Of a DNA stretch of 64,000 bases, positions 1-64,000 are shown piece after piece. A program made the position numbers and the translations under genes. The number at the start of each line of letters is the position of its first letter. Within the stretch, counting starts at the first letter, position 1. Under the pieces are notes generated by a model. That model was not told the origin of the DNA. It made no database searches and was given only the letters and a program-made list of their open reading frames with translations. Source of the DNA: Mycolicibacterium sp. TY81. GTDB taxonomy: Bacteria; Actinomycetota; Actinomycetes; Mycobacteriales; Mycobacteriaceae. The stretch is from positions 2,232,001-2,296,000 of the forward strand of contig NZ_AP023362.1 in the NCBI RefSeq assembly GCF_018326285.1, in the 5' to 3' direction.

Positions 1-73
1 TACGTGACAGCCAGGGTGGGGAATTACGTGACGGACAACCCCTCAAACCTGGGGAAATACGTGACCGCTGACA
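1..73. mobile_element. End of a mobile element lying mostly outside the window
   Basis: The motif TACGTGAC occurs three times (1-8, 25-32, 58-65). Two copies are preceded by GGGGAA(A/T), giving about 15 bp of shared sequence. Read leftwards, the outer end at 73 begins TGTCAG. The ATP-grasp reading frame stops matching its family exactly there. Multiple repeats at a TGT end occur in IS21-family and Tn7-like elements. The other end is not in the window, so the family cannot be decided. Confidence 0.5.
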
Positions 74-157
74 CTCGCGATCACCACGCCCGCGCCTGAC
101 GCTCCCAGCTTGGTCTTGACGACGAGCGGTAGACCGAGTTGCTCGGCCGCGTCGGTC

Positions 158-1639
158 GAGCAATTGTCAATACCTGTGGATCGGGGTGTTTCAGGCGACC
201 TCCGTTTCGGTGTGCTGATCGCCGTCTGACGGTGGTGTCGGTGGGGTGATGTCGGTGGGTCGTTCGAGCAGTTTGCCTTTGTGGAAGACCGCTCCGGCGC
301 GGACGAGGGCGACCAGATGTGGGGCGTTGACGGCCCGCCAGCGGGCCTGCGCGGCGTCGATCAGCTTGTAGGCCATGGCCAATCCAGCGGCCCGCGATCC
401 CGGACCCTTGGTGACCTTCGTTCTCAAACGCACTGTGGCGAAGGTACTTTCGATCGGATTCGTGGTACGCAGATGGATCCAGTGCTCGGCGGGGTAGTGG
501 TAGAACTCCAGCAGGACATCGAGGTCGTCGACGATCTTGGCGACCACTTTCGGGTACTTCGCGCCGAAGGCAACCGCGAAGGCCTTGACCGCGACCTGAG
601 CTTTGTCGATGTCTTCGGCGTTGTAGATGTCCTTGATGGCCGCCAGCGCGGCCGGATGCGCTGACTTCGGCAGCCCGGCCAGGACGTTGGCCTGCTTGTG
701 GAACCAGCAGCGCTGCTCCTTGGTCGACGGGAATACCTCCCGCACCGCCTTCCAGAACCCGAGCGCGCCATCGCCGACGGCCAGCACTGGGGCGGTCATG
801 CCGCGGCGTTTGCAGTCGCGCAGCAGATCCGCCCACGACTCGCATGACTCCCGATAGCCGTCGGTGATCGCCACGAGCTCTTTGCGGCCGTCAGCGCGCA
901 CGCCGAGCATCACCAGCAGGCACAGCTTCTCCTGGTCCAGGCGGACCTTGAGGTGAATGCCGTCGACCCACAGGTAGACGTAGTCGCTGCCGGACAGGTC
1001 CCGGGCAGCGAACGTACGGGCTTCGTCTTGCCACTGCGCGGTCAGACGGGTGATCGTGGTGGCCGACAACCCGGCACCCGAGCCGAGGAACTGCTCGAGT
1101 GCGGGCCCGAAGTCGCTGGTCGATAGGCCGTGCAGATACAGCAGCGGCAGCACCTCACTCATCTGCGGAGACTTGCGTGCCCAGGCCGGCAGGATCGCCG
1201 AGGAAAACCGCTGCCGCTCACCAGAATCGGGGTCGACACGGCGATCGTTGACCCGCGGCGCCTTCACCTGCACGGCACCGGCCGCGGTCAACACCTCACG
1301 CGGCTGGTGATAGCCGTTGCGGACCACCAGTCGGTGACCGTTCTCGTCGAGCTGATCAGCGAATGCGGCGACGTACGCGGCGACCTCGGCCTGCAGTGCA
1401 GCGGCCAACATCTGCCGGGCTCCGTCGCGGACGATCTCGTCCAACAACGACCGGCGGCCTCGCCGCCGTTGGCCTCCTCGGCATCGTGAACTACGGTGAG
1501 CATGGGCGTACCTTCCCAACCAGCGCGCCAACGCCGGTCTTGATCGAATACCTGATTCCGTGATGATCATCCTCGGGAAGGTGCGCCCACTTTCAGGCCG
1601 CCTCCCCGGGCCTCATCCACAGGTATTGATCATTGCTCG
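158..1639 (-). mobile_element. IS256-family insertion sequence, copy 1 (1,482 bp)
   Basis: The imperfect terminal inverted repeats start GAGCAATTGTCAATACCTG at the left and, on the complement, CGAGCAATGATCAATACCTG at the right. An 8-bp target duplication CGTCGGTC flanks the element at 150-157 and 1640-1647. It carries one transposase gene. It is clearly diverged from copies 2 and 3, which are almost identical to each other. Confidence 0.9.
191..1503 (-). CDS. IS256-family transposase (copy 1), N-terminal frame disturbed
   Basis: This is a mutator-type DDE transposase of about 430 residues. Catalytic positions are the D in 'YLWVDGIHLK', the D in 'LAVGDGALGFWKA' and the E in 'TTNPIESTFATVRLR'. 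The ATG at 1503, equivalent to the start of the other copies (MLTVVHDA), is out of frame with the body. The frame breaks after about 19 codons, at 'EAAG', by one base relative to copy 3. The body frame stays open upstream to 1570, so a downstream GTG or an upstream start could still give a protein. The copy is therefore either a 5' frameshift mutant or uses a different start. About 85 percent of its residues appear to match copies 2 and 3. Confidence 0.75.
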
Positions 1640-2214
1640 CGTCGGTCGGCGTGACCGCGCACGCCGCCAATTGCTGGGGAGTCTCGATTCCCAACGCGGC
1701 GGCAAAAGATGCGGCACGTGATTTGTCACTGTATGTCACCCTGCGTCGAACATCGTCGGCCACTGCCGCCGGCAGGCTGTCATAGAGATCGTCGGGCAGG
1801 CCCACCATCATGGGTTCCGTCAGGAACACCTGCGCCACGGTGAACGGCTCGAGAAGTTCCGGTAGATGTTCCAATTCCTGAATGTCCGGCAGGTAGTAGC
1901 ACCGCGCATAGAGCAGCGATTGGACAAGACGTTCGAGCCTGCCGGCCGTGGCGGTGGTGATTCTGATGGATGGAATGCCGTTGCGGCGGATCAGGGCCGC
2001 TACTTGATGGAAACTGTGCCAGAGCGAGTCGTGGTCGAGGAAGACGAACACGCCGGATTGCCGGCGGGGCGGCGCGCCGCGGTGGCCCCGTGACCGCACA
2101 TTAATAGCGTCACTCACGGCACACCCGGCCGATCTTTTCAGTGGATTCGCTGTGTGGTCTCGCGAGAATAGCTCACGGTGAGCTGCGATGGTGGCTTGTG
2201 GGCCAATAAACTGC

Positions 2215-3423
2215 CTAGACCTTGGCGAAGAGTGCCCGCAATACTGCCGTGGTAGAGGCGATGTCGAATTGCTGTTCGACGAGGCGGCGTCCGGCGCGGG
2301 CGTAGTCATCGAGGACGGGGCCGGACGCGATCAGCCGTTCCAGGGTGTCACGCAGGCTCTGTGCGTCCGCCGGCCTTGCCAACAGCCCGGTCTGTTCGGG
2401 TACCACCAGTTCCGGGATTCCCGACAAACTTGTTGACACCGTTGGTATTCCGCTCGCGAGTGCCTCCATAAGGGCGACCGGCAGGCCCTCCATCTGGCCG
2501 TTGGCTGCGATGATACTCGGCAACACGAACAAGTCCGCGTCCGCCAACGCTTGCTTCACTGCTGCCTCGGACTGTCCGCCTTGGAACCGGACGCGCTTTG
2601 AGAGACCGAGCTGTGCCGCCAGCGCCTGCAATTCATTGTCCAGCGGTCCATTGCCGATCAGATCGAGTTCGATCCGATCGACGCCGGGCCCGCCGAGGGA
2701 CAGTGCGCGGAGGAGCACCTCGTGGCCCTTGTACTCCTGAAGTGAGGCCACACACAGTGCCCTGATGGCGCCGCGTTCCGGGATGGTACGGGGGCGGAAT
2801 TGGTATGCGGCGGTGTTGATTCCGCAGTGGATCACCTGCACCGGGGTGACGGTGTACTTCGACAGTAGACGGCGGTTGTACTCGGACACCGTGACGATGA
2901 AATCGGCGCCGTCGAGTTTGCGGCTCAGCATAGATTGGTCCACGTAAAGGTCGTGTGCGTGCACGGTGACGCTGTAGGACACACCAGCCAGGCGTGAGCA
3001 GATCCAAGCGGCCAAGGCGGGATATGTCGCGTAGTGCGCATGGATATGCCGTGCCACGCCGGATGCGTGCAATTCTCGGGCATGAGCGGTGGCGATCGGG
3101 ACGGTAGCCAAGGCGCGCAGCAACAATGCGGGCCGTCGACCGTAGCCGCGCACGATGTCGGCCAGAATCGACATGGTGATCAGCGGGTGGTGCAGGAGTG
3201 CCCACGACAGGCCGACAATGCTTCGCCCCATGCCCGGCTGCGCCAGTTTGTCGACCCATGGCCGCGCGATGTCGTGGACCTGTGGGTCAGGAGACGGGAA
3301 CAACGACCGCAGCCCGACGTCCCGCTCGTCCCCGGTTGCGAGGGCGTCGAGCTCGCGGACGATGAATGTCTCCGAAATGATCGGAAATCGCGACACCAGG
3401 TAGTCGATCGCCTTGGCGCTCAA
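2215..3423 (-). CDS. Glycosyltransferase family 4, WcaL-like
   Basis: This 402-residue GT-B glycosyltransferase begins 'YLVSRFPIISETFIVREL', typical of the WcaL/exopolysaccharide GT4 group. The C-terminal nucleotide-sugar site carries 'FVLPS...EGLPVALMEALASGIPTVST' with the E...E arrangement of family 4. It probably adds a sugar to a polyprenyl-linked oligosaccharide at the inner membrane face. The TTG at 3423 overlaps the stop of the upstream gene (TTGA), which supports that start and translational coupling. It is the seventh gene of the minus-strand exopolysaccharide operon. Donor and acceptor sugars cannot be read from the sequence. Confidence 0.88.
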   Translation of the reverse strand: MSAKAIDYLVSRFPIISETFIVRELDALATGDERDVGLRSLFPSPDPQVHDIARPWVDKLAQPGMGRSIVGLSWALLHHPLITMSILADIVRGYGRRPALLLRALATVPIATAHARELHASGVARHIHAHYATYPALAAWICSRLAGVSYSVTVHAHDLYVDQSMLSRKLDGADFIVTVSEYNRRLLSKYTVTPVQVIHCGINTAAYQFRPRTIPERGAIRALCVASLQEYKGHEVLLRALSLGGPGVDRIELDLIGNGPLDNELQALAAQLGLSKRVRFQGGQSEAAVKQALADADLFVLPSIIAANGQMEGLPVALMEALASGIPTVSTSLSGIPELVVPEQTGLLARPADAQSLRDTLERLIASGPVLDDYARAGRRLVEQQFDIASTTAVLRALFAKV

Positions 3424-4562
3424 CGCTTACGCTCAACCAGATCAGAGTAGAGGTTGCTGAGTCGGCGGGCCCACGAACTTGACGAGAATTCGTTGCGCGC
3501 GCGCTCGATTGCGTTTTGGCCCAGCGTTTTTCGCAAGTCAGGATTGTCCAGTAGTCGATTCACCGCAGCGGCCAGGGCTGCCGGTTCATTGGGCTCGAAC
3601 AGCAGCCCAGTTCCTTCATCGAGGATGATGTCGGGGATGCCGCCGATGCGTGATGCCGCGATGGCCTTACCCGACGCCGACGCCTCGATCAGGACAGTGG
3701 GCAGATTCTCGCCGAACGTCGATGGCAGCAGCACAACATCGGCAGCGCGGTAGACGTCCGGCATGTCTGACCGAACGCCGGCGAACACGATCGACTGCTC
3801 CAAGTCGGCGTCGCTGACCAATTTCCGGAATGCGGCCTCGTCGGGCCCACCGCCGACGAGTGAAAGAATTGCGTCGGGGTGTTTGCGCAAAACCTGCGGC
3901 CACGCCTCTATTGCCACCGGGATGCCTTTGAAAAAGCGGAACGCTGCAGGTAACACGACGAGCGGCGCGGGGCCACCGCCCAATTCCGCGCGAACCGCGG
4001 GCTTGACCTCCCCGGGCTGAAAGTTGGTTACGTCGATTCCGTTGTGCAGCACATCCCAGTTTCTCGGGATGCGCCCTCGGCGGTGCACGTCTGCCCACGA
4101 TGTACGGCTGGCGTCGGAAACGAACAGCACTCGATCGCCAAGCGTCGCGGCTTCAGCCGCGATCTGCTCGCGCCAGTGCGCGCGGCCGGGCCAGCGCTGC
4201 GTGACGTGATGGAACGTACATACCACCGGACGGCCGGTCAGCTTCGCTGCCGGCACCGCGAAGGTTGCCGCCATTTCAAGGTGCGTGTGCACGAGATCGT
4301 AGTCACCCCTGCGGATCTCGCGCACCAGGCGGGGAATACCGGTGGGATCCAGCAATCGGCGTACACCCAGCGAGTGAGGGTGCACGCCGGCTTCGGACAG
4401 GATCGCCATCGTCTTCTCGGCGTTGACCGAGGCACGATCGAGGCCGACGACGTCCATCTCGACCTCGGTGTCGCGCATGGCGACGGCCAAGTGCGCCAGC
4501 AGCGTTTCGGCGCCACCCATCCGGAATCCATCGATCAGGGTCAGCACCCGAATCGGCCTCAT
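3420..4562 (-). CDS. Glycosyltransferase family 4
   Basis: This GT-B enzyme of about 380 residues has the N-terminal signature 'LTLIDGFRMGGAETLL' (glycine-rich acceptor loop). Its C-terminal donor site reads 'LLPSTFGENLPTVLIEASASGKAIAAS', close to the usual EG.P....EA.A.G motif but with N in place of G. The ATG at 4562 is chosen because it overlaps the upstream stop as ATGA. The open frame extends 18 codons further but runs into the preceding gene. It sits between a secreted protein and another GT4 in one operon and is likely a cytoplasmic enzyme building the repeat unit. The sugar specificity is unknown. Confidence 0.88.
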   Translation of the reverse strand: MRPIRVLTLIDGFRMGGAETLLAHLAVAMRDTEVEMDVVGLDRASVNAEKTMAILSEAGVHPHSLGVRRLLDPTGIPRLVREIRRGDYDLVHTHLEMAATFAVPAAKLTGRPVVCTFHHVTQRWPGRAHWREQIAAEAATLGDRVLFVSDASRTSWADVHRRGRIPRNWDVLHNGIDVTNFQPGEVKPAVRAELGGGPAPLVVLPAAFRFFKGIPVAIEAWPQVLRKHPDAILSLVGGGPDEAAFRKLVSDADLEQSIVFAGVRSDMPDVYRAADVVLLPSTFGENLPTVLIEASASGKAIAASRIGGIPDIILDEGTGLLFEPNEPAALAAAVNRLLDNPDLRKTLGQNAIERARNEFSSSSWARRLSNLYSDLVERKR

Positions 4563-5509
4563 TTGAGTACCCGTAGTTTCTTCCAGGGGATATTCGTCAT
4601 TCCGTCGTAATCCCATTGCAGTCCGGCTGCCGCGTATGTTTCCCCAACAGTTCCGGGCGCGGCGGAGTCATCGCGTTCGAAGCTGACACTGAGGGCGGAT
4701 GCGCTGACGTCCATGATGTAGGCGCCGTATCGCTGCAGAGCCTCGGCGACGAGGCGCTCCGCACGAGTAAGGTTCAGGCTGCCCAAATCCAGGCTCGGGT
4801 CCAGCTGAACCCTGGCGCCCTCGGGCAGGCAGTCGGACTTTGTTGATTGGCCGTCGGTCTTCAACGCCGGTGGGCGAAAGACCTTGGCGCATACGTTGTA
4901 GCTCTGCATCGCGAGCGCATGGGGGATCGAGCCCTGCGCGATCTCTGCGACGCGAACCACACCAGCCAACCGGGAGGCGCCCGAACCTGTGCTGGCGCCG
5001 CCCCAGCCGGAGCCGTCGAGGCTGTTGACGGCGGCGAACCCGGTCGTCCACGAACCGTTGCCGGGCTTCGCGAGCCAGAACTCGAAAATGGTCCGGGATG
5101 CCGGGTCAATCACCACCATGGCGCCGTCCGAGCCCTCCTGCGGTCGCGCCCCGTCGGGGATCGGTACCTGAAGGCCGTCGAACGGGCAATGACCCCATTC
5201 GGGGATGGTGCACGGGACGGTGTATCGGGGCGTTCTCGGGCCGGCGGTATATATCGGTATGCCGAATTCGATGGTCGAAGCATTCGCGCTGTGGTCCCAG
5301 GCCACGGCACTGATCATCGCGGCGCTATTGGGGTCGACAGGAGCATCGGCCGGGATGAGCGTTCGGAACGGGCTGTCCGCAGCAAACGGCTGGGCAAAAT
5401 CTGATGCACTTGCTGTGACATGCGAGGTGATCGGGGTCGTGGCGAGACTCGCCACCGCTACTCCGATGCCGATGGCGGCGGCCCGCCGTCGCAATCGCTT
5501 GGTCCTCAT
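4559..5509 (-). CDS. Secreted protein of unknown family, embedded in the glycosyltransferase operon
   Basis: About 316 residues with a twin-arginine-rich N terminus (KRLRRRAAAIGIGVAVASLA) that looks like a signal peptide ending near 'TASASDF'. The mature domain has conserved stretches 'GSDGAMVVIDPASRTIFEFW', 'NSLDGSGWGGASTGSGASRL', 'IPHALA', 'PEGARVQLDPSLDL', 'ALQRYGAYIMD' and 'WDYDGMTNIPW'. The same pattern recurs in two other genes here (15129-15861 and 20159-21517). I do not recognise a named family. The ATG at 5509 overlaps the upstream stop as ATGA; an ATG 9 bp upstream is possible. Translational coupling on both sides suggests an extracytoplasmic role on the polysaccharide, such as binding, trimming or export. 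That role is inference. Confidence 0.75.
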   Translation of the reverse strand: MRTKRLRRRAAAIGIGVAVASLATTPITSHVTASASDFAQPFAADSPFRTLIPADAPVDPNSAAMISAVAWDHSANASTIEFGIPIYTAGPRTPRYTVPCTIPEWGHCPFDGLQVPIPDGARPQEGSDGAMVVIDPASRTIFEFWLAKPGNGSWTTGFAAVNSLDGSGWGGASTGSGASRLAGVVRVAEIAQGSIPHALAMQSYNVCAKVFRPPALKTDGQSTKSDCLPEGARVQLDPSLDLGSLNLTRAERLVAEALQRYGAYIMDVSASALSVSFERDDSAAPGTVGETYAAAGLQWDYDGMTNIPWKKLRVLK

Positions 5510-6711
5510 GGCTCGCATTCTGTCGACCCGATCAGTTCAGTGGCCGCCGTCAATTCATTGCTGATCGCGGCTGCTGCGACAGCCCAGGAACGTTGCACAG
5601 CGGCTCTCCCGGCCTCCCCGAGTGTGGCCGCTGACTGGGGATTCTGCAACAATTTGAGGATTGCTGTGGCGAGCATCGCAGGGTCGTTCGGAGGCACGAG
5701 CAGGCCGGTCACTTCGTCTTCGATAGCGGCCGGTAGATCGCCCACGGTGGTGCCGATGACCGGACGACCGAACGTGTACGCGAGGTGCGCGACGCCGCTT
5801 GCGCTGGCTCGGATGTAGGGCGTGACAACAACCCTGGCGGAGTCGAAGAGGTTCTGCACTTCATCCATCGCGCAGTAGCCAGGACGGGTTTCCGCGCCGA
5901 CTGCTGCAGCTTTGGCAATCAGTTCGGGGCCGTTCACGTCGGCACCGATCGCCCCCGCGATGACCAGGCGGGCGGTCGGCATGCCGGTCTTGACCCGGCG
6001 AAAGGCCTCGATCAGGACGTCGATGCCTTTGTAGGTGGTCCAGGTGCCGAAGAACAGCGCGATCGGTTCCGTTTGGGTGACCGGTACCACGGGGCGGCCT
6101 CGATTGATCACGCCTGAGTCGCCGTGCGGAATGACGACGACGTCGCAGCTGGGCCGCCAATGTTCCATGACGATCTGCCGGGTCCGCGGACCGAGAACGA
6201 AGGCAGCGTCCATGTGCCGCCACGCGGCGGCGAACGATGCCTGCAGCAGGTGTCCCTGCTTCGGGGTGCTGGTGTCCTTCGCGTCGGATCGGGGGAGCGG
6301 TTCGTGGGCGACTATCGCGAACACTGTGCGCGGCAGCAGCTTGCAGATTGCGACGACGAACCACGGTTCGAAGGTGAACCGCCACTGCGAGAACAGCACG
6401 GCGCGCGGCGGCCGCCGGCGCAGCTTGACCGCCAGCGTCAGCCAGGCCAGGACAAGCCGACCCGCGCGCGTGCCACGGCGTAACAAGTAGTGCAAACGGC
6501 CACCGGCGTCGTCGTTGTCATTGGGGTGCCAGGTGGGCAATACCGAGCGGACCAGAAATCTGGCTTCCTCGGAGGTGATTTCGGGGTCCGGACCGGTCCA
6601 CAGCTCAACGTGTTCGCCACGGTCCGCCAGCGCCGCCCCGAGTTGGGCAGCGAATTGGAAGAGGCCGCCCGACGGGGAAAATTCGACCAGCACCGTGCGG
6701 TTGTCCGTCAC
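5506..6711 (-). CDS. Glycosyltransferase family 4
   Basis: This 401-residue GT-B protein begins 'VLVEFSPSGGLFQFAAQLGAALADRG'. The C-terminal half carries 'ALFFGTWTTYKGIDVLIEAF' and 'VVTPYIRASASGVAHLAYTFGRPVIGTTVGDLPAAI', the donor-binding region of family 4. The usual EG.P motif is replaced by ASASGV, so the donor may differ from the neighbours. The GTG start at 6711 overlaps the polymerase stop (GTGA). It is a member of the exopolysaccharide operon and is predicted to be cytoplasmic or peripheral to the membrane. Confidence 0.85.
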   Translation of the reverse strand: MTDNRTVLVEFSPSGGLFQFAAQLGAALADRGEHVELWTGPDPEITSEEARFLVRSVLPTWHPNDNDDAGGRLHYLLRRGTRAGRLVLAWLTLAVKLRRRPPRAVLFSQWRFTFEPWFVVAICKLLPRTVFAIVAHEPLPRSDAKDTSTPKQGHLLQASFAAAWRHMDAAFVLGPRTRQIVMEHWRPSCDVVVIPHGDSGVINRGRPVVPVTQTEPIALFFGTWTTYKGIDVLIEAFRRVKTGMPTARLVIAGAIGADVNGPELIAKAAAVGAETRPGYCAMDEVQNLFDSARVVVTPYIRASASGVAHLAYTFGRPVIGTTVGDLPAAIEDEVTGLLVPPNDPAMLATAILKLLQNPQSAATLGEAGRAAVQRSWAVAAAAISNELTAATELIGSTECEP

Positions 6712-8600
6712 GCTGGTGCTCCAGCGGACTCGTGCTCAGCCTCGGTCGGCAGTTCGGGATTGCTGACCCGGAAGCGGCGGGCAAGGAGACCGATGGCGAG
6801 TCGGGTGAGCACCATGATCACCAGACCCCAAACCGCGGCGTAGACGATCGTCACTTTGGACCGCAGAGATACGGGCTCCAGCTGTACATCGGTTATCGCC
6901 GCGATGCTGTACTGCATGTGACCAACGTTGTCATCGATACGGGTACGCGCCACCGCCAGCGCGTTGGCAAGGTTTCGTCTCGCGGCATCGCCGTCGGAAC
7001 CCGTGACGGTGAAGGTCAAAATTCCGCGGACCGGGTCGACGTCGATCTTGGCAGGGGCTTCGGTGTTGTGCATGACTTCGGCCATCGTCGGCAGGAACGC
7101 TGTGCGAGCACGGACGTTCATGGCGTAGGAGGACCACCCGTCTAGTCGGCCGGCGGGCACCACGATCGCCTTCTGGGCGGCCTGCACTGCTGGCGTGGTC
7201 CTCGTCAGCATGGTGACGCCGGCGGCTGCGGCGCCGGCGATCACCGCGACCATCCACGTTGCGGTGGTCCGTAGCATCCGCCGTTTGATCGCAGTTGGTA
7301 CCGGCTCGGCAGGCCCGAGTGCGCAGGCCAGGGCCAACACGATCGCGAACGAGCGGAAGTACGCGAGGTGCAGGAAGATGCTGGCGACCGACCAAGTGAC
7401 GACGCCGGTCAGCGTCGCCGCTGCCAGTGCCCGATCCACCGAAATGGGGTCCGAAGAGATCCGCAGTGCGAGGATCGTGAACACGCCACCCAGCATGATC
7501 AGCCAGGTGATCAGGCCGACGACGCCGGATTCGGCGAGCAGTTGCGCATACAGATTGTGCGGGGCCACGAGTCCTTCGTGAACCGCGGTAGACACTCTGT
7601 CGGTGTAGAAGGGGACTTGGCCGCCGAACGTAGCCGGTCCGAAACCGAAGACGGGCCGTTGCTGAAACATCTGCCAGGCCATTTCTTGTGATGCTTGGCG
7701 GCCGAGTACAGACGGATCGATATCGTACTTACGGTCGGCGCTGAACAAGTCGCTTCCCAGCGCGATGATGCGGTTGCCGATGCCAGGAATTACAAACGCC
7801 ACTGCGATGGCAAGGGGAATCAATGCGAGCTTGGCCGGCTTGCCCGAAGCGATGAACCACAACACCACCGCGAGACCAGCCACCAGCAACGTGCCGCGCG
7901 ATTGCGTGAGGTAGACGGCGATCACCATGGGTACGGTGGTGAACAGCCAGAACAAACTGAGCAACTGGTTGCCGGCGAGGCGACTGCGCTGTGCCAATGC
8001 CCAGCCCATGGGAAGGCCGAGGACCAACAGGCGGCCCCAGAAATTCGAGTCACCGTAGGGGCCGCCGAAACGCTGGGTTGTGATCAATTGCCCTTGTGCT
8101 TGCGAAATTGAAGCGAGCCCACCGAACGTCAGATGTCCGCCGCTCAGGTAATTGACAATCGTCAGAATCGACAGCACCGCCAGGGTGGCGGCCACCGCCA
8201 TCGCCACAGTCCACGGCTTACCGGTGGCTTGGGTGAGTACGAGGATGATCAGGAGATAGACCAAATCCACCACGGATCGCCATAAGACGCCTTGTGATGC
8301 GGTCAGGTCTACAGTGCCCACCATCGCGATCAGTTGACCGGCCAGGTACACGCCGACGAGGGCCACACCGATGGCTGTCCAGCGATTGAGTCGTGCTCGG
8401 GATTCAGTATCACGTAGGGCGAAAACGACCGCGACCGCACCCAACGCCATGCTGGTCTTGAACAGCGGGGGTTTTGTGTACTGCGCAGCGACCTCGGAAA
8501 TGTTGGCGATCTCCATGACCACCATGACCACGAGGACGCCGACGATCCACCGCGTGGACCAGGCCTCGGTTACGCGGTGCCGCGGCGCGAGCGTAGCCAT
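6708..8600 (-). CDS. O-antigen ligase/polymerase (Wzy-like) with a C-terminal Wzz-like domain
   Basis: The 630-residue protein has about ten membrane helices in residues 1-440. The periplasmic loop region of the O-antigen ligase/Wzy_C family is visible ('YLTQSRGTLLVAGLAVVLWF', 'RPVFGFGPATFGG', 'APHNLYAQLLAESGVVGLI'). After a further helix near 450-470, a soluble stretch of about 130 residues ('FLPTMAEVMHNTEAPAKIDV', 'GDAARRNLANALAVARTRID') is followed by a last helix. That layout resembles a chain-length determinant (Wzz) domain. A polymerase and a length regulator appear to be joined in one chain, although a separate Wzz-like protein is encoded just upstream. The two genes overlap by 31 bp if the ATG at 8600 is used. 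Confidence 0.85.
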   Translation of the reverse strand: MATLAPRHRVTEAWSTRWIVGVLVVMVVMEIANISEVAAQYTKPPLFKTSMALGAVAVVFALRDTESRARLNRWTAIGVALVGVYLAGQLIAMVGTVDLTASQGVLWRSVVDLVYLLIILVLTQATGKPWTVAMAVAATLAVLSILTIVNYLSGGHLTFGGLASISQAQGQLITTQRFGGPYGDSNFWGRLLVLGLPMGWALAQRSRLAGNQLLSLFWLFTTVPMVIAVYLTQSRGTLLVAGLAVVLWFIASGKPAKLALIPLAIAVAFVIPGIGNRIIALGSDLFSADRKYDIDPSVLGRQASQEMAWQMFQQRPVFGFGPATFGGQVPFYTDRVSTAVHEGLVAPHNLYAQLLAESGVVGLITWLIMLGGVFTILALRISSDPISVDRALAAATLTGVVTWSVASIFLHLAYFRSFAIVLALACALGPAEPVPTAIKRRMLRTTATWMVAVIAGAAAAGVTMLTRTTPAVQAAQKAIVVPAGRLDGWSSYAMNVRARTAFLPTMAEVMHNTEAPAKIDVDPVRGILTFTVTGSDGDAARRNLANALAVARTRIDDNVGHMQYSIAAITDVQLEPVSLRSKVTIVYAAVWGLVIMVLTRLAIGLLARRFRVSNPELPTEAEHESAGAPA

Positions 8601-9148
8601 GTCACCCCGATACCGACCACGGCGCCGACGATGAGGCCGACGATGGCGCCGGTCAGGATCAGCTGGATCGGTGACGTCGCCATCTCCACCGCGCTAGGCG
8701 GCGAGATCACGCGGAGCTGGAACGGTGCCGAAACCGCCTTGACCTCAGGCGTGGCTTTTTCGAGCAGATCGGCAACAGCGGTTTGCGCCGCGTGTTCCGA
8801 CGGTGCGTCGGCCGTGATCGACACGATGGTTGTCTCCGGTACCGCGCCTGCGGACAACGTCAGCTTCGACGGGTCGACGCCCGCTGCTGCGGCGGCGCCT
8901 GCCTGCCAACGTGGATCGGACAAGACCGTCGCCGCCGTGCGCGGAACCTGTCCCTGAGTGAGCACCTCCCAATAGGCCGACGAATCCGCTGTCGTCAAGT
9001 CGGGCCCGGGAACCAGGGCCACCTGTGCAGTCGCGCGATAGGTCGCTGAATTTAGCAATTGGGTGCCGGCGACTCCGCCCAGGACCCCGCCGATGATCGC
9101 GAGGATCGCGACAAGCGGGTTCAGCCACAGGCGTTTCGGACGACTCAT
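8570..9148 (-). CDS. Wzz-like polysaccharide chain-length determinant, short form
   Basis: 192 residues. An N-terminal helix ('PLVAILAIIGGVLGGVAGTQLL') and a C-terminal helix ('LILTGAIVGLIVGAVVGIGV') enclose a periplasmic domain with 'YRATAQVALVPGPD' and 'TIVSITADAPSEHAAQTAVADLL'. This is the Wzz/polysaccharide co-polymerase layout. No cytoplasmic tyrosine-kinase domain is attached. The ATG at 9148 overlaps the flippase stop as ATGA. The frame stays open far upstream, but that sequence is the antisense of the flippase and has no family character. It probably controls chain length together with the Wzy-like protein. Confidence 0.85.
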   Translation of the reverse strand: MSRPKRLWLNPLVAILAIIGGVLGGVAGTQLLNSATYRATAQVALVPGPDLTTADSSAYWEVLTQGQVPRTAATVLSDPRWQAGAAAAAGVDPSKLTLSAGAVPETTIVSITADAPSEHAAQTAVADLLEKATPEVKAVSAPFQLRVISPPSAVEMATSPIQLILTGAIVGLIVGAVVGIGVTWLRSRRGTA

Positions 9149-10725
9149 GGATGGCCCTTTCGAATCATTATCGCCAGCCGGTTGACGACTGGCCGAACCA
9201 GCTGAGGTGCGGTGAGACACAATGCCGAAGCATAGATAATCATGCCCAGTAGAACCAGAACGGCAAGCTGGATCGGTGCTGGTAGACGGATATGCAGAGC
9301 GTCGATACCGAATAGCGCGGCGCCCATCGGGACAGCCGCGGCCAACGGGCGGCCGATCACCGAGAGAACCGATGCCCACCCTAGGGGAATCACCTTGCGA
9401 ACAACGATCATTCGGATCACGAAATGCACGACTTCCACGCTGAGAAGCGCGACGGCCACCAACGTGGCGCTGTGGCCCGCAGCCCACCAGACGGGCCCGA
9501 TCAGCAGCACGAGCCGGGCAGCATTGATGGCTGTCAGCAGGCCGGGGCGGCCCGCCGCTTTGAGGACGTCTCCCGCATGAAAGGAAGCCGAGTAAACCGT
9601 GGTGTACAACGCCAGCACCACAAGGATATGCGTGGCGGCGGCATACCGTGTGCCGTACATCGTTTCCAGTAACGGTCGCGCTGTGGCGGCCAGGCCGATG
9701 CCCATCGGGATTGTCAGTGCGACAACCACACTCAACGCCTTCTGATACTGCGCCGACATCGCCCGCCGATCGTGTTGCAGGCGCGACATCGAACTGAACA
9801 GCACATCGCTGATGACCGAGCACAGACTGAGCACGACCAGCTCGGGCACTCGATACGCCAGTGTGTAGAGGCCGAGTTCGGTTGTGCCGAGCCGGGTTCC
9901 GATGGCCAGGTAGTCGACGTTGTAGATGGCGTACGCGAGCAGTGTGACTCCGGTTACCGGGATGCCGAATCGAAGTAGCGCCCGTGCTTCACTCAATTGG
10001 AATCGCGGCGCCATGAAGGTCGGAGCGCTCCACCAGTACATGACCGTGGTGATCGAGACACCGGCAATCTGGCCGTAGACCAGGCTCCATACGCCGTGGC
10101 CGGTCGCCGCGAACCAGATGGTCAACGCTGTCTTGACAACGGCCCCGACGAACTCCGGCATCAAGCGTCGCTGAAAGCTCAAATCGCGTCGCATCCAAGA
10201 CAGTGGGACGACGCCGAGTGCCGAAATCCCTAGGGCGACAGCAAGGACCTGAATGAGCGGCGCGATGTCTGGGTGGTGAAGCAGGCGTGCGGTGCTGCTC
10301 GCCGTCGCGGCGAGAAGTGCACCGGTGATGGCGCCTATTCCGATCGAAAGGGTCAATCCGGTCGGGGCGATTCGTTTCCACGGGTGGTGAACCTGCACCA
10401 GCGCTGGGCCGACGCCGAGATCTTTGACGTAATCGAATAGGTTGACCAGCAACAACGCCAAGGCGAAGACGCCGAATTCCTCGGGAGTGAGCAGGCGGGC
10501 GACGACGATCGTCATCAACAGCGTGGAGCTCTTGCTCACCGCAAAGACGAGGTAGTTCCAGATCGTCTGTTTGCCAAGATTCGCCGCTTTGGCTGCCGCG
10601 GACTCCGGAAATGTGTCTTCCGGCGGATCGGCCGAGACTGGTTCCGTCACACTTTCCCTGACGGTCGCCGAATTTTCTGACAGCCCCGGTGCTGCGACCC
10701 TTCGCGCAGACGTGTGGCGTCCCAT
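9145..10725 (-). CDS. Wzx-like polysaccharide flippase (MATE/MVF-like)
   Basis: About 526 residues with roughly 12-14 membrane helices after a 60-residue cytoplasmic N terminus. The first helices carry 'FAVSKSSTLLMTIVVARLLTPEEFGVFAL', characteristic of the polysaccharide biosynthesis exporter family. 'SLSFQRRLMPEFVG'-type loops and a central 'FGIPVTGVTLLAYAIYN' fit the two-bundle flippase fold. It probably moves undecaprenyl-linked repeat units outward. The ATG at 10725 has a GGAG 11 bp upstream; an alternative ATG lies at 10746 without a visible ribosome site. It is the first gene of the exopolysaccharide operon. Confidence 0.88.
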   Translation of the reverse strand: MGRHTSARRVAAPGLSENSATVRESVTEPVSADPPEDTFPESAAAKAANLGKQTIWNYLVFAVSKSSTLLMTIVVARLLTPEEFGVFALALLLVNLFDYVKDLGVGPALVQVHHPWKRIAPTGLTLSIGIGAITGALLAATASSTARLLHHPDIAPLIQVLAVALGISALGVVPLSWMRRDLSFQRRLMPEFVGAVVKTALTIWFAATGHGVWSLVYGQIAGVSITTVMYWWSAPTFMAPRFQLSEARALLRFGIPVTGVTLLAYAIYNVDYLAIGTRLGTTELGLYTLAYRVPELVVLSLCSVISDVLFSSMSRLQHDRRAMSAQYQKALSVVVALTIPMGIGLAATARPLLETMYGTRYAAATHILVVLALYTTVYSASFHAGDVLKAAGRPGLLTAINAARLVLLIGPVWWAAGHSATLVAVALLSVEVVHFVIRMIVVRKVIPLGWASVLSVIGRPLAAAVPMGAALFGIDALHIRLPAPIQLAVLVLLGMIIYASALCLTAPQLVRPVVNRLAIMIRKGHP

Positions 10726-10986
10726 CACTTCGATCACTCCATTCAAAAGCGCTGAGACTGTCTAGCGCGATTTGGGGACGAGCTATCCTCCGGCGTGTGG
10801 TCAGTGTATTCGGAGGAGTCGAAGACTTCGCCGTCGGGGACCCACTTTCTGTGCGCTGGTCGATCATCTACATGTTTGCTTAAACTGCATCCTTGCGGTG
10901 CTTGTGTCAGGCTACCGCCGTAAGGTGGGGAACACTTCCGCTGCTGGTGTTGGGTAGGGGCGGCGTAGCGAATCGAGGCAGGTGCT
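10726..10986. promoter_or_regulatory. Divergent intergenic region, likely exopolysaccharide promoter
   Basis: About 260 bp separate the start of the minus-strand polysaccharide operon from a plus-strand glycosyltransferase. Both transcripts must start here or very near. I could not settle on convincing -35/-10 pairs or an operator. Confidence 0.45.
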
Positions 10987-12252
10987 GTGGTGTCGGTGAC
11001 TCTGGTCAGTGCCGTCGATCCGTATCCGACCGATGCCGGCAAGAAGGTGGTGCTGGCGGGTTTCCTGGAGTATTTCCGCGAGCGGTTCGGCGCGGGCAAC
11101 GTGCATTACCTGCTCGTCGGCGGTCGCGCCCAGCAGGCGTTTCCGGTCACCCTGCATCCACTGCCGCGCCCGAGCCGAAGGGCGGCGCTGACTGCGGTGT
11201 CCACCCGCCTTCCGTTTGGACGATCGACCCTACAGGAATCTTTGCTGTATTCACCAGATGTGGCACGCGCAGTAGCTGCAGCGATAGCCCGCATCGGCCC
11301 TGATTTCGAAATCTATGACACGATTCGCATGGCGCAGTATGCCGATGCGGCGCGTGCTGATTGGCAATTGTGTTATTTGGATGACCTATTTTCCGAGCGA
11401 TACGCAGCGATGCTCGATGCGGGCAATCGGTACCCGGATGTGACGATCCGGCCGCTCGGCAATTTCGAGCAGCATGTGCCCGGCCCATTGCGGCCGCTGG
11501 CCGACAGCAAGTTGCCGCAGCGGATGCTTCTGCGAATGGAAGGTTTGCTGGCTCGGCGCAGCGAGGATCGCGCGGCATTGCGGTTTCGTCGCAATCTGCT
11601 GGTGAACGACGGTGAAGCAGCCCGCTTGCGGGCTCGAGTCGCGCACCGCGGAACTGCCGACGTGATGGCGGTGCCTCCGTTGGTCAAGCCGCCGCCGTAC
11701 CGTGCGCGCCAATACGGTGGAGCTCCGGAATTCGTGTTTGTCGGGTTGCTGTCACTACCGCACAACGAGGATGGCGTGCGTGCGTTCCTGACTGACGTTT
11801 GGCCTTTGGTGCTGGGCCGGATGCCGAAAGCGCGGCTGCGGATCATCGGGCGAGACTGCGGACCGGAGCTGGCCGAAATCGTGGGGCGGCAGGGCGAGTC
11901 CGTGACGCTGGAGGGATACGTCGCCGATCTCACCGAGGTCCTGTCATCGGCGGCAGGCTTGGTCAATTACCTGAGGTTCGGATCAGGTATCAAACTCAAA
12001 GTCATCGAAGCGCTGGGCCGGGGATTGCCTGTGGTGTCCACGAATATCGGTGCCGATGGGTTCGCCACCGGCACGGAACACGGGGTGCTGGTGGCCGATC
12101 AGGCCGAGCAGTTCGCCGAGGCCCTCTGTGACCTGACTGATCCTGCACGCAACCGCGCGGTATCGGAGGGCGCCCGTGGACAATTCGGCACGATGTACGC
12201 GCGCGACGCCGTCTTCGCTTGCTACGACCAGGCTTTCGCAATAGGCCGGTAA
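10987..12252 (+). CDS. Glycosyltransferase, GT4/GT1_4 type
   Basis: 421 residues starting from GTG. The N terminus 'TLVSAVDPYPTDAGKKVVLAGFLEYF' has the glycine/lysine acceptor loop of GT-B enzymes. The C-terminal half carries 'FVFVGLLSLPHNEDGVRAFL', 'LEGYVADLTEVLSSAAGLVN' and 'GSGIKLKVIEALGRGLPVVST', the sequence of the Glyco_trans_1_4 group. It is divergent from the polysaccharide operon and shares its intergenic region, so it probably supplies another sugar for the same glycan. The donor is unknown. Confidence 0.85.
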   Translation: MVSVTLVSAVDPYPTDAGKKVVLAGFLEYFRERFGAGNVHYLLVGGRAQQAFPVTLHPLPRPSRRAALTAVSTRLPFGRSTLQESLLYSPDVARAVAAAIARIGPDFEIYDTIRMAQYADAARADWQLCYLDDLFSERYAAMLDAGNRYPDVTIRPLGNFEQHVPGPLRPLADSKLPQRMLLRMEGLLARRSEDRAALRFRRNLLVNDGEAARLRARVAHRGTADVMAVPPLVKPPPYRARQYGGAPEFVFVGLLSLPHNEDGVRAFLTDVWPLVLGRMPKARLRIIGRDCGPELAEIVGRQGESVTLEGYVADLTEVLSSAAGLVNYLRFGSGIKLKVIEALGRGLPVVSTNIGADGFATGTEHGVLVADQAEQFAEALCDLTDPARNRAVSEGARGQFGTMYARDAVFACYDQAFAIGR

Positions 12253-12274
12253 TCGCGGTGGTCACCGACAGCGC

Positions 12275-13441
12275 TCATCGCGAGGCGGCAGTGCTGGGCA
12301 CTTGGCCGACCTCGATGTTCAACGCGTCGATCGCGCGCGAAAGCTCTTGCCGCTGGGGCTCTGCCACCCTGTCGTAGGGTCCGAAGCCTAAGCCGCCGTT
12401 CCACTGCAGTCTGTCCAGCAATCCTTGAACGTTGGCAAACGCCTGGTCGATGCGCTTGCCGAGCTCGGGACTACGTTGGTCGACTTCCGGCCGTACCGAA
12501 CCCACCCCGACGCGGCAACCGTCCACGCCGGCCTGAACGTCCCACAAATCGGTGTGACTGAATATCTCACCGCCACCGGTGATGGCTTCCTTGGCCAATG
12601 TCGCCAGCACGGTCTGGGCGCCGTGAACCACCTCGTCGGCGCTGACTGCCCATTCCGGACTCGTCAGACCCGAATCGAGCTCTTTGACGTCGGCCAGTAA
12701 CTTGTCGGCCACCGCGTTGGTATCAGGTTGTAGGCCGCTCAGCCAGAGATCCCTTTCCAGCCGGTGGAAGCCGGTCCATTTGTCGTCTGGATGCACTTCG
12801 GCCGGGCCGAGGTCGATCCGAGTCTGGAGGTTGTTCGGAAACCGCTGTGCGACAGGCGCAATGCGCTCGTAGTACGTCCGTGCCGTTGGGTACAGGTCCT
12901 GAGCGCCGGTGACGTCCCCCTTCTTGACGGCGCCGACAAGGGCCGCTGTGGCGGTCACCAGGGCGCCGGTCTGGTTGCTGACGTATCGCTTGTAGCTCTG
13001 CTCGGCCTCGTCCTGTCGGTCCGCGGCAATGGGGTTTCCGTCAACCTTGAAATCGGCGCTGATGCCGTCGCCGATCAGTGCGGGCTTGCAGGCCGTGAAG
13101 TAGTAGCCGGGTTCGTTCAGGGCCACGGACAGGTTTCGCTGCTGCCCCGGCTGAATGTTGTGGACGTCACCCAGCACCCGGGCGCCGGCACCGTACAGGT
13201 AGAACTCGGTCACTTTGGTGCCGTTGTTCGTGACAACGAAGTCGGTCCGGCCCGTCTCGGTCGAGGTTTTTGACAGCGTGCATTCATGATCGGTTGCAGC
13301 CACCGTGATCTGGTGGGGCCCTGGTTTGCCGTCGGAGGCCGGTGGCGGCGTGGGTGCGCACCCGGCCAGCGACACCGCGACCAGGCTGAGCAACACGGTG
13401 GCGGTCCCGACCGCCGTGGCATCGTTCGCAGCACGGGTCAT
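12275..13441 (-). CDS. efeO: EfeO-like iron-uptake lipoprotein (M75 family)
   Basis: 388 residues. A lipoprotein signal with lipobox 'LAGC' places the lipidated Cys at 28. A cupredoxin-like N-terminal domain follows (about 45-135), then the M75 helical domain with the metal-binding H-x-x-E motif in 'GFHRLERDLW'. In EfeUOB systems this lipoprotein hands iron to the EfeU permease. No efeU or efeB lies next to it, so it is an orphan copy or works with partners elsewhere. It lies convergent to the glycosyltransferase (23-bp gap). Identification is firm; the transport partner is unknown. Confidence 0.85.
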   Translation of the reverse strand: MTRAANDATAVGTATVLLSLVAVSLAGCAPTPPPASDGKPGPHQITVAATDHECTLSKTSTETGRTDFVVTNNGTKVTEFYLYGAGARVLGDVHNIQPGQQRNLSVALNEPGYYFTACKPALIGDGISADFKVDGNPIAADRQDEAEQSYKRYVSNQTGALVTATAALVGAVKKGDVTGAQDLYPTARTYYERIAPVAQRFPNNLQTRIDLGPAEVHPDDKWTGFHRLERDLWLSGLQPDTNAVADKLLADVKELDSGLTSPEWAVSADEVVHGAQTVLATLAKEAITGGGEIFSHTDLWDVQAGVDGCRVGVGSVRPEVDQRSPELGKRIDQAFANVQGLLDRLQWNGGLGFGPYDRVAEPQRQELSRAIDALNIEVGQVPSTAASR

Positions 13442-13892
13442 TTGGGAGGCCTTTCGTGACTGGTGGGGCTCAAGGCGAGTAACGCCGGCCGATCATCGGT
13501 AACAACAACCTAGCCGCAAAGCTGTGGCGATACGCGCAAGTGTTCCTGCACGGCGACATCAGCTGCCTCCCGGCCGGTCCCGGTCGCCAGCTTGGCATTC
13601 TGCCGCACCGGCGTCGCCAACTCGCGTCGACCGATCAGAGCTCCGTTGCCGGGGCGATTCGGACGTCGCTGTCCGCTGTTGACGCGGAGTGCCGAGACAA
13701 CGAACGAATGGTATGTTTTGTCGTGATGTGGCATTTTCAGCAAACGTAGCGCCGCATCCCGCACGTCCTCGGTTCGACGTTTCCGGGAGCTATCCGGGCC
13801 GACCCCTTGGCGCGGGGTGCTCAACCCGGACCGGGGTCGGTGGTGGCACGGCAGTTGATTGAGTCCTTGCACGTTCGCTGGAAAGAAGACGC
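13442..13892. other. Intergenic gap, no gene supported
   Basis: About 450 bp between the divergent efeO-like gene and a membrane-protein gene. It must hold both promoters. A 134-codon minus-strand frame at 13510-13914 has no family character and overlaps the downstream start, so I do not call it. Confidence 0.5.
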
Positions 13893-15083
13893 TTGAGTAC
13901 CCGACTGAATCCACGGCTCTGGATCCTCGTGGCGTTTGCCGGATTCTTGTTGGTCAGCAACTCCGCTCTCGGCGCACCGCCGACCCACGATTCGATCGAC
14001 TACCGCGAGATCGCGAGCGCGGCACCCCATCTGCCCCATGGCCACATCGGCTCGGCCTATACCGGCCGATTTGTCGTCCACTACACCGTCGGGCTGTTTT
14101 CCTGGGCCACGGGGCTGCCGCTCGGCGCGGCATACGCTGTAGCCCTCGCGGGGGTGCTCGTGGTCCTCGGTGCGGTGATTCTTGCGCTGCTTCAGAGTTG
14201 CTCGTTGGGCGAATTCAGCATTGCCGCGGGCTTATTGGCTCTCAGCCCGTATGCCCTGCGGCCCTACCTCATCCAGACGAGCATGCTGGGCGATCTGGTA
14301 TTTGTGATCGGGCTGGGTGCGAGCCTTTACGGCGTTCGCAGCAGACGGGTACCTCAGGTGTTGGCCGGCCTGGTCGTCGCGGTTCTCGGGCGACAGAGCG
14401 CGATCGGTGTCGCACCGGTGTTGGCGCTGTGGGTCTTGCTGGATCCGGCCTGGCGGTCATCGGTATCGATCCGCGTGCGCGTCACGATCGCTGCCGTCGC
14501 GGTCGTCTTGACCACGGCGCTCTACAGCGGAGTCAGAGCGTTTACCGCTCGCTTCACCATCCCTTACGAGCCGTCCCTCCTGCACGACTCAGTCCTGAAA
14601 CGAATCGCCGACTTACCCGCTGCCGCTTCAGAACTGATCACCCACGCTGCGCGCACCATGGCCCCGTTGATCGTGCCTGTCGCCCTGATCATCGTGCTCG
14701 TCATCAGCCTCGGGTGGCGCCGTGTGACGTTCCGGTGCTGGGGTTCACTGGTTGTCGCAGCGTCATTGGTAGTTCAGCCGTTGATGATCGATCCGGCCTG
14801 GACCGGGTTCGCACACAATGAACAGCGCTTGGCCGCGTTGGCACTGTTGCCGCTGTCGTGCGCTGCTGCCGATCTGCTGGGTCTTGCACACCGCAGTGAC
14901 ATGCCGCGGAGCCGAATCCTGATCACGGTGGGCCTATTGGCCATCGGCTCGCTTCATCATGAGTTCAGCGTCGTCGGGCCGACGTCTCTCGGCACGTTTC
15001 TTGCCATCCAGTTCGTCGTCGCGGTGGCAGCGTGCTGGTTGGTGCTGCAGACGAAGCCCACCGCGACACCCGCTCAACCATGA
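13893..15083 (+). CDS. Polytopic membrane protein, possible GT-C type glycosyltransferase
   Basis: 396 residues with about ten hydrophobic segments. The short first loop after helix 1 contains 'THDSIDYREIASAAPHLPHGHIGSAYTGRF'. An acidic loop with DS.DY after the first helix resembles the D/E-containing first loop of GT-C enzymes, but no diagnostic motif is certain. The TTG start at 13893 has GAAAGAAG 7 bp upstream. Its place in the polysaccharide island suggests a lipid-linked-sugar function. I cannot assign a named family. Confidence 0.65.
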   Translation: MSTRLNPRLWILVAFAGFLLVSNSALGAPPTHDSIDYREIASAAPHLPHGHIGSAYTGRFVVHYTVGLFSWATGLPLGAAYAVALAGVLVVLGAVILALLQSCSLGEFSIAAGLLALSPYALRPYLIQTSMLGDLVFVIGLGASLYGVRSRRVPQVLAGLVVAVLGRQSAIGVAPVLALWVLLDPAWRSSVSIRVRVTIAAVAVVLTTALYSGVRAFTARFTIPYEPSLLHDSVLKRIADLPAAASELITHAARTMAPLIVPVALIIVLVISLGWRRVTFRCWGSLVVAASLVVQPLMIDPAWTGFAHNEQRLAALALLPLSCAAADLLGLAHRSDMPRSRILITVGLLAIGSLHHEFSVVGPTSLGTFLAIQFVVAVAACWLVLQTKPTATPAQP

Positions 15084-15861
15084 TGGGATCAGTCAGCCGT
15101 CACTCCCAGTCGCATCGCGCCGGATCCCTCATGCCGGGCTGGCGCCGTTCCACGTGGCCAGGAATTGCAGTGATGTCCACGGGATGTGACTCATGTTGTA
15201 GTAGTCCCATGCGATGCCGGCTCCGGTGTATGCCGCATTTCCGGGGTCCAGTTGGCCGATCAGCGCCAGGGGAGCGCCGCCGGCATCCCCGATATACCCG
15301 CCGTACGTCTGCAAGGTCTTAGCAATGACCTTCTCTCCGGCCGTAATTCCCGGAATCGCATCGACGTTGATCGACGGGTCGAGGATGAACCGGGTTCCCT
15401 GGGGAATGAGCGGCGTCGACGCCAACGCATCGGATTTCACGGCTGGGTAGACGTAGGAATTCGCCGCAAAGGACGACGAGAAGAACAACGCATGGTTGAG
15501 ACCGGTGTTGTTCGCCGCCGCAGCGCTGAACTCGTCGGCCATGACGATTCCCGCCAGCCGCGAGAACCCGGTGGCGGTGGCCGAACCGGACGTGTCAATC
15601 CCGTTGCCGGTCAACGAAGTCATGCCGCCCCACGATGCCGACCAGGTATTCGACGTTGCGTTGTACTTCGCCTGCCACAGGCCGAATACCATGTTGGTGA
15701 CTGGGTCGACCACGACGAGATGACCGTCGCTGCCCGTAGGAACGGGGGTGCCGAGCGGAATCGGAACCTGATACGTCCCGAACGGACTGGGCCCCCAGGC
15801 CGGGGCATTGGTGAACTGGATGGTGTAGCGGGGCGTGTTGGCCGTGACCTGAGATGCCTCG

Positions 15862-17345
15862 GAGGAATTGTCAATACCTGTGGATCGGCTTGTTTCAGGC
15901 GACCTCCGTTCCAGTTGATTCGGTCGGTGCCGAGTCCGCCGACGGGGTGATGTCGGTGGGTCGCTCGAGCAGTTTGCCTTTGTGGAAGATCGCGCCGGCC
16001 CGGACCAGAGCGACCAGGTGCGGTGCGTTGACGGCTCGCCAGCGGGCTTGCGCGGCGTCGATCAGCTTGTAAGCCATGGCCATTCCGGCGACGCGTGAAC
16101 CCGGCCCCTTGGTCACCTTGGTCCTCAAACGTACCGTGGCAAACGTTGATTCGATCGGGTTGGTAGTGCGCAGATGGACCCAGTGCTCGGCCGGGTACTT
16201 ATAGAACTCCAGCAGCACATCGGCGTCATCGACGATCTTGGCGACCGCCTTGGGGTACTTGGCGCCGTAGTCCACCTCGAACGCCTTGATCGCCACCTGC
16301 GCGTGGTCGATATCCTCGGCGTTGTAGATCTCCCGCATCGCCGCGATCGCCCCCCGGATGAGCCGACTTTGGCAGGCAGGCAAGAACATTGGCCTGCTTG
16401 TGAAACCAGCACCGCTGCTCGCCGGTGGCCGGGAACACCTCACGCACGGCCTTCCAGAACCCCCAGGGCCCCATCGCCGACGGCCAGCACCGGTGCGGTC
16501 ATCCCGCGACGTCGGCACGACCGCAACAGATCAGCCCACGACTCGGCCGACTCCCGGTACCCGTCGGTGAGCGCGACCAGCTCCTTGCGGCCGTCAGCGC
16601 GCACACCGATCATCACCAGCAAACAGAGCTTCTCCTGCTCCAGGCGCACCTTGAGATGGATGCCGTCGACCCACAGGTAGACGTAGTCGGTGCCCGACAG
16701 ATCACGGGCCTCGAAGGCCTTGGCCTCGTCCTGCCACTGCGTGGTGAGTCGGGTGATCGTCGTGGCCGACAAGCCGGCACCCGAGCCCAGGAACTGCTCC
16801 AACGCCGGACCGAAATCACTGGTCGACAAGCCATGCAGATACAGCAACGGCAACACCTCGGTCATCTGCGGCGACTTGCGCACCCACGCCGGCAGGATCG
16901 CCGAGGAAAACCGTTGCCGCTCACCAGTGTCCGGGTCAACACGTTTGTCATTGACCCGCGGCGCGGTCACACTCACCGCGCCCGCCGCGGTGAGCACCTC
17001 GCGCTCGCGGTGATAGCCATTGCGCACCACCAGCCGGTGCCCGTTCTCATCAAGCTCACCGGCATGAGCCTCGATGTAGGCGGCGACCTCAGCCCGCAAC
17101 GCTGCGGCCAGCATCTGGCGGGCACCGTCGCGGACAATCTCATCGAGCAACGACCGCGACGAGCCAGCATCCTCGTTGGATGAATCCGCATCGTGAACTA
17201 CCGTGAGCATGGGCGTACCTTCCCGAACCAGCGCGCCAACGCCGGCTCTTGATCAGACCTTCGACATTCAGATCATCCTCGGGAAGGTGCGCCCTTTCCT
17301 ACGCCGCCTCGCCGAGGCTCATCCACAGGTTCTGATCATTGCTCG
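15862..17345 (-). mobile_element. IS256-family insertion sequence, copy 2 (1,484 bp)
   Basis: The ends are GAGGAATTGTCAATACCTG at the left and the complement of CGAGCAATGATCAGAACCTG at the right. The 8-bp target duplication ATGCCTCG lies at 15854-15861 and 17346-17353. It is nearly identical to copy 3 in opposite orientation and sits inside the propeller gene. Confidence 0.92.
15895..17210 (-). pseudogene. IS256-family transposase (copy 2), two single-base frameshifts
   Basis: Compared with the intact copy at 40987-42300, the coding strand has one extra G in 'GATGGGGCCCTGGGGGTTCTGG' (near 16463) and one extra G in 'CATCCGGGGGGCGATC' (near 16355). The frame is thus broken twice in the catalytic region, between the second D (VGDGAL) and the E (PIEST). 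Both changes are +1 in G runs, and the rest looks identical to copy 3. That pattern fits either recent decay or homopolymer errors in the assembly. Confidence 0.85.
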
Positions 17346-19671
17346 ATGCCTCGACCACGCTGACACTGTAGGCGTTGATGTCGAAGACGTGCTGACCCCC
17401 CGAAATCGCAGCGGCCCACGCTGCCGAATTGGTGTTGAGTACCGCTCCGCCTGATATCGCGTTCCAGAGCCAGGTCGCTGAATTGAATTCCGGCACAGTC
17501 GGTGTCGTCGGGGTGGTCGTGGCGAGGATAGGCACTGACACCGACACCGTGGCCGACAGGCTGCCATCACTGGCAGTAACAGCGAACACCGCGGTCTTGG
17601 CCCCGTCAGCCTGTCCGGCGGCGATTCGGGCAACAGATGTCGGGGTGAAGGTGTAGTTGCCCGCCGAAGTGACCGTGACAACGCCGGCAGTGGGCTGAGT
17701 GATGCTATAGGTGAGCGAATTGTTGTTGGGATCAACGAAGTTCAGCGTGCCACTGACTGCACCGCTGGCCGGGTCGGGTGTGCCCACCGTGGGAACTCCG
17801 GCAACGGGCGGACTGTTGAGGTTCAGCACCCGGACAGCGTTGTCGGCCATATCGGACACGTAGAGCTGCCGGCCATCCGGGCCGGATGCGATGCCGTGCC
17901 AGTTCGACTCTGGCGCGCTGTCGATGGTGAGAGCGCCCACCACCCTGTTGGTGCTGATGTTGATCACAGACACCGTGTCTGTGGCATTGGCAGCAAACAG
18001 CATGGTGCCGTCGGGGCTCAGAGCGAGACCGAGGGGCTTGCTACCCATCTGGATGGTCGACACCGACCGCGCTGCCACGGTGTCGACCACCGACACCGAG
18101 TTGCTGCCGTTGTTCGTGACGTACACCTGGCGGCCGTCGGCCGAGACAGCCACTCCGAAGGGGTTGCTGCCCACGGCAATCGAGGCCACCGTCTTGTTCG
18201 TTCCGGTGTCGACCACCGAGACCGACTTGGAATTCCAATTTGCGACATACAGCCGGGTTCCGTCGGCCGAGAGCGCCATCGCGCGCGGGCTTTTACCAAC
18301 CGAAATCGTGCTCAGCACCTTCGGGGTCGCTGTCGAGGTGTCGATCACGGTTACCGAATTGGTTCCCGAGTTGCTTGTGTACAGGCGTTGACCATTCGCG
18401 GACAACGCGATGCCGTAAGCCGTTCCACCTCCGGTATTCACCGTCGCCACAACGGAGTTCGTGGTGAGGTTGACCACCGACACTGCGCCGTTTCCGGCCA
18501 CATACGCGCGGCTGCCATCGCTGCTCAGCGCAATCGCCGAAGGCGAGCCGACAACCGGGATGCTGGTCACCGCGCCGGTGGTCCGATCGATCACTGACAA
18601 TGTGGAACTGCCCGAATTGGCGGCATACACCTTGGTGCCGGATACTGCGAGCGCGACCGGGCCGGTGCCCACGGTGGTGGGCGTTGCCGACGGGACAATG
18701 GTCGCGGGTAAGACTGGCACGGTGACGGTTACCGATGTCGAGGTGGAGGCGTTGCTGACGGCGACTGTGAAGGTGTCCTTGGTGGCTCCGCCCGCAAGTC
18801 CGGCGAGCACTCGGCCGGCCAGACTCGGCGTGTACGTGAATGCGCCCGTCGCGGCGTCAACCACAACGGCTCCGCTGCTCGCTGTCTGGCCGGAAAGCTT
18901 GTAGCTCAACGTGTTTCCGGCGGTGTCTGTGCCGTTTATCGATCCAGTCACCACGCCCGTAGTCGGGTTCGGCGACGTCTGCGTGGGTGATGCCGTCGGC
19001 GGAGCCGTGACCGCCACCGCGGTCAACGGTCGAACTGCGGCCGTTGCGGCGACGGTAGTCGCCGCCGTCTGAGTCTGTTGGCGACGCGTCCAGGCCAGCA
19101 GGCCCAACTGCGCAGCCGAGTCGAGCGGTACGAGTGGTGTGTCCATTGGTGCGGTGGGGCCGACAGTCAAAGTCCCCGCGCTCAGATTTGTGAGCGGCGT
19201 GGTTGTTGTCAGAGAGGTGTTGTAGTGCGAGACGGCCAGTCGGTCGATGTTGGCGCCTCCGGCCACGACAGGCGATGGTGCTGGGGGCGCCGCAGCGGCG
19301 GAGGACTTCCGGGCCGCGGCTGAAGCCGCTGCCGGGCGCGGGGCGGCACTGCCATCTCGCGACGGCGTGGACGCGGTCGAGTTCACCACCGGTCGACTGC
19401 TCGGCGAATCGTCGTCGTGGCCTTTTGGGGCACTGCCGGCGCCGCGGGGCCCGGGCCGCCGCTTGGCGGGGGTGTGAGTCTTATTGGGTGCCCCGACCCT
19501 CTGGCTGCTTGTCGTCGGCGCGCCGACGGATGCGGATTTGGGCGGATTCGACGATGTCGCACCCGAATCGGTCTCTGCCGTTGCGATACCCGGCACGGCG
19601 GCGATGGCCATACCGACCCCGAGCGCAACAGCCAATGCCCCTACGCGTCCGATGCCCAATCCGATGTCCAT

Positions 19672-20158
19672 TTGCCCGGCCTTTCGACGCTGCATGCGGT
19701 TTTGAGCTACGAGGTCCGCAGTTGTCGCAACGATGATGGCGAGCATTGACGGTGGTGTATCGAGATTCGCAAACAATTCCAAAAGTCTGAACCACGCTGC
19801 GCCACAACAATATTCGCCATAATTTGAGAAATTGACGTAGATGACGAGAAGTGTGCAGTACGCAGCCAAATCAGACCATGAGTATTTATTTGCTAGGACG
19901 TCAGTTTGATTTCAATCGGACCTGTTGGTCGGCGTGACGGCGGCGGCGGCGACGTGCAGCGCACAATCTGGTACTCGCTTTTGCTGAGACCGCGCTGGCG
20001 ACCATCACTGCCGGTCACGTAGATAGGCTGCGCCTCGGCGCGGCTGATTCGTCCGGACCATGGGATCAACGGCCGTGAAGAGGCCTGGTCACCTGAGCGT
20101 AGGCGGACTGTTCCTAGTCGACGTCGCGCGAAGCACGAAATTGCGAACCGATACGGGT
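19672..20158. other. Intergenic region upstream of the propeller gene
   Basis: Nearly 490 bp without a supported gene. The part at 19740-19900 is unusually AT-rich for this window (runs such as AATATTCGCCATAATTTGAG), which fits a promoter region for the minus-strand propeller gene. A minus-strand open frame covering 19893-20816 is antisense-like shadow of the next gene. Confidence 0.45.
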
Positions 20159-21517
20159 TCAGCTCGCCAGCACTTGCAGACTGCTCCATGGGATGTCGGG
20201 CATGCTGTCGTAGTCCCACCGCAAGCCAGCGGACTGGTATACGGCACCGATCGAATTCGCGGCCGCCGTGGTGTCCCGCTCGAAGCTTACGCTGATCGAC
20301 GATCCGCCCCTGTCCATCACGTAGGCGCCATAGGTCTGCAGCGCAGTGGCGACGGTACGTTCGGCTGGCGTGAGACTCAATGACGCGAGGTTGACCGATG
20401 GGTTCAGCCGTACGCGCGCGCCTTCGGGTATGCAATTGGTTGCGGTCGAATTCCCGTCGGTCTTGAGTGCGGGGGCGCGATATATAGATGCGCAGACGTT
20501 GTCGGTCTGCAGTGCCAAGGCGTGGGTGATGCTGCCCTGTTGAATCTCGGCGACCCGAATGACTCCGGCGAGTCGCGATGCGCCCGAACCGGTACTGGCT
20601 CCGCCCCAGCCGGATCCGTCGAGGCTGTTCACCGCACCCCATGAGCTCACCCACGAGGCGCCGGACTGCCTGGCTTGCCAGAACTCGTAGATGTTGCGGC
20701 TGGCTTCGTCGATGACCACCATCGCACCGTCCGATCCTGGAGATGGAACTGCGCCAGACGGGATCGGGATCTGGTGTCCGGTGAATGGGCACGGTCCCCA
20801 TGAGCTGATGGTGCAAGCGACGCTGTAGCGGGGCGTCGACGTGGTGGCCACGTAGATCGGCACCGCGTATTGAACGAGGTTTGCGTAACCGGCTCTATTG
20901 CGCGCCGCGTATGCAACCATGTTGGCGCTGTTGGGATCTACCGGTGTCGCGGTGCTCAACGCGGTGCGCCAAGTGCTCGTCGACGTGAACGGCACGCCGG
21001 CGGTCCCGGTGCCGGCCGGCACGGGCGGTGGCGTGGTCGTGGACGAACCGGCCAGGGTCATGGTGATCGTGTCGATGAGCAATGCGCGAGTGCAAGTGCT
21101 CGTCGAATTGTCATTGGTGAACGTGATCGTCAGAGCGTGTGATCCGGCAGGCACCGTGCGATTCGTGCTGAAGTTCGTCCACGTCGTCTCTTTGACACTG
21201 GTCTTGATGACTCGCGAACCGTCGATCGCGACCACCATGTTGGGTGAGCCGTTGCAGGGCACGCCTCTGGCGCGCACTGTGATGGTCGCAGCGGCGGTGA
21301 CGGGCATGGACAGCGTTGCCGTCGCAGTCCCTTTGGCGATGAAGGCAAGTGCTGCTCCGCTCGTCGCGGTGCCGTCAGAGAGCGCTGTCGCGGATCCGGT
21401 GGGTGACACAGACAAAGTGGTTCCGGCGATTGCGGCGTCCGCTGCGTGGGCTGGTGCGGCTACGGCGATCGGAAACACCACTGCGACGGCGAGCGCGGTC
21501 CATCGGCGAACTGCCAT
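20159..21517 (-). CDS. Secreted protein: CBM60-like carbohydrate-binding module plus unknown secreted domain
   Basis: 452 residues. A signal peptide is clear (ALAVAVVFPIAVAAPAHA). Residues about 30-160 look like a CBM60/CBM36-type module: 'VRARGVPCNGSPNMVVAIDG', 'TWTNFSTNRTVPAGSHALTI' and 'TCTRALLIDTITMTL', with two cysteines positioned for a disulfide. A Pro/Thr linker leads to the domain shared with 4559-5509: 'TPRYSVACTISSWGPCPFTG', 'GSDGAMVVIDEASRNIYEFW', 'NSLDGSGWGGASTGSGASRL', 'PEGARVRLNPSVNL' and 'LQTYGAYVMDRG'. An AGGAG lies 7 bp before the ATG. The attached binding module is the best hint that the shared domain acts on a polysaccharide. The catalytic activity is unknown. Confidence 0.8.
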   Translation of the reverse strand: MAVRRWTALAVAVVFPIAVAAPAHAADAAIAGTTLSVSPTGSATALSDGTATSGAALAFIAKGTATATLSMPVTAAATITVRARGVPCNGSPNMVVAIDGSRVIKTSVKETTWTNFSTNRTVPAGSHALTITFTNDNSTSTCTRALLIDTITMTLAGSSTTTPPPVPAGTGTAGVPFTSTSTWRTALSTATPVDPNSANMVAYAARNRAGYANLVQYAVPIYVATTSTPRYSVACTISSWGPCPFTGHQIPIPSGAVPSPGSDGAMVVIDEASRNIYEFWQARQSGASWVSSWGAVNSLDGSGWGGASTGSGASRLAGVIRVAEIQQGSITHALALQTDNVCASIYRAPALKTDGNSTATNCIPEGARVRLNPSVNLASLSLTPAERTVATALQTYGAYVMDRGGSSISVSFERDTTAAANSIGAVYQSAGLRWDYDSMPDIPWSSLQVLAS

Positions 21518-21695
21518 GACGCGCTCCTGAGGTTGTGGCGATCAGAACGTGTCACATCCTGCAGTCAAGTCGCTATCAAAACAATGGTCCCAGCTATCAC
21601 TTTGATAACAAACCGCATTTGGCGAGATGGTTTTCGCGTATTGACGGTATTGTATGTTTCTCCTCGGTTACGTGGCATTAGCCACCAATGACCAC

Positions 21696-22112
21696 TCAGC
21701 CGTGGGTTGTTCCCGAGCACACCGCCACGACCACTGCGGCAGCGTGGCAGTCTGAGTGCGTCAGTGACACAGATATTTGGTTCCAGCCCTGCTCTGCTGC
21801 CAGCATCGCCGCAGCGCCGAAGAGTCGCAAAGCGGGCAGTCGGGCAGTCGTGACTATCTCGATTTCGCGCGGCGCAAAGGCTGCATCAGGCTGCGAAAAC
21901 GCCTTGATTGCAGCCTCTTTCGCGGCAAATCGAGCAGCGAGGCGGGCCACCTGATCGGGGCCGGCGCACGCCGCCTGCTCATCGGCGGTATATATCTTGT
22001 CAAGAAACCGCTGTCCGAACGCTGACAGCGAGTGCTTGATCTCCCCGAGGCTCACGACGTCGCAGCCCACCCGAATCTGCGCGCCCGGAACCTGCGCCTC
22101 AGGCGGGTTCAT
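21696..22112 (-). CDS. AcpS-type 4'-phosphopantetheinyl transferase
   Basis: 138 residues, close to the 120-140 of AcpS enzymes. The magnesium-binding 'GCDVVSLGEI' (Asp 18) and 'FAAKEAAIKAF' (Glu 66) motifs are present. It would transfer phosphopantetheine from CoA to a carrier-protein serine. The likely target is the acyl carrier protein encoded 3.4 kb upstream in the same direction. The ATG at 22112 overlaps the GH2 stop (ATGA); an ATG 6 bp upstream is the alternative. Housekeeping AcpS is expected elsewhere in the genome, so this is probably a pathway-dedicated enzyme. Confidence 0.85.
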   Translation of the reverse strand: MNPPEAQVPGAQIRVGCDVVSLGEIKHSLSAFGQRFLDKIYTADEQAACAGPDQVARLAARFAAKEAAIKAFSQPDAAFAPREIEIVTTARLPALRLFGAAAMLAAEQGWNQISVSLTHSDCHAAAVVVAVCSGTTHG

Positions 22113-24481
22113 TCGCATGTCTGGACGGGAACGCGGGTGATCAGATCTATCGAATCGACTGTGCCGGTGGGCCTTTCGCTGCCGCCCTCGCGCGCCAGGA
22201 GAACTTGGTGGGGCAGCCGCGGTGCCAGGTCGAAATAGTTGTCACCGGGTGTCCAGCCGGGAATGTCGACCTCGACATAACGGAGCGCGACCTCTGACGT
22301 CACATTCAGTACCCAGTTGTCGGGCGATGATCTCGACACCATGGCCGTCACTGCTGACGCGGCTTGCCCGACTCTCGGGTTGATCACCAACACGTCGCGC
22401 GCGGTGCGGGCGTTGTCGAACACCGCGACGGCTTGCACTGCGTCTGCGGACGGCGGTCCGAAGCGGAACGCATGTGACAGATCGCGAAAGTGACCAGATA
22501 TCTCGGAGTCGAAGTATGTGACCGACGAAGCGGGCGGCACCGCCACACGGCACGTCGCATCGACCGCGATACCTGTGAAATTCGTTGCAGTCAATCTCAA
22601 TTCGCCGTTCAGCGGCGTACTGGTGTCGTTGTGTACGTCGATCCGGATGCCGGCCAGCCCATCGTTCGCGACGATGACCGACACCGGTGCCCAGGTGCGG
22701 GCCAGCACTGCTAATGCCGCTTTGGCCCCGCCGTCGGAGTCCAGGAGGCCCCAACCGGCGCCGGGCACCAAGTCCCTGCCGGACAACACCAGAGCGCCCC
22801 CGCAACCCGAGTCGGAACGTCGCCAGAAGCCGAAACATTCGCGCATTGTGCCGGCGACGGCAAGTCGGCCCAGTTGGAGGTACCGTTCGGCACTGGTGCG
22901 CCGAACCTCCAGGACGTCTTCCCCGAAGATCTCACGGACGTAGAAATCCCGAACGTCCTCGAAGTCCCACGAGGATCCCCGGTCTCGGGGCACACCCGCT
23001 TTCCAATCCGGATGGTGTCCAGCAACGCTTGCAGAACCGAAATGCCTTTCCACATGAGCGGACTCGGGTGGATTGGAGAACGCCAGGCTCTCGGCTGCGA
23101 ATCGGATCCCCGCGCTGCGCACGTCCGCCAGCGGCCGCAGGTAACCGCCCACCCCGAACCATCCGGCCACACCGGTGTCGGGGCGGATAGCGAGCTGCGC
23201 GCTGCCAGGGGCGGGTGAGGGCGAAGATCGGACATAGTGGGCATCCGAATGCTCTACGACGACCGCAGGGAGCAGTGTGTCGATGACTTCAATGGCGGAT
23301 TCCTGTGCGCTCAGTCCGAGCATCTCGGGCTGCTGGAGAGTCTCGCTACCACCGCTGACCACCGCCAGTGCGGGGTTCCCTGACACTCGACGCAGAACTG
23401 ATCCCAATTCGCGCGCGATCAACTCGCCCTGCTCGGCCGGAGGGTCGAACGTCGCCAACATCGCATCCTGCCAGACCAATAGACCCGCTTCCGCACACGC
23501 CTGCCAGAACTCGTCTTGTTCGAATGCCAACCCGCCGACGACCCGTACCATGTTCGCGCCAGCAGAGGCGAAAGCCATTACCTGAGAGCGAATTTCCTCG
23601 TCTTCTGCGTACATCCGGAACGGGTCCGGCGGGGACCAGGTCACGCCTCTGCAGAATATCGGGGTGTCGTTCACGGTGATCTGGAATCCGTCGGTCGATA
23701 CCGAAACCGTCCGGAACCCGATCAGCTGATCAATCATCTCGACGCCGTCCGCTGCCACGCGGACCCGGTAAAGATGCTGAGGGCCATAGCCGTTAGGCCA
23801 CCAGCGTACGGGGTCGGCGACCGCGACATCGATGTCTACGGCGCCATTGGTCGGTGGCACCGAATGTTCAGCAATCAGGCTGCCGGCCGGATCGAACAGG
23901 GCGATATGGATCGACTTCGCATTGGTGGTTCCGGCGATGGTCAGGATGTCGCCCTCGACCCGCGCCACGATGTCCGTGCGCAGGCGCGCCGGGATCACTT
24001 TGACTGGACGCCAAATACCCACGGGAGCAGGGGTGTTCCCATACACGGGGGCGCGCCCGAGCAATGTGGTCCGCGCCCAGCGCAGGCCCGGCGATGCGAC
24101 CATTGTTGAGCGCCAGCGGCCGCGCGGGCGCCGAGTCTCCAGCCAACGGTTCAGCGAACCGAAGCGGATCACCACTTCGTGTTTGCCTGCCTCGCAATCG
24201 ATCCGGACCGGTAGAAACATCGACTCACATTCGATGACAGGTGTACGGTCCAAGAACACGATCGCCGGGAACGTCAGGCCGGCGAACGCGACATCAGCTG
24301 CCTCGTCAACGGTGAACGTGGTACGGCACCACCAGTCGAAATCATCCGGGTTACCGCTCTGGAGGCCGGCCACTGTCGAGGGTGCGTCCAGAACTGATGC
24401 CGCTTCCCACTGATCGGCCAATTCGTCGGGGTGTATGAATGCATCAGGCGCGCAACGCAGGACCTGCCACCGGGCCAGCAT
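22109..24481 (-). CDS. Glycoside hydrolase family 2, beta-mannosidase-like
   Basis: 790 residues with the GH2 layout: a jelly-roll sugar-binding domain (about 1-165; 'TPVIECESMFLPVRID'), an Ig-like domain ('VADPVRWWPNGYGPQHLYRV'), then a TIM barrel ('ITVNDTPIFCRGVTWSPPD', 'GANMVRVVGG'). The acid/base Glu is probably 380 in 'VVSGGSETL', where mannosidases usually have NNE. The nucleophile is probably Glu 464 in 'FAAESLAFSNPP', matching the mannosidase F.SE.G.QS.P pattern. No signal peptide is visible, so it would act in the cytoplasm. It starts 4 bp after the DUF1839 stop and overlaps the phosphopantetheinyl transferase, so it belongs to the carrier-protein cassette. Substrate unknown. Confidence 0.82.
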   Translation of the reverse strand: MLARWQVLRCAPDAFIHPDELADQWEAASVLDAPSTVAGLQSGNPDDFDWWCRTTFTVDEAADVAFAGLTFPAIVFLDRTPVIECESMFLPVRIDCEAGKHEVVIRFGSLNRWLETRRPRGRWRSTMVASPGLRWARTTLLGRAPVYGNTPAPVGIWRPVKVIPARLRTDIVARVEGDILTIAGTTNAKSIHIALFDPAGSLIAEHSVPPTNGAVDIDVAVADPVRWWPNGYGPQHLYRVRVAADGVEMIDQLIGFRTVSVSTDGFQITVNDTPIFCRGVTWSPPDPFRMYAEDEEIRSQVMAFASAGANMVRVVGGLAFEQDEFWQACAEAGLLVWQDAMLATFDPPAEQGELIARELGSVLRRVSGNPALAVVSGGSETLQQPEMLGLSAQESAIEVIDTLLPAVVVEHSDAHYVRSSPSPAPGSAQLAIRPDTGVAGWFGVGGYLRPLADVRSAGIRFAAESLAFSNPPESAHVERHFGSASVAGHHPDWKAGVPRDRGSSWDFEDVRDFYVREIFGEDVLEVRRTSAERYLQLGRLAVAGTMRECFGFWRRSDSGCGGALVLSGRDLVPGAGWGLLDSDGGAKAALAVLARTWAPVSVIVANDGLAGIRIDVHNDTSTPLNGELRLTATNFTGIAVDATCRVAVPPASSVTYFDSEISGHFRDLSHAFRFGPPSADAVQAVAVFDNARTARDVLVINPRVGQAASAVTAMVSRSSPDNWVLNVTSEVALRYVEVDIPGWTPGDNYFDLAPRLPHQVLLAREGGSERPTGTVDSIDLITRVPVQTCE

Positions 24482-24485
24482 CGGC

Positions 24486-25475
24486 CTAACCTACCGCGTC
24501 GGCTATGACCTGGATTCCGATCTGCCAGTCCTGGGCCATCGAATCGAGCGCCGGAGTCACGTCCACCTTGCGGCCGTTGGCGACACGAGCCATCTTGAAC
24601 TGCACCGATTTGGCGTTGCTCGCCACATTGCGCAGACATCCGGCGGCGACCGCCGCGCCCGGGAACTCGGTGTCGAGATATTCGGCCAAGTCGGCGAGCA
24701 GCTCAGCGGTGGCGCCACACTGGCGCAACGAAGCGAACGCCCATAGGTGAAATCGTGCGATACCGGCCTCGGGTAGCCAGCTGGCGGCATTGTGGACGCA
24801 GGCGGCCAGTCGATCGACCGGATTGCCGCGCGGTCGGCGACGCAGGTGGTCGCGCACGATGGCGGGAAGAGCACCGGGTTCAGCCCAATGCGGGAAGTGC
24901 CGGATCACCTCCATGTATGGCGGAAGCGGCAGCGCGGATTCCGCGGTCAGGCCGAAGATGCCATCGAAATCTTCGCCGGTCAACTCGAACAGCCCCGCGT
25001 TGTGCAGGTACCGCAGCTCACGCGCGGGACGGTCGATCCAGATCGGGGTGATGGTGGTTTTGACGTGCTCTGCGCGGTACGCGGTTCCAGCCGTATCCGG
25101 CAGCCACCAGCTGTCCACCTCAACAGTGTGGAGCACACCGCGCTGTGGGCCTGTCTCCACGATGTCTAGAACGGGAAGCCACACGTTTTCTTCGCCGACC
25201 TCCAAGCCGTACAGCCGCCGCAGCTCGTCGGGTTGCTGCTTGCCGAACGTCCAGGACAGGCCGTCGTGATCGGCGGACAACAGTGCTGCGAACGCGGGAA
25301 CAGGGTTCAGCCCAAGGCAATTCAGTATCTCGATCCAGAGATCCAGGTAGCAGTTGGTCTCGGTCCAGATGCGGTCGGCGCCGTGCGTGAAATGCTGTGC
25401 ATGGCTGGCGGGCGTTGCGTCGATCCGCAGGGCTGTCGCTGTCTGGGGCACCGCGGCAAGTGTCACGGTCGTCAC
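24486..25475 (-). CDS. DUF1839 family protein
   Basis: 329 residues resembling the DUF1839 family, including 'WTETNCYLDLWIEILNCLGL', 'ENVWLPVLDIVE', 'VEVDSWWLPDTAGTAYR' and 'NAASWLPEAGIARFHLWAFASLRQCGA'. The family has no established reaction, but its genes recur beside amino acid:[carrier protein] ligases and their carrier proteins, as here. The GTG start at 25475 overlaps the ACP stop (GTGA). No signal peptide or membrane helix is visible. A cytoplasmic role on the aminoacyl-carrier protein is plausible but is inference. Confidence 0.8.
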   Translation of the reverse strand: MTTVTLAAVPQTATALRIDATPASHAQHFTHGADRIWTETNCYLDLWIEILNCLGLNPVPAFAALLSADHDGLSWTFGKQQPDELRRLYGLEVGEENVWLPVLDIVETGPQRGVLHTVEVDSWWLPDTAGTAYRAEHVKTTITPIWIDRPARELRYLHNAGLFELTGEDFDGIFGLTAESALPLPPYMEVIRHFPHWAEPGALPAIVRDHLRRRPRGNPVDRLAACVHNAASWLPEAGIARFHLWAFASLRQCGATAELLADLAEYLDTEFPGAAVAAGCLRNVASNAKSVQFKMARVANGRKVDVTPALDSMAQDWQIGIQVIADAVG

Positions 25476-25708
25476 CCAGCGAGGCTGGAGACGACCGCCT
25501 CGATGTTCTTGATCGAGGCGAACGTGGATTTCTTCAGTGCCTCGTCGGGAAATTCGATGTCGAACTCATCTTCCAGAGCCAGCATCACGTTCACTGATGC
25601 ATGTGACGTCAATCCGAGTTCGTAGAGGTCGGCATCATCGGCCACTCCGGTTGGGTCGACGGCCATCCGACCATGGGCCGCCAGGACCCGCTCAATAGTC
25701 TCCCGCAT
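25472..25708 (-). CDS. Acyl carrier protein (amino-acid carrier)
   Basis: 78 residues, acidic and helical, with the phosphopantetheine site 'LGLTSHASVN' (Ser 35) in place of the fatty-acid ACP motif DSL. 'EDEFDIEFPDEAL' forms the usual helix III recognition region. It is the first gene of the minus-strand cassette and is divergent from the dehydrogenase and ligase genes. The TSH variant and the adjacent ligase fit a carrier loaded with an amino acid rather than a fatty acid. Confidence 0.88.
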   Translation of the reverse strand: MRETIERVLAAHGRMAVDPTGVADDADLYELGLTSHASVNVMLALEDEFDIEFPDEALKKSTFASIKNIEAVVSSLAG

Positions 25709-25817
25709 GGGGCTATCATACAGGCCAAACTGAATTTTGAGTTAGCTGTCAGTGCTGTAGCGAATGGCATTCCACCACGGATTCGGAATGCGTCGAGAAC
25801 TTTTGGGGGAAGCGTCC
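25709..25817. promoter_or_regulatory. Divergent promoter region of the aminoacyl-carrier cassette
   Basis: A 109-bp spacer between the ACP start (minus) and the dehydrogenase start (plus), locally AT-rich at 25715-25745. Sharing it would co-regulate both arms of the cassette. No operator palindrome is evident. Confidence 0.4.
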
Positions 25818-26984
25818 ATGTCCGACCGTGACGGCGTCGCAACGTTGAACCAGGCTGTGGTGCCCGGCCTCGCCGAAGCTGTGCAAGCGGCGGCCGCGGC
25901 CGCTGACGACGTTGATCGGGACGCGCGCTTTCCTCACGAGGCTGTCGAGGCTCTCAAGCACGCAAAATTGTTGTCTTGTGGCCTGCCGGTCGAACTTGGG
26001 GGCCGGAACTTCCCAATCGGCCGGTTGGCTGTCGTCGCGCGCGCCCTGGGTGGCGCCTGCAGCGCGGCGGGCATGGTCTTCGCAATGCATCAGACGCAGG
26101 CGCTGGTGCTAGCCAAATATGCCCGATCGGGGCCGCCCGCCGAGCTGACAAAGTTGATTGCAGCAAATGAATCACTTATTGCTTCAGCAACCACTGAGGT
26201 GACTACTGGTGGCGATCTGGGTGCATCCACGTGCGCGGTGGTGAGCGACGGCGATGGCGTGCAGTTGGAGAAGAACGCACCAGTCATCTCGTACGCCGAG
26301 CACGCGGACTACATCGGTGCCACGGCGCGACGCAATCCCGACGCCTCGGCGAATGATCAGGTACTACTGCTATGTCCCGCCCAGGACACGAAATTGGAGC
26401 GCACCAGCACATGGAACACCCTGGGATTTAGGGGGACATGCAGTCCGGGCTACCTTTTGTCGACTCGGACGTCGCCCGACAATGTGATCCAGGCCGACTT
26501 TGCCAGCATCCTCGCCACGACGATGCTGCCTGCGTCGCACACGCTGTGGGCGTCAGTGTGGCTGGGTATCGCCGATGCTGCCTACGCCAAGGCGCGTAGC
26601 ACCGTTCGGCAAGCTGCGCGCAAGTCGCCCGGCAAATCCGTACCGCAGGCGACATTGCTGGCCGATCTGACTGTCGCGCATCAGGGTTTCGAGTCGATGG
26701 TGCAGCACGAAGTGCGGCGGTATCAGGCGCTGGTCGAGTCAAACGCCGACGAGGCCACGATCAGCTTCACCCTCGCGATGAACAATTTGAAGATCGCGGC
26801 GTCGACTGCTGTCATCGAAGTGGTCACCGACGCTCTGAGGATTGTGGGACTCAATGGATATCGTGAGGACCATGCATTGTCCATGGGACGTCTGCTGCGG
26901 GACGCGTTCGGACCGCAGCTCATGGTCTCCAATGAGCGCATTCGCTTGAATAACGCCAACCTCGTGTTGGCCTACCGGGGGTAA
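25818..26984 (+). CDS. Acyl-CoA dehydrogenase-like flavoprotein
   Basis: 388 residues with the acyl-CoA dehydrogenase fold: an N-terminal helical domain ('GLPVELGGRNFPIGRLAVVARALGGACSAAGMVFAMHQ'), a middle beta domain ('TTEVTTGGDLGAS', 'NTLGFRGTCSPG') and a C-terminal four-helix domain ('DALRIVGLNGYREDHALSMGRLLRDAFGP'). The ATG at 25818 has GGGGGAAG upstream; the frame extends 18 codons further. Placed beside an aminoacyl-carrier ligase it may oxidise a carrier-bound amino acid, as flavoproteins do in some nonribosomal pathways. That is inference from context. The next gene starts 10 bp downstream. Confidence 0.85.
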   Translation: MSDRDGVATLNQAVVPGLAEAVQAAAAAADDVDRDARFPHEAVEALKHAKLLSCGLPVELGGRNFPIGRLAVVARALGGACSAAGMVFAMHQTQALVLAKYARSGPPAELTKLIAANESLIASATTEVTTGGDLGASTCAVVSDGDGVQLEKNAPVISYAEHADYIGATARRNPDASANDQVLLLCPAQDTKLERTSTWNTLGFRGTCSPGYLLSTRTSPDNVIQADFASILATTMLPASHTLWASVWLGIADAAYAKARSTVRQAARKSPGKSVPQATLLADLTVAHQGFESMVQHEVRRYQALVESNADEATISFTLAMNNLKIAASTAVIEVVTDALRIVGLNGYREDHALSMGRLLRDAFGPQLMVSNERIRLNNANLVLAYRG

Positions 26985-26994
26985 CGATCAGCAC

Positions 26995-27927
26995 ATGGTT
27001 TCCGATTCACTCGAACTCGCCCGCAAGGAATTTCGCGATTCATTGACTGAAGCCGGGTTGCTCGTCCCGCTCGGGATCGACGGGTTGTATGGCCGCAGCG
27101 GTGCCTTCGAGAAGATCATCGATGGTATCGACATCGCGGTCCGCGCCAAAGGTGCCGAAGTGCACGGTGACAATGCGGTGGTTCTGCGTTTTCCACCGCT
27201 GTATCCGCGCGAGGCGTTTGAGAAGACCGACTATATTGCGTCCTTTCCGAACCTCACCGGCGCCGTGTCGACATTCACCGGCGGCAACGCCGAGCACCGG
27301 GCCCTGCTGGCTGATCGTGATGCCGGCATGTCCTGGGACGGGCATCTGAGTCCGGCCGGAACCATGCTGGTTTCGGCCGCATGCCACCCCAGTTATGGAA
27401 CGTTGCCGAAGGTGCTGCCGGAAGGCGGTGCGCTGATGGACATCTACGGCTACTGCTTCCGGCACGAACCAGCGATCGATCCCGCACGGATGCAGGCCTT
27501 CCGGATGCATGAGTACGTTCGTGTCGGTTCGCCTGAACAGGCTGAGGTGCACCGTAATTCGTGGGTGGCGCACGGCATGGACGTACTGACATCGCTCGGG
27601 GTCGATGCCCGCTCGGAAGCTGCCAATGATCCTTTCTTTGGGCGAGCCGGCCGGATGCTGGCGGCCAACCAGCGTGACGAGAACTTGAAGACTGAGTTGG
27701 TTGTGCGCCTCTACGGGGATCTCGACGAGGGCACCGCAGTTGTCTCAGCCAACTGTCACCGTGACCACTTCGGTGAGACCTTCGGCCTCTCGACTTCCGA
27801 TGGTGCGACGGCACACAGCGCCTGCGTCGGGTTCGGGATGGAGCGAATTGCGCTGGCGCTCCTGGTGACTCATGGTCTCGAGACGGATTCGTGGCCAGCC
27901 TTGGTCCGGAAGCAACTCGGATGGTGA
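26995..27927 (+). CDS. Amino acid:[carrier protein] ligase (class II aaRS-like)
   Basis: 310 residues matching the truncated atypical-SerRS homologues that adenylate an amino acid and load it on a carrier protein, without a tRNA-binding domain. Motif 2 is 'YCFRHEPAIDPARMQAFRMHEYVRVG' and motif 3 is 'GFGMERIALALL'. Candidate zinc ligands, by analogy with the characterised Bradyrhizobium enzymes, are Cys 130 (SAACHPSYG), Glu 173 (FRMHEYVRV) and Cys 277 (HSACVGFG). Those enzymes prefer small amino acids such as glycine or alanine; specificity here is unknown. It is the last gene of the plus-strand arm and its presumed partner is the ACP at 25472-25708. Confidence 0.88.
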   Translation: MVSDSLELARKEFRDSLTEAGLLVPLGIDGLYGRSGAFEKIIDGIDIAVRAKGAEVHGDNAVVLRFPPLYPREAFEKTDYIASFPNLTGAVSTFTGGNAEHRALLADRDAGMSWDGHLSPAGTMLVSAACHPSYGTLPKVLPEGGALMDIYGYCFRHEPAIDPARMQAFRMHEYVRVGSPEQAEVHRNSWVAHGMDVLTSLGVDARSEAANDPFFGRAGRMLAANQRDENLKTELVVRLYGDLDEGTAVVSANCHRDHFGETFGLSTSDGATAHSACVGFGMERIALALLVTHGLETDSWPALVRKQLGW

Positions 27928-28011
27928 CAGGGCCGTCCATCGCTGAACCGATTGCTAACAGTCGATATGCGCTATGCGTTGATCCAACCGCTCAGATGCA
28001 TCGTCCTGCCC

Positions 28012-28869
28012 TCACGGCATGAAGCGGAGACGGTCGACACCGGCAGTGTCGTCCAGTTTCGTGTGCCGACGACCGAGTGCGACGCCAACCATGGTGAGGA
28101 TCAACATCCCGGTAACGCCGGGGAGTGCACCACTGATCAGACATCCTCCTCCCGGTATATCCGGATCTGACAGCCCCGGAATTGGTGCCTGCGAGGAGAC
28201 TGTAAGGGGACTGCGCACGCCATCTGCTGGCGATGAATAAGTCGGCATGAACCGGGTGATATCGACGGCTTGTAGCGTGCCCCACCGTGATGGGCCTGCT
28301 ACCACGTCGGTGTCTCTGGTGGTGGCCGGCCAGGTTCGCCCGCGGACAGCGCGCCGCACGCTCACCGGTGCGATGTCAGCCGATGGCATTGAAAGGTCGC
28401 CTCGCTGCCGTGCACTCGACTGCGGGCTGGATGTCAGCGCGGAGTTCATGGAAATCGGGAAGATCGTGGTGTCCTGCTGACGAAGCGAACGGGCATCGAC
28501 TCGACTGGGTTCGTTAGATCCGGCAACTGGTTGATCCGGAGATAGCGGCGCGGTCTCCAGTGGGCGGCTCTTGTTGGTTGGTGCCTTATGCGCGGGTACG
28601 TTGGCCGTACGCAGCGATTTACGCGGTCGGGGAGACGGATTGGCGGACATCAGCGGTGTCTGCTGGGCATCACGGCCATCACTCATCGCTTTCGACACAT
28701 GTGCACCGTGTACCGAATGACCATGTGAGGCGCCCGATGCCGCTGGCCGTGCATCGTTCACCAGCGGCGGCGGCTGATCTGCCTTCGCTGACGGGGAGGC
28801 GACAATTCCGACGACCAAGCCCGCGACCGTCAGCGAAAGCGCCTTGCCCTGCCGCCTGGTTGATTTCAT
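28012..28869 (-). CDS. Hypothetical exported protein with C-terminal membrane anchor
   Basis: 285 residues. An N-terminal signal-like segment (ALSLTVAGLVVGIVASPSAKAD) is followed by about 200 residues of low-complexity Ser/Pro/Ala/Arg sequence. A C-terminal helix ('GALPGVTGMLILTMVGVALG') precedes a short basic tail (RRHTKLDD). The layout fits a cell-wall-spanning or surface-anchored protein. No family is recognised. It lies between the ligase and the initiating sugar transferase, convergent with the former. Confidence 0.6.
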   Translation of the reverse strand: MKSTRRQGKALSLTVAGLVVGIVASPSAKADQPPPLVNDARPAASGASHGHSVHGAHVSKAMSDGRDAQQTPLMSANPSPRPRKSLRTANVPAHKAPTNKSRPLETAPLSPDQPVAGSNEPSRVDARSLRQQDTTIFPISMNSALTSSPQSSARQRGDLSMPSADIAPVSVRRAVRGRTWPATTRDTDVVAGPSRWGTLQAVDITRFMPTYSSPADGVRSPLTVSSQAPIPGLSDPDIPGGGCLISGALPGVTGMLILTMVGVALGRRHTKLDDTAGVDRLRFMP

Positions 28870-29038
28870 CACAACCGTCCCGAGTCATCGGACTGTTGCC
28901 TGAAGCCGATAGTGGGCTCGGACTGGCGGCCGAGGTGCCCACGGCCGCATCTCCTCACGAGCCTGAACCTCGAGCGAAGTTGATCGGGGTCGGTCTCGCT
29001 CGAGGTCCAGGAGTTTTGTGGGTAGGTTGCCACGGTTG

Positions 29039-30706
29039 TCAGTAGGCGCCGCTGCCAGTCAGGACGGTACGGACAGTTTTGGCGATGATGAGCAGGTCTT
29101 GTAGTAGGGACCAGTTTTCGACGTACGAAAGGTCCAGGCGCACAGCGTCTTCGACCGCTAGGTCGGAGCGTCCGCTGATTTGCCAGAGTCCGGTGAGGCC
29201 GGGTTTGACGGTGAGGCGGCGGCTGACGAGGTCGTCGTAGGTGTCGACTTCGCGGCGGACTTGGGGTCGTGGTCCGACGACGCTCATGTGTCCGGTGAGG
29301 ACGTTGAGGAATTGGGGGAGTTCGTCGATGGAGTATTTGCGGATGATTTTGCCGATGGGGGTGACACGGGGGTCGTCTTTCATCTTGAAGAACATGGCAC
29401 CACCGCCGTTGGCAGCGATCAGGTCGGCTTGGCGGGTGTCGGCGTCTTGGTACATGCTGCGGAACTTGGTCATCTTGAACGGGATGCCGTCGAGGCCGAT
29501 GCGCTCCGCCTTGTAGAAGATCGGGCCACTGCTGGTGAGCTTGACGGCCAGCGCGGTGACGAGCATGAGCGGGGCCACCGCCAGTAGCGCGGCACCGGCG
29601 AAGGCGATGTCGAAGGTGCGCTTGATGAGCGAATTGGCACGGCTGTATTGGGGTTTGGTGATCTCGAAGACGGCCATGCCGGCGACCGGGCGGCTGGTGA
29701 GGCGTTGGTCGGCGATGTCGATGAGGCCGGGAGCGACCATGAGATCGATACCATGAGTTTCCAGTTCCCACATGAGCCGGCGGATGTCGGTGGGGCTGAG
29801 ATGGTGGGTGGCTGCCAGGGCGACAGTGTCGGCGTTGGTGTGCAGGACTGCGGCAAGGATGGCTTCGTCGGTGCCGACGATGGGGATGTCGCGGCCGGCG
29901 ATGGTGATGACTTCCTTGGCGTGGGTGGGTCCCATCGGGGTGCAGAATCCGGCGACGTGGTACCCCGCCCACGGATCCTTCGCGAACTCGGTGGCGATGT
30001 CCGCGGCGGCACTCGTGGCGCCGACAACGAGGAGGCGGCTTTGGTTGTAGCCATGGCGGCGCTTGTTCGCGTGGATCTTGCGCCAGATCCAGCGGGTGGC
30101 GATCAGACCGACCAGACCCGTGGGCAGAGCGATGGCCAGGTAGCCGCGCGAGATGTCGAAGTGCAACAGCGTCGAGGCGATGGCGATGAGGCCGAACAGC
30201 TGCAGCGTGGCCGCAGCGAGGGTGACGTATTCATCGAATCCGCGGCCGACGATTTTGGCTGATCGGCTGCCAAGGGACAGAAAACCCATCCAGGCGATGG
30301 CGATGATGGCGGACACGACGAGGTAGCGGATGTGGGGACCGCCGTCGAGGGAGACGTAGACAGGGCGCGCGTCGGCACCGGCGAAGCGGAAAATCTGCCC
30401 GAGGATGACGGCAGAGCAAATAACGAGTGCGTCGCTGAAAATAAGCTGGCGTGCATATTTTGCGTGACGTTGCTCACGGATTGACCTGCCCCGGTTGCCG
30501 CTTGTGGTAGCCGGTGGTGGCTGCAGATTGAGCTGGTTTGTTGTGTCGACCTGACCGGTGGACGACTTGATTACCGACTTTACCTGCGCATTTTCTACGG
30601 TTGGTGTCGACATGGCTACCGGGGCGCTCTCTGCTGGGCGGGACTCACTCGGCGGGTTCGATCCCTGGCTGCTTGCAGGATTCACCTGCCAGTTCAGGAT
30701 CCACAC
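29039..30706 (-). CDS. Polyprenyl glycosylphosphotransferase (initiating exopolysaccharide transferase)
   Basis: Up to 555 residues. After a low-complexity N terminus come about five helices and a CoA-binding-like central domain ('LLVVGATSAAADIATEF', 'IPIVGTDEAILAAV'). The catalytic bacterial sugar transferase domain follows: 'KRTFDIAFAGAALLAVAP', 'GPIFYKAERIGLDGIPFKM', 'FRSM', 'DELPQFLNVLTGHMSVVGPR' and 'KPGLTGLWQISGRS'. This WbaP/WcaJ-type enzyme puts the first sugar-1-phosphate on undecaprenyl phosphate and so starts the repeat unit. The start is uncertain: GTG at 30706 gives the full frame, and ATG at 30613 is an equally likely start. Confidence 0.9.
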   Translation of the reverse strand: MWILNWQVNPASSQGSNPPSESRPAESAPVAMSTPTVENAQVKSVIKSSTGQVDTTNQLNLQPPPATTSGNRGRSIREQRHAKYARQLIFSDALVICSAVILGQIFRFAGADARPVYVSLDGGPHIRYLVVSAIIAIAWMGFLSLGSRSAKIVGRGFDEYVTLAAATLQLFGLIAIASTLLHFDISRGYLAIALPTGLVGLIATRWIWRKIHANKRRHGYNQSRLLVVGATSAAADIATEFAKDPWAGYHVAGFCTPMGPTHAKEVITIAGRDIPIVGTDEAILAAVLHTNADTVALAATHHLSPTDIRRLMWELETHGIDLMVAPGLIDIADQRLTSRPVAGMAVFEITKPQYSRANSLIKRTFDIAFAGAALLAVAPLMLVTALAVKLTSSGPIFYKAERIGLDGIPFKMTKFRSMYQDADTRQADLIAANGGGAMFFKMKDDPRVTPIGKIIRKYSIDELPQFLNVLTGHMSVVGPRPQVRREVDTYDDLVSRRLTVKPGLTGLWQISGRSDLAVEDAVRLDLSYVENWSLLQDLLIIAKTVRTVLTGSGAY

Positions 30707-30876
30707 GCGGACCGACGGTGGTCTCGCGTGATGCTGTATCTGTTAACGAATGCGATTTTGAGCAAATTTATACCTAAGGGTTGAAACAGGCAAGTAGGAC
30801 ACCTAATCAACACGTGTTACGGCCATCACATCTGGCCTCAGACCCATGTGAGACGAGACCTGACTGCTCTGGGGCG

Positions 30877-31551
30877 TCAGGAAATGCGGATGATCTCGAG
30901 GGGGACCGTGCGCGTCAGGGTGAAACCCATCGCCTTGTAGAGCGTCTGAGCCGGGTTGTCGCTCGAGGTATGGAGGAACGGAGTTTCGCCGCGCTCGCGG
31001 ATGCCGTGTGCGATCGCGCGGATCAGGCGGGATGCCAGGCCCTGTCCGCGGGCTTCGGGGGCGGTGCAGACTGCGCTGATTTCCGTGTAGCCGGTCGGAC
31101 GCATCCGCTCGCCGGCCATCGCAACAAGCGAACCGTCGGCGGTACGGATGCCGAGGTACGTTCCGAGTTCGATGGTCCGGGGCAGGAACGGCCCGGGTTT
31201 GGTCTGCTCGACGAGAGCGGTCATCTCGGGTACGTCGGCCGCTGTGAGCGGTATCGCCGCCGGTTCGGGCGCGGTATCGACGCCGCTACCTTCAAATTGG
31301 ACCAAACCGAATGTCTCGACGACGGACCATCCCGCGGGCAGTGGCGTGGCGCGGTCGCGAAGTACCGCAATCTTGGTGGGCCCGGCCAGGCGGGCGACGT
31401 GGCTGTAGTCCTCGTCGGTCAGCTCGCGTGGGTGACCATAGAACACCGACACGTCCGGGTGATATCGCTGGATTCGTCCGCTGACTTCACGGAATCGGCT
31501 GTGCGGGCCGTCCAGCGCGGCGTTGACGGGATCGGCGAGCACATCGGTCAC
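30877..31551 (-). CDS. GNAT family N-acetyltransferase
   Basis: 224 residues. The C-terminal GNAT domain has the acetyl-CoA motif 'VCTAPEARGQGLASRLIRAI' (R/Q-x-x-G-x-G/A) and 'TSSDNPAQTLYKAMGFTLTR'. The N-terminal half ('REVSGRIQRYHPDVSVFYGHP') resembles the FR47/ExsF-like two-domain group. It would acetylate an amine; the substrate is unknown. It overlaps no neighbour once the divergent hydrolase start is placed at 31706. Confidence 0.85.
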   Translation of the reverse strand: MTDVLADPVNAALDGPHSRFREVSGRIQRYHPDVSVFYGHPRELTDEDYSHVARLAGPTKIAVLRDRATPLPAGWSVVETFGLVQFEGSGVDTAPEPAAIPLTAADVPEMTALVEQTKPGPFLPRTIELGTYLGIRTADGSLVAMAGERMRPTGYTEISAVCTAPEARGQGLASRLIRAIAHGIRERGETPFLHTSSDNPAQTLYKAMGFTLTRTVPLEIIRIS

Positions 31552-31705
31552 GTCTCGATCATCCCAGACGGCGAGACGGCGTCAGGACGCCGCTGGCGAC
31601 GGCCCTGCCGGGAAGGCTTTGGATTCACGAGGATTGAATCGCGTTTGTAGCCCTGCCTATTCCCAACCATTCTGGGCGGGGAGGCAGAAGATAGACTGCC
31701 CGACC

Positions 31706-32752
31706 ATGCCCTCGCTTGCGACCTCGGCGCGCAACCTGTTCGCCATCACGCTCGGCGATGGTGTCTGCCCACCGGAGCCGACCGAGCATGTGGTGCTGTT
31801 CGATGAACCGCACCGCCAACTGCGGCGCTACGGCCAGTCGGACGGACGCGAGTCCGCACTGGTGCCGGTTCTGCTGGTACCACCACTGGCCGCTTCGGCG
31901 ACCTGCTACGACTTGTCGCCGGGTCAATCGCTGGTGGCTCACCTGCTGGAACAGGGCCGTACCCCGTATGTGGTCGACTACGGCGAAATCGGCTGGGCTG
32001 ACCGGCATCTCGGTTTGGAGGCCTTCTTCGCAGACATCCTGCCGGAAGCCATCGAGCGGGTGCTCATCGATTCCGGGGCTCAGGAACTCGACCTGATCGG
32101 TTGGAGCCTCGGCGGCACACTCAGCCTGTTCACCGCGGCTGCCAACAAGGACCTGCCCATCCGTTCGATCACCGGCATCGGCACGCCGCTGGATTACGGC
32201 CGAATCCCCGGCTACCCGGAAGTCCGACGAATCACCAAGCCCACCAACGGCTATGCGGTCACCACCGTCCTGCGCGCCATGGGCGGGGTGCCCGCTCCGG
32301 TGGTGCAGGCCGCTTACCGCGCGACGTCCTGGGATCGCGAACTCAAGCGACCGTGGTTCGTCCTCAACAACCTGGGCAACACCGAAGCCTTGGCCAGGGC
32401 CGAAGTGATCGACCGCTTCCAGGACGCGTTCCCGGGATATCCGGGGCGCGCCGTATCTCAGATGTGGGGCCGGCTGATCTACCACGACGAGATCGCCACC
32501 GGCGTCGTCAATGTCGCGGGCCGGACCCTTGACCTGACGTCATTGACACTGCCGATCCAACTGTTCGGCAGCCACCGGGACGCCATCGCGCCGTGGGAAT
32601 GCGTGCACAACGGGGTGACCATGCTGAAGTCGGCCGATGTTCGGTTCGCCACTGTGGAAGCCAGCCATCTCGGCTTGGTCGCATTGTCGGCCGGTGTCAC
32701 CGAGACGTGGCCGGCGATCGACGACTTCCTGAAGGAACTGGACAGCCGTTAG
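31706..32752 (+). CDS. Alpha/beta hydrolase, PhaC-like
   Basis: 348 residues with an alpha/beta-hydrolase core: 'PVLLVPPLAASATCYDL', the nucleophile elbow 'LIGWSLGGTLSLF' (Ser), a candidate Asp in 'LFGSHRDAIAPWECV' and His in 'VEASHLGLVAL'. The arrangement resembles class III PHA-synthase-like or lipase proteins common in mycobacteria, but the nucleophile is Ser rather than the Cys of true PHA synthases. Hydrolase activity is therefore more likely. The ATG at 31706 fits the start of homology; the frame is open 61 codons further upstream into the divergent gene. Confidence 0.82.
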   Translation: MPSLATSARNLFAITLGDGVCPPEPTEHVVLFDEPHRQLRRYGQSDGRESALVPVLLVPPLAASATCYDLSPGQSLVAHLLEQGRTPYVVDYGEIGWADRHLGLEAFFADILPEAIERVLIDSGAQELDLIGWSLGGTLSLFTAAANKDLPIRSITGIGTPLDYGRIPGYPEVRRITKPTNGYAVTTVLRAMGGVPAPVVQAAYRATSWDRELKRPWFVLNNLGNTEALARAEVIDRFQDAFPGYPGRAVSQMWGRLIYHDEIATGVVNVAGRTLDLTSLTLPIQLFGSHRDAIAPWECVHNGVTMLKSADVRFATVEASHLGLVALSAGVTETWPAIDDFLKELDSR

Positions 32753-32773
32753 GAGTGTCTGCCGGCGGCCGTT

Positions 32774-33607
32774 CTATTCGGGCTTGAGGTGGCGCCACCA
32801 GCAGGTGATGTACAAGCTCATCGAGGCCACCAGTGTCACGATCACCCAGAGCACTACGGACACGTCGATCCACGTTCCGATGGGTGGAGCGTCGGGCAGC
32901 GCGTTGCGCAGCGGCACCACTGCGAAAAGCATTGCGGCAAACCATGTCGTCATGGGCGGCTGAAACTTGCGGCGGTTGCGTGCGGTTTGTACCGCGACCA
33001 CCGCTCCCAGTACGGCAATCGTGACGAGCGCGCCGACGAGGACTGCGGCGAATGCGGCTGTGCTGGGGGAGCGCTGCGCCTTGACGCGGTAGACACCCGG
33101 TGCGGCGTCGTTGCTGCCGGCCGGAATGTGGAACATCCATCCGGGCACCCGATCGAAGAACGCGGGCGTCACTCGTATCGGTACGTGTGACGCACCGCGA
33201 AACAGTTCGACGGTGATCGGGCCCGAGCGGTAATGGTCGAATGGATAGCTGCCAGGGTCGCCGGACAGGATCAGCGCCACGGGAAAGACGTCGGGCACCA
33301 TGCCTTTCGTCCATGTGCGGCGGGTCGGTGTCACTGCGGATTGCACTGCGACACTGAGATCTTCGGTAAGGCTGTGCGTTTGCGGGTCCAGCAGCGCCGG
33401 ACCGGGAACGACGGTCACGTTGGCCACCATGTCGCCTTTGACCGAATGGACCTCGTTCAAGTCGATGGTGACGGTGGTGCCATCGCCTGTCGGTATCGGC
33501 TCGCTGATTTGGCTTGGGTGTCCGAGGCCGGTCCTCGCGTACAGTGCGATCGTCGTGAGATACAGGGCGACGATGACCGCCACGCTGGCGACTACCCGGA
33601 CTTTCAT
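32774..33607 (-). CDS. DUF4436 family membrane protein
   Basis: 277 residues. It has an N-terminal helix (VVASVAVIVALYLTTIALYA) and an extracytoplasmic beta-rich domain with 'VALILSGDPGSYPFDHYRSGPITVEL'. Three C-terminal helices include 'FAAVLVGALVTIAVLGAVVAV' and 'TWIDVSVVLWVIVTLVASMSLYI'. This is the usual DUF4436 layout of actinobacteria. A GGAGGG lies 10 bp before the ATG at 33607, so the 40 codons upstream are not used. Function unknown. It is convergent with the hydrolase. Confidence 0.82.
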   Translation of the reverse strand: MKVRVVASVAVIVALYLTTIALYARTGLGHPSQISEPIPTGDGTTVTIDLNEVHSVKGDMVANVTVVPGPALLDPQTHSLTEDLSVAVQSAVTPTRRTWTKGMVPDVFPVALILSGDPGSYPFDHYRSGPITVELFRGASHVPIRVTPAFFDRVPGWMFHIPAGSNDAAPGVYRVKAQRSPSTAAFAAVLVGALVTIAVLGAVVAVQTARNRRKFQPPMTTWFAAMLFAVVPLRNALPDAPPIGTWIDVSVVLWVIVTLVASMSLYITCWWRHLKPE

Positions 33608-33973
33608 AGGCGACCCTCCCGCATAATTGACAGCAGTGTAAGTCAGGTGCTGCGGTGCGCGTCGGTATACCGTTGCCTCAACGCTCACGCGTCGCGCAGA
33701 TTGTCGGGATTCAATGGGTGCCATCACGCCCCGCGACTAAGGCCGGACGTGGCTTTCGGTCGAGCTTATCGTCGGGCGGTGGCAGCGACGTTGCCTGCGA
33801 ATGACCAACTCCATTGCGGCCCATGGCTATTCGTCACAGTGACGAATAGCCATGGCTGAACCCGCACTACAGAATGGGGGCGGCCGGGGCGACCCTGTCG
33901 ACATGTCGATCCTCGGGCGGCGCTCGACCCATTCAGGCTCACAACGCGAGGTTGTGTGGCCGACCGTCACTCC
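33608..33973. other. Intergenic region left of the transposon
   Basis: No gene supported. It holds the promoter of the DUF4436 gene, a 35-bp palindrome (33821-33855) and the target sequence of the Tn7-like transposon, whose left target repeat ACTCC is at 33969-33973. The sequence continues at 48518 in the ancestral state. Confidence 0.6.
33821..33855. repeat. Perfect 35-bp palindrome
   Basis: Arms of 17 bp, CCATGGCTATTCGTCAC and its exact complement, are separated by a single A. No T-run follows on either strand, so it does not look like an intrinsic terminator. It lies 119 bp from the transposon end and 214 bp upstream of the DUF4436 start. It could be a protein-binding site or a cruciform. 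Confidence 0.85.
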
Positions 33974-34050
33974 TGTCCGTTCTCATTGATTCTGGGGCAT
34001 TCTCATTGAATCTGGGGTAAGTGCGTGTCTTTCTCATTGAATCTGGGGCA
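33974..34050 (+). repeat. Transposon left end: three TnsB-site-like repeats
   Basis: A 20-bp unit TTCTCATTGAATCTGGGGCA occurs at 33980-33999 (one mismatch), 34000-34019 (one mismatch, ends TA) and 34031-34050, all in the same orientation. The first two abut. Dense direct repeats next to tnsA recall the right end of Tn7. Confidence 0.85.
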
Positions 34051-34354
34051 CGAGGCTTAGCGTTTATGTGTGCTGACGTCGGCTGTTTCGGCTGGGCCAG
34101 GTGTAGCGAGTGCAGTGGACTTGGAGTTCAACACCCGCGAGGGATGCACGCGGCAATCGCTGGACCGATGTGCTGCAACCCGGTTTGAGTTGGACTGTTC
34201 ACCAGTGCGGAATTTCCCCTCGTTTCGAGGTCAGCGTAACTTTCCCGGGCTGTGGTGGTTCGCCACAACCGGCGCACATGTAGGTCACGAGTCCTGGGTA
34301 GAATGAACCATCCCGCGTTTGATGCGCACCTCCTTCCTTGGGAAGGTGCATGTC

Positions 34355-34669
34355 ATGCCGAGCAAGTACGACCCGGAGACCCGAGCGAAGGCGGTCCGTC
34401 TGGTGCGCGAGCACCGGGAGGACTATCCGAGCGAGTGGGCGGCGATTACCGCGGTGTCCAAACGGTTGGGGATGAACGCCGAGACGCTGCGTAATTGGAT
34501 TCGCCAGCAACAGGTCGATGACGGTGATCGAGACGGGGTCTCTTCGGAGGCGGCTGCGGAGATCCGGGCGTTGAAACGGCGTAACGCCGAGCTGGAGCAG
34601 ACTATCGAAATCCTCAAGGCGGCAACGTCTTTCTTCGTGCGGGAGAGCGACCCGCGCAGCCGCCGCTGA
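34355..34669 (+). CDS. IS3-family OrfA (element A)
   Basis: 104 residues from the ATG at 34355 (MPSKYDPETRAKAV). It has a helix-turn-helix of the transposase_8 type ('SEWAAITAVSKRLGMNAETLRNWI') followed by a leucine-zipper-like coiled coil ('EIRALKRRNAELEQTIEILKAA'). It binds the IS ends. The frame ends just before OrfB, which continues in the -1 frame ('GERPAQPPLTATVCEFI'), as expected for an IS3 element made by programmed frameshifting. Confidence 0.88.
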   Translation: MPSKYDPETRAKAVRLVREHREDYPSEWAAITAVSKRLGMNAETLRNWIRQQQVDDGDRDGVSSEAAAEIRALKRRNAELEQTIEILKAATSFFVRESDPRSRR

Positions 34670-34734
34670 CCGCTACGGTCTGCGAGTTCATCGCCGCCCA
34701 CCGGGACCGTTTCGGGGTCGCTCCGATCTGTCGC

Positions 34735-35649
34735 GTGCTCACCGAGCACGCCGTGCCGATCGCCCCGCGGACATTTCATGCCTGGGCGGTGCGGGCGCCC
34801 TCGAAACGGGCCCTGTGGGACGCCACGATCACCGAGATCCTAGCCGGCTACTACGAGCCTGATGAGCACGGACGCCGCAGGCCCGAGTCGCTGTACGGGT
34901 CGCTGAAGATGTGGGCCCATCTGCAGCGTCAGGGCATCCCGGTGGCCAAGTCCACCGTGGAACGCCTGATGCGCAAGAACGGCTGGCAAGGCGTGCGCCG
35001 CCAGAAGAGGGTCCGCACCACGATCCCCGACCCGGAGGCGGTGCGACCGCCGGACCTGGTGGACCGCCAGTTCGGGGTGGCCGCACCCAACGTGCTGCTC
35101 GTGGCCGACTTCACCTACGTCAAGCTCGTCACCGGCGTGTTCGTCTACGTCGCGTTCGTCATCGACGCCTACGCCGGGTCGATCGTGGGCTGGGAAGCCT
35201 CGGCGTCCAAGCACACCCGCTTCGTCGAATCCGCGCTGCGTCAGGCCGCTGCACTGCGTGCCCGCCAAGGCCATCCCGTCGACGGCGCAATCCATCACAG
35301 CGACGCCGGCTCGCAGTACACGAGTGTGAGATTCGGTGAGACACTGAGCCTTTCGGGAATTCGCCCGTCCGTGGGCAGTGTTGGGGATGCCTTCGACAAC
35401 GCGCTGGCTGAGACGACCATCGGCCTGTACAAGAACGAATGTGTCCGGGCGGATTCCCCGTTTCGCCGCGGCCCACTGAACACCGTGGGCGACGTCGAAT
35501 ACATCACCGCCGACTACGTCGCCTGGTACAACCAGCAGCGCCTGATGCACCGCCTCGGACGCATTCCGCCGGCCGAAGCCGAAGCCCGCTACTATTCCCA
35601 ACTCGTGACCGGTAGACCGGCCGGATCACAGAAACCTGAGGGTGCATGA
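34735..35649 (+). CDS. IS3-family OrfB integrase (element A)
   Basis: 304 residues from the first ATG-type start, but normally translated as an OrfAB fusion by -1 frameshifting upstream. The retroviral-type DDE core has Asp in 'LLVADFTYVKL', Asp in 'IHHSDAGSQYTS' and Glu in 'NALAETTIGLYKNE'. It ends 'RLGRIPPAEAEARYY', as full-length members do. Both frames look intact. Confidence 0.88.
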   Translation: MLTEHAVPIAPRTFHAWAVRAPSKRALWDATITEILAGYYEPDEHGRRRPESLYGSLKMWAHLQRQGIPVAKSTVERLMRKNGWQGVRRQKRVRTTIPDPEAVRPPDLVDRQFGVAAPNVLLVADFTYVKLVTGVFVYVAFVIDAYAGSIVGWEASASKHTRFVESALRQAAALRARQGHPVDGAIHHSDAGSQYTSVRFGETLSLSGIRPSVGSVGDAFDNALAETTIGLYKNECVRADSPFRRGPLNTVGDVEYITADYVAWYNQQRLMHRLGRIPPAEAEARYYSQLVTGRPAGSQKPEGA

Positions 35650-36181
35650 AACCCGGGACGGTTCAGAACGTGACCAGTTGATGGCGTTGGATGCCGATCC
35701 GGATGTTGTTGGTGTTCTGTCGCAACCATTTTGGATTCATTGGCGTGACGGCACGCGGCATGCTCCTGACTACTTCGTGCGGCGCCGCGATGGATCTGTC
35801 GTCGTAGTCGACGTTCGTGAGGACGACCGGATCTCTGACGCTGATCGGGACGTGTTCGATCGGTCTGCCGCCACGTGCGCGATGGTCGGTTGGGATTACC
35901 TGCGTGTCGGTTCCCTCGATCCAGTGCTGCGGGCGAATCTACGTTGGTTGTCGGGTTATCGGCATCCGCGAGTATTGAAGATCGGTTTGGCTGATCAACT
36001 GGCGGAGGTCTTCGCTCGGGTCCGTCCGTTGATGGCTGGTGTGCACGCGGTCGGGACTCCTTTGGTGGTGCTGCCCGTACTGTTTCATCTGCTCTGGCAC
36101 GGCCGTTTAGTTGCCGATCTGCAAGGAGCGGCACTTGGCGACGACACGGCGATTGGCCTCGGGACCGGGTGGTGACCTGAC

Positions 36182-38263
36182 GTGCGAACGGGTGTCGTCC
36201 GAGAGGGAGACGAAATCCGTTTATCAGCAGGTGTTTTCACCGTCGTAACCCTGTCGGGCGGATCAGCTCGACTGGTTGACGCTGTCGGCGAGCAGATTGT
36301 GGTGCCGCTCTCGCAGCTGATGGTTGATCCGGCATTGGAATTGGTGTCGGGGTCGCGACCGCCACTGTGTTCTGAGGAAATGCTGGCTGGCATTCCCGAG
36401 GCAGCCGTCGAGCAAGCACGGTGGTGGGAGCGCCACATCGTGGAGATCCTCAGCGGCCGCCCGCCTGGGACGGCCGCGGGCATTCGTCCCCGCCCAGAGT
36501 TCGACACGGCGAAACGATCTCTGCGGCAGCGTGAGCTGGCCAAGTTGGACGAGCTGCGTGCCGCCGGCCACGACGTGAGTCGGAATGCGTTGCAGCGTCG
36601 CCGATTTGCCTACGAACGGGACGGGCTCCTGGGAGTGGTTGACGGGCGCCATAATCGGCGGCGCGCGGTATTCGGCCGTGTGGACGACCGTGTCGTCGCC
36701 GCGGTGCGGGATGCGATCGAGGGCGAGACCGACCTGTCAACGGGAACGGTGCAGCGTCTGCAACGGCGGGTCGCCAAGACGCTGGTGGCCACCTATGGTG
36801 CCGACGACGCGCCCGCGATGCCGTCGCAGCCCACCTTCTACCGGCTGGTCAAGCGCCTCGCGGAAGGACGGCACACGTTCGGGTCAGCACGGACGCGGCG
36901 ATCGCTGTCCAAGCAGCCCGATGGCCCATTCGGGTCGATCACCGTGGTGCGCCCCGGCGAGATGGTGGAAATCGATTCAACCCTTCTGGATGTACGGGTA
37001 GTGCTCGATGACGGCATGGTAGACCGAGTCGAGCTGACTGCGATGGTCGACAACGCTACGCGGTCCATCCCGGCCGCGGTGCTGCGACCGACGACCAAAG
37101 CAGTGGACGCGTCACTGCTCTTGGCGCGGGCATTGACGCCCGAACCGATGCGCCCGGGATGGGCCGATGCGCTGCGGATGTCCCGGTCGGTACTTCCGCA
37201 CCACAGCCTGACCAGTGTCGATCAGCGCCTGGCCGATGCTGCGGCCAGGCCGGTGATCGCTCCCGAGACGATCGTCTGCGATCACGGGAAAGCGTATCTG
37301 TCCCAAACATTTCGGCAAGCGTGCTGCACATTGGGGATCAATCTGCAGCCGGCTCATCCCGACTGCCCGACCGATAAGCCGAAGATCGAGCGGACATTGC
37401 AGTCGGTGGGCACCCTGTTCGCACAGTACGTGGCCGGTTACGTCGGTTCATCGGTGGAGCGGCGTGGGAAAAACGCCGAGGACGACGCGGTGTGGTCGAT
37501 GATTGAGCTGCAGGCGCTGCTGGACGAGTGGATCATCGCGGTGTGGCAGAACCGCCCCCACGATGGCCTGCGGGATCCGGTGACGCCGGGGAAAGCGTTG
37601 TCTCCCAACGAGAAATACACTGCCCTCGTTGAGGTGGCTGGCTATGTACCGGTCCCACTGGACGCCGACGACTATATCGAATTGCTTCCCGTGCAGTGGC
37701 GCACAATCAACAGTTACGGGGTCCGGATCAACCATCGCACCTATGACGCCAAGGCGCTCAACCCATACCGGCGCCAGCATTCCGGGGTCGATGCCCGTAA
37801 CGGACAGTGGGAAGTGCACTACGACCCGTATGACGTGTCGAGGATTTGGGTGCGCAATCACCACGAAGACGGATGGCTGGCCGCGACGTGGACGCACCTT
37901 CGGTCCTCGCCGGTGCCGTTCGGCGAGACACTGTGGCGCCACGCCCGCTCCGTAGCCGACCGCAGAGGGGCCCAGAAGACCCAGGAAGCGGAGATTGCGG
38001 CCATCGCGGAGGACTTGCTGGACCGCGCCGCCGCTGGGCCGCAGCAGCAGACGAAAGCCGAGCGCCGAGTGACTGGACGGACCAGCGCCGCGAGCGCCGG
38101 CCGGGACTGGCCGGACCCGACGGAATCATCCGAACATCATGGCCCGTCACCGTCGGAACGGGCCGCCGACAACGAGACTTTCGACGATGACGGCGAGATG
38201 GCGGAGGTCATACCCCTGCCGGTGTTTGATGCACGCAAGGAGGCCCAAACGTGGCGACTGTGA
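36182..38263 (+). CDS. tnsB: TnsB/TniA-like DDE transposase
   Basis: 693 residues, intact. The N-terminal DNA-binding region (about 1-230) contains two helix-turn-helix-like stretches ('NALQRRRFAYERDGLLGVVDGR', 'SQPTFYRLVKRLAEG'). The integrase core has Asp 265 ('VEIDSTLLDV'), Asp 367 ('VCDHGKAYLS') and Glu 403 ('DKPKIERTLQSV'). A Mu-type C-terminal beta barrel follows ('VRINHRTYDAKALNPYR', 'YDPYDVSRIWV'), then an acidic tail that may contact the ATPase. It starts 6 bp after tnsA and its last 13 bp overlap tnsC. In Tn7 this subunit binds the repeated end sites and joins 3' ends to target DNA. Confidence 0.92.
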   Translation: MRTGVVREGDEIRLSAGVFTVVTLSGGSARLVDAVGEQIVVPLSQLMVDPALELVSGSRPPLCSEEMLAGIPEAAVEQARWWERHIVEILSGRPPGTAAGIRPRPEFDTAKRSLRQRELAKLDELRAAGHDVSRNALQRRRFAYERDGLLGVVDGRHNRRRAVFGRVDDRVVAAVRDAIEGETDLSTGTVQRLQRRVAKTLVATYGADDAPAMPSQPTFYRLVKRLAEGRHTFGSARTRRSLSKQPDGPFGSITVVRPGEMVEIDSTLLDVRVVLDDGMVDRVELTAMVDNATRSIPAAVLRPTTKAVDASLLLARALTPEPMRPGWADALRMSRSVLPHHSLTSVDQRLADAAARPVIAPETIVCDHGKAYLSQTFRQACCTLGINLQPAHPDCPTDKPKIERTLQSVGTLFAQYVAGYVGSSVERRGKNAEDDAVWSMIELQALLDEWIIAVWQNRPHDGLRDPVTPGKALSPNEKYTALVEVAGYVPVPLDADDYIELLPVQWRTINSYGVRINHRTYDAKALNPYRRQHSGVDARNGQWEVHYDPYDVSRIWVRNHHEDGWLAATWTHLRSSPVPFGETLWRHARSVADRRGAQKTQEAEIAAIAEDLLDRAAAGPQQQTKAERRVTGRTSAASAGRDWPDPTESSEHHGPSPSERAADNETFDDDGEMAEVIPLPVFDARKEAQTWRL

Positions 38264-39279
38264 CCGAGATTGCGGCGGTGGGTCAGTTAGAGGATCGCCG
38301 CCAGCCGACCACGACGCTGGAGGGCTGGCGGCGTTTTGTTGATGCCGATCCGCCGGAGTTCACGTTGCTCGCCGACGACGAGTGGGCCAGCCTCGGTGAG
38401 GACGAGCGGACGGCCTACAACGAGGCCCGGGTTGCGCATCATTCGGAGCTGGTGGTGGTCACCACGTCGGCGATCGAAGCGATCACCCATCAGGGCCGGC
38501 TGTTGACATTGCTCAACCAGCGCGAGATCGGGGCCCGGCGCGGGCTGATCATCTCCGGCGGGGCAGCGACGGGGAAAACTACGGCGATCAAGCAACTGGG
38601 TCGGTTTCACGAATTGCGCACCCGTGCACGGTTTCCCGGCGATGAGAGCCGGATTCCGGTGGTGTATGTGACGGCCCCGCCGAAAGGGTCGCCCCGCAAG
38701 TTGGCGATGGAGTTCGCACGGTTTCTGGGGCTTCCCACGCTCAATCAGCGGATGAACGTGACCGATATTTCCGATGCCGTGTGCCAGGTGCTCATCGATG
38801 CCCGTACCGACATCGTGGTGGTCGATGAAATCCACAACCTCAACCTCGACACCCGCGCCGGCGAAGAACTGTCCGACCACCTCAAATACTTCACCGAGCA
38901 TCTGCCTGCGACATTCGTTTACGCCGGGATCGAAGTGGAACGCTCGGGGCTGTTCACCGGCACGCGGGGACGGCAGTTGGCCGGCCGTTGCGGGGTGATC
39001 CACACCAGCGCATTCCCCGACGCCAAGGAGTGGCGACAACTCGTCGCCGCCATGGAAGGTACCTTGCGTCTGCATCGACACGAACCGGGAAGCCTTGTCG
39101 CCCAGGCCCGTTACCTGCACCGCCGCACCGGCGGGATGATCGGCAGCCTGGCCCACTTGATCCGGGCTTCAGCAATCCAAGCGATGCTCGACGGCACCGA
39201 GCACATCACCCGCGAGGCCATGGACGATATTTTGATCGACTACGCCGCCCACACGGCCGCGGCCCGCACGGCCAGCTGA
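38251..39279 (+). CDS. tnsC: TnsC/TniB-like AAA+ ATPase
   Basis: 342 residues from GTG. Walker A is 'ISGGAATGKTTAI' (about 102-112) and Walker B is 'DIVVVDEIHNLN' (Asp 192, Glu 193). A sensor-like 'TFVYAGIEVE' and the TniB-type 'GRQLAGRCGVIHTSAF' follow. These ATPases form filaments on target DNA and connect the target selector (TniQ) to the transposase. The frame overlaps tnsB by 13 bp, and tniQ begins one base after its stop, so all are co-transcribed. Confidence 0.92.
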   Translation: MATVTEIAAVGQLEDRRQPTTTLEGWRRFVDADPPEFTLLADDEWASLGEDERTAYNEARVAHHSELVVVTTSAIEAITHQGRLLTLLNQREIGARRGLIISGGAATGKTTAIKQLGRFHELRTRARFPGDESRIPVVYVTAPPKGSPRKLAMEFARFLGLPTLNQRMNVTDISDAVCQVLIDARTDIVVVDEIHNLNLDTRAGEELSDHLKYFTEHLPATFVYAGIEVERSGLFTGTRGRQLAGRCGVIHTSAFPDAKEWRQLVAAMEGTLRLHRHEPGSLVAQARYLHRRTGGMIGSLAHLIRASAIQAMLDGTEHITREAMDDILIDYAAHTAAARTAS

Positions 39280-39676
39280 CGTGGCAACTGTCAGGCCGTG
39301 GCCGCGCGGACCACGCCAGCGGCTCCCGCGAACGATCGCACCGTTCCGTTGGGAAGCCGTATCGTCCTACATCGACAGGCTGGCCCGCGCCAACCATATC
39401 GGCGTCTCCACACTGCGCGGCCATGTCGCCGAATCATGCGCAGCCCGGCCGCGACCGGACTGGTTGGCCGTCGTCAGCGGCCAACCTGAGCAGGTAATCC
39501 GGTCCCGTCTCTGCGGGCTTGCTGGCGACCCCACCGCGCTCAAGCAATATCTCCGCCGCCCTTTGTGTCAAAGATGTATGGCACGCAAGGGAATACACGA
39601 ACCCGGGACTTGACCCCGTGTGTTGGACACGCTGAATCCCGCAAGGTTGGCGGGGGAAGCGAGATGATCCACCACG

Positions 39677-40010
39677 ATGGCAAGGAAAAATTACCCTGAC
39701 GAGTTCAAACGGGACGCGGTAGCGCTGTACCGAGACACCGAGGGCGCCACGATCACGCAGATCGCCGACGAACTCGGCATCTCCGGTGTGACGCTCTCAG
39801 CGTGGTGCAAAGCCGCCGGGGTGCCGATCAGGCACCGCAACCCCACCGCAGCAGCACAGCCGAGCCCCCGGCGTTGAGACCCCAGAGCAGGAGCTGGCCC
39901 GGCTACGGGCCGAGAACAAGGCGTTACGCGCCACGGAGGCTCGGTTGTCTACCGAGCGTGACATTCTGCGGTCGGCGGCCAAGTATTTCGCCGGGGAGAC
40001 GAACTGGTGA
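39677..40010 (+). pseudogene. IS3-family OrfA (element B), frameshifted
   Basis: It begins 'MARKNYPDEFKRDAVALYRD' with a transposase_8 helix-turn-helix ('TITQIADELGISGVTLSAWC'). The frame stops at 39877, but the rest of OrfA ('ETPEQELARLRAENKALRA' to 'SAAKYFAGETNW') is present in another frame and ends overlapping the OrfB GTG by 4 bp. The break coincides with a run of five C at about 39867-39871 (SP-GV expected, SPRR read). One extra C explains it, either as mutation or as a homopolymer error. Confidence 0.75.
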
Positions 40011-40851
40011 GCCGCTTCCAGTTCGTCGCCGACCACCTGCACACCTTCGAGGTGAAGTGGCTGTGCGCAGTCGTCGAGGTTGCGCGTTCATCGTTCTACG
40101 CCTGGTTGGCCGCTGCCGACGGACGCGCCGCCCGCCAGGCCGCTGACAAGGCGCTGGCCGCGCGTATCCGCACCGTGCACGATGAGGACAACACCTACGG
40201 GGCGCCGCGGATCACCGCTGAACTCAACGACGGTGCACCCGACGGTGAGCGGGTCAACCACAAGCGGGTGGCCCGGGTCATGCGCAGTGCCGGGATCGCC
40301 GGCTACCGCCGCCGGCGACGGGTGAAGACCACCACGCCGGATCCGGCCAAACAGAAAGTCCCGGACCTGCTCAACCGGGACTTCACCGCCGCGGCACCCA
40401 ACGTCAAGTACGTCGGCGACATCACCTACCTGCCATTGGCAAGCGGTTCGAATCTGTATCTGGCGACCGTGATCGACTGCTTCTCCGGACGGGTGGCGGG
40501 GTGGGCGATCGCCGAGCACATGCGCACCGAACTGGTCGAAGATGCCCTCAAAGCCGCTGCGGCGCTGCGCGGCTCCCTGACCGGTGCAGTGTTCCACACA
40601 GATCACGGAAGTCAGTACACCTCAAGGGATTTCGCGAACCTCTGCCGTGACTTGGAGGTCACCCAGTCTATGGGTGGCGTCGGGTCAAGTGCCGATAACG
40701 CGCTGGCCGAATCGTTCAACGCCGCCCTCAAACGCGAGATCCTGCAGGACCGCAGCCACTGGCCCGACGCTGCTACCTGCCGCCGCGAAGTGTTCCGCTG
40801 GCTGGCTCGCTACAACACCAAACGACGGCACTCCCGGTGCCGCTATTCCAG

Positions 40852-42333
40852 CGAGCAATGATCAGAACCTGTGGATGAGCCTCGGCGAGGCGGCGTAGGA
40901 AAGGGCGCACCTTCCCGAGGATGATCTGAATGTCGAAGGTCTGATCAAGAGCCGGCGTTGGCGCGCTGGTTCGGGAAGGTACGCCCATGCTCACGGTAGT
41001 TCACGATGCGGATTCATCCAACGAGGATGCTGGCTCGTCGCGGTCGTTGCTCGATGAGATTGTCCGCGACGGTGCCCGCCAGATGCTGGCCGCAGCGTTG
41101 CGGGCTGAGGTCGCCGCCTACATCGAGGCTCATGCCGGTGAGCTTGATGAGAACGGGCACCGGCTGGTGGTGCGCAATGGCTATCACCGCGAGCGCGAGG
41201 TGCTCACCGCGGCGGGCGCGGTGAGTGTGACCGCGCCGCGGGTCAATGACAAACGTGTTGACCCGGACACTGGTGAGCGGCAACGGTTTTCCTCGGCGAT
41301 CCTGCCGGCGTGGGTGCGCAAGTCGCCGCAGATGACCGAGGTGTTGCCGTTGCTGTATCTGCATGGCTTGTCGACCAGTGATTTCGGTCCGGCGTTGGAG
41401 CAGTTCCTGGGCTCGGGTGCCGGCTTGTCGGCCACGACGATCACCCGACTCACCACGCAGTGGCAGGACGAGGCCAAGGCCTTCGAGGCCCGTGATCTGT
41501 CGGGCACCGACTACGTCTACCTGTGGGTCGACGGCATCCATCTCAAGGTGCGCCTGGAGCAGGAGAAGCTCTGTTTGCTGGTGATGATCGGTGTGCGCGC
41601 TGACGGCCGCAAGGAGCTGGTCGCGCTCACCGACGGGTACCGGGAGTCGGCCGAGTCGTGGGCTGATCTGTTGCGGTCGTGCCGACGTCGCGGGATGACC
41701 GCACCGGTGCTGGCCGTCGGCGATGGGGCCCTGGGGTTCTGGAAGGCCGTGCGTGAGGTGTTCCCGGCCACCGGCGAGCAGCGGTGCTGGTTTCACAAGC
41801 AGGCCAATGTTCTTGCCTGCCTGCCAAAGTCGGCTCATCCGGGGGCGATCGCGGCGATGCGGGAGATCTACAACGCCGAGGATATCGACCACGCGCAGGT
41901 GGCGATCAAGGCGTTCGAGGTGGACTACGGCGCCAAGTACCCCAAGGCGGTCGCCAAGATCGTCGATGACGCCGATGTGCTGCTGGAGTTCTATAAGTAC
42001 CCGGCCGAGCACTGGGTCCATCTGCGCACTACCAACCCGATCGAATCAACGTTTGCCACGGTACGTTTGAGGACCAAGGTGACCAAGGGGCCGGGTTCAC
42101 GCGTCGCCGGAATGGCCATGGCTTACAAGCTGATCGACGCCGCGCAAGCCCGCTGGCGAGCCGTCAACGCACCGCACCTGGTCGCTCTGGTCCGGGCCGG
42201 CGCGATCTTCCACAAAGGCAAACTGCTCGAGCGACCCACCGACATCACCCCGTCGGCGGACTCGGCACCGACCGAATCAACTGGAACGGAGGTCGCCTGA
42301 AACAAGCCGATCCACAGGTATTGACAATTCCTC
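40852..42333 (+). mobile_element. IS256-family insertion sequence, copy 3 (1,482 bp), nested in IS3 element B
   Basis: The ends are CGAGCAATGATCAGAACCTG at the left and the complement of GAGGAATTGTCAATACCTG at the right. The 8-bp duplication TATTCCAG ends at 40851 and recurs at 42334-42341. It is nearly identical to copy 2 in opposite orientation and has an intact transposase. Confidence 0.93.
40987..42300 (+). CDS. IS256-family transposase (copy 3), intact
   Basis: 437 residues, the full length for the family. The N terminus is 'MLTVVHDADSSNEDAGSSRS'. The DDE residues lie in 'YLWVDGIHLKVRL', 'LAVGDGALGFWKAVREVF' and 'TTNPIESTFATVRLRTK', with the family's C-x-x-H in 'QRCWFHKQANVL'. It is a probable source of active transposase for all three copies in the window. 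Confidence 0.95.
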   Translation: MLTVVHDADSSNEDAGSSRSLLDEIVRDGARQMLAAALRAEVAAYIEAHAGELDENGHRLVVRNGYHREREVLTAAGAVSVTAPRVNDKRVDPDTGERQRFSSAILPAWVRKSPQMTEVLPLLYLHGLSTSDFGPALEQFLGSGAGLSATTITRLTTQWQDEAKAFEARDLSGTDYVYLWVDGIHLKVRLEQEKLCLLVMIGVRADGRKELVALTDGYRESAESWADLLRSCRRRGMTAPVLAVGDGALGFWKAVREVFPATGEQRCWFHKQANVLACLPKSAHPGAIAAMREIYNAEDIDHAQVAIKAFEVDYGAKYPKAVAKIVDDADVLLEFYKYPAEHWVHLRTTNPIESTFATVRLRTKVTKGPGSRVAGMAMAYKLIDAAQARWRAVNAPHLVALVRAGAIFHKGKLLERPTDITPSADSAPTESTGTEVA

Positions 42334-42973
42334 TATTCCAGCCCTGCGACCTACGAAAGGACCCTAACACCGGCTACGCTGCCAGTAGCCGCGTAACCAC
42401 AAATCCCGTGTCCACTACATGGGGGCAAGGCCCCCCGTCTACTGCTACCTGCCTGCACATGTCTCCGTATGCCACCGTCACCGACGCTGGATCGGTTCAC
42501 CAACGCGCGTTCTTGACGACCAGGTGGATCTTCGTGACCGGCCCACGGTGCTCAGTGCCGGGCGCACGCATCGGCGCTTGGCCCGTCAGTATTCAGAGGT
42601 CGACCTTCATGACGCCTTGGGCGACGCCCGCCACATCCTGGTCTTCTGGGCTCACGCAGAGCGTCACGTGGCGGCGGGGATTCTGCAGAATGGCCTAGAA
42701 GCGCACGTGGTGGCCTACCCCGATGTGATCGCCGTAGCCGCAACATTGCTCACAGCTCGCCCTCGGGTTGAACAGCCCAGGACGCCAACGGAACCCGCCT
42801 GGCCGACGCTACTGCTCGACCGCATCAACGAACGCACCGGCGCCCACCATGCCGACGCCACCCCCGTCGAGCAATGGGCGCAGTACCGACGCCTATTCGC
42901 CACTGCCGTATTGACGACACGCTCAGACGGCGCAGAACTGGCGTGTCGCGCTTAGGGGTCGGCAGTCTTGAAT

Positions 42974-42993
42974 GTGCCTTATCAGTAAGGCAC
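42974..42993. terminator. Bidirectional hairpin between tniQ and the mer operon
   Basis: Perfect 8-bp stem GTGCCTTA/TAAGGCAC with the loop TCAG. It sits 19 bp after the tniQ stop and about 100 bp before the convergent ccdA-like stop. The U-tract is short, so efficiency is uncertain. Confidence 0.5.
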
Positions 42994-43091
42994 TTGTGGT
43001 GTGCATCTGACTGTGTCCGACGGTTGTATCTATCGGCTTTCTAATCGTTAGGGACAGTGGTATCTGGCTGGGTGTATCGGCCGGTGAATCA

Positions 43092-43940
43092 TCACCGGCG
43101 GCGCTGCTTGCCGGTGATTGGCCGGCGGTGGGTGGTCCAGCACGCGGCCACCGCGCTGACCACCACAGCGAAGGCGGCAATGACGCTGGCCGGGAGGGCG
43201 TGGTCCTGCAGCCATCCGGTCGCGGTGGCCGACCAGCCGGTGAGCAGGTTGCCGCCGCTGGCGGTGTGCCCGGTGGCCGCGGGCAGCCAGTACCACGCGA
43301 GGTAGGCGCCGGTGGCGATGAGGACAACGGCGGTGACGCGGGTCCCGTGGCGGGCGAGGATACCCAGATGCCGGGTCAGGGCCGTGCCGGCGATGGCGGT
43401 GCCGACGCTGACCAGCATCAAGATGGTGGCGGCACCGGCTGTGTATGCGGTGAACACTGCCAGCAGACCGCCCCATCCGCTGGTGGCCTGGGCCTGGGCG
43501 ATCACCGCGAGCAGTACCCCGAAGGTGCAGGACAGTGACGCCAGGGCGTAGCCGATTCCGGCCGCGAGCACACCACCGGCTGTTGGGGAGTCCGGCCGAT
43601 GACGCGTCCGGGCAGGCATACGCAGACCGATGGTGCGGCCGGTGAGCATGAAGCCGCCCAAGATGGCCAGGGTGAGCCCGATCGTGATCCCGAGCCAGGG
43701 AGCAGCCGTCACCAGGGTCCGGGCACCGGCACTGATCGCGATACCGGCGAGGGTGAGGGTGCCGGTGAACCCGATGGTCAGGACGGCCCCGGTGCGCAGT
43801 GCCCGGGCCAGCCGCACGAGCACCGCATCGGTGCCGCCGGTGGCGATGGTGCCGGTGATCCACGCCGGTAGCAGCGCGAACCCGCAGGGGTTGACCGGGG
43901 CGAGCATGCCAGCGGTAAACGCGAGCGCGAGCAGGTTCAC
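43092..43940 (-). CDS. CcdA/DsbD-type membrane thiol-disulfide transporter
   Basis: 282 residues with about six or more membrane helices. The redox cysteines are Cys 19 in 'APVNPCGFALLP' and Cys 138 in 'ASLSCTFGVLLA', the two positions that define CcdA. It would move electrons from cytoplasmic thioredoxin to an extracytoplasmic thiol protein. The gene overlaps the upstream CGEC lipoprotein gene by 4 bp and is the last gene of the mer operon, so the two are an obvious redox pair. Confidence 0.88.
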   Translation of the reverse strand: MNLLALAFTAGMLAPVNPCGFALLPAWITGTIATGGTDAVLVRLARALRTGAVLTIGFTGTLTLAGIAISAGARTLVTAAPWLGITIGLTLAILGGFMLTGRTIGLRMPARTRHRPDSPTAGGVLAAGIGYALASLSCTFGVLLAVIAQAQATSGWGGLLAVFTAYTAGAATILMLVSVGTAIAGTALTRHLGILARHGTRVTAVVLIATGAYLAWYWLPAATGHTASGGNLLTGWSATATGWLQDHALPASVIAAFAVVVSAVAACWTTHRRPITGKQRRR

Positions 43941-44491
43941 CGTGCGGCGCTGCTGCCGAGGGCGGCCAGGATCTGATCCTGGGACGGGGCGTGGCCGCGG
44001 TAGCTGATCTGCCCGGACGGGTCGATGACGAGGGCGGTGGTCGGCGCGGTCACCTGGTAGCGGCTGGTCAGGGCCCCGTTAGTATCGACGACCGCGGGCA
44101 GGCTGGTGCCGCCGATCTGGTCCAGGAAGTGGCGAACATCGGCGGGTTTCTCGGTGGGGACGATGTCGACGGCTAGGAACTTGGCGCTGCCTCCGGCTTT
44201 CTCCACGGCCGCCCGAGCAGCGGCCAGGGATTTACCGCCGCCGACGCATTCGCCGCACCCGTAGGAGAAGAACAGGATCGCGGTCGGGGCGGCAGCGGGC
44301 AGTTCGACGGTTTTGCCGTCCACCGTGGTCAGTGTCGCCGCCGTCGCCTGGGTTGTGGCGTTGGCGTGTGGCGGTGAGGTCGGATTGCTGGTTGTGGCCG
44401 ATTGGCCGCACGCGGTCAGCGCGCCCGCTGCCAGCATCACAGCCGTAACGCCCGCCCACCTGTGGGGTGTAAACGAACGCGTTTCAGACAT
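43937..44491 (-). CDS. Thioredoxin-fold lipoprotein with CGEC motif
   Basis: 184 residues. The lipobox 'LTAC' puts the lipidated Cys at 28, so it sits on the outer face of the membrane. The redox motif is C79-G-E-C82 in 'FFSYGCGECVGGG', followed by a thioredoxin-like 'LAVDIVPTEKPADVRHFLDQ' and the cis-Pro region 'GGTSLPAVVDTNG'. The thioredoxin fold is plain, although the motif differs from CPPC or CGPC. It overlaps the transporter gene upstream by 8 bp and the CcdA gene by 4 bp. It may bind or reduce Hg(II) complexes, or keep the MerF-like cysteines reduced. Confidence 0.85.
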   Translation of the reverse strand: MSETRSFTPHRWAGVTAVMLAAGALTACGQSATTSNPTSPPHANATTQATAATLTTVDGKTVELPAAAPTAILFFSYGCGECVGGGKSLAAARAAVEKAGGSAKFLAVDIVPTEKPADVRHFLDQIGGTSLPAVVDTNGALTSRYQVTAPTTALVIDPSGQISYRGHAPSQDQILAALGSSAAR

Positions 44492-44774
44492 TGTCGATGC
44501 TTCCTTTCGTCAGGTCGTCGAGCGTGTGCGTCGCGGGTGAATGGCTGTCGGCGGGACAGCAGTGATCGCCGCGTTGACCGCGGCGGGCGAAGGCGACCAC
44601 AGCCGCCAGCAGCAGCGCGACGGCTGCCCCGATGACCCATGGATTCTCGAGCAGTCCACACACGGCGGCGAGCGCGCCGCCGGCGATCAGGACTGGCGCG
44701 GCGCAACACAGGGCCGTCACCAGCACCGCTGCCGCACCCAGCAGCACGGGATTTCTTCGTGGACGTTGATTCAT
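44484..44774 (-). CDS. MerF/MerT-like mercuric ion transporter
   Basis: 96 residues with two membrane helices (about 10-40 and 46-63). A vicinal cysteine pair lies in the first helix (Cys 23-24 in 'VTALCCAAPVLI'), with Cys 38 at its end and a second pair after helix 2 (Cys 71-72 in 'RGDHCCPADSH'). That is the minimal mercury-importer layout of MerF. No MerP-like periplasmic carrier is encoded; the CGEC lipoprotein next to it may take that place. Confidence 0.8.
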   Translation of the reverse strand: MNQRPRRNPVLLGAAAVLVTALCCAAPVLIAGGALAAVCGLLENPWVIGAAVALLLAAVVAFARRGQRGDHCCPADSHSPATHTLDDLTKGSIDNV

Positions 44775-44806
44775 TGATTTCTCCTCATCAGGTTGGGTGC
44801 GGCTGG

Positions 44807-45448
44807 TCAGCTGCAGCAGCCGGGGTGGGCAGTTGGCGGGGTATGGAGCTGGGTAAGGATTTGTGTGGTCAGGGCTGCGCCGAGTTGGTGGGCCTCAGCG
44901 ACGCTGACGATCTGACCTTCGGGGTGCTCGGCGAGCCACGGCGCGGCGTCCTGCGCGCAGGTGAAGTAGTGCACCTGGTTGCAGAATGAGGACCGGATCG
45001 AGGTGAGGTCGTCGGGGTTGACCAGCGAGACCACCGCGGTCTCGGGCTGCACGCTGGTGACACCGTTTTCGCCGACCGAGACCCTGATCGGGTGCCCGCT
45101 GACGGGTGATTCGGATTCGATGCTGGCGGGCCGGTCCAGGATGGTGGGAAAGATGAGGGTGTCCAGGGCGCACCAGGTGTAGAGCTCTTGGCCGGCCACG
45201 GTGAATCGGTGGCGGGTCGGGCGCAGGGTCAGGCCCTGGCCGACGATGCGGCCCTGCTCGTCGTATTCGGTGTCGGGTACCGCGGCCAGACGCCGGGTCA
45301 CCTCGTCAACCGGGAGGCCGACGGCCGCGGCGAGCGCCTCCACGGTGACCGGCTCGCCGGCGGCGAGCAGCCGCAGCAACGGCACCAGCATCGTCGGGTC
45401 GAGCCCGGACTCTTCCGGAATGGTCAGGCGGTCAAGGAAATTGGGCAT
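44807..45448 (-). CDS. merB: Organomercurial lyase
   Basis: 213 residues, the normal MerB size. The catalytic set of R831b MerB (Cys 96, Asp 99, Cys 159) appears as Cys 93 and Asp 96 in 'YTWCALDTLIFP' and Cys 156 in 'RSSFCNQVHYF'. It breaks the carbon-mercury bond of organomercurials and hands Hg(II) to MerA. The ATG at 45448 fits the family start; the same frame is open far upstream only as antisense of merA. The C terminus ends GCCS, an additional thiol pair. Confidence 0.93.
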   Translation of the reverse strand: MPNFLDRLTIPEESGLDPTMLVPLLRLLAAGEPVTVEALAAAVGLPVDEVTRRLAAVPDTEYDEQGRIVGQGLTLRPTRHRFTVAGQELYTWCALDTLIFPTILDRPASIESESPVSGHPIRVSVGENGVTSVQPETAVVSLVNPDDLTSIRSSFCNQVHYFTCAQDAAPWLAEHPEGQIVSVAEAHQLGAALTTQILTQLHTPPTAHPGCCS

Positions 45449-45474
45449 CAGGAACCTTTCGAGTGAGCCATGCG

Positions 45475-46878
45475 TCAGGATGCGCAGCAGGACAGTCGGG
45501 ACATATCGGCGCTGAAGGACTGGGCGGCGATTTTGATGCCTTCGGCCATGGTCAGATACGGGGCCCAGGACCCGGCGACCTGGTCGACGGTCATCGCGGC
45601 GTCGAGGATGTAGACCGCGGCGGCGGCGATCTCGCCAGCATCCTTGGCGACGGCGGTGATGCCGTGGATGCGGCCGGTGCCGGCGTCGGCGACGAGTTTG
45701 ATGAAACCGCGGGTGTCTCGGTTGACCACCGCACGCGGCACATGTTTTAGCGGCAGCACCCGGCAGTCGCACCGTGTCCCGGCGGCGAGGAGCTCGGCCT
45801 CGGTCGTCCCGGCCGCACCGACCGCGGGGCTGGTGAACGTCACGCGGGGCAGATGGCGGTAGTCGACCCTGCGGCCGGCGTCGGTGAAGATGTTGTCGGC
45901 GACCATCGCGCCGTGATGGGCGGCGACGTAGACGAACTCGCGGTGCCCGGTCACGTCGCCGGCCGCCCAGATCCGTGGGTTCGACGACTGCAGCCCGTCG
46001 CTCACCACGACCTCGTTGTTCTCGCCGGTTTTGACCTGCACCGCTTCGAGATTCAGGCCGTCGGTGTTCGGACGGCGGCCGGTGGCGACGAGGACTTTCG
46101 CGGCACGGAACTGCTGCGTTCCGCCGGTGATGGTCGCGGTGACCGTGACCTGATCGTCGGCCTGCTCGACCTCGCTCACCGTGGCGCGGCGCACCACCCG
46201 GATGCCGTCGTCGGCGAACACCTCCAGCAGCGCCATGCCGACTTCCGGCTCTTCCTTCGATGCCAGCGTGGAGCGGACCAGCACCGTCACCGTTGACCCG
46301 AGCCGGGCGAACAGTTGCGCCTGCTCCAACGCGACGTAGCCGCCGCCGATCACCAGCAGCGACTCCGGGACCTCGGTGACTTCCATCGCGGTGGTCGAGG
46401 TCAGGTAGGCGACGCCCTCGAATGCGGGCGGGATGACTGGGTTCGCGCCGGTGGCGATCAGGTAGTGCTCGGCCTCGATGGTGGCATCGCCGACCTCGAT
46501 GACGGGCGCGTCCGGGGTTCCGGCGAACCGCGCTTGGCCCTGAATGCGCTGCCAGCCATACGATTCGGCCACGTTGAGGTACTTCTCTGAGCGCAGCGAC
46601 TCCACCAGATCGTGCGTGCCGGCGATCAGGGCCGCCATGTCCACCGGGCCGGCCGTGGTGGCGATCCCCGGGAACCGGGCAGTGTCGGCTGCGGTATGCC
46701 GGGCCTCGGCCGCTGCGATCAGGGCCTTTGACGGCACGCAGCCGGTGTTGACACACGTGCCACCGAAGATGCCGCGCTCGATCATGACGACGGACTTGCC
46801 GAGCGCGGTAGCGCGGATCGCCGCGGCCATCGCCGCGCCGCCGGAACCGATGACCGCGAGGTCCAATCCCTGACTCAT
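45475..46878 (-). CDS. merA: Mercuric reductase without N-terminal HMA domain
   Basis: 467 residues from the ATG at 46878. It has an FAD-binding 'AVIGSGGAAMAAAIRA' motif, the redox-active pair Cys 42 and Cys 47 in 'GGTCVNTGCVPSKAL', an NADPH-binding 'LLVIGGGYVALEQAQLF' motif and the dimer domain 'GRIHGITAVAKDAGEI'. The C-terminal Hg-binding pair is 'RLSCCAS'. It lacks the NmerA metal-binding domain, as in many actinobacterial enzymes. It reduces Hg(II) to Hg(0) in the cytoplasm with NADPH. It is the first gene of the operon, directly downstream of the MerR operator. Confidence 0.95.
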   Translation of the reverse strand: MSQGLDLAVIGSGGAAMAAAIRATALGKSVVMIERGIFGGTCVNTGCVPSKALIAAAEARHTAADTARFPGIATTAGPVDMAALIAGTHDLVESLRSEKYLNVAESYGWQRIQGQARFAGTPDAPVIEVGDATIEAEHYLIATGANPVIPPAFEGVAYLTSTTAMEVTEVPESLLVIGGGYVALEQAQLFARLGSTVTVLVRSTLASKEEPEVGMALLEVFADDGIRVVRRATVSEVEQADDQVTVTATITGGTQQFRAAKVLVATGRRPNTDGLNLEAVQVKTGENNEVVVSDGLQSSNPRIWAAGDVTGHREFVYVAAHHGAMVADNIFTDAGRRVDYRHLPRVTFTSPAVGAAGTTEAELLAAGTRCDCRVLPLKHVPRAVVNRDTRGFIKLVADAGTGRIHGITAVAKDAGEIAAAAVYILDAAMTVDQVAGSWAPYLTMAEGIKIAAQSFSADMSRLSCCAS

Positions 46879-46887
46879 GCACCCATC

Positions 46888-46917
46888 CTTGACCTTCAAG
46901 TAGGCTTGAAGGTCAAG
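46888..46917. promoter_or_regulatory. MerR operator (perfect 30-bp dyad)
   Basis: Arms CTTGACCTTCAAG and its exact complement are separated by TAGG. TTGACC serves as a -35-like element inside the dyad, as expected for MerR promoters with an operator in the spacer. It lies 9 bp before the merA start and 17 bp before the merR start, so it can control both divergent genes. The short leader implies transcripts with little or no untranslated region. Confidence 0.9.
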
Positions 46918-46934
46918 TGTTCTGAGGAGACATC

Positions 46935-47324
46935 GTGAGAATCGGGAAGCTCGCCGAGGCGACCGGGGCCACCACCGCGACGCTGCGCTACTACGAAGAC
47001 GAAGGCCTGCTCCCGCCCGCCGAACGTTCCCCGGCGGGGTATCGCGACTATGCCGCCGACACGATCGCCCGGGTCGGCTTCATCCGACGGGGACAGGCCG
47101 CCGGGTTCAGCCTCGCCCAGATTCGGCAGATCCTCGACATCCGTGACAGCGGCCACGCGCCGTGCACGCACGTGCGCGACCTGCTCGACATCCGACTGAC
47201 CGACCTCGACGAGCAGATCAGCGCACTGGTGGCACTGCGCGAGACCATCGCCCGGCTGCGGCAGGGCGCCGAAAGCGTCGACCCGGAATCATGCAGCGCC
47301 GATGACGTATGTCGATACCTCTAG
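46935..47324 (+). CDS. merR: MerR-family mercury-responsive regulator
   Basis: 129 residues from GTG. The winged-helix domain is typical ('IGKLAEATGATTATLRYYEDEGLLPPAER'), followed by the long dimer helix. Cysteines at 77 ('HAPCTHV'), 120 and 126 ('ESCSADDVC') match the three Hg-binding thiols of MerR in spacing. It would hold RNA polymerase at the operator and activate by DNA distortion when Hg(II) binds. It is divergent from merA. Confidence 0.9.
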   Translation: MRIGKLAEATGATTATLRYYEDEGLLPPAERSPAGYRDYAADTIARVGFIRRGQAAGFSLAQIRQILDIRDSGHAPCTHVRDLLDIRLTDLDEQISALVALRETIARLRQGAESVDPESCSADDVCRYL

Positions 47325-47462
47325 GAGCCACCTCCGTGGCACCGGAGGCATGTATTTCGTCAAGTCCGTTGACCCCGGCAGTCGTCATGAATTTCCGCCC
47401 CACTGGAGGTCGTTGGTGCGCGGGAGCGCGGGGCCTGCTGAGCAGTAGGCTCACCCGATGCG

Positions 47463-48104
47463 GTGGGATTTCACTCGAAGCTGGTCGCATTGGCCGTGCT
47501 GAGCCCAGCCACACTCGTTCAGGCGATCGCCACCTTCGCCATCACCAATATCGACGACATCGTGGTCCTCGCGGTGATGTTCGGCCAGGCGCCCGGTCAT
47601 CGTGGCGCAGCCATCCGAGTGACCGCCGGTCAGTACCTCGGCTTCACCGCCATCTTGGCAGTTTCGGTCGGCGGCGCACTCCTGGGTGCCACGCTGCTTC
47701 CTCCAGCCGCACTGCCGTACTTCGGGCTGCTGCCCATCGTGTTGGGGCTGCGGGCGGCATGGCTGGCCTGGCGGGATCGCCGCACCCAACCGGCGCCGAC
47801 CGATGATCCCGCAACACTGTTGACGCCTGGCACCTGGCAGGTCGCAGTCATCACCTTCGCCAACGGCGGCGACAACATCGGCGTGTACGTTCCGATCTTC
47901 GCCGTCTCAACGATCGCCACCATCGGTGTTTACATCATCGTGTTCCTCATCGGTGTGGCCATCTGGTGCGCGGCCGGCCGATATTTCGCCTCCCACCCGA
48001 TCATCGCCAAAGCACTCTCACGCTGGGGCCACATCGTTCTGCCCGTTGCACTGATCACAATCGGGGCCCTCATCCTCATCAAAGGCGGAGCGTTCGCCCT
48101 CTAG
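47463..48104 (+). CDS. CadD-family cadmium resistance transporter
   Basis: 213 residues with five to six helices. The N terminus reads '[19 protein letters not shown]' and the mirrored second half '[18 protein letters not shown]', both with the acidic residues typical of CadD. These exporters confer cadmium resistance in Gram-positive bacteria. The GTG at 47463 is used, although shorter starts are possible. It follows merR at 138 bp in the same direction and completes the heavy-metal cargo. Confidence 0.85.
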
Positions 48105-48105
48105 C

Positions 48106-48310
48106 TCGGAGCAACTTCACCACTCAGGGCCAGGAGGCGCTCCTGCATCGGCATGTGTTGGCGTTCAACCACTTTGGTGATGTCCCGGCCCGTATCCGCT
48201 ATGACAATCTAAAACGGGCGGTGGCCAAGGTGCTCAAAGGCCGCAGCCGGCACCCGAACTACCAACACGAGCGAGCGCACCACAGAATCATGATCGTGTG
48301 TCACGAGAGA
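48106..48310 (+). pseudogene. IS21-family IstA fragment
   Basis: A frame reads '[20 protein letters not shown]' followed by '[20 protein letters not shown]' and 'LKGRSRH'. This is the central DDE region of an IstA transposase (F.GGVP..V.YDNLK). Sequence before and after does not continue the family and there is no istB. It is a relic close to the right end of the transposon. Confidence 0.8.
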
Positions 48311-48414
48311 CACGATCACAGTAGTTATACCGAAGACGTACCCGAGCCAACGGAATCGACAGGAGACCATTCCGGCTACCCTGCTGCGCTCGCAGCCGGG
48401 CGCGGAAGCAGGGT

Positions 48415-48517
48415 AGCCCCAGATTCAATGAGAAACGTCGCGATCGAAATTCTCATCCAATCTGGGGCAATGCAGGTCAGACTAGTAAATGTGCCCCAGA
48501 TTCAATGAGAACGGACA
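48415..48517 (-). repeat. Transposon right end: three TnsB-site-like repeats
   Basis: The 20-bp unit occurs on the complement at 48415-48434 (a near-perfect copy) and 48492-48511, and in the opposite orientation at 48450-48469 with two or three mismatches. Spacing is wide (about 35-40 bp), unlike the packed left end. This asymmetry mirrors the spaced sites of the Tn7 left end. The outer end is followed by the target repeat ACTCC. Confidence 0.82.
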
Positions 48518-48958
48518 ACTCCAGATCGAAAAGTTGCGCGCTGCAGCGATATTCGCGCACCGTGCGAGGCATGGTTAAAACGTCACTGTGACAAATTGGT
48601 CCAGTGGAGCGGCCGGTCCGCGAGCGTGGTCGGGGCTGCCGTGTTGGCGGTACGACGGCCCGCCCGGCGCGTAATCGAGGCACCGACGCTCCGGGCCAGT
48701 TTTGTGGCCAGACGTGGAGTCGTGTCTCGTCGGGGTTCCTGCCGGCGCCCCGTGAAGTGCGCACGCCCAGACGGCGTCGGGACCACCAGAAGCCGACCGA
48801 TGAGATGGCACGTGATCCGCTGAGTCCGGGCCGAGCCGTCGTCACCAATCAATACCAAAACGCCGATAATCGACATTATGTCAGTTACTCGAATAGTAGT
48901 TTGTCGCGGTCCGATGCTGCACCCGCCCCGGCCCTACGTATGTGTTCGGTTCACGCTG
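48518..48958. other. Intergenic region right of the transposon
   Basis: No gene is supported. Two overlapping open frames (48583-48876 minus, 48604-49059 plus) lack family character and are Arg/Pro-rich in the way of shadow frames. Confidence 0.45.
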
Positions 48959-49105
48959 CTAGTCGTTTTCGTCGTCGTGACGGTGTGCGGCCTCGATCGC
49001 TTCGGGCGGGGCTGGCTGCTGTAACCAGGTTCGAATCCGCAACAACCCGCCGGCGATAGTCCCGACGGCAAGCACTGCAACGACGATCCAGAACGCAGCG
49101 GACAT
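48959..49105 (-). CDS. Small single-pass membrane protein (48 residues)
   Basis: Starts ATG at 49105: 'MSAAFWIVVAVLAVGTIAGG', then 'LLRIRTWLQQPAPPEAIEAA' and a polar His/Asp tail ('HRHDDEND'). One helix fills residues 4-23. No family recognised. Coding is supported by the clean hydrophobic-then-amphipathic composition and the ATG, but conservation cannot be tested here. Confidence 0.5.
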   Translation of the reverse strand: MSAAFWIVVAVLAVGTIAGGLLRIRTWLQQPAPPEAIEAAHRHDDEND

Positions 49106-49166
49106 GGAGCAATTGTCCGCCTCTGGCCCTTCTGCCGGCGGTGCCCTGGAAAAATGACGCCGTATA

Positions 49167-49200
49167 GTAGCAATCTGCTACGGTGGTAGCAACATGCTAC
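49167..49200. promoter_or_regulatory. Tandem operators of the toxin-antitoxin operon
   Basis: Two near-identical palindromes, GTAGCAATCTGCTAC (49167-49181) and GTAGCAACATGCTAC (49186-49200), have centres 19 bp apart, about two helical turns. They end 14 bp before the antitoxin ATG and overlap a TATAGT that could be the -10. This is the usual layout of an autoregulated antitoxin operator. Confidence 0.85.
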
Positions 49201-49214
49201 ACGGGAGGTGGGTC

Positions 49215-49616
49215 ATGTCCGAAGTCGCCGATCGGGTCACCCGGGTGTCCGCTGACCTGTTCGAGGCCGCGGCCGCCGAGGGTGCCCGGCAGAGTCGCTC
49301 CGCCAAGCAGCAACTCGACCATTGGGCGCGGGTGGGCCGCGCTGTATCGACCCAGCACACCGCTTCACGACGCAGGGTGGAGGCTGCCCTCGCCGGTCAG
49401 ATCGACATCGCCGTTCTCAACACCGAAGAAGGCGTGGTGTTCAATGCCGAGGTTTCCGCGGCGATCGAGGAGAGTCTGGCCCGCACCGATTACGGTGCCG
49501 TGCTCGCCTCTCGTGGGATCACCACGGTGGCATTGGATGAGGACGGCCAGATCGTCGAGCATCGCCCGGACGGCACCGAGTCCGTGGTTGGTGCGGTGCA
49601 CTCGCTGCGTCGGTGA
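49215..49616 (+). CDS. ParD-like antitoxin
   Basis: 133 residues from the ATG at 49215 (GGAGG 9 bp upstream). The N-terminal part 'RVTRVSADLFEAAAAEGARQSRSAKQQLDHWARVGRAV' matches the ParD-like antitoxin family (ribbon-helix-helix type). The C-terminal part is acidic and would bind the toxin. The stop overlaps the toxin start by 4 bp (GTGA). It probably represses its own promoter through the two upstream palindromes. Confidence 0.82.
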   Translation: MSEVADRVTRVSADLFEAAAAEGARQSRSAKQQLDHWARVGRAVSTQHTASRRRVEAALAGQIDIAVLNTEEGVVFNAEVSAAIEESLARTDYGAVLASRGITTVALDEDGQIVEHRPDGTESVVGAVHSLRR

Positions 49617-50188
49617 AACGCCTGGACCTCGTCGTCGGCTCGAACGGTGCCGGAAAATCGACGTTCGTCGAACTCACGCTGGCTCCGCTGCTACCGAGCA
49701 GCGTGTTCGTCAACGCGGATGAGATCGCCAAACAGCGCTGGCCTACCGACGCTTTGGGCCACGCCTACGAGGCCGCGCGGATCGCCGCGGCGACGCGGGA
49801 AGCGTTGATCGAGCAGGGGCGTTCATTCATCGCCGAGACCGTGTTCTCGCACCCCTCCAAGCTGGAGCTGATCGATGCGGCCCGTCATGCGGGGTACGTC
49901 GTGGTGTTGCACATTGTGCTGATCCCGGAGAACTTGGCCGTTCACCGCGTCCGCTACCGGGTTGCCGCCGGTGGCCACGATGTGCCCGAGGAGAAGATCC
50001 GGGAACGGTATCGCCGGCTGTGGACATTGGTGGCTGCAGCGATCGTTCGCGTCGACAGCGCAGCGGTTTACGACAATTCCGCGGCCAGTGGACCGCAGAT
50101 CGTGGCGCAGATGAGTGGCGGACTGAGCGTCGACACGCCCCGATGGCCGTCGTGGACTCCGGAACAGCTGCGTAGTCGCTGGCCGTAG
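49613..50188 (+). CDS. Zeta-toxin-family kinase
   Basis: 191 residues from GTG. The Walker A motif 'VVGSNGAGKSTFVE' (about 7-20), 'VFVNADEIAKQRWP' with the catalytic Asp-Glu, and 'FIAETVFSHPSKLELIDAA' follow the zeta toxin pattern. 'HDVPEEKIRERYRRLW' is the basic lid. Zeta toxins phosphorylate UDP-N-acetylglucosamine and block wall synthesis. The antitoxin is a ParD-like protein rather than epsilon. It is a plausible stabilisation or stress module. Confidence 0.85.
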   Translation: MKRLDLVVGSNGAGKSTFVELTLAPLLPSSVFVNADEIAKQRWPTDALGHAYEAARIAAATREALIEQGRSFIAETVFSHPSKLELIDAARHAGYVVVLHIVLIPENLAVHRVRYRVAAGGHDVPEEKIRERYRRLWTLVAAAIVRVDSAAVYDNSAASGPQIVAQMSGGLSVDTPRWPSWTPEQLRSRWP

Positions 50189-50348
50189 CTCGGCGCAGCT
50201 CGGGCCGTCGCCACCACGTTTGTTGTCGGGCGGGCACGGGTAGCCACTACAGGAGAAAGCCGCAGAGCCCTGACCGCTCCGGAAGCGGCATGAATATTTT
50301 GGTTCGGCTCTTTGCGGCAACGAATGCGCAGCCACCACAGGAGAACTC

Positions 50349-50612
50349 ATGTTGTCGAACATCTCGATCACGTCGATGCTCGTCGCCGCTGGTGCGGCCG
50401 CCGCGGTAGTACTCGCGCCGGTCGCTTACGCAGATGGCGGGTCCGCTCCGTGTGCGGATGAAGGCAGTGCCACCGTTTGCCAGGCGCCAGGAAACGCCAA
50501 CGTCATCGCCACCCCACCCGAACAGAGTGGTAGCGGCGCTTCCGGGGGCGGCGGCGGAAATAGCCAGAACGGCCCGTACGGGCCGAATGGCTCACAACCG
50601 CCAGTCGGCTAG
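50349..50612 (+). CDS. Small secreted protein
   Basis: 87 residues: a signal peptide ('SMLVAAGAAAAVVLAPVAYADG'), two cysteines at about 36 and 44 that could form a disulfide, then a Gly/Ser/Asn/Pro-rich tail. An AGGAG lies 7 bp before the ATG. This architecture is common among mycobacterial exported proteins of unknown function. Confidence 0.7.
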   Translation: MLSNISITSMLVAAGAAAAVVLAPVAYADGGSAPCADEGSATVCQAPGNANVIATPPEQSGSGASGGGGGNSQNGPYGPNGSQPPVG

Positions 50613-50699
50613 CGCGGAGTCGCCACTTCTCCCCTATGGCAATTCGAATTGACGGCGGCCCGACTGCAAGGCAGGTGCCGGCCGGGTGGACACTATGAC

Positions 50700-51251
50700 G
50701 TGGCCCTTTCTGCAACAGTATTCAAAGTTGAACTCGGCGTCTCCGATGTCGACCACGGTTACTACGCCGACCACGCGTTGACGGTGGCCCGCCATCCCAG
50801 TGAGACCGATGAGCGGATGGTCGTGCGGTTGTTGGCTTTTGGGCTTCGTGCACACCGACTCAGCGACGTCGACGGCGAGTTGGCGTTCGGGCCGGGCCTG
50901 TCCACCCCTGGCGTACCGGACTTGCGGCTCGCCGACTACACCGGCCGGATCCTGGAATGGATCAACGTCGGCCAGCCCGACGAACGCGTCTTGGGTAAGG
51001 CGGCCAGCCAGGCCGACCAGGTGCTGCTCTACCCGTTCGCCGCCGGCGTGGCCACCTGGTGGCGAACCGTCGGTCCCAAAGTGGCGGGGCTGGCGAACCT
51101 GTCGGTGCTGCAGATACCGCACGAGTCGGTGCAGCAACTGGTCCAAAGCGTCGATCGACGGGTCTCGGCACAGGTGATGGTGATCGAAGGTCAGGTGACG
51201 ATGACCGTTGGCGGAGTCGACGTGACCTTCACCCCCGAGCCATTGGAGTGA
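50700..51251 (+). CDS. YaeQ family protein
   Basis: 183 residues from the GTG at 50700 ('VALSATVFKVELGVSDVDHG'), which fits the usual YaeQ length; an earlier in-frame start at 50649 adds 17 unlikely residues. Conserved parts include 'HPSETDERMVVRLLAFGL', 'GPGLSTPGVPDLRLADYTG' and 'EWINVGQPDERVLGKAASQA'. These match the PD-(D/E)xK-like fold with Asp and Glu at the nuclease-like centre. Its cellular role is not established. Confidence 0.88.
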   Translation: MALSATVFKVELGVSDVDHGYYADHALTVARHPSETDERMVVRLLAFGLRAHRLSDVDGELAFGPGLSTPGVPDLRLADYTGRILEWINVGQPDERVLGKAASQADQVLLYPFAAGVATWWRTVGPKVAGLANLSVLQIPHESVQQLVQSVDRRVSAQVMVIEGQVTMTVGGVDVTFTPEPLE

Positions 51252-51364
51252 AGGATTTCGGTTGCCGTGCAACGCTTTCCGCCCGCCGGCGAAGTCAGTT
51301 GCCAAGTTCGGCAACAAGGCGCGTCGCTCGCTGAGATGCCTGCGGTCGGTGCCAGGATCGAGAT

Positions 51365-51916
51365 ATGAAGAAGAACACCGCGCGGCTGATCCCCAGAGGT
51401 ACCGACGAATCGCGCCGTGTGGTGGAACGGGTCCAGCTTGTCATGGACCTGACGTCGCGACTGAATGTGCTGCGGCACTCGGATGTGGATGGCCGCAACG
51501 CATTGCTGAACGAAATCCTGGGGCGGTCGCTGCCGGAAACCACGACGATCTACCCGCCGTTTTATTGCGACTACGGCCTCAACTTGCGTCTGGGTGACCG
51601 GGTTTTCGTCAACCAGAACTGCTCGTTTTATGACCTCGGCGGCATCACAATCGGAGACCGCACATTGATCGGGCCGGGCGTCACCCTCTGTACCGCCGGT
51701 CATCCCGTCGAACCGGCGGCCCGATTCGACGGGATCACGGTCTCCCCGATCGATGTCGGGACAAATGTCTGGATCGGGGCCAACGCGACCATCGCTCCTG
51801 GGGTCACGATCGGCTCAGGGTCGGTCGTGGCCGCCGGCGCGGTCGTGGCGACGGATGTCCCGCCGAACTCGCTCGTCAGCAGCGCTGGTCACATACAGCG
51901 ACGCGCTCTCGCGTAA
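51365..51916 (+). CDS. Sugar O-acetyltransferase, hexapeptide-repeat (LacA/Maa-like)
   Basis: 183 residues. After an N-terminal helical cap comes 'YPPFYCDYGLNLRLGDRVFVNQNC' and a left-handed beta helix ('ITIGDRTLIGPGVTL', 'IDVGTNVWIGANATIAPGVTIGSGSVVAAGAVV'). The catalytic His is in 'LCTAGHPVEPAAR'. It acetylates a sugar or related hydroxyl with acetyl-CoA. Acceptor unknown. Confidence 0.9.
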   Translation: MKKNTARLIPRGTDESRRVVERVQLVMDLTSRLNVLRHSDVDGRNALLNEILGRSLPETTTIYPPFYCDYGLNLRLGDRVFVNQNCSFYDLGGITIGDRTLIGPGVTLCTAGHPVEPAARFDGITVSPIDVGTNVWIGANATIAPGVTIGSGSVVAAGAVVATDVPPNSLVSSAGHIQRRALA

Positions 51917-51972
51917 GTCCCGGTACGGGAGCGCTGCTCGCGTACCGGGACTGCGCTGACATCCGCCTCGGA

Positions 51973-52485
51973 TCAAGGAACCGAGACGCACCCCACGCCG
52001 GGCACACAGCCTCCACCGCCGCCGGGACCGCCGCCGCCGGACGGCCCCCCAGGAATGCTGCCGCCTCCGCCACCAGGACCGCCAGCACCCGTCGGGCCGC
52101 CCGGAATTGACCCACCGCCGCCGCCCGGGCCGCCGCCACCCGTGGGTCCACCGGGCACGCTGCCGCCCCCGCCACCGGGTCCCCCGCTGCCGGTCGGGCC
52201 GCCCGGGATCGAACCGCCGCCACCTTCAGGGCCACCACCACCCGTGGCTCCGCCTGGGGCGGTGCCGGTGCCGGGCGAAGTCGTAGGTGACATGGTCGTC
52301 GGCGTCGTCGTCACCGTGGTGGTAGTCGTCGAGTTGGTCGTTGTCGTTTTGCTGCCTTCGTCGGTGCCGCATCCCGTGGCGAGAGGAAGTACCGCGACGC
52401 CGGCGATCAGGCCGATCCAGGCTGAGTGCCTACGCCACGATGCTCGCGATTGCGGGCGGATGCTCGTGTCAGCTGTCAATCTCAT
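51973..52485 (-). CDS. Glycine/proline-rich repeat lipoprotein
   Basis: 170 residues from the ATG at 52485. A lipoprotein signal ends 'LATGC', followed by a Thr-rich stretch and then five near-identical repeats of about 15-16 residues ('GGPTGSGGPGGGGGSIP' type). It closes with 'GGCVPGVGCVSVP' containing two cysteines. This would be an extended surface or wall-associated protein. The frame upstream of 52485 has no family character. Repeat number may vary between strains. Confidence 0.7.
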   Translation of the reverse strand: MRLTADTSIRPQSRASWRRHSAWIGLIAGVAVLPLATGCGTDEGSKTTTTNSTTTTTVTTTPTTMSPTTSPGTGTAPGGATGGGGPEGGGGSIPGGPTGSGGPGGGGGSVPGGPTGGGGPGGGGGSIPGGPTGAGGPGGGGGSIPGGPSGGGGPGGGGGCVPGVGCVSVP

Positions 52486-52659
52486 GGTGATGTTTGCCTC
52501 CCTCTCGGCTGTCGTTGCGTTATTCCCCGAGATCGAGACTTCCAATCCTCGACGCCGAAAGAAGCGCATCGCGTCGTTTGGATCGCGGAGCCCCCGCGTC
52601 CGGCGCACCCCGTCGGCGAGAACGACATCCAGCCGAATCTACGACTGTAGACTTGCCGC

Positions 52660-52971
52660 GTGGAGTTGCGAACCTACACATTGACTGACGCCGCCGCGCT
52701 GGAGAGTTACGTCTCGGACTTCTGGCCTCGCCACATTCGCACGCTGCGCAAGTACGGCATCACTGTGCGCGGCGTCTGGACGGACCTCGAGTCAAGTGAG
52801 CCTCGCGTCATCGCACTCGTCGATTATGCGGGCGGCGATCCCCGCCGCCTCGCCGAGAGTTACCGCGCAAGCGATGACTTCGTCGAGGACCACCGGCATT
52901 TCGATACGTCGCTCATCGTCGCGACGCACACGCAAACGCTGCAGCCGATCGCGAGTTCCCCGCTTCAATAA
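52660..52971 (+). CDS. NIPSNAP family protein
   Basis: 103 residues from GTG, 'MELRTYTLTDAAALESYVSD' with 'HIRTLRKYGITVRGVWTD'. The pattern is that of the small dimeric alpha-beta barrel NIPSNAP proteins. A possible regulator site (TCTACGACTGTAGA, 52638-52651) overlaps its promoter. The TetR gene follows at 35 bp. Function unknown. Confidence 0.8.
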   Translation: MELRTYTLTDAAALESYVSDFWPRHIRTLRKYGITVRGVWTDLESSEPRVIALVDYAGGDPRRLAESYRASDDFVEDHRHFDTSLIVATHTQTLQPIASSPLQ

Positions 52972-53006
52972 CGATGCTTGGTGCATCGCTGGGAGGAGAT
53001 ACCCAC

Positions 53007-53585
53007 ATGGCCACATCCACTTCGCCTACGCGCAATGCGGCCGCTACCCGTGAGGCGATCCTGCGCTCGGCGATCGAGAATTTCGCCCGCGCCGGATACG
53101 ACGGCGCGGGAGTCCGCCAGATCGCGCACGACGCCGGCGTGACCGCCATGCTGGTCAACAGGTACTTCGGCTCGAAGGAAGGGCTGTTCGCCGAGGCGGT
53201 CGAAACGTCATTTGCCACACCCACTTTCATCGGAGAGCGATCTGACGATCTGGTCGCTGACACTGTCCGGGCCCTGGTGGCGAGGACCGGATCCGGCGAC
53301 GATGCGCCACCACCGTTCATGATCATGCTGAGGTCCGCCTCGAGCCCGGTCGCCACGACGATCGTGCGCGACGCCATCGAACGCCACGTTGGCGCCCGGC
53401 TGGCGCGACAACTCGACTCGCCCGATCAGAATCTGCGCGGCGAGATCCTGCTCGCGTTGATCAGCGGAATGCTCATGATGCGCGGCGTGGTCGGGACGAG
53501 CGCGCTTCGCAAAAGCAAGCCCGCGGACATCGAAAGGGTGCTTGAGCCGGCCATCGCCGCGCTCATCGGCGGTTCGCGAGTCTGA
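53007..53585 (+). CDS. TetR-family transcriptional regulator
   Basis: 192 residues from the ATG at 53007 (GGGAGGAG 8 bp upstream). The DNA-binding domain reads 'TREAILRSAIENFARAGYDGAGVRQIAHDAGVTAMLVNRYFGSKEGLFAEAV'. The ligand domain is variable. It probably binds the palindrome at 53614-53652 and controls the two SDR genes downstream, and perhaps the NIPSNAP gene upstream. Confidence 0.88.
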   Translation: MATSTSPTRNAAATREAILRSAIENFARAGYDGAGVRQIAHDAGVTAMLVNRYFGSKEGLFAEAVETSFATPTFIGERSDDLVADTVRALVARTGSGDDAPPPFMIMLRSASSPVATTIVRDAIERHVGARLARQLDSPDQNLRGEILLALISGMLMMRGVVGTSALRKSKPADIERVLEPAIAALIGGSRV

Positions 53586-53613
53586 ACTCCGAAACAGGAA
53601 TGAACCCGCCTAA

Positions 53614-53652
53614 GTCTACGTTCGTATACATCGAAGGTATACAGATGTAGAC
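53614..53652. promoter_or_regulatory. Palindromic operator, probable TetR site
   Basis: GTCTACGTTCGTATAC and GTATACAGATGTAGAC form an inverted repeat with a 7-bp centre and identical outer (GTCTAC) and inner (GTATAC) hexamers. It ends 13 bp before the SDR start. A shorter related dyad TCTACGACTGTAGA lies at 52638-52651, and GTCTAC occurs again at 56468 upstream of the DHFR-like gene. Confidence 0.75.
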
Positions 53653-53665
53653 AAGGAGGACCCGG

Positions 53666-54457
53666 GTGGAGCTCGGATTGAGGCACAAGCGCGCATTGGT
53701 CACCGGTTCGAGTGCGGGTCTCGGTCGCGCGATCGCTGAGATGCTGGCTGCAGAGGGCGCGTCCGTGGTGGTACACGGACGTGACGCCGACCGGACGCAA
53801 GCGGTCGTTTCCGCGATCGGCGCCAACGGCGGTGAAGCGGTCGCCGTACTCGGCGACCTCTCGACCGACGAAGGCGCCGCAGCCGTCGCGCATGCCGCGG
53901 GCGAGATCGACATCCTGGTCAACAATGCCGGCGACTACGACGGTTCGTCCTGGGCGGAACTCACCACCCACGAGTGGGCGAGAATCCACCAGACCAACGT
54001 CGTGTCCGTCGTGCGGATGATCGACCATCTTGTCCCGGGCATGCGCCGACGGGGCTGGGGCCGGGTCATCCAGATCGGCGGTGGTCTCGCCGTTCAACCG
54101 GTCGCCCAGCAGCCGCACTACAGCGCCACGTTGGCTGCGCGACACAACTTGACCGTCTCGCTCGCCCGAGAGTTGTCCGGAACCGGCGTCACCGCCAACA
54201 TCGTCGCGCCCGGAGCCATCCTCACCGACAGCACACGGGCCATGGTGCTGCAGGCCGGCGCCGTGCACGGCTGGGGAACCTCCTGGGAAGACATTGAAAA
54301 AGCCGCGGCCACAACATGGTTCCCCAACGACATCGGCCGACTCGGCCGTCCTGAGGAGATCGCCGCCGCGGTCTGCTTCCTCGCCAGCTCCCATGCCGCG
54401 TACATCAGCGGTGCCGATCTCCGCGTCGACGGCGGCACCATCCGCAACGTCAACTGA
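53666..54457 (+). CDS. Short-chain dehydrogenase/reductase with altered active site
   Basis: 263 residues from GTG with AAGGAGG upstream. The cofactor motif 'ALVTGSSAGLGRAIAEML' and 'ILVNNAGDYD' are intact, with HGRD near the end of beta 2 suggesting NADPH. In the catalytic region 'IQIGGGLAVQPVAQQPHYSATLAARHNL' the usual Ser is Gly and the Y-x-x-x-K motif reads YSATL, so Tyr stays but Lys is lost. A redox role is therefore uncertain. It is likely co-transcribed with the next SDR gene (31-bp gap). Confidence 0.85.
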   Translation: MELGLRHKRALVTGSSAGLGRAIAEMLAAEGASVVVHGRDADRTQAVVSAIGANGGEAVAVLGDLSTDEGAAAVAHAAGEIDILVNNAGDYDGSSWAELTTHEWARIHQTNVVSVVRMIDHLVPGMRRRGWGRVIQIGGGLAVQPVAQQPHYSATLAARHNLTVSLARELSGTGVTANIVAPGAILTDSTRAMVLQAGAVHGWGTSWEDIEKAAATTWFPNDIGRLGRPEEIAAAVCFLASSHAAYISGADLRVDGGTIRNVN

Positions 54458-54488
54458 AACCACCAGTCGCCAAAGAAAGGTCACTGTC

Positions 54489-55349
54489 ATGTCGCATGTC
54501 TTCCTCATCTCCGGAGCTTCCCGCGGTCTCGGGCGCGCCATCGCCGAAGCGGCGCTGGCAGCCGGGCATCACGTCGTCGCGGGTGTTCGCTCGGTATCAG
54601 CGCTCGACGATCTCGCTGCCCGTGAACCTGAGCGTCTGGCCGTTGTCCCGCTCGACGTCACCGACGACGAGCAGGTCCGCAGTGCCATCGACACCGCAAT
54701 CCAACGCTGGGGTCGCCTCGACGTTTTGGTCAACAACGCCGGGTACGCCAACATGGCTGCCGTCGAAGACGTTGACGTCGACGACTTCCGCGCCCAGGTC
54801 GAGACGAACTTCTTCGGCGTCGTAAGGCTCACCCAGGCCGTGCTTCCGATCATGCGGAGGCAGCGTGCGGGCCATATCGTCCAAATATCCTCCGTCGGTG
54901 GACGTTTGGCGCGGCCGGGCCTGGCTGCCTATCAGTCCTCCAAGTGGGCCGTCACCGGCTACTCCGGGGTCCTCGCACAGGAGGTCGCTCCGCTCGCCAT
55001 CAAGGTGACGGTGCTGGAGCCCGGTGGCATGCGTACCGATTGGTCGGGCTCGTCGATGCGCATCGCCCCGGTACGCGACGAGTACAGGGACACAGTGGGA
55101 GCCGCGGCGCAGCTGAGCCAATCCGCCAACCTCGGCGCCAGCGATCCGGTAAAGGTCGCGGCGCTGTTGCTCGACATCGTCGAGATGGACACTCCGCCGG
55201 CTCGCTTGCTGGTCGGCCCAGATGCCTACCGGTACGCCACCGCGGCCGGGCGCGACCTGCTCGCCTCTGACGAACGGTACGCGGATCTGAGCAACTCGAC
55301 CGCGGCCGACGACGCCACCGCCGATCAGCTCAATCCGCTTGGTGCGTAA
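54489..55349 (+). CDS. Classical short-chain dehydrogenase/reductase
   Basis: 286 residues from the ATG at 54489 (AAAGAAAGG upstream). It has the NAD(P) motif 'LISGASRGLGRAIAEAAL', 'LDVLVNNAGYANM', and catalytic Ser, Tyr and Lys in 'VQISSVGGRLARPGLAAYQSSKWAVTGYS'. The C-terminal part matches NADP-dependent oxidoreductases of the DltE/YusZ-like group. Substrate unknown. It is the second gene behind the TetR operator. Confidence 0.9.
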   Translation: MSHVFLISGASRGLGRAIAEAALAAGHHVVAGVRSVSALDDLAAREPERLAVVPLDVTDDEQVRSAIDTAIQRWGRLDVLVNNAGYANMAAVEDVDVDDFRAQVETNFFGVVRLTQAVLPIMRRQRAGHIVQISSVGGRLARPGLAAYQSSKWAVTGYSGVLAQEVAPLAIKVTVLEPGGMRTDWSGSSMRIAPVRDEYRDTVGAAAQLSQSANLGASDPVKVAALLLDIVEMDTPPARLLVGPDAYRYATAAGRDLLASDERYADLSNSTAADDATADQLNPLGA

Positions 55350-55582
55350 CGCATCAGGTCGGTGCCAGAATGAGTCAGAAGCCGCTGCGTACAGGTGCTG
55401 GGTGATCGGTGGGAGTGCTCGCCGGCTCCTCCTTCGATGGTGTCCGGCGAGGTCGGCCGGCCATGGCGGTTTGAGGACGACCTTGGTCCGCCCGTCGTCG
55501 CGGTGGTGATTGCAAAGACGCTTGAACTCCGACCGGCTACCCCCGGCCCGCCACAGGTAAACACTCACCGCGTCTGCGGCGC

Positions 55583-55795
55583 TCACTCCCGACCTACGTC
55601 TTTTACGAACCGCCCTCCCGCGGTGTTGCTCACCCTGTCCCCGACGGATAGCTCCTTCCACGTCGCACGGTCGACGCGCACAGTGATCGTCTGCCCGTCG
55701 TCGCGCCGAATGCGCAGGCGCCGGTAGAGATTCGCCCCGTCGAGAAGCGCCCGGGATTTCTTGACGACGGTGCCTTCCCACTCCGATGTCGACAT
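55583..55795 (-). CDS. Small conserved protein, 70 residues
   Basis: 'MSTSEWEGTVVKKSRALLDG' then 'IRRDDGQTITVRVDRATW' and 'LSVGDRVSNTAGGRFVKDVG'. The beta-rich pattern recalls small OB- or SH3-like domains seen in actinobacterial hypotheticals. It begins one base after the stop of the DHFR-like gene, so they form one transcript. Function unknown. Confidence 0.7.
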   Translation of the reverse strand: MSTSEWEGTVVKKSRALLDGANLYRRLRIRRDDGQTITVRVDRATWKELSVGDRVSNTAGGRFVKDVGRE

Positions 55796-55796
55796 C

Positions 55797-56426
55797 TCAG
55801 CTTCCTTCAGGTGATCGGGTGACGTGGTAGCGCAGATGAGCCACGCCGGGGGCCTGCAGCACCCGCACGAGCTCCATCTTCGGTAGGCCGGGCCGGAATC
55901 CGTCGAACAAGCGCTCCCCCGAACCGAGGATGACCGCCGACACTTGCAGGTCGATCTCGTCCACCAAGCCCGCCTTGATCGCCTGGCGTGCACACGATGC
56001 GCCGCCGGCGATCGAGATGTCCTTCCCGCCGGCAGCCGCCTGCGCCTGTGCGTACGCGGATTCGATGCCGTCGGTGACGAAATGGAATGTCGTACCGCCC
56101 TTCATCTCGATCGGGTCGTGGGCGTGGTGCGTGAGCACGAAGACCGGGCAGTGATACGGCGGAGTGTCACCCCACCAGCCCTGCCAGTCCGAGCCGTCCC
56201 ATTCCCCACGAATCGGTCCGAACATGTTGCGCCCCATGATGGTTGCGCCCATGCCGTCCAGCATCTCGGACATCACCTGCCGGTTGACGGGGTGATCTCT
56301 GCTGGGACCGATATGCCAATCATGGAGGTCGAGCCCGCCCACCCCTAGCGGATTCTCTTCGCTCTGACCGGGCCCGGCGGCATACCCGTCGGCCGAGATC
56401 GACATCGAGAGATTCGTTCGTGCCAC
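55797..56426 (-). CDS. Dihydrofolate-reductase-like (RibD C-terminal) protein
   Basis: 209 residues with 'NLSMSISADGYAAGPGQSEENPLG', 'GMGATIMGRNMFGP', 'FVLTHHAHDPIEMKGGTTFHFV' and 'GKDISIAGGASCARQAIKAGLVDEIDL'. This is the RibD_C/DHFR fold common in actinobacteria (YyaP-like). It probably uses NADPH; substrate unknown. A GTCTAC element shared with the TetR operator lies upstream. Confidence 0.87.
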   Translation of the reverse strand: MARTNLSMSISADGYAAGPGQSEENPLGVGGLDLHDWHIGPSRDHPVNRQVMSEMLDGMGATIMGRNMFGPIRGEWDGSDWQGWWGDTPPYHCPVFVLTHHAHDPIEMKGGTTFHFVTDGIESAYAQAQAAAGGKDISIAGGASCARQAIKAGLVDEIDLQVSAVILGSGERLFDGFRPGLPKMELVRVLQAPGVAHLRYHVTRSPEGS

Positions 56427-56603
56427 GTCAAGTTCCGTTCCGTCGATCGGTTCATGCGATTGCCCTTGTCTACATTGAGACCGCTGCGGCGCCGATAACT
56501 CATCGTCGTCGGCAGTATTGCCATTCGGGTGTCGAGCGCATCTCCCTGTTGTAGCTTGGCTGGCGCTGGGTCAGGTCAATTCGATTCGACCGGAAGGCAA
56601 GCC

Positions 56604-57740
56604 ATGGCGCTCGAAGTCATCAAGACCATCCCTGTCGGCGGCTCCCCGAGTCGGGTAGCACTTACTCCCGATGGTGGCCGCGCTTACGTCCTCAACGGCG
56701 GCGGCGACTCCGTCTCGGTCATCAGCACCGTGACCAATACGGTCACCACCACCATTCCCGTCGGGGACCTCCCCGACTCGGTGGCGATCTCCCCCGACGG
56801 CACACGTGCCTACGTCACGATCGAGAACGCCGGCACGGTCTCGGTGATCAGTACCGCCACCAACACCATCACAGCGAACATTCCCGTCGGTGACTTCGCG
56901 GGCGGAATCGCGCTAACTCCCAACGGCGCCCGTGCATATGTCGCTGCGGCGCACAACCCGGCCACGTCCGGAGACGTCGTGGTGATCGACACGGCTACCA
57001 ACACGGTCACCGCAACGATCCCCGTCGACGGACATCCCCACAGCGTCGCGGTCAGTCCGAACGGTGCGCGCGCGTACGTCACGAACTGGAACCTGGACGG
57101 TTCCGTGTGGGTGATCAACACCGCCACCAACACGGTGATCAAGACCGTTGAGGTCGGAGACTTGCCCAGCGGTGTCGCCGTCAACCCCAACAGTTCCCGT
57201 GTCTACGTCACCAACGCGGCTCCCATCGGAACGGTTTCGGTGATCAACGCGACGACGAACACCGTCGCCGAGACAATCCCTGTCGGTAACTCACCGATCG
57301 GCGTTGCGGTCAGTCCCAACGGTGCCCGGCTCTACATCACCAACCGTGGCTACCCCGGACCCGGCTCACTGCAGGTGATCAACGCCGCCACCAACGATGT
57401 CACCGAAACGCTCGAGGTAGGCGAAGATGCGTGGGCTCTGGCGGTCAGCCCCGACGAAGAGCGGATCTATGTCACCAATCTCGGCGACGACTCGGTGTCG
57501 GTGATCGGCGACCACGTTCGCCACTTCCCCGACGTGCCCGACCTCGTCGGCGACATCCTCGGCGGCGTCGCGGGCGACGGTGGCGGATGGCTGATCATCG
57601 GCAACCACTTCTACAAGATCCCGCCGCGCCCTCTCGCGGTGGTGCGAATCGCGCGCGCGATAGCGCCCTACCTCGGCAAGCCGATCGAGAACCGGGATTT
57701 GGCCAAACAACTGCGCAACACTCTCAATCGACGCCGATAG
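56604..57740 (+). CDS. YVTN-family beta-propeller protein, cytosolic
   Basis: 378 residues from the ATG at 56604 (GGAAGGCAAG upstream). Seven blades of about 42 residues carry the 'P.GARAYVTN......VSVI.TATNTV..TIPVG' repeat. No signal peptide is visible, unlike the secreted propeller at 17346-19671. The C-terminal 60 residues ('GGWLIIGNHFYKIPPRPLAV') are outside the propeller. Such proteins serve as binding scaffolds; ligand unknown. Confidence 0.85.
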   Translation: MALEVIKTIPVGGSPSRVALTPDGGRAYVLNGGGDSVSVISTVTNTVTTTIPVGDLPDSVAISPDGTRAYVTIENAGTVSVISTATNTITANIPVGDFAGGIALTPNGARAYVAAAHNPATSGDVVVIDTATNTVTATIPVDGHPHSVAVSPNGARAYVTNWNLDGSVWVINTATNTVIKTVEVGDLPSGVAVNPNSSRVYVTNAAPIGTVSVINATTNTVAETIPVGNSPIGVAVSPNGARLYITNRGYPGPGSLQVINAATNDVTETLEVGEDAWALAVSPDEERIYVTNLGDDSVSVIGDHVRHFPDVPDLVGDILGGVAGDGGGWLIIGNHFYKIPPRPLAVVRIARAIAPYLGKPIENRDLAKQLRNTLNRRR

Positions 57741-57854
57741 CGACGGGGGTTCTCGCTCGCTGTCACCCGCCGTTGCCGGCCGATCCGCGGAACAGATTCG
57801 CGATGCCTCAGGTTGCACCCTAGAACGCCCATCGAACCTGGAGGAGGATGACAC

Positions 57855-58886
57855 ATGCCCGAATCGGTCGTGCTCGGCGACCAATTGGCCACCAGTGCAA
57901 TGGGTTTCGGAGGAATGGCGCTGACACCGGTGTACGGCGGAGCCATCGATGAGGATGAATCACTGGCGACGCTGAACCACGCCATCGACGCCGGGGTGAC
58001 CTTCATCGACACCGCCAACATCTACGGAGACGGGGACAACGAGCGGCTGATCGCTCGTGTGCTCGCCGGCCGCCGCGACGAGGTCACGCTGGCCACCAAG
58101 TTCGGCATCCAGGGCAACCCAGCCGGCCGCGCGCAGGGTCGCATCAGTCCGCGGGGCGACGCGGCCTACGTACGTCAGTGCATCGACGAGAGCCTGCAGC
58201 GCTTGCAGACCGACGTGATCGACCTGTACTACCTGCACCGGCGCGACCCAGCCGTGCCGATCGAGGAGACCGTCGGCGCGATGGCCGAATTGGTCGCGGC
58301 CGGCAAGGTGCGTCACCTCGGGCTGTCTGAGGTCAGCGCGGCCGAACTGCGGGCTGCCCATGCCGTGCATCCGATCGCGGCGCTGCAGAGCGAGTGGTCG
58401 GTCTGGACGCGCGACATCGAGTCCGTCATCGTCCCCACCGCTGCCGAGCTCGGCGTGGGTATTGTTCCGTTCTCTCCGCTGGGCCGCGGCTTCCTGACGG
58501 GCTCCGTGCGGTCGGCGGCCGATATGGGCGAGAACGACTTCCGGCGCACGATGCCGCGCTTCGCCGGATCAGCGCTGGAGGCCAATCAGGCGGTCGTTGA
58601 CGCCGTGGTGTCGGTCGCCGCCACGGTCGGAGCGACGCCGGCACAGGTGGCGTTGGCATGGCTGCGTCAGCGCGCCGATGACCTGGGCGTTGCGGCGGTG
58701 CCGATTCCGGGCACGCGCCGCGCCGCACGGGTCGACGAGAACCTCGCCTCACTGTCGGTCACATTGACCGCCGAGCAGGTGAGCGCGCTCGGGGATGCGG
58801 GTAACGCAGTGACCGGGGCCCGCTACGCCGACATGTCCGCGATCGGTTCCAGCGGAGACTCTTCGCCGGACGACAGCGCTCAGTAA
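57855..58886 (+). CDS. Aldo/keto reductase
   Basis: 343 residues. The tetrad is Asp 52 and Tyr 57 ('FIDTANIYGDGDNE'), Lys 82 ('LATKFG') and His 128 ('LYYLHRRDP'). The NADPH-binding end is 'VAAVPIPGTRRAARVDENL'. It resembles the AKR13/YakC group. GGAGGAGG lies 8 bp before the ATG. It would reduce an aldehyde or ketone in the cytoplasm. Confidence 0.92.
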   Translation: MPESVVLGDQLATSAMGFGGMALTPVYGGAIDEDESLATLNHAIDAGVTFIDTANIYGDGDNERLIARVLAGRRDEVTLATKFGIQGNPAGRAQGRISPRGDAAYVRQCIDESLQRLQTDVIDLYYLHRRDPAVPIEETVGAMAELVAAGKVRHLGLSEVSAAELRAAHAVHPIAALQSEWSVWTRDIESVIVPTAAELGVGIVPFSPLGRGFLTGSVRSAADMGENDFRRTMPRFAGSALEANQAVVDAVVSVAATVGATPAQVALAWLRQRADDLGVAAVPIPGTRRAARVDENLASLSVTLTAEQVSALGDAGNAVTGARYADMSAIGSSGDSSPDDSAQ

Positions 58887-58894
58887 GCCTGATG

Positions 58895-59518
58895 TCAGGT
58901 GCCGGCGAGCGCTTCCACAACGGCCGACGAGAACGCCGGTAGGTCATCGGGGCCACGACTGGAGATCAGATTCCCGTCGATGACGACCTCGCGGTCGACA
59001 ACTGTCGCCCCGGCGTTCTGCAGATCGATCCGAAGGCTGGGGTACGACGTCAGCGTCCGGCCCTTGGCGACGCCGGCGTCGATCAGCGTCCACGGACCGT
59101 GACAGATGACGCCGACCGGCTTGCCGGATTCGACGAAGTCGTGGACGAACTTGACCGCTTTGTCGTCGGCGCGCAGTTTGTCGGCGTTCACCGTGCCGCC
59201 CGGAATGAGCAGCGCGTCGAAGTCCTCCGGCGTGATGTCACCTACCAGGCGTTCCACCGGCTCGGTGCCACCGGGTTTCAGGTCGTTGTCGCGCATGTCG
59301 ATGGAGCCTTCTTGCAGCGAGATCAATTCGGTGCTGGCACCCGCGGCCTGTACCGCATCTCGGGGCTCCTGCAGCTCTCGGCGCTCGACGCCGTTGGTGG
59401 CAAGAATCGCCACCTTCTTGCCCTCGAGCGGCGCAATACTCTCGTCCAGATTCTGTTCGGCCTGCTCGGCGTAGTCAGCCAGTTCAGCGATCGATTCATC
59501 GCCTTCCTCAGCGCGCAT
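58895..59518 (-). CDS. DJ-1/PfpI family protein
   Basis: 207 residues from the ATG at 59518 (AAGGAG 7 bp upstream). The class I glutamine amidotransferase-like fold has the nucleophile Cys in 'VGVICHGPWTLIDAG' and the acidic partner in 'LIPGGTVNADKLRAD'. The group is linked to stress survival and glyoxalase or deglycase-like activities. A short acidic N-terminal extension (about 35 residues) is unusual. It converges with the reductase gene. Confidence 0.88.
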   Translation of the reverse strand: MRAEEGDESIAELADYAEQAEQNLDESIAPLEGKKVAILATNGVERRELQEPRDAVQAAGASTELISLQEGSIDMRDNDLKPGGTEPVERLVGDITPEDFDALLIPGGTVNADKLRADDKAVKFVHDFVESGKPVGVICHGPWTLIDAGVAKGRTLTSYPSLRIDLQNAGATVVDREVVIDGNLISSRGPDDLPAFSSAVVEALAGT

Positions 59519-59745
59519 GGTGTACTCCTTGCCTGCGCCGCCGCGTCTGGCGGCACCGCTCGGCTGGGTACCCGAGGACGCCGTGGCCGAAACCGCCTGC
59601 GCATGAGCGTGGACCTGACCGGCCACGACCTCCCCAAAGACGAGGTGCACCAACCACTTCAAGGCTGGAAACGCCCGACCCGGAATAAACCCGCACGCGG
59701 GGACCTTGGCTCAAGAGTCGCCCCTTCCCCGACCAAGGAGCATCC

Positions 59746-60555
59746 ATGACTCGTCCCGTCCGCGTCGCTGTACAGATCCAGCCCGGCGGCACGCCTGACT
59801 ACGCCACCTGGCGCGACGCCGTCGTGGCCGCCGACGATCTCGGCGTCGACGTGATCTTCGGCTACGACCACTTCCATCGCCCGGCGATGAAGGCCATCGT
59901 CGACGGCAAGCCCGTCCTGTTCGACGATCAGCCCGACGTCGCCAACTTCGAGGGGTGGACCGCGCTCGCCTCGTGGGGCGAGATCACCTCACATGCCGAG
60001 ATCGGGCTCCTCGTCACCGGTGTCGGCTACCGCAACGCGGATCTGCTGGCCGACATGGCGCGCACCGTCGACCACATCAGCGGTGGTCGCCTCATCCTCG
60101 GTCTGGGCGCCGGGTGGTACGAAAAGGACTACACCACTTACGGTTACGACTTCGGCACCTTCGGTTCGCGCTTCGACCTGTTCGACGACAGCCTGATCCG
60201 CATCGAGAACCGGCTCGCCGCCCTGATTCCGCCGCCCGTCCGCAAGATTCCGATTCTCATCGGCGGCACCGGGCCCAAGCGCTCCCTGCCCGCCGTCGCC
60301 CGGCACGCCGACATCTGGCACGCATTCCAGGACATCGAGGCGTTCCGCAAATCCAGCGACCGCGTCGACGAGCTGGCAGCGACATTCGGCCGCAACGGAT
60401 CTGACATCGAACGCTCGACGCTGTGGACGAACGCCCAAGCTGCCGATGCCTTCCGTGAGGCCGGCGTCACGCTGTTCCAGACCGAACTGACAGCGGACAA
60501 CAACTACGACCTGACCTCGCTCAAAGAGGTGGTCGCATGGCGGGATGGTGCGTGA
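59746..60555 (+). CDS. LLM-class F420-dependent oxidoreductase
   Basis: 269 residues with the luciferase-like TIM barrel: 'VVAADDLGVDVIFGYDHFHRP', 'LLVTGVGYRNADLLADMARTVDHISGGRLILGLGAGWYEKDY' and 'IPILIGGTGPKRSLPAVARHADIWH'. The group matches mycobacterial F420 enzymes in length and sequence. Substrate unknown. It is divergent from the DJ-1 gene. Confidence 0.9.
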   Translation: MTRPVRVAVQIQPGGTPDYATWRDAVVAADDLGVDVIFGYDHFHRPAMKAIVDGKPVLFDDQPDVANFEGWTALASWGEITSHAEIGLLVTGVGYRNADLLADMARTVDHISGGRLILGLGAGWYEKDYTTYGYDFGTFGSRFDLFDDSLIRIENRLAALIPPPVRKIPILIGGTGPKRSLPAVARHADIWHAFQDIEAFRKSSDRVDELAATFGRNGSDIERSTLWTNAQAADAFREAGVTLFQTELTADNNYDLTSLKEVVAWRDGA

Positions 60556-60572
60556 TCGCGAGCTGAATCGCG

Positions 60573-61328
60573 CTACAGCGGATTCAGAATGCGGTCCAGG
60601 AACTGCCGCGTGCGCTCTTCCTTCGGGTTGCCGATCACCTCGTCGGGCGTGCCCCGCTCCAGGATGATGCCCTGATCGGTGAACAGCACCTGATTGGAAA
60701 CCTGCCTGGCGAACTGGATTTCGTGGGTGACGATCACCATGGTCCAACCCTCGACCGCGAGATCCTTGATCACCGAGAGCACTTCGCCGACGAGTTCGGG
60801 ATCGAGCGCCGACGTCGGCTCGTCGAACAGCACTAATTTCGGCTTCAAGGCGAGCGCCCGGGCGATGCCGACGCGCTGCTGTTGCCCGCCGGACAGCTGA
60901 TACGGGTATTGGTCCTTTTTGGCGGCAAGCCCCACCTGCTCCAGGAGCGTGACGGCTTCGGCCTCTGCTTCCGCTTTGGGCCGCTTCTGCACGATGACCG
61001 GGCCCTCGGTCACGTTCTGCAGGACCGTCTTGTGTGGGAACAGATTGTGGTTCTGAAACACGAAGCCGCTCCGGGACTGGAACCGGCGCACCTCGGGTTT
61101 CGGTGTGGGCGTGGAGAAGTCGATTTCGATATCGTCCACCCGAATGACCCCGGCGTCAGCCCGGTCGAGGGCGTTCAGCGTGCGCAGCAGCGTCGTCTTG
61201 CCCGATCCGGACGGCCCGATGATGGCCGTCGCCGTGCCCTGCTCGACGGTGAACGAAACTCCCTTGAGCACCTTGTTGTCGCCGAAGGCTTTGTGGACGC
61301 CCTCGGCGACCACGCGGTTCTCTGTCAT
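60573..61328 (-). CDS. Polar amino acid ABC transporter, ATP-binding subunit
   Basis: 251 residues with Walker A 'IIGPSGSGKTTLLRTL', signature 'LSGGQQQRVGIARAL', Walker B 'LVLFDEPTSALDPE' and H-loop 'IVTHEIQFARQV'. It matches the GlnQ/HisP group. Its ATG overlaps the stop of the fused binding-protein/permease gene (ATGA), so the two genes make one transporter. Confidence 0.93.
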   Translation of the reverse strand: MTENRVVAEGVHKAFGDNKVLKGVSFTVEQGTATAIIGPSGSGKTTLLRTLNALDRADAGVIRVDDIEIDFSTPTPKPEVRRFQSRSGFVFQNHNLFPHKTVLQNVTEGPVIVQKRPKAEAEAEAVTLLEQVGLAAKKDQYPYQLSGGQQQRVGIARALALKPKLVLFDEPTSALDPELVGEVLSVIKDLAVEGWTMVIVTHEIQFARQVSNQVLFTDQGIILERGTPDEVIGNPKEERTRQFLDRILNPL

Positions 61329-62803
61329 CGCGCCACATACCTTTCCAGCCGGCGTTCAATACGACCCTGGCCGAACGAGAGCGCCAGGCAGATGACCCAG
61401 TAGTACACCGCGGCGGTGCCGTACAACGCGAAGAACTCGAACGTCGGCGCCGCGATGATCTGAGCTTGCCGCAGCAGTTCGGTGACCAGGATCGTCGAGG
61501 CGAGCGACGTGTCCTTCACCAGCGAGATCAACGTGTTCGACAACGGCGGCACCGCCACCCGGGCGGCCTGGGGCAGGATGATGCGCCGAAGCGCGCCAAC
61601 ATAATTGAAGCCGATGGTTTCGGCGGCCTCCCATTGACCTTTGGGAATGCTCTGGATGGCCGAGCGGATGATCTCCGCCCCGTAACCGCCGACGTTCAGG
61701 GAGAACGCGATGATGGCGGCAGGGAACGGATCGATCTTCACACCCAGTTCCGGCAGCGCGAAGAACACGATGAACAGCTGCACCAGCAGTGGAGTACCGC
61801 GGATGATCGAGATGTAGAACCGCGCCACGTTGGCAAGAACCACGTTCGACGACAACCGTGCCAGCGCCACCGCCAACGCGATCACCAGACCGATCACGAA
61901 GCTGATCACCGTCAGCGGGATGGTCTTGGTGATTGCGGCCTTCGCCAACGGCACGAGGCTGTCCCCGATCAGCGCCCATGTCGAGCGCGCCACATGCTGC
62001 GCCCGGTCGGTGTCGGGTCCGCCAGATGCGTTGGCCTTGAGGTACTTCTGCGAGATCCGGGCCAGAGTGCCGTCGGCCCGCAATTCGTCGAGCGCCTTGT
62101 TCAGATCGGGTAACAGCCCGCTGTCCTTCCGGGCGGCGAAGCCCTGCTCGCTCTTCTCGCCGGTGTTGGCGGCGATCTTGACCGACTTGTCCCCGGTCTC
62201 GGCGAGGTAGGCGTACACCGCGATGCTGTCGTTCACGACGACGTCGACGCGCCCCTGGTTGAGCAGCTTGATGGCCTGGGTGAAGCCCTCCACGGTCTCG
62301 ACACGGGCCCCGGCTTTTCGGGCGACCTCAGACCAATTGCTGGTGGCGTTCTCGGCGGCGACCTTGCCCTTCAGGTTGTCGAGCGACTTGATCGAGTTGT
62401 CGTCCGCACGCGTGACGATCACGCCCTCCCCCACCGAATACGGCTCGGAGAGGTCGTATTTCGCCTTGCGTTCGGGATTGATCGTCACCTCATTGGCGAC
62501 GACGTCGAATCGGTTGGCCTCCAGCGCGGCGAAGATCGAGTCCCACGGCGTCTCGACGAACTCGACACGCACACCGAGCTTGCCGGCGACGGCCTTGGCG
62601 ACGTCGACGTCGTATCCGACCAGCTCGTTCGTGGCCGGGTCGTGGTAGCTGAACGGTGAATACACCCCTTCGGTGCCGACGCGCAGCACGCCCGCCGCCT
62701 GGACCGGATTCTCGCCGTCCTTGCTACTCGGCGATCCGCACGCCGCCAGTATCAGAGCGACGAGCAGCAACACCGGCAGGACGGCTCCTCGTATGTAGCG
62801 CAC
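61325..62803 (-). CDS. Fused amino acid-binding lipoprotein and ABC permease
   Basis: 492 residues. A lipoprotein signal ('LLVALILAACGSPSS', Cys 22) precedes a type 3 substrate-binding domain (about 40-270; 'LRVGTEGVYSPFSYHDPATNELVGYDVDVAKAVAGKLG'). A His/Glu/Gln-type permease domain follows (about 290-490) with the EAA loop 'ALRRIILPQAARVAVPPLSNTLISLVKDTSLAS'. Binding protein and permease are normally separate; fusions are known in Gram-positive bacteria. Likely substrates are cystine, glutamine or related amino acids. Confidence 0.9.
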   Translation of the reverse strand: MRYIRGAVLPVLLLVALILAACGSPSSKDGENPVQAAGVLRVGTEGVYSPFSYHDPATNELVGYDVDVAKAVAGKLGVRVEFVETPWDSIFAALEANRFDVVANEVTINPERKAKYDLSEPYSVGEGVIVTRADDNSIKSLDNLKGKVAAENATSNWSEVARKAGARVETVEGFTQAIKLLNQGRVDVVVNDSIAVYAYLAETGDKSVKIAANTGEKSEQGFAARKDSGLLPDLNKALDELRADGTLARISQKYLKANASGGPDTDRAQHVARSTWALIGDSLVPLAKAAITKTIPLTVISFVIGLVIALAVALARLSSNVVLANVARFYISIIRGTPLLVQLFIVFFALPELGVKIDPFPAAIIAFSLNVGGYGAEIIRSAIQSIPKGQWEAAETIGFNYVGALRRIILPQAARVAVPPLSNTLISLVKDTSLASTILVTELLRQAQIIAAPTFEFFALYGTAAVYYWVICLALSFGQGRIERRLERYVAR

Positions 62804-62994
62804 CGCCGGAAGTTAGCAAGTCGGTCGGCGGTCACCAAGGGTTCTGCTCAATCCGGGTGATACGAGCCTTACCGCCAGCAGGAATACCTGAGGTAGCGCT
62901 CGCCGCCACCACGGATTACCGCCGCCGTCCATGACGGCACGCTCCCCGCCGACAACACTGACCTGTATCCGCTTGACCAACGAGGAGGCTCCGC

Positions 62995-64000
62995 ATGACA
63001 ACGTCCATCGCCCGCAGCAGCCACACCGTCTCGCTACTCGACGGCGAGATCGTCGAGGAATCCGAACACGGCTCGATGCGCCGGGTCACCGCTGATGCCA
63101 TGCCGATTCTGAAGAATCTGTCGATCAAGCGCCTGTTGCTCAATCCGGGGGCCATGCGCACGCCCCACTGGCACGCCAACGCCAACGAACTCACCTACTG
63201 CGTCTCGGGAACCGCGCTGGTGTCGGTCCTGGACAACCACAGTGTGTTCTCGAACTTCATCGTCACCGCAGGGCAGATGTTCCACATCGATTCCGGTGCG
63301 CTGCACCACATCGAGAACATCGGTACCGACGTCGCCGAGTTCATCATCGCCTTCCGCAACGAACGTCCGGAGGACTTCGGGCTGGGCGCCACCTTCGGGG
63401 CGTTCACCGACGCCGTGTTGGGCAATACGTACGACCTGCCGTCGTCCGACATCAGCAAGATCCGCCGTAGCACCGTCGACCACAAACTGGCAGCCCGCAC
63501 CGGCGACCCGAGTATCCCTGCCGCTGCTCACTTCAACGACCCGCACAAGTTCGACATCGAGGCCCAAGCGCCCGGTCTCAACTACGCCAGCGGGAACGCA
63601 CGCTTCGCCCGTGACCAGTTCTGGCCTGCGCTGAAGGACATCTCGATGTACTCGCTGCGCGTCACCGAAAGCGGTATGCGCGAACCACATTGGCATCTCG
63701 TCACCGCGGAGATGGGCTACGTGCAGCACGGCGACGCGCGCATGACCATCATGAATCCGGACGGGACCCTGGACACGTGGAACCTCACCACCGGAGACAT
63801 GTATTTCATCCCCCGCGCCTACCCCCACCACATCGAGAACATCGGCGCCGACGACTGGCATTTCCTGATCTTCTTCGACCAGCCGTTCCCCGCCGACATC
63901 GGCTTCAAAGCCTCTGCCAGCGCCTATTCGCGTGAGGTCCTGGCCGCGGCATTCAACACCCACATCGATGACCTGCCGACGTTCCCCTTCACTCCGGCCG
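62995..64000 (+). CDS. Bicupin, oxalate decarboxylase-like (cut by the window end)
   Basis: At least 335 residues from the ATG at 62995 (GAGGAGG 8 bp upstream); the stop is beyond the window. Two cupin domains each carry a Mn-site pattern. The first has 'TPHWHANANELTYCVSG' and 'IDSGALHHIENIG'; the second has 'EPHWHLVTAEMGYVQHG' and 'IPRAYPHHIENIG'. This is the H-x-H...E...H set of oxalate decarboxylase/oxidase-like bicupins. No signal peptide is seen. Actual activity on oxalate depends on a lid loop I cannot judge. Confidence 0.85.
   Translation, partial: MTTSIARSSHTVSLLDGEIVEESEHGSMRRVTADAMPILKNLSIKRLLLNPGAMRTPHWHANANELTYCVSGTALVSVLDNHSVFSNFIVTAGQMFHIDSGALHHIENIGTDVAEFIIAFRNERPEDFGLGATFGAFTDAVLGNTYDLPSSDISKIRRSTVDHKLAARTGDPSIPAAAHFNDPHKFDIEAQAPGLNYASGNARFARDQFWPALKDISMYSLRVTESGMREPHWHLVTAEMGYVQHGDARMTIMNPDGTLDTWNLTTGDMYFIPRAYPHHIENIGADDWHFLIFFDQPFPADIGFKASASAYSREVLAAAFNTHIDDLPTFPFTPA

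Follow-up and report, generated by a model that had tools for sequence, protein, structure and literature searches.

What is the mercury-resistance element carried by Mycolicibacterium sp. TY81, and what determines where it and its relatives insert? We analysed a window of 64,000 nucleotides from this genome (assembly GCF_018326285.1, contig NZ_AP023362.1, positions 2,232,001–2,296,000 of the forward strand), in which the element, 14,544 bp long, spans positions 33974–48517. We read it as a mercury-resistance transposon of the Tn7 superfamily, 10.35 kb long when intact and here interrupted, with a core like that of Tn5053/Tn402 (TniA, TniB and TniQ) and, in addition, a TnsA-type endonuclease. 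Its termini are of the form TGT...ACA and carry six repeats of 20 bp each, and 5 bp of the target are duplicated:

33969..33973, no strand: target-site duplication ACTCC, left copy, by sequence comparison
33974..34050, plus: left end, TGTCCG tip and 20-bp repeats at 33980–33999, 34000–34019 and 34031–34050
48415..48517, minus: right end, 20-bp repeats at 48415–48434 (minus), 48450–48469 (plus) and 48492–48511 (minus), and CGGACA tip
48518..48522, no strand: target-site duplication ACTCC, right copy

A preliminary description of the locus had proposed these borders, the ACTCC pair and the six repeats, and sequence comparison bore them out: the repeats were recovered with at most 3 mismatches, against an expectation of 0 from 100 shuffles. 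Arrays of ~20-bp repeats at both ends together with a 5-bp duplication are a mark of the Tn7 superfamily, and TnsB presumably binds these repeats at both ends. Behind the left end lie the transposition genes:

34070..34303, plus: tnsA, 5' piece, interrupted; aligned with the intact copy at L045:9254-9994
34304..35664, plus: IS3-family insertion in tnsA, with orfA within 34319–34669 and orfB at 34735–35649; BLAST blocks with a 4-bp overlap
35665..36175, plus: tnsA, 3' piece; NF033179 model positions 47–211
36182..38263, plus: tnsB/tniA, DDE transposase, 693 aa, open; Pfam Mu-transpos_C (rve below cut-off), TnsB in the PDB, Tn402 TniA
38251..39279, plus: tniB/tnsC, AAA+ ATPase, 342 aa, open; Pfam TniB (PF05621), TnsC in the PDB
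39281..39605, plus: tniQ, 5' piece, interrupted; comparison with L045
39606..42433, plus: insertion in tniQ, with an IS3-family transposase at 40007–40861 and an IS256-family transposase at 40987–42300
42434..42988, plus: tniQ, 3' piece; aligned with L045:13100-13975

The four transposition genes first proposed are present, with tnsB and tniB open and matched by Pfam models, but insertion sequences interrupt both tnsA and tniQ, so that not all four are intact in the window copy. Comparison with the intact copy L045 put the length of the insertion in tnsA at 1,361 bp and that of the stretch inside tniQ at 2,828 bp, and confirmed that tnsA starts ~20 bp past the third repeat. At both insertions, adjoining BLAST blocks share 4 bp, consistent with 4-bp duplications. 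The window copy has presumably lost autonomous movement.

We identified TnsA mainly through its predicted structure. An AlphaFold model (pLDDT 89) of the product of this gene, which is interrupted in the window copy, has the predicted fold of a TnsA endonuclease, the PDB matches at E ≤ 0.001 being 1t0f chains A and B and 1f1z, all Tn7 TnsA, and a chain of 9bw1, a TnsABCD transpososome. By sequence, a profile comparison with Tn7 TnsA gave no useful match and a search of the PDB gave chance matches only; TnsA of relatives matches PF08722. Counting against the assignment, the presumed active site has an invariant Arg where Lys is expected. TnsB matched Tn6677 TnsB in the PDB (E 5.8e-11), as a DDE transposase should, and its D265, D367 and E403, invariant in 16 sequences, are probably the catalytic residues. 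Its profile aligned with the Tn402 TniA of R751 over 470 columns (hhalign probability 98.4, E 8e-15); TnsB is closer to this TniA than to Tn7 TnsB, and scarcely aligns with the Tn7 TnsB of R721. TniQ, the partner of the AAA+ TniB, was identified via a relative of 42% identity that passes PF06527; it exceeds the Pfam cut-off solely in relatives, which counts against it. No resolvase or integrase, and hence no TniR of the Tn5053/Tn402 type, was found among the scanned products of L045 and the window.

The remainder of the element carries the cargo of mercury-resistance, redox and transport genes that had been read from the letters:

43092..43940, minus: ccdA-like membrane protein; CcdA annotation in a 100%-identical stretch of a M. 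aubagnense plasmid
43937..44491, minus: TlpA-like thioredoxin-fold protein; profile match and TlpA annotation in a relative
44807..45451, minus: merB, organomercurial lyase; above the curated cut-off
45475..46899, minus: merA, mercuric reductase; TIGR02053, 538 bits, above cut-off
46935..47324, plus: MerR-family regulator; Pfam
47463..48104, plus: cadD-like transporter; Pfam Cad above cut-off, TIGR00779 below cut-off
48107..48268, plus: IS21-family istA fragment; NF033546, E 1e-10, model positions 155–204 of 294

These assignments upheld that reading, merA and merB by curated cut-offs, the MerR- and Cad-family proteins by Pfam, and the CcdA- and TlpA-like proteins, the former without a Pfam match, by the relative's annotation. 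The istA fragment is also present in the intact copy.

The intact version of the transposon, 10,347 bp long, occurs in many mycobacterial species, with ten full-length copies 99.76–99.95% identical to the reference L045. The left end of the window element recurs in L042, L043, L045, L048, L071 and L089–L095. Of the 13 near-identical copies for which both ends and their flanks were available, nine had matching 5-bp duplications; these were absent from L042, L088, L092 and L093, the last two being reciprocally swapped. A first search of 61 genomes (the host's own and 60 relatives) found no site homologous to the left flank of the window copy, and the empty site was later located in L091, whose genome has its own copy of the element ~130 bp further on. 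As the preliminary description had anticipated, this relative has an uninterrupted site with a single 5-bp target, ungapped across the junction.

We next asked where the element lies on the chromosome. A pattern for dif, the site of chromosome-dimer resolution by XerCD, matched the published dif of F. alni and was found in 278 of 297 genomes of the genus, mostly once each, with 0 matches in all rows for the reversed control. Only 345 bp separate the window copy from the single dif of its host, around which the host GC skew flips sign:

48860..48887, plus: host chromosomal dif, not part of the element; its presumed XerC-binding arm is the one closer to the element

This adjacency, the most unusual feature of the element, is not visible from the letters as first read. 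Matching duplications defined 15 sites of the mer element, of which nine lie 199–515 bp from dif and four 169–888 bp from a dif-like site; the two misses, L089 and L090 (both in genome G153), have neither within 2–4 kb. The four dif-like sites among the 13 near-dif sites were recognized with 1–2 core mismatches or by profile score, and may be plasmid sites or decayed ones. Sites of this kind are used on the M. aubagnense plasmid and on a probably integrated plasmid. Distances to dif vary within the mer branch, and either end may face dif. An insertion preference for vapC-like genes, seen by eye in several flanks, was dropped once dif was recognized as the motif that they have in common.

Relatives with both ends showed the same association, with eight of ten within 1 kb of dif and nine of ten within 2 kb (one at 1,890 bp); L064 has no dif. 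In other branches the left ends lie 42–56 bp from dif in all 15 resolved cases, seven of which have a matching duplication and an inverted right end. All 29 dif-adjacent rows of the TnsB tree fall in one clade of 62, compared with 0 of 28 in the sister clade; the clade of 62 also includes relatives that lie tens of kb away from dif or on a different contig. Around sites then thought to be non-dif, neither serine nor tyrosine recombinase genes were a consistent neighbour (nine genomes), and no weak dif-like sequence exceeded the shuffled background in the flanks then compared. An end-sequence search of the 297 genomes, with matches in 28, provided the flanks that L041, L042 and L094 had lacked, and dif-like sites are present in them. 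Among unpaired ends, L205 has dif at 371 bp, and no dif was found at L088 (two flanks), the right side of L042, L063, L044, L200, L202 or the flank common to L196, L197 and L203.

Taken as a whole, these data are very probably best explained by an interrupted mer transposon whose family directs insertion to the neighbourhood of dif, presumably by way of dif sites occupied by XerC and XerD. By analogy with Tn7, TnsA would cut the other strand, giving cut-and-paste movement that leaves 5-bp duplications. The complex of TniQ and TniB would be recruited by dif bearing the host XerC and XerD, steering insertion to the surroundings of dif and of dif-like sites on plasmids, at a fixed 42–56 bp in some branches and mostly at ~170–890 bp in the mer branch. 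We propose XerCD as the recruiter by analogy with Tn5053, for which recruitment by res sites carrying bound resolvase is reported, and with the IS1202 family at dif, for which a comparable proposal exists. A broader version, in which dif is the attachment site of the whole clade, XerC/XerD-bound dif is the selector, fixed and looser 'hunter' modes coexist, and the mer branch also uses Xer-type sites of plasmids, so carrying cargo between plasmids and chromosomal termini, hangs in the balance, our judgement falling just short of even.

The most serious alternative is that transposon-encoded target proteins read dif DNA directly, as TnsD reads attTn7, without XerCD; the reader would be TniQ in most branches and perhaps an XerC-like recombinase in the L159 branch. 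The fixed spacing of the 15 left ends equals the ~50 bp reported for CASTs in the available text of PMC8649781, and the L159 element does encode such a recombinase (TIGR02224, 159 bits, below cut-off). It shares this with the Tn7-like elements of Tn6022 type, for which the text of PMC10293859 describes TnsF, a target selector of tyrosine-recombinase type, but the Tn6022-type target is comM, and XerC is absent from that main text, in which the 'dif' matches examined were everyday words. The scatter of the mer branch, with either end towards dif, is unlike a fixed attachment site, and no recombinase was found among the scanned products of L119 (three), L118 (five), L155 (four), L067 (three) or the mer element. 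We regard direct reading as possible but on balance doubtful. Far less probable is a terminus that merely tolerates mobile elements, insertions elsewhere having been lost so that adjacency to dif reflects selection, or a general hot spot for mobile elements, rather than targeting. Accessory DNA is generally abundant in this region, but of the 82 IS3-family copies that share a contig with a known dif, none lies within 5 kb of it, the sister clade of TnsB is never dif-adjacent, a plasmid dif-like site is also used, and the fixed spacing is so hard to explain in this way that it largely refutes the idea.

Tn7 TnsE is reported to direct insertion to replication termination or double-strand breaks, and targeting of that kind, rather than of dif itself, would agree with the fact that replication ends at dif, where the skew of the host flips. 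The scanned proteins included no TnsE-like gene, and the insertions lie within hundreds of bp of dif, or at 42–56 bp in the 15 cases, and also use dif-like plasmid sites; we give this explanation very little chance. The probability is practically negligible that the ends belong to an IS21-family istA/istB element in which the tns genes are passengers, even though the right end has the istA fragment immediately inside it and IS21 ends can also carry repeats. We assign the ends to the tnsA–tnsB(tniA)–tniB–tniQ element because they bound its 10,347-bp version in many mycobacterial species, and ends of this type bound such elements with quite different cargo, in keeping with the original attribution to TnsB. 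In addition, no istA/istB pair, which had been named as contrary evidence, was present in eight stretches with ends unpaired with any listed tnsB (at four of these the scan covered the larger ORFs). They contained pieces of the mer element, ends beside unrelated cargo and a single derivative that a deletion had left with tnsA and a portion of tnsB. Of IS21, the element itself holds the istA fragment only.

The family resembles several known systems. With Tn5053/Tn402 (Tn5090) it shares the TniA–TniB–TniQ core, 5-bp duplications, repeated ends and, for Tn5053, mer cargo. To our knowledge Tn5053/Tn402 lack TnsA, and none is annotated beside tniABQ in R751, whereas the intact copies studied here carry tnsA. 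These elements, the 'res site hunters' of Minakhina 1999, lie at the res sites of resolvases, whereas ours lies beside dif. With Tn7 it shares the TnsA fold and the tnsA–tnsB–tnsC gene order, but it has a scarcely alignable TnsB (R721), a short TniB-type ATPase and another site; no scanned product matched TnsD or TnsE, and unlike canonical Tn7, whose attTn7 is at glmS, it has sites beside dif or elsewhere.

The ISAjo2 group of the IS1202 family comprises the 'dif site hunters' of Harmer et al. 2023 (PMC10132070), which, in the available text of that report, adjoin dif on chromosomes and pdif sites on plasmids, in each case on the XerC side, and are proposed to interact with XerC. According to the same text, the IS1202 family has a TnsB-like transposase, TGT...ACA ends and 5-bp duplications, as here, but the ISAjo2 group consists of 1.5-kb single-gene insertion sequences from Acinetobacter, whose distance from the XerC site is invariably 5 bp. 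The family described here falls outside that definition, being made up of many-gene actinobacterial transposons with TnsA, TniB, TniQ and cargo, at 42–56 or ~170–890 bp. The suggestion that the element was perhaps undescribed went too far, since actinobacterial elements of this kind are already catalogued: the NF033179 model 'TnsA_like_Actin', of the same phylum, matches its TnsA and that of all five other dif-adjacent elements tested, and Benler et al. 2021 (PMC8649781), in its available text, describes an Actinobacteria-dominated clade in which mercury-resistance cargo is abundant. The element may belong to clade 2 of that paper. The terms dif site, XerC, dimer resolution and terminus are absent from its main text as searched. 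In a full-text collection that covers few subscription journals, we found no report of dif as the target of a Tn7- or Tn5053-like transposon. As a target, dif is thus already known from IS1202-family insertion sequences; for a Tn7/Tn5053-like transposon it appears to be new.

Most bacterial chromosomes contain dif once, as a conserved site that is not a gene and is bound by host recombinases. A large transposon reading it, if that is what this family does, would find a landing site that is common among bacteria and probably harmless. Such targeting would broaden the concept of res hunting, known from Tn5053, to include XerCD sites, tie it to the dif-hunting insertion sequences and represent a new route by which Tn7-like machinery recruits a host complex. 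It would also account for the way in which many mycobacterial chromosomes came to carry one mercury-resistance element at their terminus.

The window copy has TGT...ACA tips and is flanked on either side by the 5-bp duplication ACTCC, with its ends confirmed at 33974 and 48517 as the preliminary description had claimed. Its six 20-bp end repeats, three per end, held up as well: a search of the whole 64 kb allowing up to three mismatches returned precisely these six, with none in 100 dinucleotide shuffles. The element and the nearby dif (the XerCD chromosome-dimer resolution site) are placed as follows:

33974-48517: element, TGT...ACA tips, 5-bp duplication ACTCC on either side
48860-48887: dif, 345 bp from the right end of the element

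Compared with the intact 10,347-bp copy of Mycolicibacterium chubuense DSM 44219 (L045), the window copy comprises three blocks that are 99.9-100% identical, plus two insertions. Of the four transposition genes described for it, tnsB and tniB have open reading frames, whereas tnsA is split by a 1,361-bp insertion with an IS3-family transposase and tniQ by a 2,828-bp insertion with IS3- and IS256-family transposases; intact tnsA and tniQ were taken from copies in other genomes, and the split window genes were left unrepaired. The proposed merABR, redox and cadD cargo was identified as merA, merB, a MerR-family regulator, one ccdA-like gene, one TlpA-like gene and a cadD-like gene, and an IS21 istA fragment lies inside the element close to its right end. 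This tnsB occurs once in the host genome, where the remaining TnsB matches are at most 39% identical. One distant tnsB-like locus (G000:C1 ~5,025,322-5,028,591; L103) matches in two pieces, and dif is absent from the 14 kb around it.

A TnsA model built from an alignment of 43 relatives (pLDDT 89) had four PDB matches at E ≤ 0.001: Tn7 TnsA (1t0f A, 1t0f B and 1f1z) and a chain of the TnsABCD transpososome (9bw1). E78, D112 and D126-x-R128 are unchanged in 43/43 aligned sequences, and we infer from the alignment that they form the active site; R128 is an arginine at the position of the usual lysine in all 43. By profile comparison, Tn402 TniA (hhalign probability 98.4, E 8e-15) is a much nearer match to this TnsB than Tn7 TnsB is (probability 1.4). 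TniB matches TnsC in the PDB, and the Pfam TniQ model was passed by the TniQ of relatives alone. The element products that were scanned included no resolvase. By analogy with Tn7 the element would move by cut-and-paste.

Comparison of 17 copies revealed a 26-bp motif common to their flanks that agrees with the actinobacterial dif described for Frankia alni (PMC3025954). Of the 297 genomes, 278 contain a 21-bp dif pattern (up to one mismatch), usually as a single occurrence, and the reversed control gave 0 throughout. Host dif lies at 2,280,863; GC skew is positive in 8/9 sampled stretches at 100-2200 kb and negative in 9/9 samples at 2320-4900 kb, and the last two samples gave +0.03 and ~0.

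Pairing ends by their 5-bp duplications defined 15 sites of the near-identical mer element: nine copies unaltered, two sites in genome G102 with their duplications unswapped, and four completed by end search (M. arenosum, L201/L199; the M. aubagnense plasmid, L094/L207; L042-left/L198; L041/L204). A dif or dif-like site lies near 13 of the 15. In nine it is dif, at 199, 212, 215, 220, 228, 342, 345, 385 and 515 bp; in four it is a dif-like site, at 169, 274, 683 and 888 bp, the first scoring 32.5 bits where 10 shuffles reached at most 5.1, and the other three carrying 1-2 core mismatches. L089 and L090, both in G153, have neither within the 2-4 kb examined. Among unpaired ends, L205 has dif 371 bp away, and dif was not found at L088 (two flanks), L042 right, L063, L044, L200 or L202, or near L196, L197 and L203, whose common right flank (TCGATCAGCTCG) in three genomes perhaps goes back to a single insertion spread by a mobile element that they share. 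The L040, L057 and L058 contigs contain no flanking sequence; L040 and L199 come from one genome. Among ten relatives that are more distant and have both ends, nine have dif at 178, 181, 305, 316, 607, 613 (with two mismatches), 734, 735 and 1,890 bp, the exception being L064. Either end of the element can face dif. At the mer-branch sites located before the end search, the arm that we take to be XerC-binding, following the E. coli convention, points to the element, except in L098. We also observed dif between a mer element and a different TnsB element (L116/L048, G156), a TTCATC-N-GATGAA-like palindrome ~10-30 bp from dif in L116, L067, L091, L156 and L158 and, by eye, PIN-domain vapC-like genes adjoining the insertion sites at L071, L095, L090 and L063.

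Outside the mer branch, spacing is fixed. Two deeper branches, with TnsB ~42-44% and 33% identical, and one Kribbella element gave 15 resolved left ends, every one of them separated from the dif core by 42-56 bp; wherever several TGTC were present, the end was chosen by eye for its likeness to other ends. L119 and L120 share one genome, and the L120 site has two mismatches. A matching 5-bp duplication together with an inverted right end was identified for seven of the 15; for the remaining eight no right end with a duplication was accepted, L158 offering one weak candidate. Three members of the 49% branch whose dif is 1.6-6.1 kb from tnsB (L151, L152 and L153_0) are left out of the resolved set, as are L060_1, which lies behind another element, and L055, L056, L059, L062, L081, L100 and L125. 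All five TnsA proteins tested from fixed-spacing elements matched NF033179 ('TnsA_like_Actin'). In L159 the first gene of the element (2413-3633) encodes an XerC-like tyrosine recombinase, possibly a target selector. The spacing resembles the ~50 bp between CASTs and their target reported by Benler et al. (PMC8649781).

A 92-row TnsB tree that predates the end search was built by a quick method with SH-aLRT as its sole support measure, and a long-branch warning applies where the 33% and 43% branches join. In it, all 29 dif-adjacent rows fell within one 62-row clade (support 97), against 0/28 in the sister clade; 'not adjacent' here means none in the stretch covered, which in most cases extended ~5 kb upstream and 15 kb downstream and in some was shorter. 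As a control, 0/82 IS3-family copies on contigs with known dif position, the other listed copies being dropped, lay within 5 kb of dif and 2/82 within 10 kb, one of these inside the window element. Streptomyces chromosomes are linear, and dif was not seen near the Streptomyces members. Since cargo varies (mer, P-type metal ATPases, alkyl sulfatase, MMPL, PE_PGRS-like, type I restriction-modification), we think that dif adjacency goes with the transposition genes.

Searching the 297 genus-group genomes for the terminal 24 bp (up to one mismatch) gave matches in 28, with 0 in every control row. We examined 17 stretches around newly found ends, eight of which (L191-L198) had ends unpaired to a listed tnsB. 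The preliminary description had raised the prospect of the same ends around istA/istB; no such pair was found in these stretches. L196-L198 hold mer-element pieces, and in L191 and L193-L195 the ends lie beside other cargo. L192 (9940-12930), 2,991 bp long, is a deletion derivative that keeps tnsA and a portion of tnsB and is bordered by matching ATGCG duplications. L191:9918-13441, 621 bp from dif, is a 3.5-kb stretch bounded by both end types, and the end at L193:9858 lies 236 bp from dif and adjoins an MMPL gene. Having ends without a full tns set, L191, L192 and L193 are possible non-autonomous elements.

TnsB relatives (E ≤ 1e-60) occur in 79/297 genomes. TnsB is 99-100% identical in M. 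arenosum, M. rhodesiae, M. novocastrense, M. chubuense, M. nebraskense, M. llatzerense, M. lehmannii and the M. aubagnense plasmid, among others, and a further ten full-length copies match L045 at 99.76-99.95% identity. By hand count of the matches listed, MerA is 100% identical in 18/297 genomes, 15 of which also carry 99-100% TnsB, and at least 54% identical in 43/297, the 18 included. Flanks at the one locus shared by the L071, L092/L093 and L043 copies are only 85-92% identical, and between the window and L091 (G222) the flanks agree at 97% over 1.6 kb with the duplications differing, which suggests that near-identical copies arrived independently and recently. Related transposition genes were also seen on an M. 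intracellulare subsp. chimaera plasmid (L105, NZ_CP015280.1; TnsB 78%, metal-transporting P-type ATPases) and in the M. abscessus prophage prophiGD05-1 (MW584169.1, 50595-53287; DNA identity 77% to the element).

L091 also supplied the empty site: its sequence runs ungapped across the window junction with a single copy of the 5-bp target position, its own element sitting ~130 bp beyond. An earlier search of 61 genomes had found no homologous site. Duplications match in 9/13 near-identical copies having both ends and flanks and are unmatched in L042 and L088. In G102, L092 (~2.31 Mb) and L093 (~2.49 Mb) have exchanged right duplications and enclose ~171 kb. This segment includes a dif-like site and a MobF-type relaxase match, the sole one in G102, which argues that a plasmid probably integrated at the terminus through both copies, whether as a cointegrate or by homologous recombination. 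The right end of one copy (L043:19427) stops 77 bp early, at the inner repeat, and the duplication still matches, as if the inner repeat had turned into the tip.

'Dif site hunters' are already known among Acinetobacter IS1202-family insertion sequences, whose transposase is TnsB-like and which sit 5 bp away from the XerC site of a dif or pdif (Harmer et al. 2023, PMC10132070). In the library searched, we found no paper tying a Tn7- or Tn5053-like transposon to dif. Siguier 2023 is reportedly a second paper on such dif site hunters, and Tn5053 is reported to be a 'res site hunter'. The preliminary description was largely right in its observation and partly right in its interpretation. The main result is the target: a many-gene transposon family that inserts beside dif, with the proximity directly observed and the recruiting molecule inferred.
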